DNA of 64,000 nt from Carallia brachiata. Its lineage: Eukaryota > Streptophyta > Magnoliopsida > Malpighiales > Rhizophoraceae. Position 1 is the stretch's first letter; each line of letters opens with the position of its first letter. The position numbers were made by a program, and so were the translations under genes. Below are positions 1-64,000 of the stretch, in pieces. The notes below the pieces were generated by a model. It did no database searches. It was not told the origin of the DNA and worked only from the letters and a program-made list of their open reading frames with translations. The stretch covers positions 112,231-176,230 of the forward strand of contig JADCRB010000155.1 of assembly GCA_021464245.1 (NCBI GenBank), read 5' to 3'.

Positions 1-113
1 GCTTCGATCCCAATATCTATAATATTAAGAAAAGTTATATTTCCAAGAAAAAGAGTATTCACTTAAGGCCCTGTTAATATAATAATATCCACTTACCCTC
101 TTTATTCCCATGC

Positions 114-120
114 TATAAAA
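114..120 (+). promoter_or_regulatory. TATA box of the ACT-like gene
   Basis: A TATAAAA motif lies 84-90 bp upstream of the start codon at 204. The interval is purine- and CA-rich, as expected of a short plant 5' UTR. Transcription would start near 145-150. This is inferred from spacing only. Confidence 0.6.
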
Positions 121-203
121 AGCCAAGCTGCTGTGTTCTATGAATTACGAAGCATTTAATTAAGCAAACAGAAAGACACACCCACACAGAGATAGAGGGA
201 GAA

Positions 204-958
204 ATGGTGTCGAGGCTGCAGAGGAGAATAGCATTGCGCAGGAAGCTTTCCATTATAAGGACTCTTTGCTGCTCCAAATCTGTAATATACAATCTTCTTT
301 ATATTTTCTTTTGCATCAGCTAACCAGAAACTAATTCAATTTGTGGCAATAAGAAAAAAATAGTGCTTATGATTTAAGGTTTAAGGTAGTTTTGTATTGA
401 TATATTTGTTAAGGTGAAAAGAAGCTCCATCATCGTGAATACTCTTCTCTACATTTACAAGCTCAAACTCCAGGTGGAGGCAATCAAAAGAGAACTCTTC
501 ACCTTAAATGCAATTAAAAGAGAGTACTTGAATCTAATGAAGCAGATCCAGTTGCCAAAGGTTGACAGATTCCCATATTTACTTTTTTTTTTTTCAGTTT
601 TCTTAGCTTTTTTTTTTTCCCTCATTTTGAAAGAAAAAAAAAAAATTTCTAATATACTCACATTTTGCAATTTGTGCATTTTTTTTTTTTTTTTGTACAG
701 AAGGAAGTAAAGGTGGAGAAGGCTGGGAAAGGATTTCTAGTAAGGGCCATCTGTGAAAAGGGAGGAGAGAAGCTAATTTCAATCTTGGAGACATTTGAAG
801 ATATGGGTCTTACTGTGATGCATGCTAGAGCGTCGTGCAAGTTCCACTTTGCCATCGAAGCCATTGTCATAGCTGATCAAGAAGAACATGCTGTAGATGT
901 AAAATGTATTACTCAAGCTGTTGATAAAGCTATTGACAGAGCAGGCAGCAGGGGCTGA
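204..958 (+). CDS. Small ACT-like / bHLH-like domain protein, three exons
   Basis: The CDS joins 204-281, 414-560 and 701-958 and encodes 160 residues; all introns are phase 0 with GT-AG borders. Residues 1-75 are strongly basic, rich in Arg/Lys/Leu, and run as a helical segment resembling the bHLH region of plant ACT-type bHLH-like proteins (MVSRLQRR start, SSIIVNTLLYIYKLKL, AIKREYLNLMKQ). Residues 76-160 (starting VKVEKAGKGF) form a beta-alpha-beta ACT-like fold of the kind used for dimerisation. Recall of Arabidopsis homologues of similar length supports the exon joins. The N-terminal helix lacks an obvious complete DNA-contact motif, so it may act as a dimerisation partner rather than a DNA binder. 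Both introns are short and T-rich. The third exon begins at a tandem CAGAAG acceptor, so a one-codon length variant is possible. The pathway is unknown. Confidence 0.85.
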
Positions 959-2790
959 CAGCTGCACAGAGGTCCTTTACTTAATTAATGACTCTGCCCA
1001 TGTAACATAATCGCTGGAGAAAAAATTAGCTAGCAGAAGTAACATTAGTTAGCAGAAGTGTGTCCTTGTCATCATCATTTCCAAAAAATTAAAGAACTCA
1101 AGTTGGCAACATTTTGTACTTGGGAAAACTTGTCCTTGAAAGAGTACCAAATGAGAGGCAACTGTATGCCAATAGTTATTTGTCAGAAATCAACTTAGTT
1201 ATAAAATTTTTTTTCAAACAAAAAATCTTAAATGAAATTAAAGCATGTGGAAATCTTCGCACATTGAGTGATTGAATGTCCTACATCTGTGTGAATCTAA
1301 CACTTCATGTGACCACGTCACTTTGTTTATCCTTCTGGCTAAATTCTGAATTCTTTGACGATGCAGTGAGACCTTCAATTTTTCTTTTGAATTGCTGCAC
1401 CATATAGTTTTACAAGTTTTTAATAATGTTCAATGTTGCAGCAGGCACCTTCAAAAACAATGCACAAAAAAAAAAAAAGGAAATAAAATCTTCAGTGAAA
1501 GCTAAGCAAAATTAGAGAAACCTTAATAATCCTTAAGAAATCACCACCATTGATTCTTACTTGAATCAACAAGTGCACTAACACCACCCAAACCAAGGCT
1601 GAGAAAGGAAGGGTTGAGAGAGGTGAAGACAAGTCGAAGAGATGAAGACAAAGCACAGCCAGAAGATGAGAGAGAGTTAGAGAATTTCAGAGAAAAAGTT
1701 CGAGATTTTGAGACTTGAAAAATAAGTGGTATGGAAACTTTTGTCCGTTAGAAGCCTGTAACATGTTTATGTGTAGGCTATAAGCCTATACAAGCCTATA
1801 ACGTGTCTTAACTCTCAGGAGTTGGAAAGATAATGAGCTTTGATACAGCATGACCGCATTAGGCCAAATAGTTGCGGAGGGGTAACGTGGTTATTTGGCT
1901 TTTTTTTGTTTTTTTTTCTTTTACCTTAGCATGATGTACATTAATTTATTTTTTTTTAATTTTAAACCGTTCAGTGTCCAGTTCAATAAACTAACTAATT
2001 TGGACCAACCCGAGCAGGATCTCTCAAAGGGTGGCAAAAGTATCCTAATAAGTATTTAACGCGATTGTATTTTCAGAGGTTCAAATTCGAGACCTCTAAT
2101 TAAGCGGTGACGGACTTCTGCCATCTGCACCAACACTTGCTGGTGATGTACATTAATTTTGAATCTATTACATATTAACAATAAATCTTATACACATAGT
2201 GTATGTTGCAAATGAATTTGAACCCTATTACACATAATGTTAAAAATTTTATATTCTTATATCTATTACACATTAATCTTATTCCTTATACACATAAATA
2301 ATTTTTTAAAAAAAATTAAAAAATTCATTGAGACCCACCATCTCTCCTCTTCCTCTCTCTCTCTCTCTCTCTCTCTCACCCATCCTGCCCGTGGCTATGC
2401 ACCCCATCCTCCAATCATTTTTCAAAGATGATTACCAACTGGTGTTTGTATAAATATTTTCGATTTCAATTTTACTTAGTACTGTTAACAGAAACTAAAA
2501 TCGATTTTATAAATATTTTGTCAGGTTTATTTACCATAATTTTTTTAATATTAAAATCAAAATCGAACCAAATATTTTAGTTTTTGATTTGTTTATTTAA
2601 CTAAAAATTCAGTTTAACTTTTTCTTTTCTGTTTTGGTCAACATTTTCTGATGACACCTTAGCAACCACCCGAGGGCCCTACGGAAGCACAAATCATGGT
2701 CCTCAGTATTAAGAAAAAATTTATTACCCAAATTAATCAACTGAAGTCGGCCTTTGTGGGACTATAGCTAGACTAAGTGGGAATAGAAAT
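959..2790. other. Intergenic, AT-rich; possible tRNA-like box B near 2,075
   Basis: No convincing coding region. The first part is the 3' UTR and downstream flank of the ACT-like gene. Around 2,070-2,095 there is a GGTTCAAATTCGAG string resembling a pol III B box, followed by GC-richer sequence, so an old SINE or TE end may lie at about 2,000-2,150; no target duplication was found. The final 140 bp flank the LINE target site. Confidence 0.4.
2353..2377 (+). repeat. (CT)n microsatellite
   Basis: Uninterrupted CT dinucleotides over about 25 bp, inside a longer pyrimidine-rich stretch. Confidence 0.95.
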
Positions 2791-2808
2791 AGGTGTAACC
2801 CAGCTTTC

Positions 2809-3447
2809 TTTTTCTTTTTTTTTTTTTTTTTAGGTAAAAGAGATAAAAAATTATAAAAGACTCAAGTTAAGAGTCTACAAATTAACCACCACGGGGTACC
2901 GCTACCCCAACCGTGTCTCTGGATATTAGTTGCTGCAACCCCGATGGAGGCCTATCACAACAGACAAGAGGCATTCCGAAAGACACTCCAAGGTTGGCAA
3001 GCAAGTCAGCACAAGCATTTGCTTTCCTGTAAACATGTTGCAAGGTACACTCCCATGCACGATCTAGCATGCTACGACATTCTCTAATGATAGGACGGTA
3101 CAAGTCCTCATCCTAGCCCGATCCACAAACCATCTGCAAGGCTAGCATGAAATCTGATTCAACAATGATCCTCTGGTATCCCTTCTCCCATGCTATCCTC
3201 AAAGCCATACACAATGCTTTCAGCTCAGCATTAATAGCAACTAAATTCCACTGGACCCAAAGAAACCAAATTTCCAATTGCTACAACTATCTCGAGCAAT
3301 TCCACCAAACCAGAAGGTCCTGGAGCACCTTTCGCACTACCATCTATATTTATCTTGCTCGCATCAGACACTGGCAAGAATCCATTAAGAATCCATTGCT
3401 TGAAAGGCACTTCCATTTGAAACTAAAACCCGATAGCATGATTAAGC
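2809..3447 (-). pseudogene. LINE RNase H-like 3' domain
   Basis: Minus-strand fragments at 3,231-3,416 (KINIDGSAKGAPGPSG, the usual start of the plant LINE RNase H-like domain) and 2,882-3,103 (HVYRKANACADLLANLG, the C-terminal part with its conserved Asp) are separated by frameshifts. The poly(A) tail follows. The hAT-like MITE separates this part from the zinc-binding region upstream. Confidence 0.75.
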
Positions 3448-3455
3448 CCTTTCAA

Positions 3456-4207
3456 AAGGAGTGTTTGGGTTAGCTTTTGAAGAAGTACATTTGCGTTTCA
3501 TTTTCAAAAAGTAGGATATAAGTGTTTGGTAAACTTTTTAGTATTACTATTTGATTCAGCTTATTTCCTTATGACTTCCTAGCAGCAGCTAATTAAAAAA
3601 CAGTTCTGAACTACTTTTTACTACTTTTTGAATTACTTTTCACTTTTTAATATTAATAATAATTTATATGGACTAAATTACCCTTAAAGAATATTTATAA
3701 AATTTTGCTATTATTTTTTTTACTTGACAAATGAATTAGATATGTTAATTTATTTTATTAATATTTATATAATTTCAATATTTTTTTTTCAAGTATTCTT
3801 AAATAATAGTTTTTTCACTTCAATTTTCTATAATATTGACATTTATAGAAAAAATCTCAAACATAATAATTTTTGTCATTTAATAAAAAATTATTTTTTT
3901 TAAAAAAAGTTAAAAATTAAGTAAAATAATTCTCAATATTATTTATAAAATATTATTTTAAAATATAAAATTATTAAAATATAAAAATAAAATTTTTAAT
4001 ATGATATATCTACACAAATTATATGTCTAAATTAGACATTTCATTATTCAACAGTAACAGTAAGTATAAAATTAACCAAACATTTCATTAATTTTATCAA
4101 CAATCAGCAACAGTAAATAGAAATCAGCAATCAGCAATCAGCAGCAGCAATCAGTAACAGCAATCAGTAATAGCAAAATTCAACGGCTAACCCTAACAGG
4201 CCCTAAA
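3456..4207. mobile_element. hAT-like MITE inserted in the LINE
   Basis: Terminal inverted repeats: the left end reads AAGGAGTGTTTGGGTTAGC and the right end, reverse-complemented, reads TAGGGCCTGTTAGGGTTAGC. An imperfect 8-bp duplication, CCTTTCAA at 3,448-3,455 and CCTCTCAA at 4,208-4,215, fits hAT superfamily insertion. The interior is AT-rich and non-coding. The right subterminal region (about 4,100-4,180) is packed with short CAG/AATCAG/CAACAG repeats. LINE sequence resumes cleanly on both sides. Confidence 0.7.
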
Positions 4208-4215
4208 CCTCTCAA

Positions 4216-4936
4216 GCACATCGTTAATTAGAAAACACATGTTCCAATGTCTCATCCTGCATTCCACATCGCTCACAAGTGCCCACTTCTGTAAGGTGAC
4301 AAGACAGCCCCTGAGTATTAGTTAGCAATTTACCTTTCCTTAATAACCAAATGAAGGATCGAATGTATTGTGGCATCGGTGTATCCCACATCGATTACAA
4401 TTTTCAGACTCAGAGACCCATATGAGATTCTGACTTGACCAAGAAACGCCCTAACCCCGGTGCCCATAACAATGGGTCCTCCAACTTAGCATATCTCGGA
4501 ATAAAAGCCCCCATTAACTGCTCTCTAACATTAGACGACATTTTATCCCTCAAGAGCTCCTAATTCCAGCAACTAGTGTCCGTCATGTAAAAACTAACCT
4601 TGTTATTGACCTCAACTTGATTGACAAACACCCCAGGCAATCTGATCAAAGCAACATCTATAGGCCACGGATCAGTCCCAAAGGCGCCTTCAATCCATTT
4701 CTTATGCTTCACCGCAAGCCTTGTTTTGGAAAATCCCTACCAATAAGCACAGCAAACCAAATAGACGAGCATCTAGGGACATTTGGCACCTGCAAAAAAT
4801 CTTTCTATCGACAATACTTGTGCCTCTGAACCTCCACCCATAATTTCTTAGAATTACTCACCAGCTCCCAGCCCAGTTTAGATAATAAAGCCACATTCAT
4901 TTCCCTAGCCAACTACAACCCTAGGCCACCAAACAT
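4216..4936 (-). pseudogene. LINE zinc-binding (zf-RVT-like) region
   Basis: A degenerate minus-strand stretch between the RT part and the RNase H part of the LINE, in the position where plant L1 elements carry the zf-RVT region. Frames are too broken to cite individual cysteines with certainty. The call rests mainly on continuity with both flanking LINE parts once the inserted elements are removed. Confidence 0.55.
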
Positions 4937-5218
4937 TTAGGGTGCGTTTGTTTCATGGGGTAGGATAGGATAGAATAGGCTAGTGACCAATTATCCCACC
5001 TTAGTCCATGTTTGTTTGGTTAATAAGATAGGTATATGATAGACTAGTGTGGGCTTGTTATCCCATGAATATGGGATAGTATCATCTCTGTAACTGCTAT
5101 GCGTTAGTCTATCTCACATCATGGATTAGTGTTAATAAATTATATATTTATTAAAATATCCTCTTAATTAAAATAAATTTTAAATATTTTTTAAGAAATT
5201 AACATAAAATTTAAAAAA

Positions 5219-5471
5219 TTCATTTCTCTCTCATCTTCTCTCTTTTCCTTTCTCTCTCTCTCACTCCTCTTCTCTCCCTTTCCTTTCTCTCTCCTGCCTC
5301 TTTCCTTTCTCTCTTCTCCTTCCTCTCTCTCACTCCTTGTCTCTCTCTCTCTCTCTCTTTCCTTTCTCTCTCCTCCCTCTTCTCTCTCTCTCTCACTCCT
5401 CATCTCTATCACTTCCCTTTCTCTCCCCTTCCTCCTCTTTCCTCCCTTCCTTTCTCTCTCCTCCCTCTCTT
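5219..5471 (+). repeat. Long CT/CCT pyrimidine tract
   Basis: About 250 bp of almost pure C and T (TCTCTC and TTCCTTTC units), continuing after the Gypsy element at 9,068. Apparent Arg/Glu-rich minus-strand frames here are low-complexity artefacts. Confidence 0.9.
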
Positions 5472-5476
5472 CCTTC

Positions 5477-6218
5477 TGTAACGGGTAAATTTCGAGCCTG
5501 TAACAGTTAGACTCAAAAATACCAAACAAATTACAAATAAAAATTTAAAATTTATGCGAGTTCGATCTTTGGGTAGATCCTCCGATTAATACTCCTGTGT
5601 AATTTAGTCAAGGGCCGTGAAGGCTTAATCTTGACCGAGAGATGTTGAATTTTCACAGCGTGATCTTGAACTGTAGGAAATGGATTCCACTGAGGGCCGA
5701 GGCTTGATCTCAAGTGGATTAGTTGAACTCTGGTGAGTGCCGTAGGAGGCTTAATCCCACTCGGATATTTAAGATTTTAATATCTTGGATTTTTGATCTA
5801 GCGGATCCAACTCAGTGGCATCTAGAGAGCATACACCCAAAATATTTAGAGAGAGAAAGAAAGAATGCAAAGCTTTAGAAGAGAGGATTTTGCTTTGCAT
5901 GGGATGGATTGAAAGGTTTTGAGGGGTGCCTATTTATAGGGTTTTGGGGGAGGATAGAGCCAAAATTCTATCACTTGGATCATACATGACAAGGGCCCTT
6001 TTAGGTGGTTGATGTTGATATCTTGCATGGCTATCAACTTTGCCAACTTTGAATGATGTGGATCTTACATGGCAAGGGTCCTCTTTGGCGGTTGGATTTT
6101 GACATTTTGCATGGTCACCAACCATATGGAAATCATCATTTTCATATGCATGCACTTGTAGCTTTCATGTAGGGCATGCATTGATTTTCTTTTTTTTGGT
6201 GATTTTTTTATGTTTACA
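5477..6218 (-). repeat. Left LTR (3' LTR) of Gypsy element B
   Basis: 742 bp, TG...CA ends. It contains one copy of an about 49-bp module (GGACTCTGGTGAGTGCCG type) that is repeated in the other LTR. A minus-strand polypurine tract abuts its right edge at 6,219-6,232. Confidence 0.9.
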
Positions 6219-6976
6219 AATGCCCCCACTTCAAGGATCGGTAAGGAAGAACTTTGCAGACGTGATCCGTATCAAGTCTTGAAGTCCAGGTTGAAACTTG
6301 AGATGTTCTGATGAACATTGAACGTTGAAGTCTTTTGACTCTGACTATATCTGCTGTTGTTGGATCGCAATAGGAATCCGATACGATTTTGAGAAAGTTA
6401 GCAGCCCAGCCAATATAAAAATTGACATTCTGGCTCCAGGTGCGGTCGAGCTTCTATAGCTCGCAAAGGCTGGCAAATGTTCTTTGAAGTTCCAAAGCTC
6501 TAGTGAGGATGATCCGGTAGGCAAAGAACTTGAACTTTCCCAAGAAGAAGGCCCAGCACTTTGGAACTTCAAGACCTGCATACAGAGAGACTGATTGTAG
6601 TGATGACTCCCGAGTCTGCTCCGACATAAGGAGAGTAGTTGAAACTTCCCTGTACTTCATCGCATCTAAAGGAAGATTAGGATGATTGCAGCGTCTCATC
6701 CCTCTGTGGTAGATGTGAACTAATAAGAGTAGTTGGAACTCCATGACACCGATGGCGTTGAAGACTGAGTTTCGAGGGCTTTAGGGATCCCTCGAGGAAG
6801 ACTACTCCTTATTTTCTTAGTTCGTGCGCCTCCAACTTCTTGATTAAAGAAGAGACAAGTGCAGAGACTAGCTATTTTCTTTTGAGAAGAAGAAGAGCTG
6901 AGGGGTGAGTATTATGGCTCGGACATGCAGGATGGTTGACTGTGCGGTGATACCTGCAGAATTTCGGATCACTGAC
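6219..6976 (-). other. Conserved 3' region of Gypsy B, no recognised gene
   Basis: About 720 bp matching 48,419-49,110 of Gypsy element A closely, although the two LTR pairs differ more. The minus-strand frame at 6,454-6,744 starting MEFQLLLLVHIYHRGMRRC has a recognisable counterpart in element A (within 48,811-49,158), so a short peptide or a structured 3' UTR may be conserved. At about 6,940 the sequence jumps to what corresponds to about 54,376 of element A, marking the deletion that removed pol and the homeobox ORF. Confidence 0.6.
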
Positions 6977-8150
6977 TCAATCCTTGTGATTAGGTTGCTT
7001 ACACTCCGGGAGTTTGATCAACTTAACCTCTAAAAGTTGATCAAAAACGTCTGGAACATCAGAGTCGGGGAATGGATACTTCTTCTGTTCCAACTGTGGC
7101 AACGTCACCTTTCCTTTCTCTTGTTGTTTTGGTTGAGTTGTTGGTGCTGTTGGACTCATTTTTGCTTTAGCCCCAACTTTTATCGGTGAAGCATCAATGG
7201 CCATCACTTCCTTGCCCCCATGTTGTCCCAGTTGGATGGGAATCGTACCTCCAGAGGTTTTGATGCTTTATTTCCATGTCATGCGCGCGAGTTGCTAATT
7301 CCTCAAAAGTTCGAGGTTTGATGCCCTGTAGGATGTATAACAGCTCCCAGTGCATCCCTTGGATGCACATTTCCACAGCAGAAGTCTCCGTACAATGATC
7401 TTTGCAATCTAGATTGAGAGCACGCCATCTGTTGATGTATTCGACAATGGGCTCTCCTTTCCTTTGTTTGGCACTAGTAAGCTCCATCATGCTCACCGTT
7501 CTCCGAGTGCTAAAAAATCTGTTGAGAAACTCTCGTTGTAGCTGTTCCCAACTGTCGATTGATTCTGGTTCAAGGTTTATGAACCACGTGAAAGCGTTCT
7601 CTCTAAGCGAACGAACAAACTGTTTCACCAATAGATCACCGTAAGTCCCTGCATTGTTGTAGGTTTCAACGAAGTGGGCGATGTGCTATTTGGAATCGCC
7701 TCTTCCGTCAAATTGTTGAAATTTGGGCGGTTGGTAGCTCAAAGGCATGTTGAGACTTTCGATCCGTCTGGTGTACGGTTTGACGTATATCTGTAATCCT
7801 TGGGAGGATGAAGCTTGTTGCAGGCGGATCGTATTGGCTATCATATTTTGCAATTGTTGAACCGATAGTGACGCTATAGAATTTGAGAGTGACAGCTGTG
7901 TAGAACTACCTGGGTGTTTTTCAGCATTGAAGACATCGGCTGGTGTCGCTTCTGGAGTGAAAACAGATAGATATTGTCGCTCATTGTGGGTCTTGGGATC
8001 AAGTTGGATCGGAGCTCTTCCTTTGGGGGCAGCGATTTGTTGATCTTTTTCTTCCACAGTTTTGAGCAGTTTAAAAATTCTGTTTTCCAATTCTGCAATC
8101 CTGTCTTCAGCGTTCGTTACGCTTGTTATCGTGATTGTGACAACGTTGAT
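6977..8150 (-). pseudogene. gag of Gypsy element B, broken
   Basis: Minus-strand gag fragments. 7,686-8,090 carries the coiled-coil start (ENRIFKLLKTVEEKDQQIAA) and the PYTRRIESLNMPL region. 7,194-7,631 is the Retrotrans_gag domain ([33 protein letters not shown]). 6,977-7,207 is the Lys/Gln-rich C-terminal piece. A stop codon at about 7,686-7,688 replaces the Gln seen in element A, and frameshifts separate the rest. The protein would form the virus-like particle in an intact relative. Confidence 0.8.
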
Positions 8151-8230
8151 GTTGGATTCCTTCTAATTTTTTTTTTGTAGAGGAGCAAAAGATGGGAGGC
8201 GGAGAGGTCCCACCGAGCGTGCCAAAAATT

Positions 8231-9067
8231 TGTAACGGGTAAATTTCGAGCCTGTAACAGTTAGACTCAAAAATACAAAAATAAATTACAGATAAAAATT
8301 TAAAATTTATGCGAGTTCGATTTCTGAGTAGATCCTTCGATTAATACTCCTGTGTAATTTAGTTAAGGGCCGTGAAGGCTTAATCTTGACTGAGAGATGT
8401 TGAATTTCCACAGCGTGATCTTGAACTGTAGGAAATGAATTCCACTGAAGGCCGAGGTTTGATCTCAAGTGGATTAGTTGAACTCTGGTGAGGGCCGTAG
8501 GAGGCTTGATCCCACTCGAATTGATTGGACTCCGGTGAGGGCGGTAAGAGGCTTGATCCCACTCGAACTGGATGGACTCCGGTGAGGGCCGTAGGAGGCT
8601 TGATCCCACTCGAATATTTAAGATTTTAATATCTTGAATTTTTGATCTAGCAGATCCAACTCAGTGGCAGCTAGAGAGCATACACCCAAAATATTTAGAG
8701 AGAGAAAGAAATAATACAAAGCTTTAAAAGAGAGGATTTTGCTTTGCATGGGATGGATTAAAAGGTTTTGAGGAGTGCCTATTTATATGGTTTTTGGGGA
8801 GGATAGAGCCAAAATTCTATCACTTGGATCATACATGACAAGGGCCCTTTTAGGTAGTTGATGTTAATATCTTGCATGGCTATCAACTTTGCCAACTTTG
8901 AATGATGTGGATCTTACATGGTAAGGGTCCTCTTTGGTAGTTGGATTTTGACATTTTGCATGGTCACCAACCATATGGAAATCATCATTTTCATATGCAT
9001 GCACTTGTAGCTTTCATGTAGGACATGCATTGATTTTTTTTTTTTTTGTGATTTTTTTATGTTTACA
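8231..9067 (-). repeat. Right LTR (5' LTR) of Gypsy element B
   Basis: 837 bp, 95 bp longer than its partner because a module of about 49 bp (ACTCCGGTGAGGGCCGTAGGAGG..) is present three times at about 8,480-8,620 instead of once. The TGGCACGCTCGGTGGGAC string on the minus strand beside it is the probable primer-binding site; I cannot assign the tRNA. Confidence 0.9.
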
Positions 9068-9606
9068 CCTTCCTCCCTTCCTGTCTCTCTCCTCACTCTC
9101 TCTTTCTCTCTCTCGTGCTCATTCTTTCTTTTTTTTTCATATAAATTTGAAAATTTATCTCTTAAAATTTATTTAATTTTTTCTCAAAAAATTTAAAAAA
9201 ATTAATCTTTTTTTTATATTTTAAAATTTATTTGTATAAATAAAATTAATACTTAATTTTAAAAAATATTTTTTATACAAAATTAAAAAATTATAAATAG
9301 TATAATGTATAATAACATGTAAAATAAATATTAATTTTATTATTTAATTTTAATTATTTTTAATAAAAAGATTAAAATTAATAGTAAATGTAAATCAATT
9401 ATTTCTAAGGGTAAAAAAGTAATTTTGATATATTATACTATTCTATCTCATATCATCCAAATATTAAATAGGATAACTATTCTATATTATTTGATGACAT
9501 CCAAATATAATAGAAACTAGTAATCTAGCCTATCCTATACTATATTAGTCTATACTATCTATACTATTATACCGCACTGTCCAGTCTATATACCAACACA
9601 CCCTTA

Positions 9607-11523
9607 GGCTTATAGACTTCCTTTTATGACACAAGGCTAATTTTCGAGGCCTCCTCATTACCACCCCAGAGAAATCTCCTATTAAGGCGATCCAACTCTT
9701 CACAAATGCTATGTCGCAGGTAGTTTGTATGCATAATATAATATGGTAAAGTCTGAGACACTGACTGAATCAAAGTGGTATGACCAGCCAAAGATAGAGA
9801 CTCCACTTTCCAACCACTTAACTTAAAACTCACCCTTTGTATAATCTCGTGATAGGTTGACGCCTTCTTTTGACCATAAACAAGACAAACTCCCAAATAC
9901 TTGCCTAGATTGGAGACGACTTGAAACTCCAAAGTTTGGCTAATTGTAGACGACACATGCCTACTAACATTTGGGGAAAACAATAACTTAGACTTGGCTT
10001 TATTTACACATTGCCTTGAAGCTAAACAAAAGAGATGCAGCACCCTCCTAACACGCCTGGCCATATATTTTGTAGCATCACCAAATAAAAGGAGGTCATT
10101 TGCAAAAAAAGAGGTGGGATATCTTAAGGCCACCCCTTGAAACCTACAAACCTTTCCATCTTCCCATTTCCACATCTTCCCCAATAACATGAGACAATCG
10201 TTCAATACAAAGTGCAAACAAATAAAGGAACATGGAGTCCCCTTGGCAAAGCCCACATGATGCTCTAAAGCTTGCTGAATTTTCCCTATTGCAGAGCACC
10301 AAAAATTCTGCAGTGGTGACACAGGTCATGATTAACTTTGCAAAAGAGAGAGAACAATTCAATAAGATAACTGTCTCATGTAAAAAATCTCAATTAACCC
10401 CATCATATGCCTTCTCAAGGTCAATTTTAGGTGCCATCAATCCTTTATTCTCCTTCTTCAACTTCCACATCCGGCTCACACTCTCCTGGGCAATGATAAA
10501 ATTATCATGGGTTAACCTTCCTGAAATAAAGCTAGATTGTGCAAGGCCAATCATATTACACATCAGGGGCCAGAGTCTACCAACCATGACCTTCGTTATA
10601 ATTTTATATATAACATTGTATAGAGAAATCAGTCAGAAATGGCTCATAACCTCCAGAAGGTCTTTTGTTAGGATAAGAACAAGCAAGGTCTCATTAATCC
10701 CCATCGGTAGTTGACCGGAAGCAACAGCATGTTGGACAAACTGTGTAATAGTCGGCCCAATAAAATTCCAGTACCTTTGAAAAAATATTGCCTAAAAATC
10801 GTTAGGACGTACAGTCTTATAAGCACCCATTGTCTTAATAGTCACCAACACCTCTTCTCCACTAAGCAAATCAACAATCGTAGGGAGGTTCTCTGCAGGT
10901 AACCTAGGCTAGACGTAAGCACCACCCCTCAATCCAAATTCCATCACCATTCTTCAATGCCGAAACATGATTTTTCTGCCTCCTTTGAATAACCGTGGAG
11001 TGAAAAAGCTTCATATTTCGACCACCCAACAACACCTTATTTCTTCTTGACTTCTGAAATAAAACGTTCCTCTTGATTAAGTATCTCATTAAATTCCCTT
11101 ATCAAATCAGCTTCAATCATGTGCATGCAAACACTATCAACAGAGTTCATGCACTTTTGTAATCCCTCAAGATGATAAAAAATTTTCTGCTTCTTGTAGA
11201 ATAAATTCCCAAATGTCTTCTTATTCCATACCCGAAAAACATGTTGCAGGGACATAAAACTCTCATTGATCACCCCTGGCTCATCACGCCAATTCTCCCG
11301 AACCAAACGTTCACAATCTAGGTGAGACATCCACATAACCTCAAATTTAAAGGCCTCTGAATTGCGAACAGAATTGGATTGGTAAAGAGAACCAACAAAA
11401 TTGGGCAGTGGTCAAAATTAACTCTTGGTAAGTAGAGGACTCTTGCTTGGGGGAACATACTCGAAAAATCTTCTGTTACCACTTAGAACAGTAGACCCCT
11501 GAGTCAACATGATCACGAAAGAT
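9607..11523 (-). pseudogene. LINE reverse transcriptase region
   Basis: Minus-strand pieces in order: 11,037-11,336 (post-endonuclease linker, VRENWRDEPG), 10,904-11,089 (the NMKLFHSTVIQRRQKN motif before RT), 10,390-10,587 (QSSFISGR and KIDLEKAYD of RT), and 9,624-10,322 (palm and thumb). The catalytic box reads FFANDLLLFG, so the first Asp of the usual FADD is Asn. Several frameshifts separate the pieces. Together with the endonuclease start at 17.7-18.0 kb this is a dead L1 ORF2. Confidence 0.85.
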
Positions 11524-11528
11524 CCCAC

Positions 11529-12286
11529 TGTTGGAAGAATAAAAGGATATTTTAAAAGGTTTGAATCCCACATGGGAAAGAGAAGCCAAGTAGTACTTAA
11601 TAAAAAAGTATATAAGGAGACTTGAATCTCATATGGAAAAGAAATGTTATGTACCGCTTGTTTATAAACCAATATGTATCTTACACTTTCACAAAACAAA
11701 AGACCCATAAGAGGTCTTGCGCAACCCAGTCTCGAGCCCGATAAGAGCGGGCCCATAGGACCTTACACAGTGGACGGGCCTCGGCCAGTCCACCCCTGAA
11801 CCCAATATTTTTGAGACTATTCAGACTCTTCGGTCAAACTATCCATTTTTGGCTTTGGAAAACTAGCCGTTGCAGCAGTTACAGTCATTCAACCACTATT
11901 ATTATGTTCATTATTCACCTTTATGGCCATTATTTACTTTTATGAACATTAAAAGCTGAACCAGTATATCAACAACTTATCCTTCTCCAGAAAGAATACT
12001 TTTCAGATACTCTTCTTCTTGCACTTTCTTCTTTGCTGCATTCTGCTGGGTTAATCAAGATTAGAGTTATTTTTATCACCTCACTATTTGAAGTGCACAT
12101 TAGTGGGAAAGCCTATTGTATCCTAGGAGGGTAGCCGCTGCGACCTACTACATTGTCTCGATTTGAGAACGGGGACGAAAACTATCCTTGAGGACAGTGC
12201 CTTGCACGCCTCAGATATTATTTTATATCCTTTATTATTTTATTTGCATCCATTTTTCTAATAATTTTGCTTATAATTTACTAACA
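11529..12286 (+). repeat. 5' LTR of the Copia element
   Basis: 758 bp, starting TGTTGGAAGAATAAA and ending TTTACTAACA. It contains a TATATAAGG core-promoter-like motif. The sequence just inside is not the usual initiator-Met primer site. Confidence 0.9.
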
Positions 12287-12316
12287 ATCTTAAGGATAGT
12301 GTCTTATTTTGCTGCA

Positions 12317-15300
12317 ATGGATGCAAACACCAACCAAACTGTTCCTGCAACCAATCCAGCTGCTTCAGCATCAACACAAACTGTTCCTGTCTCAGCTCCT
12401 TCACAAACCCAGTCATTTCCTCTAGCTTCAAAGTTTTTGCCAAATACCTCCAAGATCGAAACCTTCACTGGTTTACACTTTAAACGTTGGCAAGAATGTG
12501 TTTTCTTAGCCTTAGATGTTTTAAGAATTGCTTTTGCTCTGACTGAATCCAAACCAGAACATGAAACTGAAAATTATGAGAGAATACTTCCTGTTTGGGA
12601 ACAAGCCAACAAAATCTGTCGCCACACTATTTTAAGCACTTTGTCTAATGATCTATTTGATGTTTATTGTTCTTCGAAGGAAGCAAAGGAAATATAGGAA
12701 AAAATGAACAAAAAAATATGGTCGAGGATGCTGGTACACAAAAATTTGCTGTTACTAATCATTTACATTTTCAGATGACTGAGGACAAGAGTATTCAAGA
12801 TCAAAGCAATGAGTACCATAAGTTGTTGGACGATCTGAAGAATGAGAATATCAGGCTACCAGATGAGTATGTAGCAGGTTGTCTCATTGAAAAGCTTCCA
12901 CAGTCATGGGATGATTACAAACAACAGCTCAAGCACAAGAGGAAGCACATGTCGCTAGAGGATGTCATTGTTCATATTTTGATCGAGGATAAGAACAAAA
13001 CTCGAGCTAGAGAAGCAAGGGCAAAAGAGCTGAGATCAAAGGCACATATTGTGGAACACAAGAAAGGTGCAAGAGGATAAAGGAGCCATCACAGTCGTCC
13101 TCACAACCGTCCTCACAATCATGACTGGAAGAGGTATGATAATAGGTCCCAAAGGTATGAAAAGCCCAAGACTGATAATCCAACCTTCAAGAAGAAAGGT
13201 GTTTGCTATGTGTGTGGAAAACCAGGGCATCATGCCCCTCAGTGCAGACTCAGAAAAGGGATTGACGTACTTGCCAAACCAAGTGCTAACTTGGTAGAAG
13301 CGGATGTTATTATTGCTGTCATTTCCGAAGCCAACGTTGTCATTAACTCGAAAGAGTGGGCAATAGATTCTGGTGCTACAAGGCACATATGTGGGGACAG
13401 AAGTGCATTTACCTCCTACACACCAGTAGGGGATGGAGAGAAAATGTTTTCATGGGAGATTCAAGTACAACACCTGTTCTGGTTAAGGGGAAAGTCCTTA
13501 TCAAGCTCACTTCAAGGAATGTGTTGTCCTTGAATGATGTACTTCATGTCCTAAATATTCGTATCAATCTAGTGTCTATGTCATTGTTGGGGAACGTTGG
13601 AGTTAAGGTCTCTTTTGAGTCTGACAAAGTTGTCATGACCAGAAATGATGTGTTTGTGGGAAAGGGCTATTGCAACCAGGGACTTTTCATTTTGAATGTA
13701 CTTGATGTGATTAATAATAGAAATGCATCTACTTCTTCTGCTTATATTGTTGAATCTTATGATTTATGGCATGCTAGATTAGGACATGTGAGTAATTCTT
13801 ATATTCAGAAGATGAAACAAGTAGGCTTGATTAATAGTTTACATGGTGAAGTGAGTAAGTATGAGATTTGTGTAGAAGTCAAATTGACAAAAAAGAGTTG
13901 TAAGTCAGTTCAACGAGAAACTAAATTACTTAGTTTTGTAAATTCAGACTTGGGAGACTTAAAAAGTACTATGACTAGAGGAAGCAAACGTTTTTATGTG
14001 ACCTTTATAGATGACTATTCTAAGTACACCAGAGTCTTTCTATTAAAGGACAATGATGAAGTGTATGAAGTCTTTATAAAGTATAAGAGTGAAGTAGAAA
14101 ACTAGTTAGGCAAGAAAATCAAAAGGCTTAGATCATATAGAGGTGGAGAGTATAGTTCCCAACAATTTTTTGATTTCTGTGAGAGAGAAGGGATTATACA
14201 TGAGGTTATACCTCCATACTCACTAGAGTCTAATGGAGTGGCAGAAATGAAAAATAGGACTTTGAAAGAAATGATGAATGCTGTCCTTGTTAGTTCTGGG
14301 GCTCCTAGTAATTGGTGGGGGGAAGCAATACTTTCTGCATATTATTTACAAAATAGAATTTCATATAAGAAAACTGGTAAGACGTCATATGAACTGTGGA
14401 AAGGGTACGCTTCTAATTTAAGTTATTTAAAAGTGTGGGGGTGTCTTGCTAAGGTTCTTCTGCCTAAACCAAGAAGAGGAAAATAGGCTCAAAGACCTCA
14501 GATTGCATGTTTATAGGTTATGCAGATAATAGTACTGCTTATTTTTTTCTTGTTGTTAAAAGTGATATTTTGGATACTAACACTATTGGTGAGACAAAGA
14601 ATGCAGAGTTTTTTGAGAATATATTTCCTTTAAGAAAGGTCTTAGCACAGGTTGAGGCAGCCCCTACAGTTGAGAGAGAATCTTCTGGTACTCATTCTGA
14701 ACTAGAACTGAGGAAGAGTAAGAGGCAAAGGATAGAAAAGATCTTTGGAGACGACTTTGTCACTTTTATGGTGAATGACGATCCCTTGACATATTCTGAA
14801 GCAGTATCTTCAAGTGAAGCCAGTTTATGGGTGGAAGCCATACAGAGTGAGATTGATTCCTTAAGACATAATGGAACATGGGAATTTTGTGGATTTACCT
14901 GCAGGTGCCAAACCCATAGGCTGCAAATGGATCTTCAGGAATAAATATAGACCTGATGGATCTATTGACAAATACAAGGCCAGACTTGTAGCAAAAGGGT
15001 ATACTCAAAAGAAAAATGTTGACTATTTTGATACTTTTGCTCATGTTGCTAGAATTGCATCCATTAGAGTTTTAATTGCATTGGCATCTGTTTATAAGCT
15101 TTTTATTCATCAAATGGATGTAAAAACTAAATTTTTATATGGAGACCTTGATGAAGAGACTTACATGACACAACCAGAAGGTTGTGAAGGTCCCGGCCAA
15201 GAGAAAAAGGTATGTAAACTTGTTAAATCTCTATATGGATTGAAGCAGGCACCCAAACAATGGCATGAAAAGTTTGATAACGTGCTGATTACTAATTGTT

Positions 15301-16329
15301 TCTCTATAGTTGGAGTTGATAAATGTATTTACACAAAAACTGAGAATGATATTTGTGTTATTATATGCTTGTATGTTGATGACATGCTCATTCTTAGTTC
15401 TAATTTAGAGGCTATAGTCAATACGAAGTCATTACTTGCATCACATTTTGAGATGAAAGACTTAGGAGAAGCAAATTTCATTTTAGGGGTAAAGATCACA
15501 AGAACACATAATGGCATGCTTCTGTCACAAAAGCGTTATATAGAGAAAATTCTCAAGAAATTTGGTTATTTTGATGTGAAACCAGTTTCTAATCCATTTG
15601 ATGCAAGTGTGCACCTATTAAAAAATAATGATAAATGTGTTTCTCAGTCATTATATGCACAGATTATGGAAAGTTTGATGCATTTGATGAATTACACACG
15701 ACTTGATATTACTTATGTTGTGTGTAGACTTAGTAGATATACACAAAATCCAAGTCATGATCATTGGAATGCCTTGACAAGGATTCTGAAGTATCTGAGG
15801 TACCATGAATCATGGAATCTTTTATAGTGGATTTCCCGCTGTACTTGAAGGGTATAGCGATGCTAACTGGATCTCAGATTCAGACGAGATAAAATCCACC
15901 AGTGGATATGTGTTAACCCTTGGAGGTGGAGCAATAGCTTGGAAGTCAGCCAAGCAAACAATCATAGCGCGGTCCACAATGGAATCCGAGTTTATAGCCT
16001 TGGAGATGGCCAGTGTGGAGGCAGATTGGCTTAGAAATTTTCTGATGGATGTTCCATTATGGGTGAAACCAACACCATCAGTGTCGATGCATTGTGATAG
16101 CCAAGCCACCATTGCTCGTGCAAAGAGCAAATCATACAATGGGAAGAACAGACATATTCGTCTGAGACATGAACTACTGAAGCAGCTGCTGAAGAATGGA
16201 GTGATTTCACTCGACTTTGTAAGGTCAGAGATGAACTTGGCAGATCCTCTGACCAAGCCACTAGGCAGAAAGCTAGTGGAAGATACATCGAGGGGAATGC
16301 TAATGCCTACAGAGAATGGTCAAGAATGA
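12317..16329 (+). pseudogene. Copia gag-pol polyprotein, broken by stops and frameshifts
   Basis: Starts at ATG 12,317, about 30 bp inside the LTR. Pieces in order: UBN2-type gag (12,317-13,080, stop at 12,695-12,697 plus a frameshift); zinc knuckle CYVCGKPGHHAPQC near 13,203-13,245; aspartic protease with DSGATRHIC near 13,365; pre-integrase and integrase core (FIDDYSKYTRVFLLK, then RGGEYSSQQFFDFC after a stop at 14,103, then the catalytic-Glu region with a changed context); RT 14,871-15,827 with intact LYVDDMLI; RNase H 15,805-16,329 (SDANW, STMESEF, LADPLTKP). At least four breaks are visible (12.7, 13.45, 14.1 and 14.9 kb), so it cannot make a polyprotein. Confidence 0.9.
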
Positions 16330-16873
16330 TGGTAACCTAACATATGTGATAGGAGATCCCTTGAAGTAAGTTCATATGGGTAATAACAAATCATTGATTG
16401 ACCTCGTGAGCACTATCAAATATATGAAGTCCCTTTCCTATGGTGTAGATAGTGTAACGATTCCAGTGTTTGAGGGTGAGTTTATACTCTTAATGATTTC
16501 TATAGCCCTTATGGGTGGTGTGTTACTAGGATGCACACTTGATAGAATCACCTATATGAAAGTGGAGTGGGGCCGCTCCTATTAGATTCTGGCAAAATCT
16601 CTAGAGCTTTCATGAAAATAAACCAGGCAAGCGTATGGCCTAACAGCGCTGAACCGTGTTAAACAACTCGATCGTAGAGAATAAGATATGGGGACAAGTT
16701 CATTGTTATTCACCAAGAAATAATGGTTCATAAAAATTTTATTTCACCATACTTCTGAATATGAAAACTTATGCTACCTAATCTTTGGTTCATAGCCCAA
16801 AAGGCACCATAGATGATGTGTTATATTCTTTGGTTAACCAGCAGAGTTTATCCTTTTAAAATATGTGGGGGAA

Positions 16874-17631
16874 TGTTGGAAGAATAAATGATATTTTAAA
16901 ATTCTTGAATCTCACATGGGAAAAAGAAGCCAAGTAGTACTTAATAAAAGAGTTTATAAGGAGACTTGAATCTCATATGGAAAAAAAAATGTTATGTACC
17001 ACTTGTTTATAAACCAATATGTTTCTTACACTTTCACAAAACAAAAGACCTATAAGAGGTCTTGCGCAACCCAGTCTTGGACCCGATAGGAGCAGGCCCA
17101 TAGGACCTTACGCAGTGGACAGGCCTTGGCCAGTCCACCCCTGAACCCAATATTTTTGAGACTATTCAGACTCTTCAGTCAAACTATCTGTCTTTGGTTG
17201 TTGGAAAACTAGCCGTTGCAGTAGTTATAGTCATTCAACCACCATTATTCTGTCCATTATTCACCTTTATGGCCATTATTCACTTTTATGAACATTAAAA
17301 GCTAAACCAGTATATCAGCAACTTATCCTTCTCCAGAAAGAATACTTTTCAGATACTCTTCTTCCTGCACTTTCTTCTTGCTGCATTCTGCTGGGTTAAT
17401 CAAGATTAGAGTTGTTTCTGTCACCTCACTATTTGAAGTGCACATTAGTGGGAATGTCTGTTGTATCCTGGGAGGGTAGCCGCTGCGACCTGCTGCACTG
17501 TCTCGATTTGAAAACGGGGGTAGAAACTATCCTTAAGGACCGTGCCTTGCACGCCTCAGATATTATTTCATATCCTTTATTATTTTATTTGCATCCATTT
17601 TTCTGATAATTTTGCTTATAATTTACTAACA
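16874..17631 (+). repeat. 3' LTR of the Copia element
   Basis: 758 bp, the same length as its partner, with scattered substitutions. It follows a polypurine tract at about 16,864-16,873. The 540 bp between the RNase H stop and this LTR is a non-coding 3' region. Confidence 0.9.
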
Positions 17632-17636
17632 CCCAC

Positions 17637-18415
17637 AGCGACAGGCTGTTTTGTCTGACCCTCCCCGCTTTTCAAACGTATACAGGATGTTATTGAAATC
17701 ACCAACAAGCACCCATAGAAGACCAATGACCCTAGCAATCTTCTCAAAACCTTGCCACATAAAGTCTCGCGCCCACGGGTTTGGATGTGCATAAACTGTG
17801 AAAGGACCCAGGAAGGCCTATTAACAGCCATACACCACATGAGTGACCAATAGGATCCGCTCTACATACTCCATCAAAAGAAAGCACTACAATGGCATCA
17901 ACAACAAGTTTCATTTTGATTTTGGGCTCCAAGATAGCTGCTATACATGGCTTGTGCATCCGAACAAAATCCATAAAAGTGCGGGCAAGCCGTGATCTAC
18001 CCGTAACTCTGACATTCCATGCCGGTGTCTTCATTGGGAGTTAGGAACAAAAGATTCCACATCCGAAGCAGGCTCACGAAGCTCCTGCTCTGCGCTTGAG
18101 AAAAACATAGCATCCTTTGGTCTTCCAACCTGAACAGCCTCATCAACAGCCTTATCAGTAATAAAATGCAAGTAGGGATGAGTTCGAATAGTTTTACTTG
18201 ACTTTTTCCTCCTCATGTTCTTGCCAGCTAAGGTATTAACCAACAACTTAGGGTCAGACAGCTTTGGCAGCAGATTAGGCTGAGAATACAAGCCCTCATT
18301 CATCTGCTTTGAAAAAACCTCCTGAAACATAGCAGCAAGGCTTGGGAGCTTATCAATAGGCCCCACGGTAGACGTGTTTGAGCTTGCAAGGGCTAGTGTG
18401 CCCTCAATAGGGCCT
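17637..18415 (-). pseudogene. LINE ORF1 tail and endonuclease start
   Basis: The minus-strand frame 18,031-18,456 carries a degenerate ORF1 C-terminal stretch. The frame at 17,744-18,034 reads MKTPAWNVRVTGRSR and CIAAILEPKI, matching the N-terminus of plant L1 ORF2 endonuclease (usually AWNVRG). The Gly after Arg is Val here, and later frameshifts end the domain. The Copia element interrupts the rest. Confidence 0.75.
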
Positions 18416-18433
18416 AGGTGTAACCCGGCTTTC

Positions 18434-19824
18434 GGTTTAACAATTTTGACTATCAATATTCTTCACCAAAGTTCTCAAAAAGCTGATTTTTCTTCTCCAT
18501 TGGCATGGTGGGCTCATACCTCCATACATTCCTTGCACTGGACAACAGTAAGGTGTCTGGAAAGGAAATTTTATGCCGCATGGCCCACCCACTATCACTT
18601 GTAGCACCTTTTACTACAATTGCCACAATCATGGGATTCACAACAAAGCTGAACCTTTTTATTGCTTCGCTTCATCAGTCTCTTCCCATGACTTCTCAGA
18701 GTCGAATTCCATAGTCCAATCCAATCTCTAGTCCATATATATATATATAATGTAGTCTTCTTTTGTTTCTTTTTACGGAAATGTTGTTGGAGCAAGGGGA
18801 CCAAGCCTTAGGCGCAACGATGTCAGCCATATTTTAAAAAATACTTTTTGATTAAAAAAAAATTTTTTAAAAATTTTTTATAACGTTAGGTACGTTTAAA
18901 ATTATACTAAACACGTTTATAATTTAAATTTTAAAAAAAAAACTCAAAAAAGTAAAAAGGAAAAAAAGTGTGCCCGTGGGGCAATTCGCGGCAAATAATA
19001 GTTCCTTTTTTAATGTGAAAGTAATGGTTTTTTTTTTTTTATTAGTTACGCAAACTGGAGTGCCGAACACAGACTTCCAAGTCTCCGATAATGAGAATGC
19101 TTTCTCCGGTTAATTTTTTCTTTCTTCATTAATTAACACGGACTGAGAGCTCTCAAAAACTTTAGCCTTTGTCAAACATGTTAAGAGTTTAGACCATTAC
19201 AATGGTCATTTTTCTTTTGCGGGACTTCGGCCCATGAAGTTTCCATGAAAGAAACTGTTAAGTTTACATGGTTAGTTGGGCCCTGGAATATTGTTCCCTG
19301 TTAAATTAGATGGTAGAAATTGGAGCAGAAAATCATACGTGTGAGTGAAGCGGACAAATAAGAGCCAATACCTATACGTACATCTGCAATTATATTTTGG
19401 CGTTTCTTTTTTCTTTTTTTTCCACACGATGCAATTGGATGCTCGTTTTAAGCCTCTTAGAAGAAGGGTGAGCTAATCCAAAAGGCAAAGCGAGCATTTC
19501 TTTCATTTAAACACGTGCAAGGTTGTGAGGAATCATGTCGGAATGGACAAAAGGAAATTTCTATAGAAACCATTGTAATTGTCGAAGTAGAAGTAGAAGC
19601 TGTTTTTTTCTCCCCCTTGATAACTTTACTCCCATTGGATAGTTTCTTCTGACATGTGATTCATGTGAAGAAGGAAATGGCAGATTTTCATGTGAGCTAA
19701 ATTAGTACAGTTTTTTTTTTTTTTTTTGTGTGTTATTTTCCCAAACTTGAGATCAAAATGAACACAAAAAACAAGAAAGAAAAAAAAATTAAAATAACAT
19801 GCACCTAGTTGATATTATCACTTA

Positions 19825-19866
<42 letters not shown>

Positions 19867-20337
19867 CCCTCCTTCCTGAGGTGATGATTCATTTTCGGAG
19901 TCATTTGGTGCCTTTTGATCCCCAGTTGCTATGGGGTACTTAGAAAAATAATCGTTGCTGTTAAGATAACATGTAAGTTCTAATTATACTTTGTGCATAG
20001 CTTCTGGTCTTTGGCATTAAAAAAAAAAAAAGAAAATTGCATTCATGAGTCATTCATTCTACTGTCCCTTGGAGAAACTACGGAGAAGTACCATGCACGG
20101 TTGCCCCCCGGCTTTCCAGTGACCCTTTCCCCTTTCTTATTAGGCTGCACCTAAGCCTATGGGCTGGCCATTACTGGGTCTAATTCCCTTTGCGAGCTAC
20201 CGTTCTAATGCACCATTCTTTGGTTTATTGTGAATAACCCCGAAAATGGACAAATTCCTTTTCTTAGTAGCCGTGGTGAAGGAAGCAAGAAGCCAAGGCC
20301 GGGGGACAAAAGTGATTTATTGTTGATATGTGTATTA
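18434..20337. other. Intergenic sequence, no gene recognised
   Basis: This is the DNA into which the LINE inserted. A minus-strand frame of 62 codons at 18,453-18,641 is not recognised. A short (TA)n at 18,736-18,750 and a longer one at 19,827-19,858 are present. The remainder is AT-rich with homopolymer runs. Confidence 0.5.
19827..19858. repeat. (TA)n microsatellite
   Basis: About 32 bp of alternating A and T, followed by a T run. Confidence 0.95.
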
Positions 20338-20762
20338 GGACTACATTCATTTTAGTTTTAAATTTTTATAAATTTTTTCAATAGCGTCTTAAATTTTTAA
20401 TTTTTTCAATTCAATTTTATATTTTTTTATTTTTTTTTTACAAACGAGTTCTTCCGTCAATAGAAGTCAGTCAAACAGTTAAAACTAAACGTTTACCAAA
20501 CAAAAATGAATAAAAAAAAGTCTAAATATGGTTCCTTTTGTATTTTCCTATTTTAAAAAGTTTAAATGATACGATAGAAAAAATATGAAAGAAACCATAT
20601 TTATAATTTTTTATTTATTTATTTCCATTTGGTCAATAGTCGTTTTTAACAATTTAACTAACTTTTGTTGACGGAATGCCTCATTTGTAAAAAAACTGAA
20701 AGATTTATAACTCCAGTGAAAAAATTCAAAAAGATTTTAAACTAAAATGAGTGTTATCCCCT
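20338..20762. mobile_element. Long-TIR MITE (Mutator-like candidate)
   Basis: The ends form long inverted repeats: GGACTACATTCATTTTAGTT on the left and, on the other strand, GGATAACACTCATTTTAGTT on the right. Similarity continues for more than 100 bp, through the CAAACGAG / CAAATGAG and TTCCGTCAA segments. No coding capacity. I could not find a clean target duplication, so the superfamily is a guess from TIR length. Confidence 0.55.
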
Positions 20763-20852
20763 TGGATCTCATGATTGTAAATCGAACTTACGGAGGATTG
20801 CAAATCCTATGATCCTTAATACTTTTGTGGTTCAAAATTTTGTTTATGTTAG

Positions 20853-21919
20853 TTTTTTTTTTTATCGAAAGAAATCGTTGTATTAATTATGCGAATTTTA
20901 TACATAAGTCCAACGCGAAAGCATTGGAACAACCTGCACAAAATAGGAATAAACGACAACAAAAGCCTGTAACAGATATTGCCAAAAGATTATCTATTAA
21001 CTGGACTTGAAACCCAATTAAACAAAACTTTCAAACGAGGGTAACTACTGGACTAGTCGGATAAAGTTACATGCGATAGCAGATACCGCATTTCGGTGAA
21101 CTTAAGACCAAAATTGATCAAGTATGCCCGACAAGGACTTTCCCCACTTTTAAACTAGCAATAGGCACTACAAAATACAAACACAACAAATTGCTCATTC
21201 TAAAACACAACAACCAACCACAACCTAACACTCAATCAAAAATAAATCCATAGCAGTCACATCCATCATATCCAGACCGGTGGCCGACAGCTGGCAGCAA
21301 CAACAGCAAAAGTAGCAAGGGAGGAGATGATGACGGCAAGGGTGGCAGGGGGGTCGATAGTGGTGTCATCTTTGGCGGCAAGGGCGACGTCTACTTGGGC
21401 CACGTCAGCAGGTTAGCTTGCAGTGTTGTTTCAGTTGGACAAATAGCAGCATCCTCCTCAGCTCCCAAAAAGCAATTCGGGGCAGTGGCAATACCAGATT
21501 CGAGCATTGCGGCGCAATCGCTAGCACGGCGGCGCAATCGCCAACACAGCGGCATCAATGCCGGAAGTGACGAAAAGTACAGTGGAGGTGACGGTCGTTG
21601 CGAGAGGATGCTAGATCTGGTGATAGAAGGGCTCTGAGTGTCCTTATTCCAGCTAAATCTAGAGGAGAACCAACCTAAGCTACCATGGTGGGGTGGGGGA
21701 GGAAGAAAGGGAGGAGACAAAAGGGATTTGATGAGTGGCAAAGGAAGGTAGAGGAGGTAATAAGGGAGAAGATGGAGGAGAGAGGCTGGCTGGCGGTGGT
21801 GGCAAGCCACCACTGTTGGCCAGCAAAGGTTGGGAATGCTTGTTGTTGTTTCCTTTAGAGAGAGGGAGACTGTTTACTTGCTGCTTTGATAAAAAATTGT
21901 GTAAATGTTGGGGGGCGGA
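20853..21919 (-). mobile_element. LINE-mobilised insertion (truncated LINE or retrocopy)
   Basis: A perfect 14-bp duplication, TTTGTTTATGTTAG, lies at 20,839-20,852 and 21,920-21,933. On the minus strand the 3' end is an A-tail preceded by ATTTCTTTCGATAAAA, a common 3' end of plant L1 copies. The 5' half is GC-rich with a 140-codon minus-strand frame (21,391-21,813, Pro/Ser-rich) that I do not recognise. The long non-coding 3' half resembles a LINE 3' UTR. Either a 5'-truncated LINE of another family or a processed transcript. Confidence 0.7.
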
Positions 21920-21933
21920 TTTGTTTATGTTAG

Positions 21934-23799
21934 CTAGGTTCCCCAAATAACAAACTTTTTGGGGTCTAGGTTAAGGGTTTAATTTAAAGTCTCAACTTTT
22001 TAAAATCTTTAAAATATGTGAGGTTTAAATACCAAGTACCAAAAACATGTTGGTTCTACCAGGAAAATACCAAGAGTTTAAATTGTTGTGTAAGATCAGA
22101 AATAGATAATATATTAAATTCTAATATAAAATATTATCTCACGCAAAAGCACATTAAACTAAAAAGATAAATAAAAAGTAAGTACGCATTGTCAATAGAT
22201 TTTTATAATTAAATATAAAAATAATGTGATTCAGATAGAAAAGTTTTTGGTCATAAAAGCTCTAATATCAAATTAAGAAATCATTCCAACTAAAAATTTA
22301 ATCTATTAGGTGGGCTTAAGAATGAATTGGATATTAAAGTTTAGCAAGTTCGTTACAAAAGTAGTGCGTATCATGATTAGCAGCCAAGCCAGAAGGGGCT
22401 TAAAGTTATTGTGTTTTTTTTTTCTTGGTTTTGGTTCTTCATCTCATCCTTCAACATTTTCAATTCCTAATAACATACATGTAATATGGGGTGAAGTTGC
22501 ATAAAACACTGGTTTGCTGGTAGAGGACTTAACTGAGAAGGTTATTATATAGTATTGATTGATAATATAAAAAGGTAATGTCAGTGTTTCTCTATGCACT
22601 CCTTGCGCAATATGCATTATCCAACATTCAAAAAAACAAAAAATAATAGTGAAATTTGTTAGGGTGTCTATGTTCCGCACTTGTCGGATGCGTACGTGCC
22701 TCTCACGAATGTGTTTGTAAAACAAATTTATATAGATGCCAAAAAGAAGAATTAAAAAAAATTTACAATGTTTGAACAACTCTAACTAGTGTTTGGAATG
22801 CATCAAAAATATCTACAAAATTATTTTATAACTTAATCGTTCACATTAATTTTTTTTTTTAGTAATCAAAAGTTTAAAAATAGGGAGATGTTTTTACCTC
22901 AGAGTCAGAAAATACTTATAAACTACTAAAAATTTACAATAACACTTATGTGTTGCCTATTTAAAAAAGGCTCTAACAACAATCAATCGGACTTAAACTC
23001 GTGATGAAGTGCATCAAGAGCCGAACGCTTATTAATAAACCTACTTTGGTGGACAATATTTCAATATTTCTCTTTTCCAATGAGCATAATAGTTACCTAG
23101 TAAGGAAGAACCTAATTAATTACTATCGTTTTTTACTATTACCTTTTTTATTATTACTATAAATCGTAAATGGGGATGTTGCAGTTCACCGTTTATATTT
23201 ATAAATTTAATTTGTATGCTATTAAAACTTACCATGTTGCTTCTTTTTAAGAAATTCATTATACCGTGAACTATATAATAAAAATAATTTTTCTCATTTT
23301 AATAAACCTCATACTTACTTTTCAACATTAAAATCCACAACTTCAAAAATAAACATTCAAATTTTTAATCATTTCAGTGTCTTTTTTAAGGACGGTCGTA
23401 TTACATTTCTACGTAGGTTAACTTTTTAAAGCTGACTATATATATATATCTTAAAGAGATATAGATGACGTCCGATAACAGTGATATTGTGCGTTTTACT
23501 TAAGCAAAATATCGGCCGACTCAACGTGTACGTAGTTATGATCCCATGGAGCACGGATCGAGGGGGCAAGACAACATGTGAGTTAAATACATTCCGTTAG
23601 GTGCTGGCCTGCTGAAGTCACTAAGATTTAATGCCACATAACATTATGTCCATATCATATATAGGCATAGCAGATGGTATGGCCGTTTCCTAACCATTAT
23701 TTTTTCCCTCTAATATTATATATATATACAGACACACTAACGTTATTATGTACATATTATAAGCATTTTTGCACTTTCAAAATTAAAAAAATAGGTGGC
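21934..23799. other. Intergenic, AT-rich, nothing recognised
   Basis: No conserved domain or clear repeat boundary seen. Short frames at 22,310-22,504 and 22,444-22,779 overlap on opposite strands and look like chance. Confidence 0.4.
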
Positions 23800-24093
23800 A
23801 TGTCTTGTTCAAAAAGCAAATGTTGGCGCTTAGCTAGAGTAGGAGGGATTTTTATATGTGCTATGGTTCTGCTACAACCGGTTGGCATAATATATTCTCT
23901 TCTTTGTTTTGCGGTTCGATTTTTATTGAATCTCTTCTTTTTTCATGAGCTTCCAGTCTTCTTTTATAACTTAAAAGAGGGATTTTTATATAGCTTGCAA
24001 AATTTCTTCTACATATGGTGGTCCTATCCTATGGAGGAAACCATGCAGAATTTTCTCTTTTTCTTGCAAATGTGGATACGAGAGGAAGCATGA
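23800..24093 (+). CDS. Hypothetical small membrane protein, 97 aa
   Basis: Not recognised. The start at 23,800 was chosen because the protein then begins MSCSKSKCWR, a short basic Cys-containing head, followed by two hydrophobic segments (about residues 15-45 and 50-75, rich in Phe/Leu/Val) and an aromatic C-terminus. A TATATATATA stretch lies at about 23,718-23,730, some 75 bp upstream. The ORF extends in frame upstream to 23,674, but that part has no coding look. No homologue recalled, so it may be a chance ORF. Confidence 0.25.
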   Translation: MSCSKSKCWRLARVGGIFICAMVLLQPVGIIYSLLCFAVRFLLNLFFFHELPVFFYNLKEGFLYSLQNFFYIWWSYPMEETMQNFLFFLQMWIREEA

Positions 24094-27000
24094 AAGGTGC
24101 CGTACTTAGTGGAAGTCAAATGATGGGAACGAATTGTTTATAGAGTACCTAATCCCAAGGTTGTCTAAATTGATGAGTATTTTTATGCTTTTCCTTTTAA
24201 CAACAAAAAGCATACATCACTGTCACCTATATAAATTATTACGTGTATAGATTAAAATTGGGAGGTCATCTATTTTATCTGCATTCAAATTTCTTTCAAA
24301 AAAGAAGAATCTTCTACCCAAACAATACTGCGGAAGGTACCGACTTGTCACCAAACTACAACTTTGAGTAGAAGTATTTTTATGCTTTAAATCTTATAAA
24401 TTAAATTCATTTAATCACTCGGACAGGTGGCAAAAAGATATTTTCCTATAGTTATAATATAAAAATCAGTAGGCTTTTTTTTTAAATAAAAAAAAAGGTG
24501 CTCGCACATATATTAGTCATTGCATTTATAATGTTGAAGTCGGGAGTTACCCATTAACGTTCTCATTCAATCTCTTTTATAGGAAGAACTCACTACTCAA
24601 ATATTAATAGACCTGAGCGTGATGCTACCATAACAGACCACAGCGATTACCAAATTTAATATCGGACAGCTGATCTACCAGTCCTTGTAAGCCTACTTAG
24701 TAGGCAAAGAAACCCATATGTTGTAATTTAGGAGGGCAGCACCAACGCAGAAATTCAAACTTGAATCGACTATATGAAATACACATTGTCATCCAGCAGG
24801 CTTTTGAAAGTATAAATTTGGTATATTACATTATCTAATACTGTATACTCTCTAAATTGACGGTCATTTCCCTAGCAAAACTATAAAAATATTCGTTAGT
24901 AATCTTTAACTTATCATTTCATTTTATTATATACTAAATTATGTTTGAGACTTAATTATTCTAAATTCTTACCAACAAAATACCCACATATCAATCTAGT
25001 TCTTCCTCTCTCTTTCCCTTTGCCTGTCACTTGATTTTGATCACCCGTCTTAGTGCTAAGCAGAGCAAACCTTGACTCTTGCCAATTCCAACTACCGACT
25101 AAAAGTAACTAAATTGAAATTTAATTGTCCAAACCAACATATTAGATGCTGTTATACTTGTGAGAATAATATACTGACAAATGGTGCAAAAAAAAGACTA
25201 ATTTACTGACAAACACCCAACTTTAAATGCTTTTTTTTTTTTTCAAAATGATAAATATAGTTTTACATTTTAATTTAAATTTCATAAAATGATATTTTTA
25301 TCAGAATTTATCAGTTGGGGACAGTAATCTAAAAGTTTTAAATTTTAGTTATTTACATTGAAATGTTTAGGGAGGGGGGCGGGGGGGTGGTCAACATATT
25401 CGGCCCAATATTTGGTCCTACAATATCACAATTAAAAAACATATTAACTATACCAAAAAAAAAACATATTAACTAATTTACAAAAAGATAAACTTTACAG
25501 AACTCGCTTTCATTGAATATCAGGTAATATAGAATATCAATGACACTATTTATTGACACTACAATAGACAAATTTGTCATACTCAGATTGCTTCACGCAT
25601 CAAGGTAATCTAGAATATCAGGTTTTGTATTTTCGATGAAGCAAATTGGCCTATTGGCTCTTTCAATCCATTCCCTAAGCTATATATATATGCACAAAAA
25701 GATATCAATGAACTGACTTGGTCAAACAGTGTGGGTTTTTTATTAGTCACAATAACATCTACAGATCCTAAATATCGCTATCCCAAAATTAATTTGACAT
25801 TTTTGGGTCCAATCATCAACTATTACTGTGAACTCTCTGTCTAACTAGCTTGCCACTAGTTTTTCGGTTTCGTTTGATGGTGGTTAGATATCAATTTGGA
25901 TTAGATTGACATGGTAAACTTGAAAACGTGAATTTATAATTCATTATGAGTTAAATACACATTTAAAGATTATATATAATTATAAAATAATACAATTTAA
26001 GAATTCGCATTTAAAAATATTTTAATTCTCTCCGTATATATAATTTTTCTTTTATCCTACCAAACATGGAAAGCAAAACTAATTGAAGAAATAAAAGCTA
26101 GTGGAAGTACAAAATTGATTGGGGTACTTTTTATTTTCTTGTTGTCACCAAATGTGCACTCAAATAATGTATGGTTTAGCCCGTTATTAGTCATCAATTG
26201 CGTCATTTAACTTGACAAAGTCGTGGCCATTAATGGTTTGCACGTATCCTACAGAATTTTCTCATAATTTCATTTCATAGGGGCTGGGATAAATTTGATA
26301 GACTATAACACTTTACAATCTCTATAATTGCATTTGTATTGAAGATTTACATTGCTCCCTCTAAATACTCCCAAGAAAAAAAAAAAAAAAGTTATAAATT
26401 GCTCCTTCTGAGTTCGTCTTGTGCTAGTACAATATTACTTCATCAGTGCCTTTTTTTTTTTTTTTTGAAATACAAATCATCTCTTCAACCTTTGCGAATA
26501 GTGGGAGTTAAATTTATGTGGTGATATTCCTTTTGAAACTAGAATGAAATGTTAAAGTCAGGCCAAGTCCAAACTACACCGTGTATGCGCTGCCCATTCA
26601 AATATTCATAATTAAAGAAAACTCTGCCTATTACTTAGCTAATACGGAAATTAGAATTGGTTTTCTCCTTACTTTTCGACCGTTTAAGCTGAAAGAAAAG
26701 TCTTAAAGATTAGGTGAAATTTTGAAGAATGGAGTTAGGTTCCATTGCATTAGGGCTATGTATAGGCCAAATTGAAAAATATCATGAATAAATGCTACTA
26801 AAAAGTTGTTAATACAATAATTAAGTAAGCTGGAAATGGATAAGCTTGAGCTTGCAATGTCTCTTTCTTCATTCAATGAAGCAAAAAGATATCCCATGTG
26901 TACCGAGTAATGATATCACAAGGACCCCCAGGATGTCTATGAGCGAGAGAGAGAATGCTTATTCTGTCTTGGTAGTCTTAGAATCCGTTGGAATCTGAGA

Positions 27001-27885
27001 ATTCCTAGTTAGTATCTCATGGTTCTAACCTGTACAAAATGTCCACAGTCAAAAATCTCATGTTTTTATCCGTTTAAGGTTCCATTGAAGAAAAATTTTA
27101 AATTGTTTGTTGGCTATTGAACATCATGAGGAGGCACTGAGGCCAGATTTTATTTTCTTGATGTGGGTTTTACCAGTCTAAAGGACTAAAACCCACAAAA
27201 TTAAAAAATAAATCATGTCCCCCAGTCCAATTCAATGAAGACAAGTACAAGGGGCCTGGAGTAATGAACTGTGTACTAAGAGTTTCAACCAGTGGGCATC
27301 GAATAGTTATCAATTCAACATTATAAAAATGATGGGATCGTTTTCAATTTGTAATAAATTAATAAGAATTTATCACCTGAGTGATAATTTAAATGGCAAT
27401 TGAGGTACGTTTTACACAGTTAATTCAAATTTGAATTATCACGCTGCGTAATTTTCTTTAACTAAATATGTTGGGAGTCTTTGTCCTAATGTAAGTTTAA
27501 GGATATTGTGACTGTCAGTTGTAGAACTCAAATTTGACAATCATTTGATGAGTTAAGGGGGAGCCACGGTCGAGTTTATTAGTGATTGGGTAATGAATTC
27601 TCCTTATTGGAGAGATTAAATAATAACGCCAACGGATACTTTACTGTTTCAGTTTACAGATACAATAATTTACGTACCGATAATATACATTTTTTGTGGA
27701 TTAAAAGAAAAAAATATTAATAAGTGTTTAGATTATACTGTTTACATTAGTTTGCACGTCTTGAATAAACTAATAACCAAAACCTAATCTGTCAACATGG
27801 CGGCCAATTTTTAAAAGAGCATCCCCTTCTTTCCTCACCTTCTCCCATTTCTTCTCCTCTTCACTTCACCTACTAGTACTATACA

Positions 27886-27890
<5 letters not shown>
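24094..27890. other. Intergenic sequence with a G-rich tract
   Basis: No gene recognised over 3.8 kb. Contents: homopolymer runs, a G-tract at 25,370-25,390, and AT-rich DNA up to the WRKY promoter. The segment 24,480-24,810 is less AT-rich and may be an old TE remnant without visible ends. Confidence 0.4.

Positions 27891-27891
<1 letters not shown>

Positions 27892-27927
<36 letters not shown>
27892..27927 (+). repeat. (CT)n microsatellite in the WRKY 5' UTR
   Basis: About 36 bp of CT repeats, 120 bp upstream of the WRKY start codon. CT-rich leaders near the start of transcription are common in plant genes. Confidence 0.9.
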
Positions 27928-27930
<3 letters not shown>

Positions 27931-28048
27931 GGGCTTAATTGAAATCTTGATCTTGGCTGTTCACAAGACAATCAAGGGGCCAAAATTGAATCCATATATA
28001 CCATCATTAGGCAAGCTTGGTTTTGGAGGCCAAAAAGGTTCAACAACA

Positions 28049-29318
28049 ATGGATGCCAAGTTCAGAAACAATCCACTAATTAGTGAGCAAGATGAAAGTG
28101 AAAATACCCCAGAAAGCGGTCCAGATTCACCTCCTTCTTCTACCTTGTTTAATGACACCAAGCTGGCTTCTTCTTCCTCCCCAAAAAGAAGGTAATCAAG
28201 ATCTTTACATTTCCATTAAATTACCAATTCACATACATATATACCTCGTTTTCTTTTCTTTTCTTTTTTTTGGTTCCTGATTTTAACAACATCATAGCAT
28301 CCAAATAAAGTTACTTGTAACATAAGCATCCCAAATTGTGTCACAAAAAGCTTAAATTCTAAGAGGGGTTTTTATGATTTTGTTTTGTTGGCTCATATTT
28401 ATGAAGCTAATTTTGAAATAAATGGTGGGATTTTGTAATCAGCAAGAGGGCTTACAGAAAAGGGTGGTGTCAGTACCAATCAAGGACATAGAAGGCTCAC
28501 GGCTGAAGGGGGAGAACGCCACGCCGCCGTCCGATTCCTGGGCTTGGAGAAAATACGGCCAAAAGCCCATCAAAGGCTCTCCTTACCCCAGGTAATTACC
28601 ACTGTCAACTGAAGAAGACAAAGAAATCATCTTTCCCATTTTTTCTAAATTTTAATAGAATTTTCCTTCTGAAATTTACAGGCAAAAGAGATTTTTATTA
28701 CACAAAGATTCTAACAAAGAGTTGTCTGAATTTTTTGTTGTTGAGCGCAGAGGATACTATAGATGTAGCAGCTCAAAGGGATGTCCGGCCAGAAAACAAG
28801 TGGAGAGGAGCAGGGTGGACCCCACACTGTTAGTGGTCACCTACTCTTGTGAGCACAACCACCCATGGCCGCCTCCTTCCCGAACAAATCACCACCACAG
28901 CAACCACCACCTTTCCTCCTCCTCCTCCTTTGCTTCTAAACTCATGGGCACCAGAAAACAGGGAATGGAAGCGGAGGCGATCAAACCCGAAACCCCGGAG
29001 CCTGAACCGGAACCCGAACCGGAGAACAACTTCACCGCCGCCGCAGCCGATCTCGCCGGCGACGAGTCACTTGTATCCATAGACGAGTTTTCTTGGTTTG
29101 GACACATTGACCATCATGATCATCAAACAACAACGACGTCTTCAACAATGCTCGAGATTCCCGTTTTTGTAGAGGAGAGGAGCGCGGCGGACATTGGATT
29201 TTTCCCCGTGATGAGAGAGGAGGATGAGTCGCTGTTCGCCGATCTGGGCGAGTTGCCGGAGTGCTCGTCGGTGTTCGGGCACCACCGTGGCTTGGGGCCG
29301 CAAGTCCAGATCTGCTGA
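28049..29318 (+). CDS. WRKY transcription factor, group IIe (WRKY65/69-like), exon 2 frame problem
   Basis: Three exons: 28,049-28,191, an exon ending at 28,591, and 28,751-29,318. Start chosen at MDAKFRNNP because homologues begin there; 34 upstream in-frame codons look like leader. Exon 1 encodes the acidic/Ser-rich N-terminus ([10 protein letters not shown], ending SSPKR). Exon 2 holds [17 protein letters not shown] and exon 3 the zinc finger (C-x5-C ... HNH) plus an acidic tail with [14 protein letters not shown] proteins bind W-boxes in the nucleus. The intron at PR-GYYRC is normal for the family. The usual acceptor (exon 2 from 28,443) leaves the frame wrong, stopping at 28,489-28,491; one base seems missing near 28,452. 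An acceptor at AAAAG/GG (exon 2 from 28,463) restores a 279-residue frame. So either a damaged allele, an assembly error, or unusual splicing. Confidence 0.85.
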
Positions 29319-31649
29319 CACGTTTCATTGTCCCCACTCGAGGTTATCATAATAAAAAAATAAACTATATAATTATTATGACAATTTTTTTCAGTAATTT
29401 TCTTTTGCCTCGATTTCAGTGTAGTAAGTGAATAATTATTATAACAATTAAATTCTGAAATCTGTCGCGGTTGTAGTTAAGCATCAATTTGCCGTCTTAA
29501 ATTTGATTATTCTCTTTTCATTTGTCGTCCATAGCACAAATTGCACATTTAAAACAACTATTATTGGCCATTCATATTTTAGTTGATAATAAGATAATTT
29601 CAATTTAGTGCACTAAATTATCTAGCCATCCATTTTTCTTGTCTTAATTTCTCTTAATAGGATTAATGTTCAAGTTCATCTTGCAGTTACATTAATTGAT
29701 GTGGTCCCATATAATACCTTATAGCATTATTTTAGAATCAAAGACAGATTAACTATACTGATGTTTTTTGTCTTTTTTATTCTTTGATTCCAACGTAAAT
29801 TCAAATTTCAAACTTTTAATTTTAAAAATAACTTTAATATTGTGAACTATAGCTTATTGTTATATATTGATATTTTTTTATGTTAAGGGAAATGATCTAG
29901 AGAAAGTGTGCACAAGCAACCAAAACTTGGGGTTTTGTCCTTGTTGAAAATATGCAAAAGATTGTATAAGAAGCCAATTACATGCGTAATGGTAGGCCAA
30001 TTATGCAACCATTGTATTATTATTACTGCTGCAATTAGGCATCTTTGGATTGAGAAAGACAGCCAGAATGCTGCCATATAGATGAACCGAGTGGTCGTGG
30101 TGAGTGGTCGTGGTGCATTTTATAAATTGTTTGGAAGTATATCAATTGCAAGAACCCATTTTCCAGATCTAGCAGTTTAATCCTTTGGTGCAATCCTAGA
30201 ATGGGACATTTATATATACACAAATAAAGGTTTCATGCTTTTACACACATTTATCTCCTGTCTTTTTTTTCTTTTTTGACCTTTTAGTTTTTTCATTATC
30301 TGTCACTGAATCTGAATTCATTGGATGTAAAGGCAGATTCTGATTGCTTGATTTTGGAAGCTGATTCAAATGATTGGCTGGCCAAAAACAACAAGTCAAA
30401 TGTACCACCCAATTGTTTTGACTTTTTGATGAATGTTAGCTGGATAATATTCTACTAGTTGCACCCATGACTGTACAGTTCCTAATCTCCTTATAAGGTC
30501 AAACATCACATGTTTTTTTTAAGTGAAATTAAAATAAAATAAAAATAATATAAATTATTAAATAATTTAATTTTAAAACATATAAAAATAAATAAATTAT
30601 TAAATAACATCTAAAACTATATATTCACTTAAATCTTCTTAACATATTTCCACATAGTTATCTTTTATTTATGTTTTCTTTGCCTTTGAGAGAGAGAGAG
30701 AGAGAAAGTGTAAGAGGAATTATCTAATGACACAAGAGTTGTTGAAGACGTGGTCAGATTCAGGATCAAGTGGGCATTAATTAATTTACAAAACATGAAT
30801 TTGTTACACAATAATGTATCATCTTTCGCTTTCCACATATGGACACGGGAAATTTTACGTTGTTTAAGATTGTAGAAATTTAATATTATGCCACCATTTA
30901 CTTAATGAGTTTTCAATGATTTCCAAGTTCCAACTCCACGTCCAACACGTGGGGTGGCTTAACGTTACATACAAATGCAATGACAATAACAATGGGAAAT
31001 GCTAAGTAGCTGATACAATGGGAGCAACATGGTTGCCACACACGCATGTAACCAATGAGAAGATTTCTCTTTTGGTTTTTGATTATTTAATTATGAAGGG
31101 TATAAATGGTAAACGAAGAGTGGCAAAATAGTAAAACAATTTGAAATAAAGTTTGATTTTTTTTGCACTAAAGAGATGTCGTTTCTTTTTGTTTGAGGCG
31201 CGGGAAATTCAATTGTTAATGAAATTTAGATTTTTTTGGACTCAACAAAGAATTAACTGTAGATAGTACGACAATATCATAGAAATTCATCTAATGATCT
31301 ATAAGCATAGTTTGAGTTTATTAAGTGTAATGTACTGCTGAAACAATAACTATCATCTCATATTGATCTCATTTAAAAGATCTGAGCAAGCAAATGTCCC
31401 TTAAATAAAATAGTTACATATTAGACATTTATAAAATACTAAAATAATTTGATATTTGTAGTAAAATTTGTGTGTCACATATTCAGAGAACACTCTATTA
31501 TAATTCAATTGTATAGCATCCAATAGTATTATAACTCAAAATAAAGCACAGCAAGAGGCATAACATAACTTGACGAGTTAATATTTAATCCCTCACAACA
31601 AAACCAAATAATAAGAATAGAAAAGCGAATGAAGAGAAAATTGAGAAGG
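29319..31649. other. Intergenic, downstream of the WRKY gene
   Basis: No gene recognised. At about 30,010-30,075 the plus strand has a short stretch faintly like the zinc-binding end of a LINE, too short to call. A (GA)n run lies near 30,689-30,704. Confidence 0.4.
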
Positions 31650-31664
31650 AATAAATATGTAAGT

Positions 31665-31817
31665 GTTTTTTTTATTAGGAGGCCTGTTGCACTATAAAAT
31701 ACACAATGGGGATAACTTTTCCCTTCTACAAACCCCTCCCCTCTTCCCAGCATTTGAACTCAAGACTTTTAAAATAAAAGTTTTAAATTTTAACCATTAG
31801 AGTATCCCCTAATGGAC
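31665..31817 (-). mobile_element. SINE with a perfect 15-bp target duplication
   Basis: It lies on the minus strand between two copies of AATAAATATGTAAGT (31,650-31,664 and 31,818-31,832). The 5' head has a pol III A-box-like string (GATACTCTAATGGTTA) and a B-box-like string (GAGTTCAAATGCTGG), as in tRNA-derived SINEs. The body runs about 80 bp further and ends with AATAAAAAAAACA, an A-rich tail. Length 153 bp, within the usual plant range. It depends on a LINE for mobility. Confidence 0.85.
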
Positions 31818-31928
31818 AATAAATATGTAAGTTTGTGTTGAAGTCGTCGTTATATAATGGTCACGCATGCAAAAGATTAATGTAATTAATTTTTCCTATG
31901 AAAGAAAGGGAAATTTTTTTTTATTGTT

Positions 31929-34900
31929 CTTTAAATGTCTGTTTCGTGGTTGTTATATACGGGCAAAATATAAGATACTAAAAGGAAATTATATGACATA
32001 AATGAAAATGTGTGATATAATGGAGGAATTATAGGACATCTAAAGTAAAATATACAATAAGATTGATGAAGAATAATAAAAAAAAATTTTGTTAATGATC
32101 TGTTACAAGTGTCATATAATTTTCTATATTTGTCATATAATTTCTCATCTTGTCCTATATTTTCACTTTTTGTCATATGTGTTAGACACGAAACAACCAT
32201 TTAAAGGACAGTCATAGTGGGCCTGGAGAAAGAAAATAATTAATGTGAAATAAATGTTGTGACAATTAATAAGATACCAAAATAATAAACATTGTAATCG
32301 TATAAATGCGTACATAGTGTGATAAGTAGTAGTTGAAAACATAATGCAAGTAAATATAGAAGGAGGTAAACTTTTTGGCTGCGCTTGAAGTGTCCATTTG
32401 GTAAATATCATATACGACATAATTGGAAAATAGACGATATAATGGACGTAAAATATATGATAAGATTGACCAGGAAGTATAAAATGTTTTGTTAATGGCT
32501 TGTAAAAAGTGTCATATAATTTTCTATATGTGTCATATAATTTCCCAATCTTATTCTATATTTTGACTTGTTGTCATATGTGGCAGGCAAAAAACAATCA
32601 TTTAAAGGACAACCATGTGGTGGTACTGAAAGAAAGAAAAGAAATAATCTGAAGTAAATGTTGTGACCATTGGTAAGATACCAAAATAATAAATATTGTT
32701 GTCGCATAAATGCGTACATACTGTGATAAGTAGTAGCTGAAAGCATGATGTGAGTAAATATAATGAGATAAACTTTTTTACTGCACTTGAAGTGCCTATT
32801 TGGCGAATGTCATATACGAATAAATAAATATACGGATAAATTATATAACATCTAAAGTCAAATATACGACAAGATTGACCAGGAATTATTAAAAAAATTT
32901 TGTTAATAGCTTGTTAAAAGTGTCATATAATTTACGTATATGTCATATAATTTCCCAATTATGTCTTATATCTTGACTTTTTGTCATATGTGGTAGGCAC
33001 AAAACAGCCATTTAAAGGACCATTATGTAGTGGTACTGGAGAAAAAAAAAGAATTAATCTGAACTAAATGTTGTGACCATTGATAAGATACCAAAATAAT
33101 AAATATTGTAATTACATAAATGCATCTATATTGTGATACGTAGAAGCTGAAAGTATGATGCAAGTAAATATGTAATGAGATAAACTTTTTGGCTGCACAT
33201 GAAGTGGTCATTTGGCGAACGTAATGTATGGCATAAATAAAAAAAATAGATGATATAATGGACAAATTATATGACATCTCATGTAAAATATATGACAAGA
33301 TTTACCGGGAATTATAAAAATTTTGTTAATGGCTTGTGAAAAGTGTCATATAATTTTCTGTATGTGTCATATAATATCACAATCTTGTCATATAATTTGA
33401 CTATTTGTCGTATGTGACAGGTAAGAAATAGTCATTTAAAATACAACCATGTAGTGGTACTAGAGAAAGAAAAAAAGTAATTTGACGTAAATATTGTGAC
33501 CATTAATAAGATACCAAAATAATAAATATTGTAAACGCATAACTACATACATATTGTGATATGTTGAAGCTGAAAGTATGATGCAAGTAAATATGTAATG
33601 AGATATACTTTTTGGCTGCACTTGAAATGACCATTTGGCGAACGTAATGTATGACATAAATAAAAAAAATTGTGATATGACGGACAAATTATATGGCATC
33701 TCATGTAAAATATATGACAAGATTTATCGAAAATTATAAAATTTTGTTAATGGCTTGTGAAAGTGTCATATAAAATACTGTATGTGTCATATAATATCTC
33801 AATCTTGTCCTATAAAGAACAGTCATGTAGTGGTGCAGCAAAAGAAAAGAAATAAGTTAAAGTAAATTTTGTGACAATTAATAAGATACAAAAATAATAA
33901 ATATTGTAATAGTATAAATATTTAGATGTTGTAATAAGTAGTAGTTGAAAGTATTATGGAAGTAAATATTTAATGAAAAAAACTTTTTGGCTGCCCTTAA
34001 AGTGGCCGTTTGGTGTTTGTCATGTATGGCACAAAAGATAAAATATACGACATGAAGGAAGAAACTATATGATATATTAAAGTAAAATATCTGACACGTT
34101 TAACCAGTCATTATAAAAATGTTTTGTTAATGGCTAGTTACATGTGTCATATAATTATTTTTATATGTCATACAATTTTCTTTGCTATGTCATATATTTT
34201 GTTTGTTGTGTCATATGTGACAAGCACGAAACAACCATTTAAAGGATAGCTATGTACTAGTGCTGTAGAAAGAAAAGAATTAGTCTGAAGTAAAATTTCT
34301 GACAATTACTAGGATACCAAAATAATAAATATTGTAATCGCATTAATATTCAGATATCATAATAAGTAGTAGCTGAAAGTATAGTGGAATTAAATATTTA
34401 ACGAGGAAAACTTTTTAACTGCCCTTGAAGTGGCAGTTTGATGGCTGTTATGTATGGCACAACAAGTACAATATAACATGACGGAAGAAACTATATGATG
34501 TGTCAAAGTAAAATATACGACACGTTTAATCGGCCATTAGAAAAATGTTTTGTTAATGACTGGTTTCATGTGTTATATAATTTTTTAATATGTCGTATAA
34601 TTTTCTTGTTGTGTCGTATTTTTTGTTTGTCGTGACGTATATGACAAGCACGAAATAGTCATTTAAAGGATAGTCATGTAGTGGTGCTTTAGAAAAAAAA
34701 AGAATTAGTCTAAAAGTAAATTTTGTGACAATTAATATGATACCAAAATAATAAATATTGTAATAACAAAAATATTTAAATATTTTGATAAATAGCAGCT
34801 AAAAGTATAGTGGAAGTAAATATTTAACGAGGAAAACTTTTGGCTATCCTTGAAGTGGCAATTTGGTGGCTGTTAGATATGGCACAACAAGCAAAATATA

Positions 34901-36070
34901 CGACATGACGGAAGAAACCATAAGATGTGTCAAAGTAAAATATATGACACGTTTAACTAGCCATTAGAAAAATATTTTGTTAATAGTTGATTACATGTGT
35001 TGTATAATTTTTTTAATATCTCAAATAAATTCCTCGTTGTGTTGTTTTTTTTTTTTGTGTCATATGTGGCACGCAGTAAACAGTCATTTCAAGAACAGCT
35101 ATGTAGTGGTGGTGCATAAAGAAAAAAATTAATCTCAAGTAAATTTTTTGACAATTAATAAGATACCAAAAGAATAAATATTATAATAGTATAAAAATTT
35201 AAATATTTTAATAAGTTGTAATTGAAAATATGATAGAAGTAAATATTTAATGAGAAAAATTTTTGACTGCCCTTTAAGTGGCTATTTGGTGGCTGTCAGA
35301 CATGACGAAAAAAATATACAACATGAAAAGTGAAAAATAGACAAGTTTGACCAGCCAATATAAATTTTGCGTTAATGACTTGTTAGAAGTGTCGTATAGT
35401 TTTTCTGCATATGTTGTGTACTTTCCTATATTGTCATATAATATTTTCTTTATATGTCATATTATTTCCAAGCTTGTCATATAATATTTTTTTTGTCATA
35501 TGTGACAAGCATGAAACAGCTACTTAAAGGACAGCCATGTAGGGGTTTTAGACAGAAAAAAATTAATCTGAAGTAAATGTTGCAATAATTAATAAAAATA
35601 ATAAATATTGTAATCGTATAAATGTTTAGATATTTTGATATGTAGCACATGAAAGCATGATGAAAGTGAATATTTAATGAGATAAAATTTTTGGCTGCCC
35701 TTGAAGAGGCAATTTGGTGCTTGTCATATTGACACAACAAGAGAAATATATGATATGAGGGAATAAATGTACGACACATTAGCTGAAATATACAACAACT
35801 TTGACCTGTCATTATAAATTTTGTGTTAATGGCTTGTTAGTAGTGTTCTATATTTTTTCTTTATATGTCATATAATTTCTAACCTTGTCATATATTTTGT
35901 TTGTTGTGTCATATGTAATATTCATGAAACAACCATGTAAAGGACAGCCATATAGTGGTACTGGAGAAAGAAAAGAAATAATTTGAAGTAAATGTTGTGA
36001 CAATTAATAAAATATCAATATTGTGACAAAATAAATATTTAAATTTTTTGATAAGTGGTAACTGAGGGTA
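31929..36070. repeat. Tandem array of ten ~425-bp units, each with a large foldback
   Basis: The anchor CTTTTTGGCTGC...TTGAAGTGG recurs at 32,371, 32,773, 33,185, 33,608, 33,983, 34,411, 34,836, 35,260 and 35,688, with a first unit starting near 31,930. Spacing is 402, 412, 423, 375, 428, 425, 424 and 428 bp. Each unit has an imperfect palindrome of about 250 bp: outer arms CTGCCCTTGAAGTGGCAGTTTG and, reverse-complemented, CTATCCTTTAAATGGTTGTTTC; inner clusters of ATATGACA/TGTCATATAA; centre AACCAGCCATTA...TAATGGCTGGTT. A spacer of about 165 bp (GATACCAAAATAATAAATATTGTAAT) joins units. Repeated minus-strand frames (MSYILHEM...) are by-products. No transposase. Confidence 0.85.
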
Positions 36071-36149
36071 AGCAATTAAGGGTAAGAAAATGCCTATCTT
36101 CAAATTTTAAGTAATATAATATTTTAAAGTTATTTTATGAAAAAAAAAA

Positions 36150-36260
36150 ATTTAGCCTAGTAGAAAAGTTGCATTACCCACCCTCAACTCTAAAGCTTGG
36201 CCCCAATAAGTCCAAGGTTCAGACTTTCTCTTCTTATCTTGCAATACATTTTGTTTTATT
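36150..36260 (+). mobile_element. SINE-like element, uncertain
   Basis: The string TTTAGCCTAGTAGAAAAGTTGC resembles a tRNA-type A box, and CCAAGGTTCAGACTTTC about 60 bp later resembles a B box. A T-rich TTTTGTTTTATTTTG end follows. No target duplication found. Confidence 0.35.
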
Positions 36261-36554
36261 TTGTTGTTTGTTTTATCATTTTAGAAAGAAACCAGTTGGT
36301 TATATGTTATTAAATTTATTTCCTTTATTTTTTTTTCATTTAATTTTCCTACTAATTTATTTGTAATGTATATACTATAATTATTTTAATTTAGTTAAAA
36401 AATATTTTAAAATTTTATTTTTATATTGAAATGAAGACTCTTTTTGCACATGTACATGTTGGAATGTCTCCAAATATTAGTAACAAGTGAAGCGTCATAT
36501 GAAAGAAGTAATATTGTCGTAGCAAGTAAACCAAGTATCGTACAAATAAGCAAA

Positions 36555-38030
36555 GGCATCATTGGGAATCGTCCAAGTGTTGTATGACATGGACATTTTG
36601 AGTAGTCAATTCCTTACTGTCTGGAAAATAGCCCAGTGATACAAAAGGCATAACTGGTTTGGGACGGTGCCATTTGATTTCTATTTGACAGGACCATGAT
36701 TCAGCATCTCTCCAATTGGAACAGATACCAAACCAAAAGACTGCTGAATTTTCTTGATTTTATTGGAGCTTACTTGAGATTCACATTCTTCTTCTTCCAA
36801 TGCAGTAACACCGAGAAGCTCAACATGATGGCTGTCCATTGAGAGAGGTTCTGCTTCCCGTGGTCTGAAAAGCCCACCTCCTCTTACGTCCACCAGATTG
36901 ATTTTCAACGCACCGGAGAAGATTGTGTGACCTTTGGAGACCACTATGACATGAATCATAAAGCACTTTCCAACTAGTGCAGGCCCACTAGCACCCAAAA
37001 CAAGATCCACTTGTGGGTATGGTTCTTCAACCTGGGCAGCTTTTTGACTAGAGAATGCAAGCGTAGGATCCTTTGTTGGAAAGGTCTCAACAAGATCTTC
37101 AAACTTCCAAAGAGGCAATTCATCCATCGAAGCAGGACTTTCAGCTCTGCAACAGATAGTGAGGTGAGGTCCCATTTTCGCAGCAATGCATATGCATTCC
37201 AGCTTCCCACTTTCCTCTGAACAGAACAAATGACTGATCAATGGTGATGTCTTCAATTACATTACATACATCAACATGTATCTATTAGGCACCAGATTGG
37301 GGAATATTTAGGATGAAGAAAGACCAAATAATTACAAAAAAAAAAAAAGACAAATTTGACCTAGTAATACATTGTCATAATAACATAGAAATCAATCATG
37401 AAAAGGATGGACAATTGACTTAGATGTAAGATCTAAATAAGGGGGGCTGAGGTCAGCTCCATAAATTTCATTTTCGCAATACATTAACCAGCACCACGTT
37501 TGGGAAGAGAGATCTAAATGCTAGTTGGGTGGGGAAAGTGCCTGGTAGAAAGAGTACTTAAGATGGCACAGGAGTGCCCACCTGATAGAAAAAGCTCATT
37601 GTCATGAACTATTCCCTTGCCATTTGGAATCCACAAAGAGAGGCCATCCTTTGGGCTTTGAGAGTGCTATATAATTCATAGGACTTTTTAAGAAGAGCAA
37701 TGATTTCAAAGGAATCCTGAAATCTTTTCCCTTCTCCAATGGAATAACAGATATATTCTTCATCAGTTAGACTGAAAAACCAGAAGAAAAATGGCAAGCA
37801 TTACAAAAAGTAAATTATACAAAGAAAACATTCTGAGCAGTAACGGTCAACACTTATAGTTGCATTGCAAGTGTATCCCCTTGCTCAAGTAGTTGGGCAA
37901 ACTGACCCACATATATTGACGGTACCACAGATTGAGCACTGTCAATCTCATCGGAAGCTTCTGACATTGACAATGACAGTTCCAACGAAGTTCTCTTCTC
38001 CTTTAGGTAATGAGCAGCTAACTGCTTAGA
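36555..38030 (-). pseudogene. TRAPPC11-like (foie gras family) gene fragment
   Basis: Minus-strand exon pieces, 5' to 3'. About 37,858-38,025: LKEKRTSLELSLSMSEASDE, SIYVGQFAQLLEQGDTLAMQ. 37,612-37,771: LTDEEYICYSIGEGKRFQD, KSYELYSTLKAQRM, CGFQMARE, ending at a TAG where homologues continue. 36,690-37,216: SGKLECICIAAKMG, ICCRAESPASMDELPLWKFE, ending KIKKIQQSFGLVSVP. After the VSVP motif the frame shifts, but homologous coding (ESWSCQIEIKWHRPKPV) goes on to about 36,560. Introns with proper acceptors remain, so this is a DNA-level copy. Exons between pieces two and three (well over 100 residues in homologues) and both ends are missing. TRAPPC11 serves vesicle tethering at the Golgi; this copy cannot. 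Confidence 0.8.
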
Positions 38031-39365
38031 GATCAGATGTTTGAATCACTTGATAAAAAGTAAAACACGATTAAAAAGAATAAGATTCTACGTTTACACA
38101 TATATTGGCTCCTATGATTAATTGTAGCTTGTACATCATGCAGTAGTTTACACATCTTGGTCAATCTGAAACGACATGAGCTCTATAACCATAAATGTTG
38201 TCAGTCCTATCTCTTTTGATAAGTTTAATATATCCTCGGAATTTCTGCCAAGTGGTCATAATTGATGGCAATTTGTATGGGTAAATCAGCAAAGATCCAA
38301 TTATTCAGAGATCATAAAGATTCAATTGTGTGCGGTGCAAAATATTTCTTTACATAGCAATGATATACCCTGACAAATAAAAAAGAGATTGAAGATATGT
38401 GCATGTAGAAGGCACATAACTATTGTTGGCAGGCTTAAGGTTGGGATTCCTATGCTTTTTCAAAACAATACTTTCTGCAGGACTGGTACAATAGCTAATT
38501 CACTGATCAATGACTCCAAGAGCTACAACGTTGAATCCCACCTGGCTAAAGAACCAATTACAACACAGATAAGACTTCAGCTATGGCATTCACTGAAGAT
38601 TAATTTAATCCTACAACTATGATGTGCGTAAAATTGTGGCTTACTCAAAACAACATAGGCAAAGAGACAACAAAAGCAAAATGAAAGTCAAAATTGAAAT
38701 TTCAAGATTGTATCTCCTCTATGACTTTTTATGGAGCTAAAAATGAGCTTGTATCCAACACGTCTTAGATACCAAGTCTGCCATAGAATAATTTGGCGTT
38801 GTTCGCTTGAATCTGTGATTAATTTCATTCATGATTAATTCAAAAAATTCATCCAAAATTAGTTCTTTTTATGTCCATCTACTTTATGCTAGATCATAAG
38901 TTGATTTATAATGATTAGGTTTGATTAACTAGCAATCTTTAACCCACTCAAAGTACCAAGTACTAAAGTAGCAAGAGAGCACAAAAAAGAGAGTCCCAAC
39001 GGAAGTTGGGGACTGAGATTGAAACCACGTGAATTGAGGACCAGCGCAGTATGCAATATGAAGAGAAGAAATAATTTGGGTTTTAGGAAATTTGATGTAT
39101 ATGTATAAAATTTTTTGTTTGTTTGTTTGGTTTTTTTTTCTAAGACAAAAAAAAATATTGAGACCAAGACCAACTCCAAGACCAAATAAAGCATGTTATT
39201 TCTTCTCCATTTTTGTTCTAAGAAAAAATGGACGTCTCTCTATCCATAGAAAACAGAAAACAAATTGCAAATCCAAAAAAAGAATAAATTTCCACATTAC
39301 AACAAATCAATAATTCAAAAAAAATAATAAAATTAGAAAATCATAAACATAGAGCGTAGTAGGAC

Positions 39366-40345
39366 CTGTTCAGGCGTGATTGGCCCCGACACCACCATTT
39401 TTCCTGATCTGAAAACTGCCAGAATCCGAAAAAAAAAAAAAAAAAAGAAAAAAAAAACTGAATTAATTCATTTCGGTAAAAAAAAAAACGGCTCAGATAA
39501 TCTCAAGAATCAACAAGTAAAACAAAGAAAAATTAAAATTTTCTCAAAAATTAAAAAAAAAAAAAAAAGAAGAAGAAGCACCGAAAAGCTGAGAGGGAGA
39601 ATTGGCAAAGTGCGAAGTTGTTACACAAAAAAAGTGATCTATTAAAGGACATGATTGGTCACAACAAATAAATATTCAAAGAATCAACCAACCATAACCA
39701 CAAAGAAATAGAAAAATAGAGAGAGAGAAAGAAAGAAATCTGAGTAGAAGATACAGAGAGAAAGAAAGAAGAGTTTGCTTGCAGAAATGGAGATGTCTCT
39801 CTCACAACAACAGAAACAAATACCTAATTTCGAGAATCCTAATTCTCTGCAATATAGCGCCATTTGTTGTTGTCGATCCAAACACCCTAATTCTCGTCTT
39901 CTTGTTGTATCGGGCTACATTTCCAACCAATTCCAGAACCTTAGCACATCAACATTCAGCAAAAATCATCCAAAACAGAACACAAATTTTTACAAAACGA
40001 AATCAATATTCTATTCAAAAACCAAGTTTTAGATCTAACAGATAAAATTACATACAGAGTGCAGCCTTGTATATTCGTGCAAATCAACTTAGGGTAGAAA
40101 CGGGTGATAAGGTGGTTCTTCGGAGTAATCGAACGGTCCTCTCAATCATTCCTCTTCTCTTTATTTTGCTTGTTTCTCCTCAATTTTAGCCATCAAAGAA
40201 GAACAGCTTGTAAGTGAGAAAGAGAGGGAGAGATAGAGCTTCCAATGGAAAGCGTCGGATTTGGAGGGAGGCTTCTCCGGAAGAGGAGGAGAGCTTAGAT
40301 CGGTGAAGAGGTTGAAAAAGAGAAGCAAGAGAACTGCAGAAAGGC
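39366..40345 (-). pseudogene. 5' UTR and first coding exon fragment, possibly RWA/CAS1-like
   Basis: On the minus strand 40,345-40,190 reads like a CT-rich plant 5' UTR. A T-rich, intron-like stretch follows, then TTCAGATCAGGAAAA and ATG at 39,398, coding MVVSGPITPEQ before CAG/GTCC at 39,366. From memory this peptide resembles the start of plant RWA/CAS1-type O-acetyltransferases (..SGPITPGQ), but eleven codons are weak evidence. No continuation was found further along. It lies upstream of, and in the same direction as, the TRAPPC11-like fragment. Confidence 0.3.
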
Positions 40346-40643
40346 TGTATTTTATTTTTTAAAATAATTAATTAAATGATTTTGTAAAACCCATTTCTAC
40401 CCTCTACGCATAATTATCATTATACCCTTCATCACTCAAAAGGACTAAAATGCCCTTGCATGCTTGACCTCCCATTGGCTGCCACCTGTCCGTGTGGCGT
40501 TGTGAGGCGCTAATTTTGTGGCTGTGTAGTCGTCCTCTAACAATAATATTAAATGACTGAATTCATCACTTGATCCCATTGGCAAGAAGCAAGACTGGTT
40601 CACACTTCCACCAGTTCTCCTCATAAAAGCCATAATTCAGTAC

Positions 40644-41142
40644 GGGATAAGCATTTTTTTTTTGTCTTAAACATTTAAGATTTTTTACATTTGAGTTTTA
40701 AATCTTTTTAATATTTCATTTGATTTCTAAATTTTTTGATTTCTTACTATATCAATCCTTTAAATTACAAAAAGTAGTCAATCTATTAATAAATGAGTTT
40801 AACTTATTAAAAATTATTTAAAAAATGTTAAATATATAAATTAATTCTTTTTTTATCAACAAAATATGTATATTAAATATTTTTTTAATCAACAAATATA
40901 AGAATAGGTAACATGCATATTTTTAATAAAAAAGACATTCAATTCATATATTTGATCTATTTTTAAATAATTTTTTGTAAAGTTAAAATTATTTTTTTAA
41001 TAGATTGATCACTTTCATTAAACAGATAGACTGATTTAGTAAAAAATTAAAAGATTTAACACTTAAATAAAATGTCAAAAATATTTAAAATTTAAATATA
41101 AAAAAATTTAAAAATTTAGAAAAAAAAAAAAAAAGTTATCCC
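40644..41142. mobile_element. Mutator-type MITE with 10-bp target duplication
   Basis: A perfect duplication AATTCAGTAC lies at 40,634-40,643 and 41,143-41,152. Ends are long inverted repeats beginning GGGATAAGCATTTTTTTTTT and, on the other strand, GGGATAACTTTTTTTTTTTT; similarity runs about 140 bp, to the AATCTATT motif near the centre. 499 bp, non-coding. The length of TIR and target duplication fits Mutator-like elements. Confidence 0.8.
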
Positions 41143-41152
41143 AATTCAGTAC

Positions 41153-42175
41153 TGGCCAGACAATAATGATGCTCTGGACTGACGTACAACATGTGTGATG
41201 AAATGCTGCATTTATTTGTCGGAGAACAATATTATTACTAAGCACTAAACTATGAAGCATGGAAATTTCTAAAACAATTAAAAAAAAAAAACAGAAGTGC
41301 CATACAATTTTAATTAATGTATTAGATACATTTCAGACACTTATAAAATTAATTTTAAATTTTTAAACTTCGTACAAATCGTAATTTTCCTATGAACATA
41401 TTAATGAAAAGTTGGCAGTAAAAAATAGTAATCAAATAAACACCTTTTAGACTATTTTAATTTATAATTTGTCCACTACCATGTTACACCTACACATAGA
41501 ATAAAAAATAGAAATTTTTAAAAATCATGTTTAAAAATACTATGTATATATTTAATATGTCTGATGTAAATTTTACAACTACATCCATGCCATACAAATT
41601 TATTATTATTATTTTTTAAGAATTCACATATCCTCTACCGTGTCTACTTGTGCATATTCAATCATCATAAGCACCAAATAACAGTGAATAGGCCCATTTC
41701 TCAATACCTGCGCCATAAGTATGCAGAATGGGAGTAGCGTTGCAGGATGAAATCATGAAATGTTCTGGATTGAACACACAAAGGCAGGAGGACATTCGAG
41801 CCTCCTGGCCATGCATCCATCACCATTTTTCATCAAGAAAAACGTATCATCATCCACCATCAACCCAGAATAAAAGTAACTTACATGCAATCTCATAACA
41901 AAGATCTGAAAAAGAATAATATTAAGCAGATAATGAATGTCAATTTGAGCCTCAAGACATTACCAAAACGAGAGTGTAGTGCCATGATCCTAATTATGCT
42001 CTTCTTCAGCTAGAAAGAGTAAGCAACAGAATAACTTTGCAAATTAAAATAAAATCAAATACCCACGTGCTCTCCAACACTTGGCGCCTTCAAGAAAATT
42101 TTACACAAATATGGTGTACAAATTAAAGCTGATGGAGCAAAATAAACCACTACATATTGGTAACAATTTAAAGTC
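41153..42175. other. Downstream flank and 3' UTR of the RABA gene
   Basis: No separate gene recognised. The 150-250 bp next to 42,176 probably form the 3' UTR of the minus-strand RABA gene. The rest is AT-rich. Confidence 0.45.
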
Positions 42176-45100
42176 CTAGCTTGAGCAGCACCCTATTCTC
42201 TTCATAGCAGTAACATCTTTACCAACTTCAATTTTCTCTCCTTTGGAAGGAACAGTCGAAGCAGCTCCATCGTCACCAGTCTCCATAGCTTTCCTGCTTA
42301 CGATTCGATATATCTGAGTAAGCACTTCAGAAAATGCATTGTCCACATTAGTAGCGTCCAGAGCAGAAGTTTCCATGAAGTAGAGCGACTCCCGCTCTGC
42401 AAATGATTTTCCGTCCTCAGTTGAGACAGCCACAAGGTGACGAAGATCAGACTTGTTACCAACAAGCATGACCACGATGTTGGGATCTGTGTGATCTCTC
42501 AATTCCCTCAGCCACCTCTCAACATTTTCAAATGTTGAGTGTCGGGTGACATCATATACAAGTAGTGCGCCAACTGCTCCTCTGTAGTAAGCACTTGTTA
42601 TGGCACGATACCTGTACCCATAACAGAGTTTCCAAGTTATTGATGCTAGATGTTACCCTAGCTCTGTGCAGCCAAAGCACAATGGTGCAGAAAAACAAGC
42701 AACATTATAAGCAAATGGAGACTCAGTCGGTTGACTCTTCTAACGGTTTTAGCAAAGAAAACTTATGGACTCCACATTAGCATGCTAGTTTTGAGTAAGT
42801 TAAACCATATATATTTTTCGGTAAAATAACTAAAATAGCTCCAGTCAAATATTTGCCTTAATTCCTACTATTACAATACTAGTCAATTATTCCCACAACA
42901 CTAATAAAACTTCCATTCTGCCATAATGATGGCTGACTTTCCCCTGCCAATGCCACCAGAACCTCAAACCAGCTCTGCCAACACACAACAAGCCAGGTTA
43001 CGGTTTTCCAGATGTCAAGCACATAATCACCATTAAGAAAAACCATGTTAATCCATCGCATGCATACAGCGGCCACTAACGACCACCTTTACTTTTGCTA
43101 TCACTAAAGAATTGCACATGACACACATATGTACATCATAGAAACCATTAAACTGCTTCTATTTAGAAAAGCAATTATAATGTGACAAAGTAATAAATGC
43201 AATCACAGATAGTGTAGAACAGAAGAGCCCTGTTTTGATGGCATAAAATGCCATAAGTGCTACTGTTTAATTGACACATCAGCTCATTGGGAGTATTTTA
43301 AGAAATCATCCTTTGGACAGATAAAGCTGTGTTAACCACAAGAGTCAATGAACCAATGAGGTGTACTTGATACTGTCACAAAATTTTGTTCAAATGACAA
43401 AATAACTCAGAGTTGATGGGCTAAAGTTAGAACTTAAAGCAAAGGGGGATTTTCTTTTAAAGTAAATATAGAACTAGTCTGAGATCATTCAGGAAGTGAA
43501 ACTAAAATGCTTGAACTTAAGCCCACAGTCATAACCCCAAATAAAGAAAAAGAAGAAGAAGAAGATTCAGCTAATTTATTACAGAAAAACAATCTGAATT
43601 AAATAAATTATTTTGAACTTGCACGCACTGTTCTTAACCTGGGCAAATCTGTTGGAAAAAAATATTCTGGGTACTACTTGGGGCAGGCAAGTGATGCCAA
43701 GGGCGGGATCTCCAAAAACTATTAGGCAAAAGTTATCATGCATTTAAAACAGACTCTTCAATGAGTAGAGAAGAAAAAGCTGGAATGGGTGAAGGCAAAA
43801 AATGTAACAGAATAATTCCAATTTGTGCACGATGAAAAGTTACAAATATTCTTGTGCTTCTAGCACGACTGGTTGGGACACCCTTGTTGGAACCTCTAGG
43901 TTCTATGTTCAAGTTCTAATGACTATGTTATCGTTTCTGTTCTTGGCCTCTCAGCCTCCTTGGTAACCACAACAACCCAAAAAAAAAAAAACACACACAC
44001 ACACACGTGTCAAATGGTTCAATAATGCCAAGCAAAGATTAGTGCAGCATGATGACCATACGGGCACAAAGTACATAAATATCATTGCCACTTGCAATGC
44101 TGAATTCAAGCTAGATCATATATCACATGCAAATGGATAAAATAGACTAGTGCTAGCCTCCTGAAAATTAAATTTAAATATAAAATTACAAACTAGAATA
44201 TCATATAATGTCTCTATATAAAAAGTAGAAAGCAGAAAGTAACACCGTATGCCAATTGGTAAGACAATACCTAATTGACATAACATATGACCATTTCGCA
44301 TGCAAAACACCTAGCAACTATAACAAACACCCCTGCCCAACCCAATTCATTTTTATGACCAATAAGTGATGAGGATTTTCCATGTGCAATATTGCCAAAT
44401 CATCGTGACTACCAAACCTCTAAAACTTTGATACCCAAGCTTATTCCAATTCTAATAGAAATGCCACCAATCCGCACTGTTAAGGGCGAAATAGAAAGAC
44501 CAAAATACATCAGGGCATATGTCAATCTGCTTTTCAAAAATATAATGTAGTACATCTATGATCTATCGCGCACATGTAGTGGACAGATGGAGAAAAAGAA
44601 AGATGAGCGAAAGGAGCAAATATATAGAGAAAATGGCAAACAGGACAATCCAATGACCAAATCACAAATTCTTGAAAATAAAAATTAAAAACAAAAGAAA
44701 TTGTAGGATTTCAACAGCTAGATAAGTCCAATATCTGTTTCTCACTGTACAAAATATTCTTGGTAATAACAGCAACCAAATTTCCAGGAACAGGATTCAA
44801 ACTCAAATTCAAAAAGCAGTCCTAGTTGATCTCACATTATTTATATTGATGATACAGAATAAGTCATATGCAAACAATATGCACATTTAAAAAAAAATTA
44901 ATTGCAAAGAAAAGAAAAAAAAAATCTCCTGATCCACCAGTCTGATCAAGAAATCCAAATCCAAATCACCAAGAACCAAGATCATCACAACTTCCCAGAA
45001 AATTTTTTTTTTTTTTTTTTTTTGCTAAAGGAAAATAAAGCACAATTAACACACTAGATCCAAAATCTTCCTAACTTCATTTCTTTTTCTTTTTTTTTTT

Positions 45101-45659
45101 TTTTTTCTTTTAAAGCCACCTTCAGCAGGAACCAAAAAGCCAGCAGCTAAAATGGCTAATTGGAAGCTCTAGCCTCTAGCTCACAGGAGCCTCCAGATCA
45201 CAGTAACACAAAACTACTTAACGCCACCAAAACTCCAAAAGCAAACAAGAAGAGCCCAGATCACGATTTACAGAAACACCCAGATCATAAAAATAGCATC
45301 AAAACAGCAAGCAACAAAAGCATCCTAAGAAAAAAAAGATGGGCAACAAAAGAAGAAAACCCAGATCCAAAAACCCATTACCATTGAATTGAAGAAAGTA
45401 AAAGCGAGAGAAAGAGGGAAAGAAAGAGAAGGAGGGACCTCTCCTGGCCAGCAGTATCCCAAATCTGGGCCTTAACGACCTTGGAATCGACATTCAAGCT
45501 GCGAGTAGCGAACTCGACGCCAATGGTGGATTTGGACTCCAAGCTGAACTCGTTGCGAGTGAACCTCGATAGCAGATTTGACTTTCCCACCCCTGAGTCC
45601 CCTATCAACACCACCTTGAATAGATAATCGTAGTCATCTTCTGCTCTGTACCCTCCCAT
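42176..45659 (-). CDS. RABA1/Rab11-like small GTPase, intact, two exons
   Basis: Exon 1 is 45,439-45,659 and exon 2 is 42,176-42,611, joined in phase 2 inside Arg74 across a 2.8-kb intron; 218 residues, the usual length. All GTP-binding motifs are intact: GDSGVGKS (20-27), TIGVEF (45-50, effector loop), WDTAGQE (67-73), GNKSD (125-129), ETSAL (154-158). The C-terminus GCCSS carries the two cysteines for geranylgeranylation. RABA proteins act in trafficking between trans-Golgi, endosomes and plasma membrane, often in polarised growth and cell-plate formation. The exon break after the GQER motif matches the family. The 5' leader contains a GA repeat (CT on the plus strand). No defect seen. Confidence 0.95.
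42612..45438 (-). other. Large intron of the RABA gene
   Basis: 2,827 bp, GT...AG on the minus strand. It contains a possible SINE at 43,866-43,990, several poly(T)/poly(A) runs (45,005-45,022, 45,089-45,106) and no coding sequence. Confidence 0.85.
43866..43990 (+). mobile_element. SINE-like element in the RABA intron
   Basis: A-box-like GCACGACTGGTTGGGA is followed about 40 bp later by a B-box-like ATGTTCAAGTTCTAATG. The sequence ends in CCCAAAAAAAAAAAAA and a (CA)n run. The arrangement fits a tRNA-derived SINE of about 120 bp. No target duplication was found. Confidence 0.4.
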
Positions 45660-45728
45660 TTTCTTCCTTTTTTTTTTTTAATTTTTTTAAGCTTTACTTG
45701 CTCTATATGCTTTCCTTGCTTCCTCCTC

Positions 45729-45731
<3 letters not shown>

Positions 45732-45762
<31 letters not shown>
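45732..45762 (+). repeat. (CT)n microsatellite in the RABA 5' leader
   Basis: About 30 bp of CT repeats, GA in the sense of the RABA transcript, starting some 70 bp before its ATG. Confidence 0.9.
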
Positions 45763-45764
<2 letters not shown>

Positions 45765-45894
45765 TTCTCTCTTCTTCTTTTTTCCTTTGCGTTCAAACTT
45801 CAAAGAAGCAAAGGAGGAAGAAGGAGAGAGAGGGAGACGCGGTGAGAATGAAGAATGAGCGAAGAAGCGTTTTCTTTTTTTCAGAAAAATTTTT

Positions 45895-46200
45895 TAGCTG
45901 TTTTTTTTAGCAGTTAATTTTGTAATTGTGAATACACAACATAACGTATCAATTATATGATATTATAATAAAATTTTAAAAAAAATATATGACATATAAA
46001 AAAAATTATGTAATACATATAATCAATCATTATAAAAAAATTATTTTTAATAAATAATTATTTATTTTATATAATTTTTTTATATATTATATAATTTTTT
46101 TTAATTTTACTCTCGTATCGTACAATTTACTAGTCATATCGTCTCCTAACAATTATAAAAAAAAAACTGCTTAAAGTACAATCATAAAATACTGCTCTTT
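45895..46200. mobile_element. Possible single foldback MITE
   Basis: AT-rich DNA with loosely inverted ends (AGCAGTTAATTTTGTAATTGT on the left; GAGCAGTATTTTATGATTGT on the right when reverse-complemented) and internal ATATGACATATAA motifs like those in the tandem array at 31.9-36.1 kb. Target duplication not identified. Confidence 0.35.
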
Positions 46201-47392
46201 TTGTTTTTTTGGGTCAGCTAATCGAAATTGAAGTTCATTTTGTTTTTCTGAGACTTTTCTATAAAAAGTAATGCGATGCGTGGACGCGTAATGAGGAATG
46301 GAAGCAGACACCCGCCTGTTAGAATTGTCTGCAATAATATTAGTCGCCTAAAATTAGACCCCACATGCACGCGCAAATTTATTACATTTGTTAACAATTT
46401 TTTTTCTTGTTTTATTAAGAAAATGAGATGCTTAAATTTTAAATATTATGTTTTTAAAAAGAAAAGAAGTTTAGAACTATTAATTGGTTAGATAAAATTT
46501 TATTTTATTAAAGGTTTCTTTTTGAAATCCTAATCTTATTTAAATGCTAAAAAATATTAAAAAATAATTATTAAGTTAATGTTAAATATTGAAAAACATA
46601 AGATCTATTACGAAAATTTTATAATGAAGCAAACGACGCCACATAACAAAAAGGTAATGATTCAATTTTTCTCACGATGTCAACTTTATATATGTACACC
46701 AGTAATACTTGTGGAATACTCAAGTTTATTATTTTTTGATAAATTTATTTTTATTTTTATTCAAAAGAAAAAAAAAAAGATACTCAATATTAAGTATCAT
46801 TTTTTTCAAAAATCAAATTTAGAAATATTTTTTTTACTACATTAATCTAGCTTAGGTCAAGTTTTTTTTATAGTTAATTAGATTTATAAAAATAATTAGA
46901 TAAATTAATTTGATTTCAAGAAATTTATTTTTTTTTCAAGAAAACAAAATGAAAATTTTTTCTTTTCTTTTTGTAGAAAATGAAAGAAATATTTCAGAGT
47001 AGTTTTTTTCTTCTAAAACATGTTCTTTTTAAGAAAATATAGGTGAATTTGAGAGATTATTTTTTATTTTTTTCTTTCTTGAAAGGGATGATTCTAATAT
47101 TTTTAATTTGTAAATTTATGAGAAATCACTATATAAGCAAAAACTAAAGTTTTCTCTTAATGTTGGTTTCATATATTTACATATAGATTAATATTAGACT
47201 CACACGTTGTGCAGATTTATCAAATTTATTGACAATGTTACTTTCATTTGTATTTTATTTAAAATAGAAAAATAAAAAGACATTCAAATATTGAATGTTA
47301 TTTTTCTTTTAAAAAATTAGAAATATTTTTTTTTACTCTAAATCTAAATTAGACTAAGTTTTCTTTTATAGTTAATTTAGGCAACCACCTAT
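46201..47392. other. Intergenic, AT-rich, with a diverged direct repeat
   Basis: No gene. A stretch of about 130 bp at 46,735-46,875 recurs in direct orientation at about 47,250-47,380 with a similar order of motifs (ATTAAGTATCATTTTT, TTTAGAAATATTTTTTTTAC, TTTTATAGTTAATT). Confidence 0.5.
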
Positions 47393-47726
47393 CTGCCTGT
47401 AGCCTTCCTGACCCTAAATTTGCACCGGCTACCTTCAGATCTCCGATCGATGTTTTTTTCCCTGAATATCACCATCTTGCAAACATATCTTTTCCTTTCA
47501 ACGCATGAACCGCGTCTTGTTGAAACAGGATATTATTCCATTCACATATGCGCCAAACCAATTGGATCTCCACAAATCCAAACCAAACACACATCTAGAA
47601 CGCCTGTCTCACTATCTAAGTTTTGCCTCCCAAAACCCTCTTTGGTTAGAGGTCACGTCCCAACTTGAAGCACATAGACACGTCGATCACTGAAGAGCTC
47701 AAAATCCACTACCACTGCTACCAAAC
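47393..47726 (-). mobile_element. Copia remnant, left of the Gypsy insertion
   Basis: GC-richer sequence than its surroundings, matching in its last 145 bp (47,579-47,723) the DNA right of the Gypsy element (56,829-56,973). By continuity it belongs to the Copia remnant whose LTR and primer site are at 58.4-59.05 kb. No conserved domain is readable. Confidence 0.45.
47579..47723. repeat. 145-bp direct duplication, left copy
   Basis: Aligns without gaps to 56,829-56,973 with five differences by eye, all transitions. The left copy ends three bases before the left LTR of Gypsy element A; the right copy starts exactly at the end of the right LTR. Confidence 0.9.
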
Positions 47727-48418
47727 TGTAAGGCGTAAATTTCGAGTCTAAAACAATTAAACTCGAAAATACAAAAATAAATTACAAATAAAAATTGTAA
47801 AGTAAAAGAAAATTTACGTGGGGTCGATCTCCGTAGATCCTCCGATTAGTGTTCCTTTTTTTGACTCCGTCAAGGGCTGCACGAGCTTGATCTTGACAGA
47901 AATAATTTCCACCGCTTTTTCTTGAACTGAATATACTGAAACTGTATCTGATTTGGACGTTTTGACTACGTTTTGGAACCGTAGAGATTTGATCTGAGCC
48001 GATCTGGCTTAATTTCACCGAGGGTCGAATGGATTTGTTCTCGGATGAGCTGTCTGGATTTTGCTGAGGGTCGTATGAGACTTAATCCCAGCCGGATTTG
48101 TAATATTTCGATTTTTTTTTTTACTATCTCTCTTTTTTTTCTTTTTTTTTTCTTTTTTCTTCCGTTTGCTTTTTCTTTTTTTTTTTTTTTTTTTTGCTTC
48201 GCTGCCTCTTCTGCGCTTTTCTTTTTCTTCTCTACTTCTGCTGGCTCCCCTCTGCATTTCATTTAATTGGGAAGGCCATTTATAGGCCTCCCTCATGCCT
48301 GCCTGCCACCAACCAAATGGTTGGTGGCATTAATTAGGTTGGCAGCTACCAACCTTCAAGGTTGGCGGCTGCCAACCATATATATATATATATATTTTTT
48401 TTATAAAATTCGTTTACA
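47727..48418 (-). repeat. Left LTR (3' LTR) of Gypsy element A
   Basis: 692 bp. Contains poly(T)-rich blocks at 48,110-48,195 and a cluster of short palindromes at 48,295-48,380 (ACCAACCAAATGGTTGGT; GTTGGCAGCTACCAACCTTCAAGGTTGGCGGCTGCCAAC in part), then a TA repeat. Confidence 0.93.
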
Positions 48419-49110
48419 AATGCCCCCACTTCAAGGGTCGGTAAGAAAGATTTTTACAGAGATGATTCGAACCGAGTCTTGAAGTCCAGTTTGAAATTTG
48501 GAAAGTCCTGATGAATATTGAATCTTGGAGTCTTCTATCTTTGACCATGCCTGCTGTTGTTGGATCGCAATAGGAATCTGATACGATCTTGAAAAAATTA
48601 GCAACCCAGCCAATATAGAAATTGAATCCTTGGCTCCAGGTGCATTCGAACTTCCATAGCCCGCAAAGGATTTTTTTATATCTCTTAAAGTTCCAGAGCT
48701 CTGGTGAGGATGATCCGGTAGGCAAAGAACTTGAACCTCCCCAAGAGGAAGGCCCAGCACTTTGGAACTTTAGGACTTGCGCACAGAGAGACTGACTGTA
48801 GTGATGATTCCTAAGTCTGCTTCGACGTAAGGAGAGTAGTTGGAACTTCCCCGTACATCGCGGCATCCAAAGGAAGATTAGGATAATTGCAGCGTCTCAT
48901 CCCTCTGTAGTAGATGTGAACTAAGGAGAGTAGTTGGAACTCCATGACACCGATTGCGTTAGGGATCCCTCGAGGAACTACTCCTTCTTTTCTTAGCTGT
49001 GCGCCTCCAACTTCTTGATCGAAGAACTTCCTGAGACAAGTGCAGAGACTAGCCATTTTCTTTTGAGAAAGAAGAGCTGAGGGGTGAAGTATTATAACTC
49101 GGAATGCAAG
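48419..49110 (-). other. Conserved 3' region of Gypsy element A
   Basis: Between the homeobox ORF and the 3' LTR. It matches 6,219-6,940 of Gypsy element B along its full length, although B lost everything from here to gag. Minus-strand frames (48,414-48,866; 48,811-49,158) are not recognised and not consistently open in both copies, so a structured RNA or packaging/3' end signal is as likely as a protein. Confidence 0.6.
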
Positions 49111-49251
49111 ATATATATATACATGCGATAAAGGGTTTTTTTTTTTTTGAAAAGTCAAAAAGAAGGTACGCAGATTCGAGTAGGGCCATCCACATCCCTT
49201 TCCTGCATAAGAGACAAAAGAGGCAGCGGCTGACGCGTGTCACGAAAGTCG

Positions 49252-49323
49252 TTACCGTGTGTTGCAGAAGTCGTTGCCGTGTGCTGCAGAAGTCGTTGCC
49301 GTGTGCTGCAGAAGTCGTTGCAC
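49252..49323 (-). repeat. 22-bp tandem repeat beside the homeobox ORF
   Basis: About three copies of GTGTGCTGCAGAAGTCGTTGCC in direct order, the first slightly diverged. They lie immediately 3' of the homeobox ORF stop codon in the sense of the element. Confidence 0.85.
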
Positions 49324-49341
49324 CTTATCTTGTCGGCCGTC

Positions 49342-50088
49342 CTAGCGGGGCCCGAGGTGCAACTCTAAGTCAAGCTCGACCTCGTCTGGTGGGCCGATGA
49401 TGTTGACGTCGCTTTCCGGCTGGTTGATGCTACCGGAATATTCTGGAAAGAGAGGCAAAGTTTCGCCGGAATAACTCCTTTCTGCTAGAAAAGTTCCTCC
49501 TAGACTTAAGTATCTAGGAGGGATGAACCCTTGGCTGACTCCGTAAGACCACCAGGACCAGCATGCATTCTCCCATGGGCTACGACTTTGATGAACACAC
49601 CGTGGAGAGACCATTGCAGTGGAAGAACTCGGACCTGCTTCATTTGAGGGCGAAGCTGTACCGGTGGGATTTACTATCGGAACGACAGACTGTTCTTTGG
49701 AAGAAGCAGTTCTCAGTGCTGGTTTCTTTCTACTTCTCTGATTCTGGAACCAATAAAACACATTTTTTTCCTTCGATTGCCCCGAGCGGGCGCAATCGTG
49801 AGACAATTGGTGAATTTGAGATGCACTAGGAATAATACCTCCATTGTTGTGGAAGACTTCCTCCAAAATTTCCAGTTGTGCCATGGTCGGTTGCCACCTT
49901 GCGCGGGGTGATCTTTCTTCGCCCCTTGTCTTGAGGTTCTGCAACTGGTTCCATCTTTCTTGTGGAAGAGGAGCAAAGGTCTTGGTATGTGGTGAAGATC
50001 GGTTGAGACTGATGCTGAGTTTCAGACTCAAATCCTCCGTCGCTTTTATATTTTTGGGCCGTTCACAGTTTATACTCATGCGGGCCAA
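49342..50088 (-). CDS. WUSCHEL-related (WOX-type) homeodomain protein carried by a retrotransposon
   Basis: An uninterrupted 248-codon ORF in the sense of the Gypsy element, 390 bp after the integrase stop. Residues about 61-124 form an enlarged homeodomain of WOX type: RARWQPTMAQLEILEEVF (helix 1), GGIIPSASQIHQLS (helix 2 region), KEKNVFYWFQNQRSRKK (recognition helix with the WFQN core). Ser/Pro-rich residues 128-165 follow. The C-terminus DEVELDLELHLGPR contains an LxLxL EAR-type repression motif. WOX proteins are plant-specific nuclear regulators of stem cells and embryo patterning; this one would bind TAAT-like DNA and recruit co-repressors if made. No intron is visible. Start uncertain: residues 1-60 have no family similarity, and a TATAAAAG motif lies within them (50,043-50,050, minus strand). 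The next in-frame Met is residue 69, inside the homeodomain. Confidence 0.85.
   Translation of the reverse strand: MARMSINCERPKNIKATEDLSLKLSISLNRSSPHTKTFAPLPQERWNQLQNLKTRGEERSPRARWQPTMAQLEILEEVFHNNGGIIPSASQIHQLSHDCARSGQSKEKNVFYWFQNQRSRKKPALRTASSKEQSVVPIVNPTGTASPSNEAGPSSSTAMVSPRCVHQSRSPWENACWSWWSYGVSQGFIPPRYLSLGGTFLAERSYSGETLPLFPEYSGSINQPESDVNIIGPPDEVELDLELHLGPR
50043..50050 (-). promoter_or_regulatory. TATA box-like motif upstream of the homeodomain coding region
   Basis: On the minus strand TATAAAAG, preceded by A-rich and followed by GC-rich sequence. It lies 37 bp after the annotated Met codon and about 140 bp before the homeodomain codons. It could be the relict promoter of the captured gene; alone the motif is weak evidence. 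Confidence 0.35.
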
Positions 50089-50149
50089 GAGTTGGATTGG
50101 ATTTTGAACTTAGGTTCTGGACTGTGTTTGGGACTTGGAATTTTTGGGT

Positions 50150-50260
50150 TTTGGGCTTTGGATTGGATTTGGGTCGAGTGTTTGGGCTTCTAGACTTGGG
50201 TTTGTTTGGATTTGGGTCGAGTGTTTGGGCTTCTAGACTTGGATTTTTGGATTTGGTTTT
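50150..50260 (-). repeat. Direct repeat between integrase and homeobox ORF
   Basis: A segment of about 45 bp (GGATTTGGGTCGAGTGTTTGGGCTTCTAGACTTGG, shown here in two parts on the plus strand) occurs twice in a row, surrounded by many TTGGG/TTTGGGC words. A T-rich tract (50,358-50,445) follows toward the integrase. Confidence 0.75.
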
Positions 50261-50477
50261 CAGGCTTTTGAGTTGGACTCTGAATTGGGCTCAAGTGTTT
50301 GGGCTTGGATTTTCGGGTTTGGGTCTTCGCTTGGACTTTCAGATCGAGACTTTCGAACTTTTTTTTTTTACTTTTTTTTTTGATTTTTTTGATTTTTTTT
50401 TGATTTTTTTTTTATTTTTTTCTTTTTTGATTTTTTTTTTTTTTAAACATATTTACACATAATACTGTTTCAGAAAT

Positions 50478-52313
50478 TTACCGTTGATCGGGCCGATTCG
50501 GACGCCTTCTAGGTCTGACAGCATGTAAGCATTGTGAGTATAGGCCTCCTGCACTAGGTATGGCCCCGTCCCATTTGGAAGTAAGTTTGTCACTAGGCCG
50601 ATGCTTCATGTTGATGGGCCGTCGTACAGCAAGAACAAGATCTCCAATTTGAAAAAATCGAAGGCGGACCCTGCGGTTGAATGTGTTGGTGAGCCGGGCT
50701 TGGTAGCACTCAAGTTGCTGTTGTGCTTCGAGCCTCCTTTCATCGAGGGCTTCTAACTCATCCAGACGTAGGCGAGCATTCTCCTCCTGTGTGAGTCCTT
50801 CCAGAACAGCCATGCGTAGGGATGGAATCTGTGTTTCCAACGGCAGTATTGCTTCGACACCGTAGACAAGTGAGTATGGCGTCGCCTGTGTTGGAGTCTG
50901 GTAAGTTGTACGATACGCCCATAATGCCTCCAGAATTCTGTCATGCCAATCTCTTTTGGATTTAGAGACTACCTTCCGCAATAGGTTGCATGAGGCCTTG
51001 TTGAATGCTTCGGCCAAGTCATTTGCTGGGGCATTGTACATGGATGACTTGTACTGCTTGAACTTGAACTTCTCGCAGAGCTTGTCGATCAAGCTGTTGT
51101 AGAATTGCTTGCCATTATCAGTGATGATGAATCGAGGGACTCCATAGCGATAGATCAGCTGAGTCCGGATAAAATTGGCAACATGCTCTTTCTTTACCTC
51201 TCTAAGTGGAATGGCTTCAGCCCATTTTGAGAAGTAGTCGGTTGCTGCGAGGATGTACAGGTGACCTAGGGATGACTTTGGCAAGGGCCCCACTAAGTCG
51301 AGACCCCAAGCTTCAAAGGGCCAGGATGAGACAGTTGGATGCAGTGGCTCCGGTGGTTGATGTATGTAATTGGCATGAAATTGACAAGCTTGACAGGTTT
51401 TAGCAAACTCAATTGAATCACGTACCATAGTTGGCCAGTAGTATCCCATCCTTCTGAGTTGGAAGTGCAACTTAGGCCCCGATTGATGTCCGCCACAAAC
51501 ACCAGAATGTGCCTCAGCGAGAGCCTGTTTTGCCTCTTCATTGGCTAGGCAGCGAAGTAGAACTCCATCAAAAGACCTTCGATACAGAGCATCCTTGAGG
51601 TATATGAAGCGGGGAGCTCGTCGTTGAATTTCTGTCTTATGACGACGATCTTCGGGCAGCTTCCCGTGCTGTAGATAGTCAATGATTGGTTGGCGCCAAT
51701 CTTCGTCCTCCGCGAGATGTATAGATACAGCGTTGGCTGCTGTAGTTTCTTCATCATCCTTCTGCGGCACTATCCATTTCTGGCATACGGCAACAACTGT
51801 AGCCTGGATTTCTGACTTTGCAAGAGAGGTGGCCAGGTTAGCCAATGCGTCTGCCTGAGTATTTTCTCGTCGAGGCACATGCTCCAAGGTGATGCTTTCA
51901 AATTCATCCATTAGCTGTCGAGCACGTTGATGGTAAGGTGCAAGGTCCTCTTTCTTCACGTCATACAACCCTGTAAGTTGGTTGATGACGAGTTGGGAAT
52001 CTCCATGGACTTCTATAGTTGGAATCTTCATATCGACAGCCATTCGGAGACCAATGATCAAAGCCTGGTATTCAGCAACATTATTTGAACATAACTCACT
52101 AAGAATGATAGCATATGGTAGTATTTGTCGTTGAGGAGTGACAAACACTATGCCAGCACCAGCACCATCACGTCTTGCTGCACCATCAAAGAACATCGTC
52201 CATGGTGGTAGTGTCTCAATGTAAAAGACCTCTTCATCTGTAAGATCATCTGTGAACTCCCAATCTGAAGAACCATCCATGAAGGGACAATGCTTCGTGA
52301 CCGGTTGTTGCAT
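50478..52313 (-). CDS. Archaeal-type RNase H and integrase of Gypsy element A
   Basis: 611 codons open. Residues about 38-165: RNase H with the catalytic set Asp (MFFDGAARRDG), Glu (VAEYQALIIGL), Asp (VHGDSQLVINQL) and Asp (TQADALANL); it degrades RNA in RNA:DNA hybrids. Residues about 265-310: HHCC zinc domain (HSGVCGGHQS ... CQACQ). Integrase core: Asp in LDLVGPLP, Asp in IITDNGKQF, Glu in DLAEAFNK, then the GVPRF and WAYRTTYQTPT motifs. A basic tail of about 20 residues ends the frame and looks slightly altered. The first ~35 residues are the remnant junction with RT, in a different frame from the RT fragment. All catalytic residues are present. Confidence 0.9.
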   Translation of the reverse strand: MQQPVTKHCPFMDGSSDWEFTDDLTDEEVFYIETLPPWTMFFDGAARRDGAGAGIVFVTPQRQILPYAIILSELCSNNVAEYQALIIGLRMAVDMKIPTIEVHGDSQLVINQLTGLYDVKKEDLAPYHQRARQLMDEFESITLEHVPRRENTQADALANLATSLAKSEIQATVVAVCQKWIVPQKDDEETTAANAVSIHLAEDEDWRQPIIDYLQHGKLPEDRRHKTEIQRRAPRFIYLKDALYRRSFDGVLLRCLANEEAKQALAEAHSGVCGGHQSGPKLHFQLRRMGYYWPTMVRDSIEFAKTCQACQFHANYIHQPPEPLHPTVSSWPFEAWGLDLVGPLPKSSLGHLYILAATDYFSKWAEAIPLREVKKEHVANFIRTQLIYRYGVPRFIITDNGKQFYNSLIDKLCEKFKFKQYKSSMYNAPANDLAEAFNKASCNLLRKVVSKSKRDWHDRILEALWAYRTTYQTPTQATPYSLVYGVEAILPLETQIPSLRMAVLEGLTQEENARLRLDELEALDERRLEAQQQLECYQARLTNTFNRRVRLRFFQIGDLVLAVRRPINMKHRPSDKLTSKWDGAIPSAGGLYSQCLHAVRPRRRPNRPDQR

Positions 52314-52932
52314 CGACTGTGATCTCCATTATGGGCAACGGAAAGTCATCTTTCGGACATGCCCTGTTAAGGTCTCGAAAATCAACACATACCCTCAACT
52401 GTCCATTCTTCTTTCTTACCGGGACAATGTTGGCAATCCACGTTGGGTAGGTGACCTCTCGGATGAAGCCAGCATTGATCAGCTTGTTCACCTCCTCCTC
52501 GATTTGTGGAATGAGTTCCGGGCGGAACCGTCGTTGTGGCTGCTTGACAGAACGAACACCCTTCTTTACTGCTAGACGATGCACCGCAATTTTTGGGTCA
52601 AGTCCAGGCATTTCTTTGTAACTCCATGCGAACACGTCCCTGTATTGACTTAATACCTGAACATATTCTTGCTCTTCTTCTGCAGTAAGTAAAGCACTTA
52701 CAAATGTAGGTCGAGGATCTTCCGGAGAGCCAAGATTGACCTCCTTGAGTTCATCAACAGTTGCTTGGCCACCATCTTCAAGTTCCGGGGGAGCCTCCTT
52801 CACTTCACCATCTGATGAGTCAGACTCAGCCTCCTCGCTAATTGTGACATGAAATGCAGAACCTCTGACTTCACCTTCTTTGTTTGACGGGATAAGCCTG
52901 TCTTGTTGGTGTGGTGGTGATGGCACGTGCAT
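52314..52932 (-). pseudogene. RT N-terminal fragment of Gypsy element A
   Basis: Fingers region only: LINAGFIREVTYPTWIANIV, KKNGQLRVCVDFRDLNRACP, DFPLPIMEITVDATTGHE. After GHEALS a one-base insertion shifts the frame, and the sequence then passes straight into the spacer before RNase H. The palm with the YxDD catalytic box, the thumb and the first RNase H are deleted. The product could not polymerise DNA. Confidence 0.88.
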
Positions 52933-53935
52933 CAGCTGCTCGGCTTCGGCTCTTTAGCGTGATCCGCACAGGTGACTTCTCCTGATAGCCTAAGCCAGGT
53001 CGGGACTGTGATGTTTGAGAAGTAGCGCCATGTGTGGACGGCAGCGTACCCATTGTGCTCGGGTTTGAGAAGTCATAGCCCGCCTTTGCCAAAAGCTTGT
53101 ATGCATTAGGATCAAATCCTTCATGTGTTCTTCTTTCTGGAAGTGAGCCGCCTTCGACTGCCCCCGTGTGTGGTTTGACGAAGCCTTTTAATGGTTTTGA
53201 AGACAAAACCGGCTCAATCTTTGGTATCGGCAGAGTGTAAGTCTCCTTCAGGTTGTGCAGCTCCTTTGTTTTGGGTTGGCTATGACCTTGCTCCTGTTTA
53301 AGATCAATACAATAAGAGAAAGGGGGTTGACCTTCTGAGCGTCGTGACTTCGGCACATAGCGTAGGACTGGAGTGGAGCTTGAAGATGCAACATCCTTCG
53401 GACGGAGTTCAGCAGGCTGTGGCAGCTTTTCATTTGTTGGAGCCTGGGGTTGGCATTGGCAGGTTCTTCGACAGCTTTTCCCTTTTTGTGGATGCCCCCA
53501 GTCCAAGTAGCTTTTGATGGAATGATCTCCGGATTGTCTGTGTCAGTGTAGAAGACTGCATCCGCCAAATGTGATTCAGCATCATCGAACGGCTTTAAGT
53601 CAGCATTGACCTTTTGAACGCCACCATTGTAGTACTTGAAGCACTGATGCAGGCTTGAGAGCACAACTCCATTTCCATGAATCCACGGTCGTCCTAGCAA
53701 CATCTTATATGTGGTACGTGCATCAATCACGTGAAATAGAGTGCTAGAAGTGAGATTACCGATAGTTAGCTCCAAGCGAATCATCCCAATTGCTTTCTGT
53801 CCTCCTTGATTAAAGCCATGAATCATCAAGCGGCTGTCTGATAATTCATCAATGCCGATGCCGAGCTCCTTTATGGTGGATTTTGGGATAATATTGACTG
53901 CTGAGCCATCGTCGATCAGAATACGTCGACCTTCT
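52871..53935 (-). pseudogene. Aspartic protease and linker of Gypsy element A
   Basis: The protease core reads RRILIDDGSAVNIIPKST at about 53,870-53,930 (catalytic Asp in DDGSA), followed by LLGRPWIH near 53,690. Frames 53,248-53,829 and 52,871-53,506 overlap, so at least one frameshift separates protease from the linker to RT. Processes Gag-Pol in intact relatives. Confidence 0.8.
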
Positions 53936-55947
53936 GTTCTTTCACATAGCCTGATACATACAGCGGCCGATTGTGGGGTTTGGACCCCAGCAGGAGATCC
54001 TCATCTGAAAATGAGATAGCAGAGTAACATCCGACGTGATTTTGGTCCGCCTGTTGCTCCGCTGAGTTAGACTCATTTGATGGCTGTGATTCAGCTGAGG
54101 TCTGGAGAGTATTGCTGACTTGATTTTGCCACACTTCTGTTGATTGCAAAGCTATAAACAGCTGAGGGTTAGCGAGAAGGGTTTGGAGAGCTTCATATAC
54201 CTTCTCCGTTGTCGACTTTTTGTTGTCGAGCGGCTCCTCCTTTGGTGTGTCACTCTTCTGATGGTTTTGAAGTGATGGTGGTCTGGTTTGCGAGGTTATG
54301 CCTTCCTGGTCCAGAATGATTTTATTCTGGCTTTGAGCTTCATGATTAGCTCCTTCAGGACGAAACATTTCTCGGTTGGATGACTTACTATCCGGTGATA
54401 TTTGCAGAATCTGGATCGCTGACTCGATCCTTTTCATTCGGCCGCTTGCACTCTGGGAGTTCGATCAGCTTCGCCTCCAAGAGTTGTTCAAGAATGTCGG
54501 GGACGTCTGAGTCGGGGAATGGATACTGCTTCTGCTCCAACTCTCGCAATGTCACCTTCCGCCTTTCCTGTTGTTTTGGCTGAGTTATTTGGGTCGGAGG
54601 ATTTACCTTAGCTTTGGCGCCCACTTTTACTGGTGCGGCTTCAACAGTCATCACTTCTTTCCTTTTCCGGACTGTTGGGTTTCTTAATCTCCCTTCTGCC
54701 CCCTTGCTGGTCCAACTGGATGGGAACCGTGCCTCCGGAAGTCTGGATGCTTATCTCCATATCATGTGCGCGGGTCGCCAGTTCTTCGAAAGTTCGGGGT
54801 TTGACACCCTGCAGGATGTATAACAGCTCCCAATGCATTCCCTGGATGCACATCTACGGCAGAAGTCTCCGTCAGGCGATCTTTGCAGTCCAAGCTGAGG
54901 GCACGCCATCTGTTGATGTATTCGACAACGGGCTCTCCTTTCTTTGTTTGGTGCTGGTAAGCTCCATCATACTTACCGTCCTTCGAGTGCTGAAAAATCT
55001 GTTGAGGAACTCTCGTTGTAGCTGTTCCCAACTGTCGATCGATTCTGGTTCAAGATTTATGAACCAGGTGAAAGCGGTCTCCCTGAGTGAACGAACAAAC
55101 TGCTTCACCAAGAGATCTCCGTAAGTCCCTGCGTTGTTGCAGGTTTCAACGAAGTGGGCGATGTGCTGTTTGGGATCGCCTCGTCCGTCGAATTGTTGAA
55201 ATTTGGGCGGCTGGTAGCCCAAGGGCATGTTGAGACTTTCGATCCGTCTGGTGTACGGTTTGACGTACATCTGTGATCCTTGGAAGGATGTAGCTTGTTG
55301 CAGTCGGATCGTATTGGCTATCATTTCCTGCAATTGTTGAACAGATAGCGAAGCTACAGAATTTGAGGGTGGCAGCTGTGTAGAACTACCTGGTCGCTTT
55401 TCTGCAGGGAAGACGTCGGCTGGTGTGGCTTCTGGAGTGAAACCGGGTGGATATGGTTGCTCCTCGCGGATTTCGGGATCAACTTGGATCGGGGCTTTTC
55501 CTTTGAGAGCTGCGATCTGTTGATCTTTTTCCTCCACGACTCTGATCAGCTGCAAAATTTTGTTCTCCAATTCTGAAATCTTTCCTCTGTGCTGGTTGTG
55601 TTGGTCATCATGACGGCAACAGATGAGGCTCCGGGAAAGACTGGGGGAGAAAACTCTTCTGATTCTTCTGTGTGAGTCGGATTTTGTTGAGCAGGCTTCG
55701 TCGTGTTGCCCCCGACTTCGATCGGGGTGGGTGATCGACTCCTCCATGCGGCAAGAGAGTCAGGGGAGAGATCCTGTTGTGCAAGCTGTGGACTCTCCAT
55801 TTCGACATTTTGTCGGGTTTGGACGGCAAGAAATTGTGTCCGTCCCCGGGTTTCTGGACCTGCGTACCCAGGTAGGGTAGTTGATGCAGGCAATGGAGCC
55901 GTTGCCTTCTTTTTTGTGGCAGCAGTTGTACTCCTTTTCGGTGCCAT
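53916..55947 (-). pseudogene. gag of Gypsy element A, frameshifted
   Basis: Starts MAPKRSTTAATKK at 55,947. A coiled coil (ELENKILQLIRVVEEKDQQI) and the Retrotrans_gag domain ([33 protein letters not shown]) follow, then [21 protein letters not shown] and a Gln/Ser-rich C-terminal part. Frame changes near 55,590, 54,935, 54,850, 54,650 and 54,430 divide it. It is far closer in sequence to gag of element B at 7.0-8.1 kb than random Gypsy gags would be, confirming one family. Confidence 0.88.
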
Positions 55948-55964
55948 TTGATGTGCTGAACACC

Positions 55965-56085
55965 TGTAAAATTTTTTTTTTTTTTTTACTTTTTTTTTTA
56001 CTTTTTACTTTTACTTTTTTTTTACTTTTTTACTTTTTTTTTACTTTTTACTTTTACTTTTTTTTTACTTTTTTTTTTTACTTTT
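55965..56085 (-). repeat. T-rich TTTTTAC tandem repeat in the leader
   Basis: About 120 bp of imperfect (T)nAC units between gag and the primer-binding region. In element A only; element B has a short T run here. Confidence 0.9.
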
Positions 56086-56136
56086 AAGGAACAAGAGATG
56101 GGAGGTGAAAATGTCCCACCGAGCGTGCCAAAAATT

Positions 56137-56828
56137 TGTAAAGCGTAAATTTCGAGTCTAAAACAATTAAACTCGAAAATACAAAAATAAATTACAATAA
56201 AAATTGTAAAAGTAAAAGAAAATTACGTGGGGTCGATCTCCGTAGATCCTCCGATTAGTGTTCCTTTTTTGACTCCGTCAAGGGCTGCACGAGCTTGATC
56301 TTGACAGAAAAATTTCCACCGCTTTTTCTTGAACTGGATAGACTGAAACTGTGTCTGATTTGGAGTTTTGACTACGTTTAGGAACCGTAGAGATCGATCT
56401 GAGCCGATCTGACTTAATTTCACCGAGAGTCGAATGGACTTGTTCTCGGATGAGCTGTCTGGATTTTGCTGAGAGTCGTATGAGATTTAATCCCAGCCGG
56501 ATTTGTAATATTTCGATTTTTTTTTTTTACTATCTCTCTTTTTTTTTCTTTTTCTTTTTTTTTCTTTTTTCTTCCGCTTGCTTTTTCTCTTTTTTTTTTT
56601 TTTCGCTTCGCTGCCTCTTCTGCGCTTTTCTTTTTCTTCTCTGCTTCTGCTGGCTCCCCTCTGCATTTCATTTAATTGGGGAGGCCATTTATAGGCCTCC
56701 CCCATGCCTGCCTGCCACCAACCAAATGGTTGGTGGCATTAATTAGGTTGGCAACTGCCAACCTTCAAGGTTGGCGGCTGCCAACCATATAATATATATA
56801 TGGTTTTTTTTTATAAAATTCGTTTACA
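56137..56828 (-). repeat. Right LTR (5' LTR) of Gypsy element A
   Basis: 692 bp, same length as its partner, with about 11 substitutions and a few 1-bp indels in the first ~400 bp. The probable primer-binding site (TGGCACGCTCGGTGGGAC on the minus strand) lies at 56,111-56,128, the same as in element B. Confidence 0.93.
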
Positions 56829-56973
56829 CAAACCAAACACACATCTAGAACGCTTGTCTCACTATCTAAGTTTTGCCTCCCAAAACCCTCTTTGGTTAGA
56901 GGTCACGTCCCAACTTGAAGCACATAGACACATCGATCACTGGAGAGCTCAAAATCCACTACCACTGTTGCCA
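56829..56973. repeat. 145-bp direct duplication, right copy
   Basis: Partner of 47,579-47,723. It begins at the first base after the right LTR of Gypsy element A, with CAAAC, and continues into sequence (56,974-57,020) absent from the left side. Confidence 0.9.
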
Positions 56974-57020
56974 CTGCAGCCACCATCATGTGATTTGGCC
57001 ACCGTGATCGGGTAAAATCC

Positions 57021-58338
57021 TGCAAGCATACATGACCAATCGTAGTAATAAAATTCTGGTGAATACTCTAGGTGTCAAACCCAAAGGAACAGGAATTAAT
57101 TATAATTTATGTTATTTAAACTGAAGGCTTTATATTTGAGAAAATTAATAAAAAGCAGAACTATTAAACTAAAAATTAAGCAATTTAATTAATGAAAAAT
57201 CAGAGGTAATTTAATTAAAACTAAACACAAAATAGAAGGTACCATGGTTATGAGTTTTTACCTAGAATGAGCTGAATTACATAAATTTTGTAGATTAATG
57301 ATTTGAATATCAATTCTTCTTCTTTAGTTAATGTTTTTTTATTAAGTAACTCTAACCGTATTCAATTTATTTGTTATCTTCTCTCGAACTCACACAAAAT
57401 AGATTAAACTCATTAAGAACAAAGAATTTCTAGTGACATCATAGAAACTTATCTCATGTCTGACTCAAAGTTCATATGTTTATCTATTTAGTGCACGATC
57501 GTGTCTCATCTGTCAATCTCAACACAAATTTTATAATTACTTTTATGATGGCCAGACGCAAGAGAATAATCAAATCAATTTTTTGACATATAATTGCAAT
57601 AAAATCAAAAAAACATCTAAATATTCACAAAAATCAAACAACTCAACCCTAAACTAGATTACATCCGTTTCGCCTTAGTTGAGGGTTTAGCCACTCATAC
57701 TAAAAACCAATGATTAACTAGTATTAAATATCATAAAGTTCAAAAGAAAAAAAAAGGAGAAGAAAAGGAAATGAAAAACTCGTGTCCAACGTCTTCGTGT
57801 TCCTTCTTTATATTCTTCTCCTCTTCGCTCTCTACAATATCTCTCTTTTGCATATAAAAGAATAGCCTCCAAAAGCCACTACAATATTCTGTAACTTGAA
57901 TATTTATATTCTTTATGAATACTTAAGGAGTAAGCCCTAAAATATCCAAATTTAAGGCGGAAAAGGATTGTAAATTTTTGGACAATTTTGACCCTATATT
58001 TTCATACACAAGTTTCTATCCTTACCAGGTCGAGTCTGAATTTAGTCAAAACAGCAAAGTTGTAACTTTATCTCTTAACTTCAATCCGGTTTAAGAATTA
58101 TCCAATTCTAACTTATGTGAAGGAAGTTATGGCTAAAAGATCGAATAGTGCGTAAAGTTGAAAAATCTGTCTGAGTAGTATCAAATCTGCCCCAATTACT
58201 TCTATTTGTATCTATTTGACCTATAAAATATAAAATAACAAATAGAAGTAAAATCCATCGATAAATATATTTACATAAATAAATATGAAATTAAATACCA
58301 AATTACACGTAACGTTTATGCAAATATTAGACTTATCA
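57021..58338 (-). mobile_element. LTR of a different Gypsy family (solo or partial)
   Basis: Read on the minus strand it starts TGATAAGTCTAATATTTGCATAAA and ends near GTATGCTTGCA, a pattern typical of many plant Gypsy LTRs. About 1.3 kb, non-coding. No 5-bp duplication is evident, so the exact ends may be off. It interrupts the leader/gag region of the Copia remnant. Confidence 0.55.
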
Positions 58339-59051
58339 CATTGCCAAGTGACAAAATCGGCACCGTTTAACTCTCCACTCCTGATTTACATACACCTTCC
58401 GCTGGTTCTGACTTGTCGTCGTAGTTGTGGCGAACATTAGACTATCTCCACCAAACTTTTGGCTCTGATACCACTGCTGGGATTTTTTTAATCCTACACA
58501 CCTGCGAAAACGCAATCCAATTTAACTACACATATACAAGAATTAATGGAAATAAGATAATATATGCGTATACAAAGATTTATGTGGTTTGGTAATTTTC
58601 TGCCTACATTCATAGAGAGAGTATCATCTATTATTATGTGATGAATACATTGTACAATCCGGAACCCTATATTTGTTACCTAAACTTAAATGTCATGTAC
58701 ACACATTTCATACCCTAATAGACTACCCAAGAACTACACCAAGAGATACAAGAGATATCATTAAAGACTATACCTAGACCACGATCAGCTCTTAGCCTGA
58801 CTCTCGCTACTCTCCTCTCCTCTCTTGGCTCCTCCTACCCTCTGTCTCTGTGCTTGTCACATATACCAATTGATCCCTTTTAAAGGCATCAATAAAGGAG
58901 ATTTACTTGGCTACCAAAGAAATATATTTCCTCTTGATGCCACTTGACTTCCAAGAAAAAAGAGTCTTCCCTTCTAATCTAACTTTTTCCACTAAGAAAA
59001 AAATATTTTCTTTTAATTTTTTCATCCTATCACATGAGATAGACCCTAACA
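58339..59051 (-). mobile_element. Copia remnant: 5' LTR and primer-binding site
   Basis: The reverse complement of 58,462-58,473 is TGGTATCAGAGC, the initiator-Met tRNA primer site. One base further, 58,475-59,051 is a 577-bp LTR which on the minus strand reads TGTTAGGGTCTAT...AATCCCAGCA. The internal region runs leftward: leader and an ATG at about 58,435, then interruption by the other LTR (57,021-58,338), then 56,829-57,020. No second LTR and no pol domain found, so it is truncated. Confidence 0.75.
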
Positions 59052-59209
59052 TAATTAAGGATTATTACCATTTATTGAACATTTTAATAAATATTTTGGA
59101 TTTATTAGCTCAATTATGCTTATGGGACGTTTAGTTGCACATCCATCTATGTTGAACCAATGTCATTCCCAAAAAGAGAAAGGTTAATTGATGTCTATCG
59201 TGATCACTT

Positions 59210-60052
59210 AGGGAGTCTTTGGTTTTGTTGTTAGAGCTGCTGTTACTGATACTTTTTTGAAAAGTAAGAAATTAAAGTGTTTGGTTAAACAAAAAATCAG
59301 TAGCTAATTGCTGATAGAAGTCTCAAAAGTAGATGATATTAAAAGTAAAGATGACCTACTTTTTATTTTCATCAATAGCTGATAAAAATTAAAATTACAA
59401 AATTGACCTAATGGGAGTGAAGACAAGCTATACAAAGAGACGGTACGGACACTGTTTGGAAACCGAAGGCAGAATGCATTTATTTTGAACACTTGCATTG
59501 TGACGAGATAATACATAGTTATTAACAATTTTTTTTAAAAAAATTTTCATGTTAAAATAATAAAATAATATTAATTTATATAGTAAAGATGACATCATTT
59601 TAATATATATACATGACTTTGCATCTTGTTATTTTTTTGCCTAGTCTTTAGTTTTTATTGTGTAAATAGTAAATTACACAATAAAAATAATGATAATTTT
59701 TCAAACACACACTAATTTCTATAATAAAAATGATATGTGAGAAAACAATAATATTATTATAAATTATAGTTTATCTTCAAGTCACACGTTTAATAAATTT
59801 TTATTTATCAATACATTATATTCATTTTTATAAAATTAGTTTAGATTAATTAAAAACAAATTAGTTTAAGTATTATAATAAAACATAATTTTCTAAAATA
59901 ATCATTTTATTATTTAATCGGTAACAGTTAGTGTTGATTTAACTAAATACTGTGATTTCATTTTATATTTATCAGCAACATTAATAAATAATAGTAATCA
60001 GTAATCAGCAACAGTAACAGCAATTGCTAACAGTAAAACTAAACTCCCCCTT
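59210..60052. mobile_element. hAT-like MITE with CAG-rich subterminal repeats
   Basis: Ends: AGGGAGTCTTTGGTTTTGTTGTTAG at the left and, on the other strand, AGGGGGAGTTTAGTTTTACTGTTAG at the right, in two parts of similar spacing. The right subterminal zone (59,985-60,035) has AATCAGCAACAGTAACAGC, almost the same as in the MITE at 3,456-4,207. 843 bp, AT-rich, no coding. Target duplication not recognisable. Confidence 0.6.
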
Positions 60053-62732
60053 AGTTGTGCATACTCTTCTTTTTATTCACCAATACCTATTTTTGTGTGA
60101 CCAAACTGTGAGGAGATAATAGTTCATCCCTAATCCGAACCCAAAAGGGACATTCAATAATTAAGAGCTTATATCAAGGTCTTAAAAGTCTTAAGTTTAA
60201 GTTGTTGGAATAAAGAGGTGAAATTTATAAAAATGACAAAACTTTAATCTCAAACTATTTATTTTATTCACGCAATGTGCAGATTTGCGTGATCTTTAAT
60301 TTTGTTTAAAAAATATAAAAATTTTAATAATCTTAAATAAGAAACAAATAACACTACGTGCAATTGTTATGTTAGGATTATTTTTTATCATTTATTGTTT
60401 CATCTTTAAATAATTGGGAAAATGGAAATACAGGGTGCATGTATACATGTAATACTCTAACAAGTGTTATTGGATCTTTCACTTATTACAAGAGAGAATT
60501 TATATGTGCAGATTAAGGTAGGAACTAACATATATCAAGATGAAAGAAAAAATTTAAAAATTGAAGTTATGTAAAATATTATCTATTAATTAGAAGAAAA
60601 CTATTGCATTAAAAAATATAAGACGAATAATGTATACTGAGATATACATTTGCCAAAAACTTGCATAGAGACATCTAATAAGATTTTTTTTTTTATTAAA
60701 AAAAAAGATCTCATGCATCTTTAAAAAGATGAATATAAATCTCAATTAAAACCGAACAAAAATCTATAGAAATTACGGTGTAATTTTGTTACCTTTCCTC
60801 TTAGACTCAGTTTGGTCATTCAACCTTGTCTATGTCGATCCGTCAAAACTATTTCTATACAAAAGAAAGGAGATGAATTGAAAAAGGAAAAAAATGATTG
60901 GACGAATGAAGAAATGGGAAATATCAACTATCCATGGAATGGTGGAGAATAAAATTAACAGTACTAATACTCATAACTTGTTTTTTTTTTTTTACTAATC
61001 TGTCGATCTAAATTAATTTAAAGTCCATTTTAATTGCTTTCTTGAAATAGAAAGAGAAAATAAACGAAAAAAAAAAAAATGAAAGCGTAGAGGAAGAGAA
61101 GGTGAGGTTAAAAGAAAATTAAAGTACATCGATATCGATTTTTCCAGCGGATTTGGCTTTTAGTTACTGATAGTAACTGCCAGTGTCTCTCACTATAGCT
61201 TGCTCAACGACATTGTTATAAGAATATCGAATAGGAGCAATATGGTGGGTGACATGAAATGCAACGTTTTGATAATGTCTTTTAGAACTTGCCAAAAAAT
61301 TGATAGTATTTGCAGTGAAAAATGGAAGAGAGATGCGTGGAAAAATCTAACAATTTGCCTCTTCATGATAACATAGGAAGAAGAAGAAAAGTTGGATAGT
61401 TATACTGAGAGAGGCTTATACACAAATAGAGGCCAAGTGTAGTGGATCTAAACTATTATTACACTCAATTTTTCTTTTCACATATAACCAATAAATTGAG
61501 CGTTTTTTTCAGAAAAATTATGTAAAAGGAGATAAGAAAATCTTATGTCTTATATAAATATGGTGAAAATTGAAAATGCAAATTTATTGGCCAAAAACTG
61601 AAAAACTTTTCCTAATTTCATAAACATCCTTTCAATTTGTTTTAACTTAATTAAGTGCTCCTATTTTTATTATTGAAGAATATTAGAAATCATAAATTGA
61701 AACAGTCTTTTAGTTATCCCAAGATTAATTAGAACATGCTAATTAAAGAGTTATCAAAATTGAAAAAACAAAGGGTTATCAAATTTTATCTTAAATTAAA
61801 ATTGTAGAAATGAGAGTCAAAAACGAAAGGTCCATTATTTTAAAATAACAATTCCACAATTAATCACTATAAAACAAAAAGAGATCGAAATAAGCTAAAA
61901 ACAACAAAATTTAAAATAAACTAAAAGGAAAGGAGAAGTATGCCACTTGGTATACTAATATCATGGAATTAATACTATTAGATTGATTTATTTGAAGGAT
62001 GAAAATGCAGAATCAACATTGATGGTATTTTTGCAACTTGTAGATCCAATCAACTTTCAAAATCTGGCAACACTGGCCAGCGCTATCAATTTCTGATTAC
62101 AGAAAAACTGTGAGTCCCATGTCACGTCAACCCAATAATGGAGGTTATTCCTTGAGCTGATTTTAATGCTCATTTATTGCTTAGCCGATAACTAAAGATT
62201 GTACTCTTTCACCACCATTAGGTACTTCGGATGATTAAAGTAAGTTTAGTGGGTTGGGTAAATGTACAGTCGGCATGATAAAGAGGGTGAGTTTGTTTTT
62301 CACCACTTCTTATCTCTTTTGTATATAATTGTAATTTTTTACAGCAACGTTAATTTTCTCATTCTTTGACAAAAAATAATAATAAAAAAAAAAATTGTAC
62401 CCTTTAATTTGAAATGACGTGATCAGTGGAGAAGCGACGTGATATGTATGGAAAAAAAATTGTATATTTATTTGAAAAGAAAAAAAGTATACAGTTTGAT
62501 TTTGTTTTATCCAAATTTTTACTAAAATAAAACAAGATGAGTTTTTTTAAAATAATTGTAAAACTTTTTACAATAAAAATGAAAAAAATAGATCTTATTA
62601 ATTTTTTTTAGTTGTTTCATTACAGTTTTAAAAAATCTTACTCTCATTTCATTGGAAGAATATTTTGAACACTTACAATTATGACGTGTATCAGACTCTT
62701 TTAAAAAAAGGTGCAATTACGTGTTCTGAGAC
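60053..62732. other. Intergenic, AT-rich, nothing recognised
   Basis: Numerous homopolymer runs. No ORF with coding character, no repeat ends seen. Confidence 0.4.
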
Positions 62733-62895
62733 TTTTGTTTCGGAATTTTATACCGAACGAAACTGCAACTGTTATTTTTGAAATTATGACTGATATTTTT
62801 GAAATGTAAAAATAATAATTGGTTCAAAAATATCAGTTCTAATTTCAAAAATAATAGTCTCAGTTTCATTCGACACATAATTCAACACAAAAATT
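62733..62895. repeat. Hairpin of ~70-nt inverted arms
   Basis: The left arm (62,733-62,803; contains CGAACGAAACTGCAACTG and TTATTTTTGAAATTATGAC) pairs with the right arm (62,824-62,895) with roughly 85% identity over the inner 48 nt and looser pairing outside; the loop is about 20 nt. It may be a small foldback MITE. Confidence 0.75.
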
Positions 62896-63425
62896 ACTCA
62901 TCCACCAACATTTATTCTTTAAAAAATTGTATTCTTTGACCAACTAGCCGTTGCTCATGCAGATATGTGTTCAAGTGAGTTGAGCGACGTGATCATCCGG
63001 GAGAAGGGCCAGTTGGCCAGGTTGGCTGGCACCCGTCTCCAAGCCATGTCAAACAATCTCCAAATTGTTGCGCACTAGGCGAGCATAATGTAATTGATGG
63101 GTTTGGGCACGTTGGACTAGATGACCCCCATGAGTATTGGGCTGGAGGCACAGTACGATAATGTCCTCGTCAGCCTCACTTATGAAAAAATAAATAAATT
63201 TAATTAATTTTTTTTTATGAGACACTCTAATAATTAAAATTTAAAATATATATTTTAAAAATTTTAAATTTTAATTTTTAAAAAGAAGTGCAAAATTTAT
63301 AAAAATAAAAAAAATTACTCTCATTTTATATCTCACAGCTCAACTGAAGGAAATATTAATAATAATAAATTTAGTTAAATCTTATTGATTACATTTAATG
63401 TCATATTAACTTATGTGAGCGCGCG

Positions 63426-63427
<2 letters not shown>

Positions 63428-63471
<44 letters not shown>
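63428..63471. repeat. (TA)n microsatellite
   Basis: About 44 bp of alternating A and T, preceded by GCGCGCACA. Confidence 0.97.
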
Positions 63472-63472
<1 letters not shown>

Positions 63473-63602
63473 TCCTTAATTTAATATCTCATTCACTTGA
63501 AGAGCAGTGATAAGAGTAACACCCTATTCCTTAATTTATATGACAACCATGCGAATACTTAAAGTCAACAAATCCCACTAACTATATGGATTAAACACGT
63601 TG

Positions 63603-63715
63603 GGTTAGCTTGAGGGGTACAGGCCCCATGGAGTTAGGACACTGACGAGAATTCGACTCGTTCCTGCCAGCTTTAACTCTCCCACTTAAGTGAGATTGAG
63701 GCCTTTCCTTTTTTG
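63603..63715 (+). mobile_element. SINE-like element, uncertain
   Basis: TTAGCTTGAGGGGTACAGG fits a pol III A box, and GAATTCGACTCGTTCC about 45 bp later is B-box-like. The segment ends in CCTTTTTT, an ending known for T-tailed plant SINEs. No target duplication found. Confidence 0.35.
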
Positions 63716-64000
63716 AAGTACAGTGCATCACCTACATTATTTTTAGATTTGTCTTTAAACTCTTGCTAATATTTAATAGGCCAATTTAAGCCAAAGATAG
63801 CAATAGGGTACCCCAAAGAAGAACATGAACTGCACGTCCATCAATCAAACTCAAATGCATAAAATAGAACTTTTTAGTCTTTTACACTTCAAAGGACACA
63901 CCACCCCAAAAATAGTTAACGTTACACTCAACATGGAATCCGGCTCTGCGAGGCACCAAACAACAAGAACCTTTAGTTTGTGCTAGCCCATGACATGTCC

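What the first reader, a model, noticed from the sequence alone, without database searches (positions are those of the whole stretch)
49342..50088. A WUSCHEL-type homeobox ORF inside a Gypsy retrotransposon
Seen: an open 248-codon frame between integrase and 3' LTR, in sense, with a full WOX-like homeodomain (NVFYWFQNQRSRKK recognition helix) and a C-terminal LxLxL motif. Known: Tat-lineage elements often carry extra ORFs after integrase, mostly of unknown function; WOX proteins control stem-cell and embryo fate. I know of no described element carrying a WOX gene. Inference: a host regulator was captured, probably through its mRNA since no intron is present, and is now dispersed by transposition. 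The frame is intact while gag and RT are broken, hinting at recent capture or at selection. An element-encoded repressor-type homeodomain could alter host meristem programmes, or the element's own expression in the germ line.
Basis: partly seen in the sequence, partly recalled or inferred. Interest (0 to 1): 0.93.

Follow-up and report, generated by a model that had tools for sequence, protein, structure and literature searches.

The report
Stem-cell gene carried by a retrotransposon
A plant jumping gene carries, in reading order and just after its integrase, an open but much-changed copy of WUSCHEL, the gene that keeps plant stem cells going; similar cases have been reported in Vigna, so this looks like another, possibly older, instance of a rare kind rather than a first.

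Summary
A Ty3/gypsy element of Tat type lies on the minus strand (47727-56828) with 692-bp LTRs, a CAAAC target duplication, PBS and PPT. Between integrase and 3' LTR, in sense, is an open frame (ATG 50079, stop 49342, 245 aa). It has a homeodomain, a WUS-box (TLPLFP) and a C-terminal LxLxL, in the order found in WUSCHEL. The homeodomain has WUSCHEL's spacing and keeps 8 of 10 DNA-contact or anchor residues, the other two being K/R swaps. It is a captured WUS-clade sequence.

Recent capture is unlikely: the homeodomain keeps 27 of 63 WUS consensus residues (database WUS median 61) while the LTRs differ by about 3.3%. And LTR-borne WOX is already reported: a 2023 meeting report describes over 1000 WOX copies in Vigna riukiuensis, mostly within LTRs. 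Rosa's 381 WOX genes are unexplained.

Copy number, selection, host and expression could not be tested, because the host-genome search did not answer in 22 tries. A role as a TOPLESS-recruiting repressor is inference, and the tree cannot place the ORF.

The parts
47727..56828 (-). Ty3/gypsy element of Tat type, this copy not autonomous
   Evidence: LTR pair, TSD, PBS, PPT; domains
56137..56828 (-). 5' LTR, 692 bp
47727..48418 (-). 3' LTR, 692 bp
47722..47726 (.). target-site duplication CAAAC
56829..56833 (.). target-site duplication CAAAC
56113..56130 (-). primer-binding-site-like sequence starting TGG, 6 nt inside the 5' LTR
   Evidence: by eye; the primer tRNA was not identified
48419..48434 (-). 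polypurine tract region
   Evidence: by eye
54872..55747 (-). gag frame
   Evidence: PF03732 2e-07
53251..54000 (-). open stretch with weak aspartic protease match
   Evidence: PF13975 0.0028, below Pfam cut-off
52249..52953 (-). N-terminal RT piece; frame break and large deletion follow
   Evidence: by eye; no Pfam match
50478..52313 (-). RVT_3-type RNase H and integrase frame, 611 codons
   Evidence: PF13456 1.7e-24, PF00665 2.1e-10, PF17921 5.2e-09
49342..50079 (-). WUS-type homeobox ORF from the first ATG, 245 aa and stop
49711..49905 (-). homeodomain, residues 62-126 of the 248-codon frame
49438..49461 (-). WUS-box TLPLFPEY
49354..49374 (-). C-terminal EAR-like LDLELHL
50005..50031 (-). 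N-terminal LxLxL-like stretch LSLKLSISL
   Evidence: by eye on the translation
49231..49318 (-). about four units of a 22-nt tandem repeat downstream of the ORF
   Evidence: family D8
5477..9067 (-). related internally deleted element without the homeobox region, TSD CCTTC

Best explanation
A coding sequence of a WUSCHEL-clade homeobox gene was captured by a Tat-type Ty3/gypsy element and has been carried as a sense accessory ORF between integrase and 3' LTR for a long time, over more than one round of transposition. It encodes a nuclear DNA-binding protein: the homeodomain binds DNA as WUS does, and the WUS-box and C-terminal LxLxL recruit TOPLESS-type co-repressors. Expressed from the element's RNA (spliced or internal message), it would act as a repressor on host meristem genes or on the element's own transcription, which would favour transposition in cells that give rise to the germ line. 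Shown: anatomy, domain content, motif order, divergence. Inferred: long residence, expression, repressor activity, benefit to the element.
For: Element bounded by LTRs, TSD, PBS and PPT with the ORF inside, in sense. Homeodomain by profile, solved relatives and fold: model pLDDT 86-92 in the blocks of residues 71-120; the 9 Foldseek hits at E <= 0.001 are all WUS-HD or STENOFOLIA. WUS-box 6 of 6 and LxLxL kept. W-P to NV spacing is 41, as in 117 of 121 database hits. Of the 10 contact or anchor residues counted, 8 are identical to AtWUS and 2 are K/R swaps, against 17 of 53 identical elsewhere in the 63 aligned (Fisher p 0.0066); contact list from PMC7203112 (passages), its R100 lying outside the aligned stretch and not counted. 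Great divergence (27 of 63 WUS consensus; median 61 and lowest 38 in the 116 of 120 sequences that could be read) with young LTRs (K2P 0.033) puts most of the divergence before this insertion. TPL recruitment by WUS-box and EAR-like motif: PMC8329861 (passages).
Against: Only one copy seen; the host genome was never searched. The tree cannot place the ORF: its branch is the longest, 2.44 against a median of 0.029, and the best tree puts it on the side of the recalled WOX9, WOX11 and WOX13 (support 82/71); joining it to WUS is not rejected (p-AU 0.44). Of 44 columns at least 95% conserved in WUS it has lost 23. GC by codon position is flat in the ORF (0.496, 0.488, 0.476), unlike the integrase frame. 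No enrichment of WUS-type TGAA motifs in the 5' LTR; the 3' LTR has 2 spaced TGAA pairs (9 of 200 shuffles reach that). A related element without the region has LTRs and a TSD, so the ORF is not needed in cis. The donor may already have been divergent before a late capture. Start codon context and splice signals were not tested.
Confidence: 0.55

Rival explanations
1. Recent passenger: an already divergent host WUS-type paralogue was picked up once by this element or a near ancestor, as in Bs1 and other transduction cases, and has no role in the element.
For: LTRs are young, so an unselected ORF could still be open; the long pol frame is open too. Divergent WUS-like paralogues exist in plants: Rosa WUS-like proteins, and PMC11405225 reports 364 rose-specific WOX genes (passages). 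A related element in the window lacks the region and still has LTRs and a TSD. PMC7264820 says that transduced genes usually sit in one or few copies and usually in sense (part 1 of 3 read).
Against: No close donor among the proteins searched: the single-sequence search returned 4 hits at 33-41% identity. The ORF is more divergent (27 of 63) than any of the 116 homeodomains measured (lowest 38); but that count left out P0004 and 4 of 120 sequences that did not fit the pattern, Rosa paralogues among them. Host genome not searched.
Confidence: 0.35
2. A WUS retrogene (processed copy) landed inside the element by LINE-type retroposition and is a separate nested insertion.
For: No intron in the frame; A-runs (sense strand) lie at 50431-50444 and 49136-49148 on either side of the ORF.
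Against: No flanking direct repeat beyond low-complexity runs between 49060-49160 and 50080-50520; the longest other match is 8 nt. A/T-runs occur at several other places in this element. No empty-site copy was available for comparison.
Confidence: 0.08
3. A chance open frame with a spurious homeodomain match.
For: The codon-position GC signal is flat.
Against: Pfam 8.9e-12, PDB 1.7e-12, three motifs in the WUS order, confident three-helix model.
Confidence: 0.01

Closest known systems
LTR-borne WOX copies in Vigna marina and V. riukiuensis (PMC10714607, meeting report, passages read; the preprint it cites is not held)
   Same: WOX-family genes mostly within identical LTRs with target-site duplications
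   Different: Element lineage, position of the WOX gene and WOX subclass are not given in the passages read; reported as a rapid burst with over 1000 copies, whereas here one copy with a much-diverged ORF is seen
WUSCHEL and the WUS/modern clade of WOX proteins
   Same: Homeodomain with WUS spacing, WUS-box, C-terminal EAR-like motif, most DNA-contact residues
   Different: 27 of 63 homeodomain consensus residues kept, other regions hardly alignable, element-borne, no intron in the frame, helix-3 tail QRSRKK instead of HKARER
Tat/Retand-type Ty3-gypsy elements with additional ORFs (PMC11963269, PMC7264820, PMC6317226; parts and passages read)
   Same: Additional ORF between pol and 3' LTR; tandem repeats in that region; RVT_3-type RNase H before integrase (the last as marker of Tat: partly recalled)
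   Different: In the Retand elements of PMC11963269 most ORFs of that region are antisense, TRP28 is the rule, and none of the sense ORFs there encode a known domain
Rosa-specific WOX expansion, 381 genes in R. chinensis (PMC11405225, passages and section 24)
   Same: Many divergent WOX copies over the chromosomes, many with a WUS-box
   Different: Mechanism unexplained there; 'transpos' occurs 0 times in its main text; the nine Rosa proteins looked at are closer to host WUS than this ORF
Bs1 and other gene-transducing plant retrotransposons (named in PMC7264820)
   Same: Host coding sequence carried inside an LTR element
   Different: Different genes; described there as present in one or few copies

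Membership tests
WUS-clade WOX protein | WOX-type homeodomain | tested here: met
   Pfam 8.9e-12; WUS and STENOFOLIA the only clear PDB relatives; fold
WUS-clade WOX protein | WUS-box C-terminal to the homeodomain | tested here: met
   TLPLFP in the ORF and in the 34 aligned WUS-type proteins, chosen from 121
WUS-clade WOX protein | C-terminal EAR-like LxLxL (WUS itself) | tested here: met
   LDLELHL; L239 and L241 invariant in A2
WUS-clade WOX protein | WUS-type homeodomain length (one extra residue) | tested here: met
WUS-clade WOX protein | Groups with WUS in a tree | tested here: inconclusive
   Long branch, unplaced; WUS grouping not rejected, p-AU 0.44; in the best tree it falls on the side of the recalled WOX9, WOX11 and WOX13, support 82/71
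Ty3/gypsy LTR retrotransposon | LTR pair, TSD, PBS, PPT, gag and pol domains | tested here: met
   RT only as a piece seen by eye
Tat-type element | Additional (archaeal-type, RVT_3) RNase H before integrase | tested here: met
   PF13456 1.7e-24; many relatives carry RT_RNaseH-type, RVT_3 and integrase domains together. That this marks Tat is recalled; a passage of PMC6317226 mentions a domain described in the Tat lineage
Tat-type element | Placement by reverse transcriptase tree | not tested
   RT is mostly missing in this copy
Retand element | Antisense TRP28 ORF between pol and 3' LTR | tested here: not met
   The two plus-strand ORFs of at least 90 codons in the region (98 and 121 aa) give no Pfam match; shorter ORFs not tested
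LTR-borne WOX as in Vigna | WOX gene within LTRs with TSD | tested here: met
LTR-borne WOX as in Vigna | Many copies in the genome | tested here: inconclusive
   The genome search did not answer in 22 tries; one copy in the window

The most novel reading that the evidence does not exclude
A Tat-type lineage has domesticated WUSCHEL as its own accessory gene, kept under selection over many transpositions, to repress host or element genes in stem cells so that new insertions enter the germ line; WOX amplification in Vigna and Rosa would be independent or related cases of the same strategy.
Probability: 0.2. Interest if true: 0.92.

Novelty: new member of a known kind. Interest (0 to 1): 0.6.

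Why it matters
Plant germ cells come from shoot stem cells, so a mobile element that makes a WUSCHEL-like repressor would touch the tissue that decides whether its insertions are inherited. With Vigna (LTR-borne WOX) and Rosa (unexplained WOX expansion), this case suggests that WUS-clade genes are captured by retrotransposons more than once, and it gives a concrete element anatomy to look for in Rosa and elsewhere. It also warns surveys of the WOX gene family that some 'WOX genes' may be transposon cargo.

Tried and rejected
Recent capture: judged unlikely on divergence against LTR age. Nested insertion with its own target duplication: no flanking repeat found. Self-regulation through LTR binding sites: in the 5' LTR the counts of TGAA, TGAATGAA, TCACGTGA and TTAATGG are at or below the shuffled mean, and TAAT (12 against 7.5) is reached by 17 of 200 shuffles; the 3' LTR has 2 spaced TGAA pairs (9 of 200); the pol-LTR stretch shows no excess; so little support. 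Intactness as proof of selection: not accepted, because a 611-codon pol frame is open too. WOX phylogeny: a first regular expression matched 0 of 121 homeodomains, so the tree used the first 100 residues for the WUS rows and is superseded; neither places the ORF. Relatives in other collections: none in plasmids, viral contigs or prokaryote genome contigs, as expected for a plant sequence. Host species: not identified; the best named integrase hits are Prunus, Malus, Cucumis, Salvia and Lycium at 67-69%. Dropped rows: P0004 was left out of the list and 4 of the remaining 120 sequences did not match the pattern; alignment A2 used 34 of the 121 fetched hits and the tree used 18.

Full report
What was checked. 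The frame at 50088-49342 on the minus strand is open for 248 codons; its first ATG is codon 4 at 50079. Pfam finds one domain, Homeodomain, at 8.9e-12. Against solved structures the clear relatives are WUSCHEL (1.7e-12, ungapped over 63 residues) and STENOFOLIA (8.7e-12, one gap); three further matches have E of 0.3 or more. A model built from 35 aligned sequences has pLDDT 86-92 in the blocks of residues 71-120, with three homeodomain helices, and is low elsewhere (mean 57.9). The nine Foldseek hits at E <= 0.001 are WUS-HD or STENOFOLIA.

Which WOX. Besides the homeodomain the ORF has TLPLFPEY, with a complete WUS-box, and ends in LDLELHLGPR, an LxLxL (EAR-like) motif; the order homeodomain, WUS-box, EAR is that of WUSCHEL. 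TLPLFP is identical in all 35 rows of the alignment, the ORF and 34 proteins chosen from 121 fetched hits. The WUS structure paper describes a single-residue insertion (Y54 in WUS) at the end of helix 1 (PMC7203112, passages). This points to WUS itself as the donor. A tree of 65 columns does not settle it: the ORF is the longest branch (2.44 against a median of 0.029), and the best tree puts it on the side of the recalled WOX9, WOX11 and WOX13 (support 82/71). Holding it with WUS costs 0.60 log-likelihood units (p-AU 0.44).

The element. On the minus strand the 5' LTR is 56828-56137 and the 3' LTR 48418-47727, 692 bp each, TGT...ACA, with CAAAC on both outer sides, a TGG-starting PBS-like sequence 6 nt inside and a G-rich PPT region. 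The LTRs differ by 22 substitutions in 683 aligned sites (18 transitions, 4 transversions; K2P 0.033) and 12 gap openings, several in A-runs. Inside are a gag piece (PF03732), a protease match below the Pfam cut-off, a truncated RT recognised by eye (frame break and large deletion; no Pfam match), and an RVT_3 RNase H plus integrase frame of 611 codons. Its D339, D399 and E435 (the catalytic triad, as I recall it) are invariant in all 15 rows of A3. Then come the homeobox ORF, about four units of a 22-nt tandem repeat and the PPT. By eye the integrase frame is broken near its C-terminus. This copy is therefore not autonomous. RVT_3 RNase H before integrase is, from recall, typical of Tat elements. 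The two antisense ORFs of at least 90 codons in the pol-LTR region give no Pfam match, so the TRP28 ORF that is the rule in Retand is not seen.

A second element of the family lies at 5477-9067 with its own TSD CCTTC. It is 81% identical over 1208 columns in the gag part and 83% over 731 columns in the 3' part, and lacks the counterpart of 49113-54377, hence most of pol and the homeobox ORF. The ORF is therefore not needed in cis for movement; what its ancestor held is unknown.

Age of the capture. Database WUS homeodomains are nearly fixed: in the 116 of 120 sequences that fitted the pattern, the median agreement with the consensus is 61 of 63 residues and the lowest 38; the ORF agrees at 27. 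Of 44 columns at least 95% conserved in WUS it keeps 21. P0004 and four sequences with other spacing, Rosa paralogues among them, were not in that count. The insertion itself is young. So most of the divergence happened earlier, either in the element lineage or in an already odd donor gene. Of the ten DNA-contact or anchor positions counted, eight are identical to AtWUS and two are K/R swaps, against 17 identical of the 53 other positions (p 0.0066); the contact list is from PMC7203112 (passages). Constraint on DNA binding therefore lasted during the divergence. I read this as long residence under some selection, but the divergent-donor alternative stands. Against my reading, codon-position GC in the ORF is flat, and the openness of the frame alone proves nothing at this LTR age.

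Mechanism. WUS-box and EAR-like motif recruit TOPLESS co-repressors in WUS and STF (PMC8329861, passages). The likely product is a nuclear DNA-binding repressor. How it would be translated (spliced message or internal start) is not known. The idea that it acts on the element's own LTR found little support in motif counts, so host meristem targets are the better guess. None of this is shown.

Prior work. Searches listed, by title and start of abstract, no paper on a homeodomain ORF in an LTR element. The lists were capped (20 of 26; 20 of 331; 8 of 17; none). PMC11963269 (part 1 of 5 of the text, section 11 part 1 of 2, and a term search; [quoted passage not shown] The tenth search led to a 2023 meeting report, PMC10714607 (passages): Vigna marina and V. 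riukiuensis hold many WOX copies, over 1000 in the latter, mostly within identical LTRs with TSDs. The preprint it cites is not held. PMC11405225 (passages and section 24) counts 381 WOX genes in Rosa chinensis, 170 in R. multiflora and 105 in R. rugosa, offers whole-genome duplication as a hypothesis, finds 0 collinear genes and asks for further evidence; 'transpos' occurs 0 times in its main text. So LTR-borne WOX is a known if barely described kind.

What could not be done. The host genome search did not complete (22 calls), so copy number, dN/dS, host WOX genes and species remain open. Protein relatives of the ORF: 4 among 180 candidates with the single sequence; 3407 among 7980 scored candidates with the WOX-wide profile, of which the best 120 were listed, all with the Pfam homeodomain and none recognisable as element-borne from the listing.

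Noticed in passing
proteins P0004, P0125, P0127, P0128, P0137, P0149, P0159, P0222, P0234: Nine short WUS-like proteins of Rosa chinensis and R. rugosa, on contigs of several lengths, most with a WUS-box. With the 381 WOX genes of PMC11405225 this could be transposon dispersal; the word stem 'transpos' is absent from that paper's main text.
   Followed up: partly
47579-47723 and 56829-56973: A 145-bp direct duplication (96.6% identical) flanks the element on both outer sides next to the 5-bp TSD, as if it had landed in a pre-existing tandem duplication.
   Followed up: partly
31992-36065: Tandem array with a period near 400 bp and roughly 69-76% identity between shifted copies.
   Followed up: no
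11529-17631: A further repeat pair that looks like LTRs (11529-12286 and 16874-17631, 92.5% identical) encloses copia-like ORFs on the plus strand (lineage by eye).
   Followed up: no
42176-45659, 28722-29318, 36681-37256: Likely host genes by eye: a Rab-type GTPase, a WRKY factor and a trafficking-type protein fragment.
   Followed up: no
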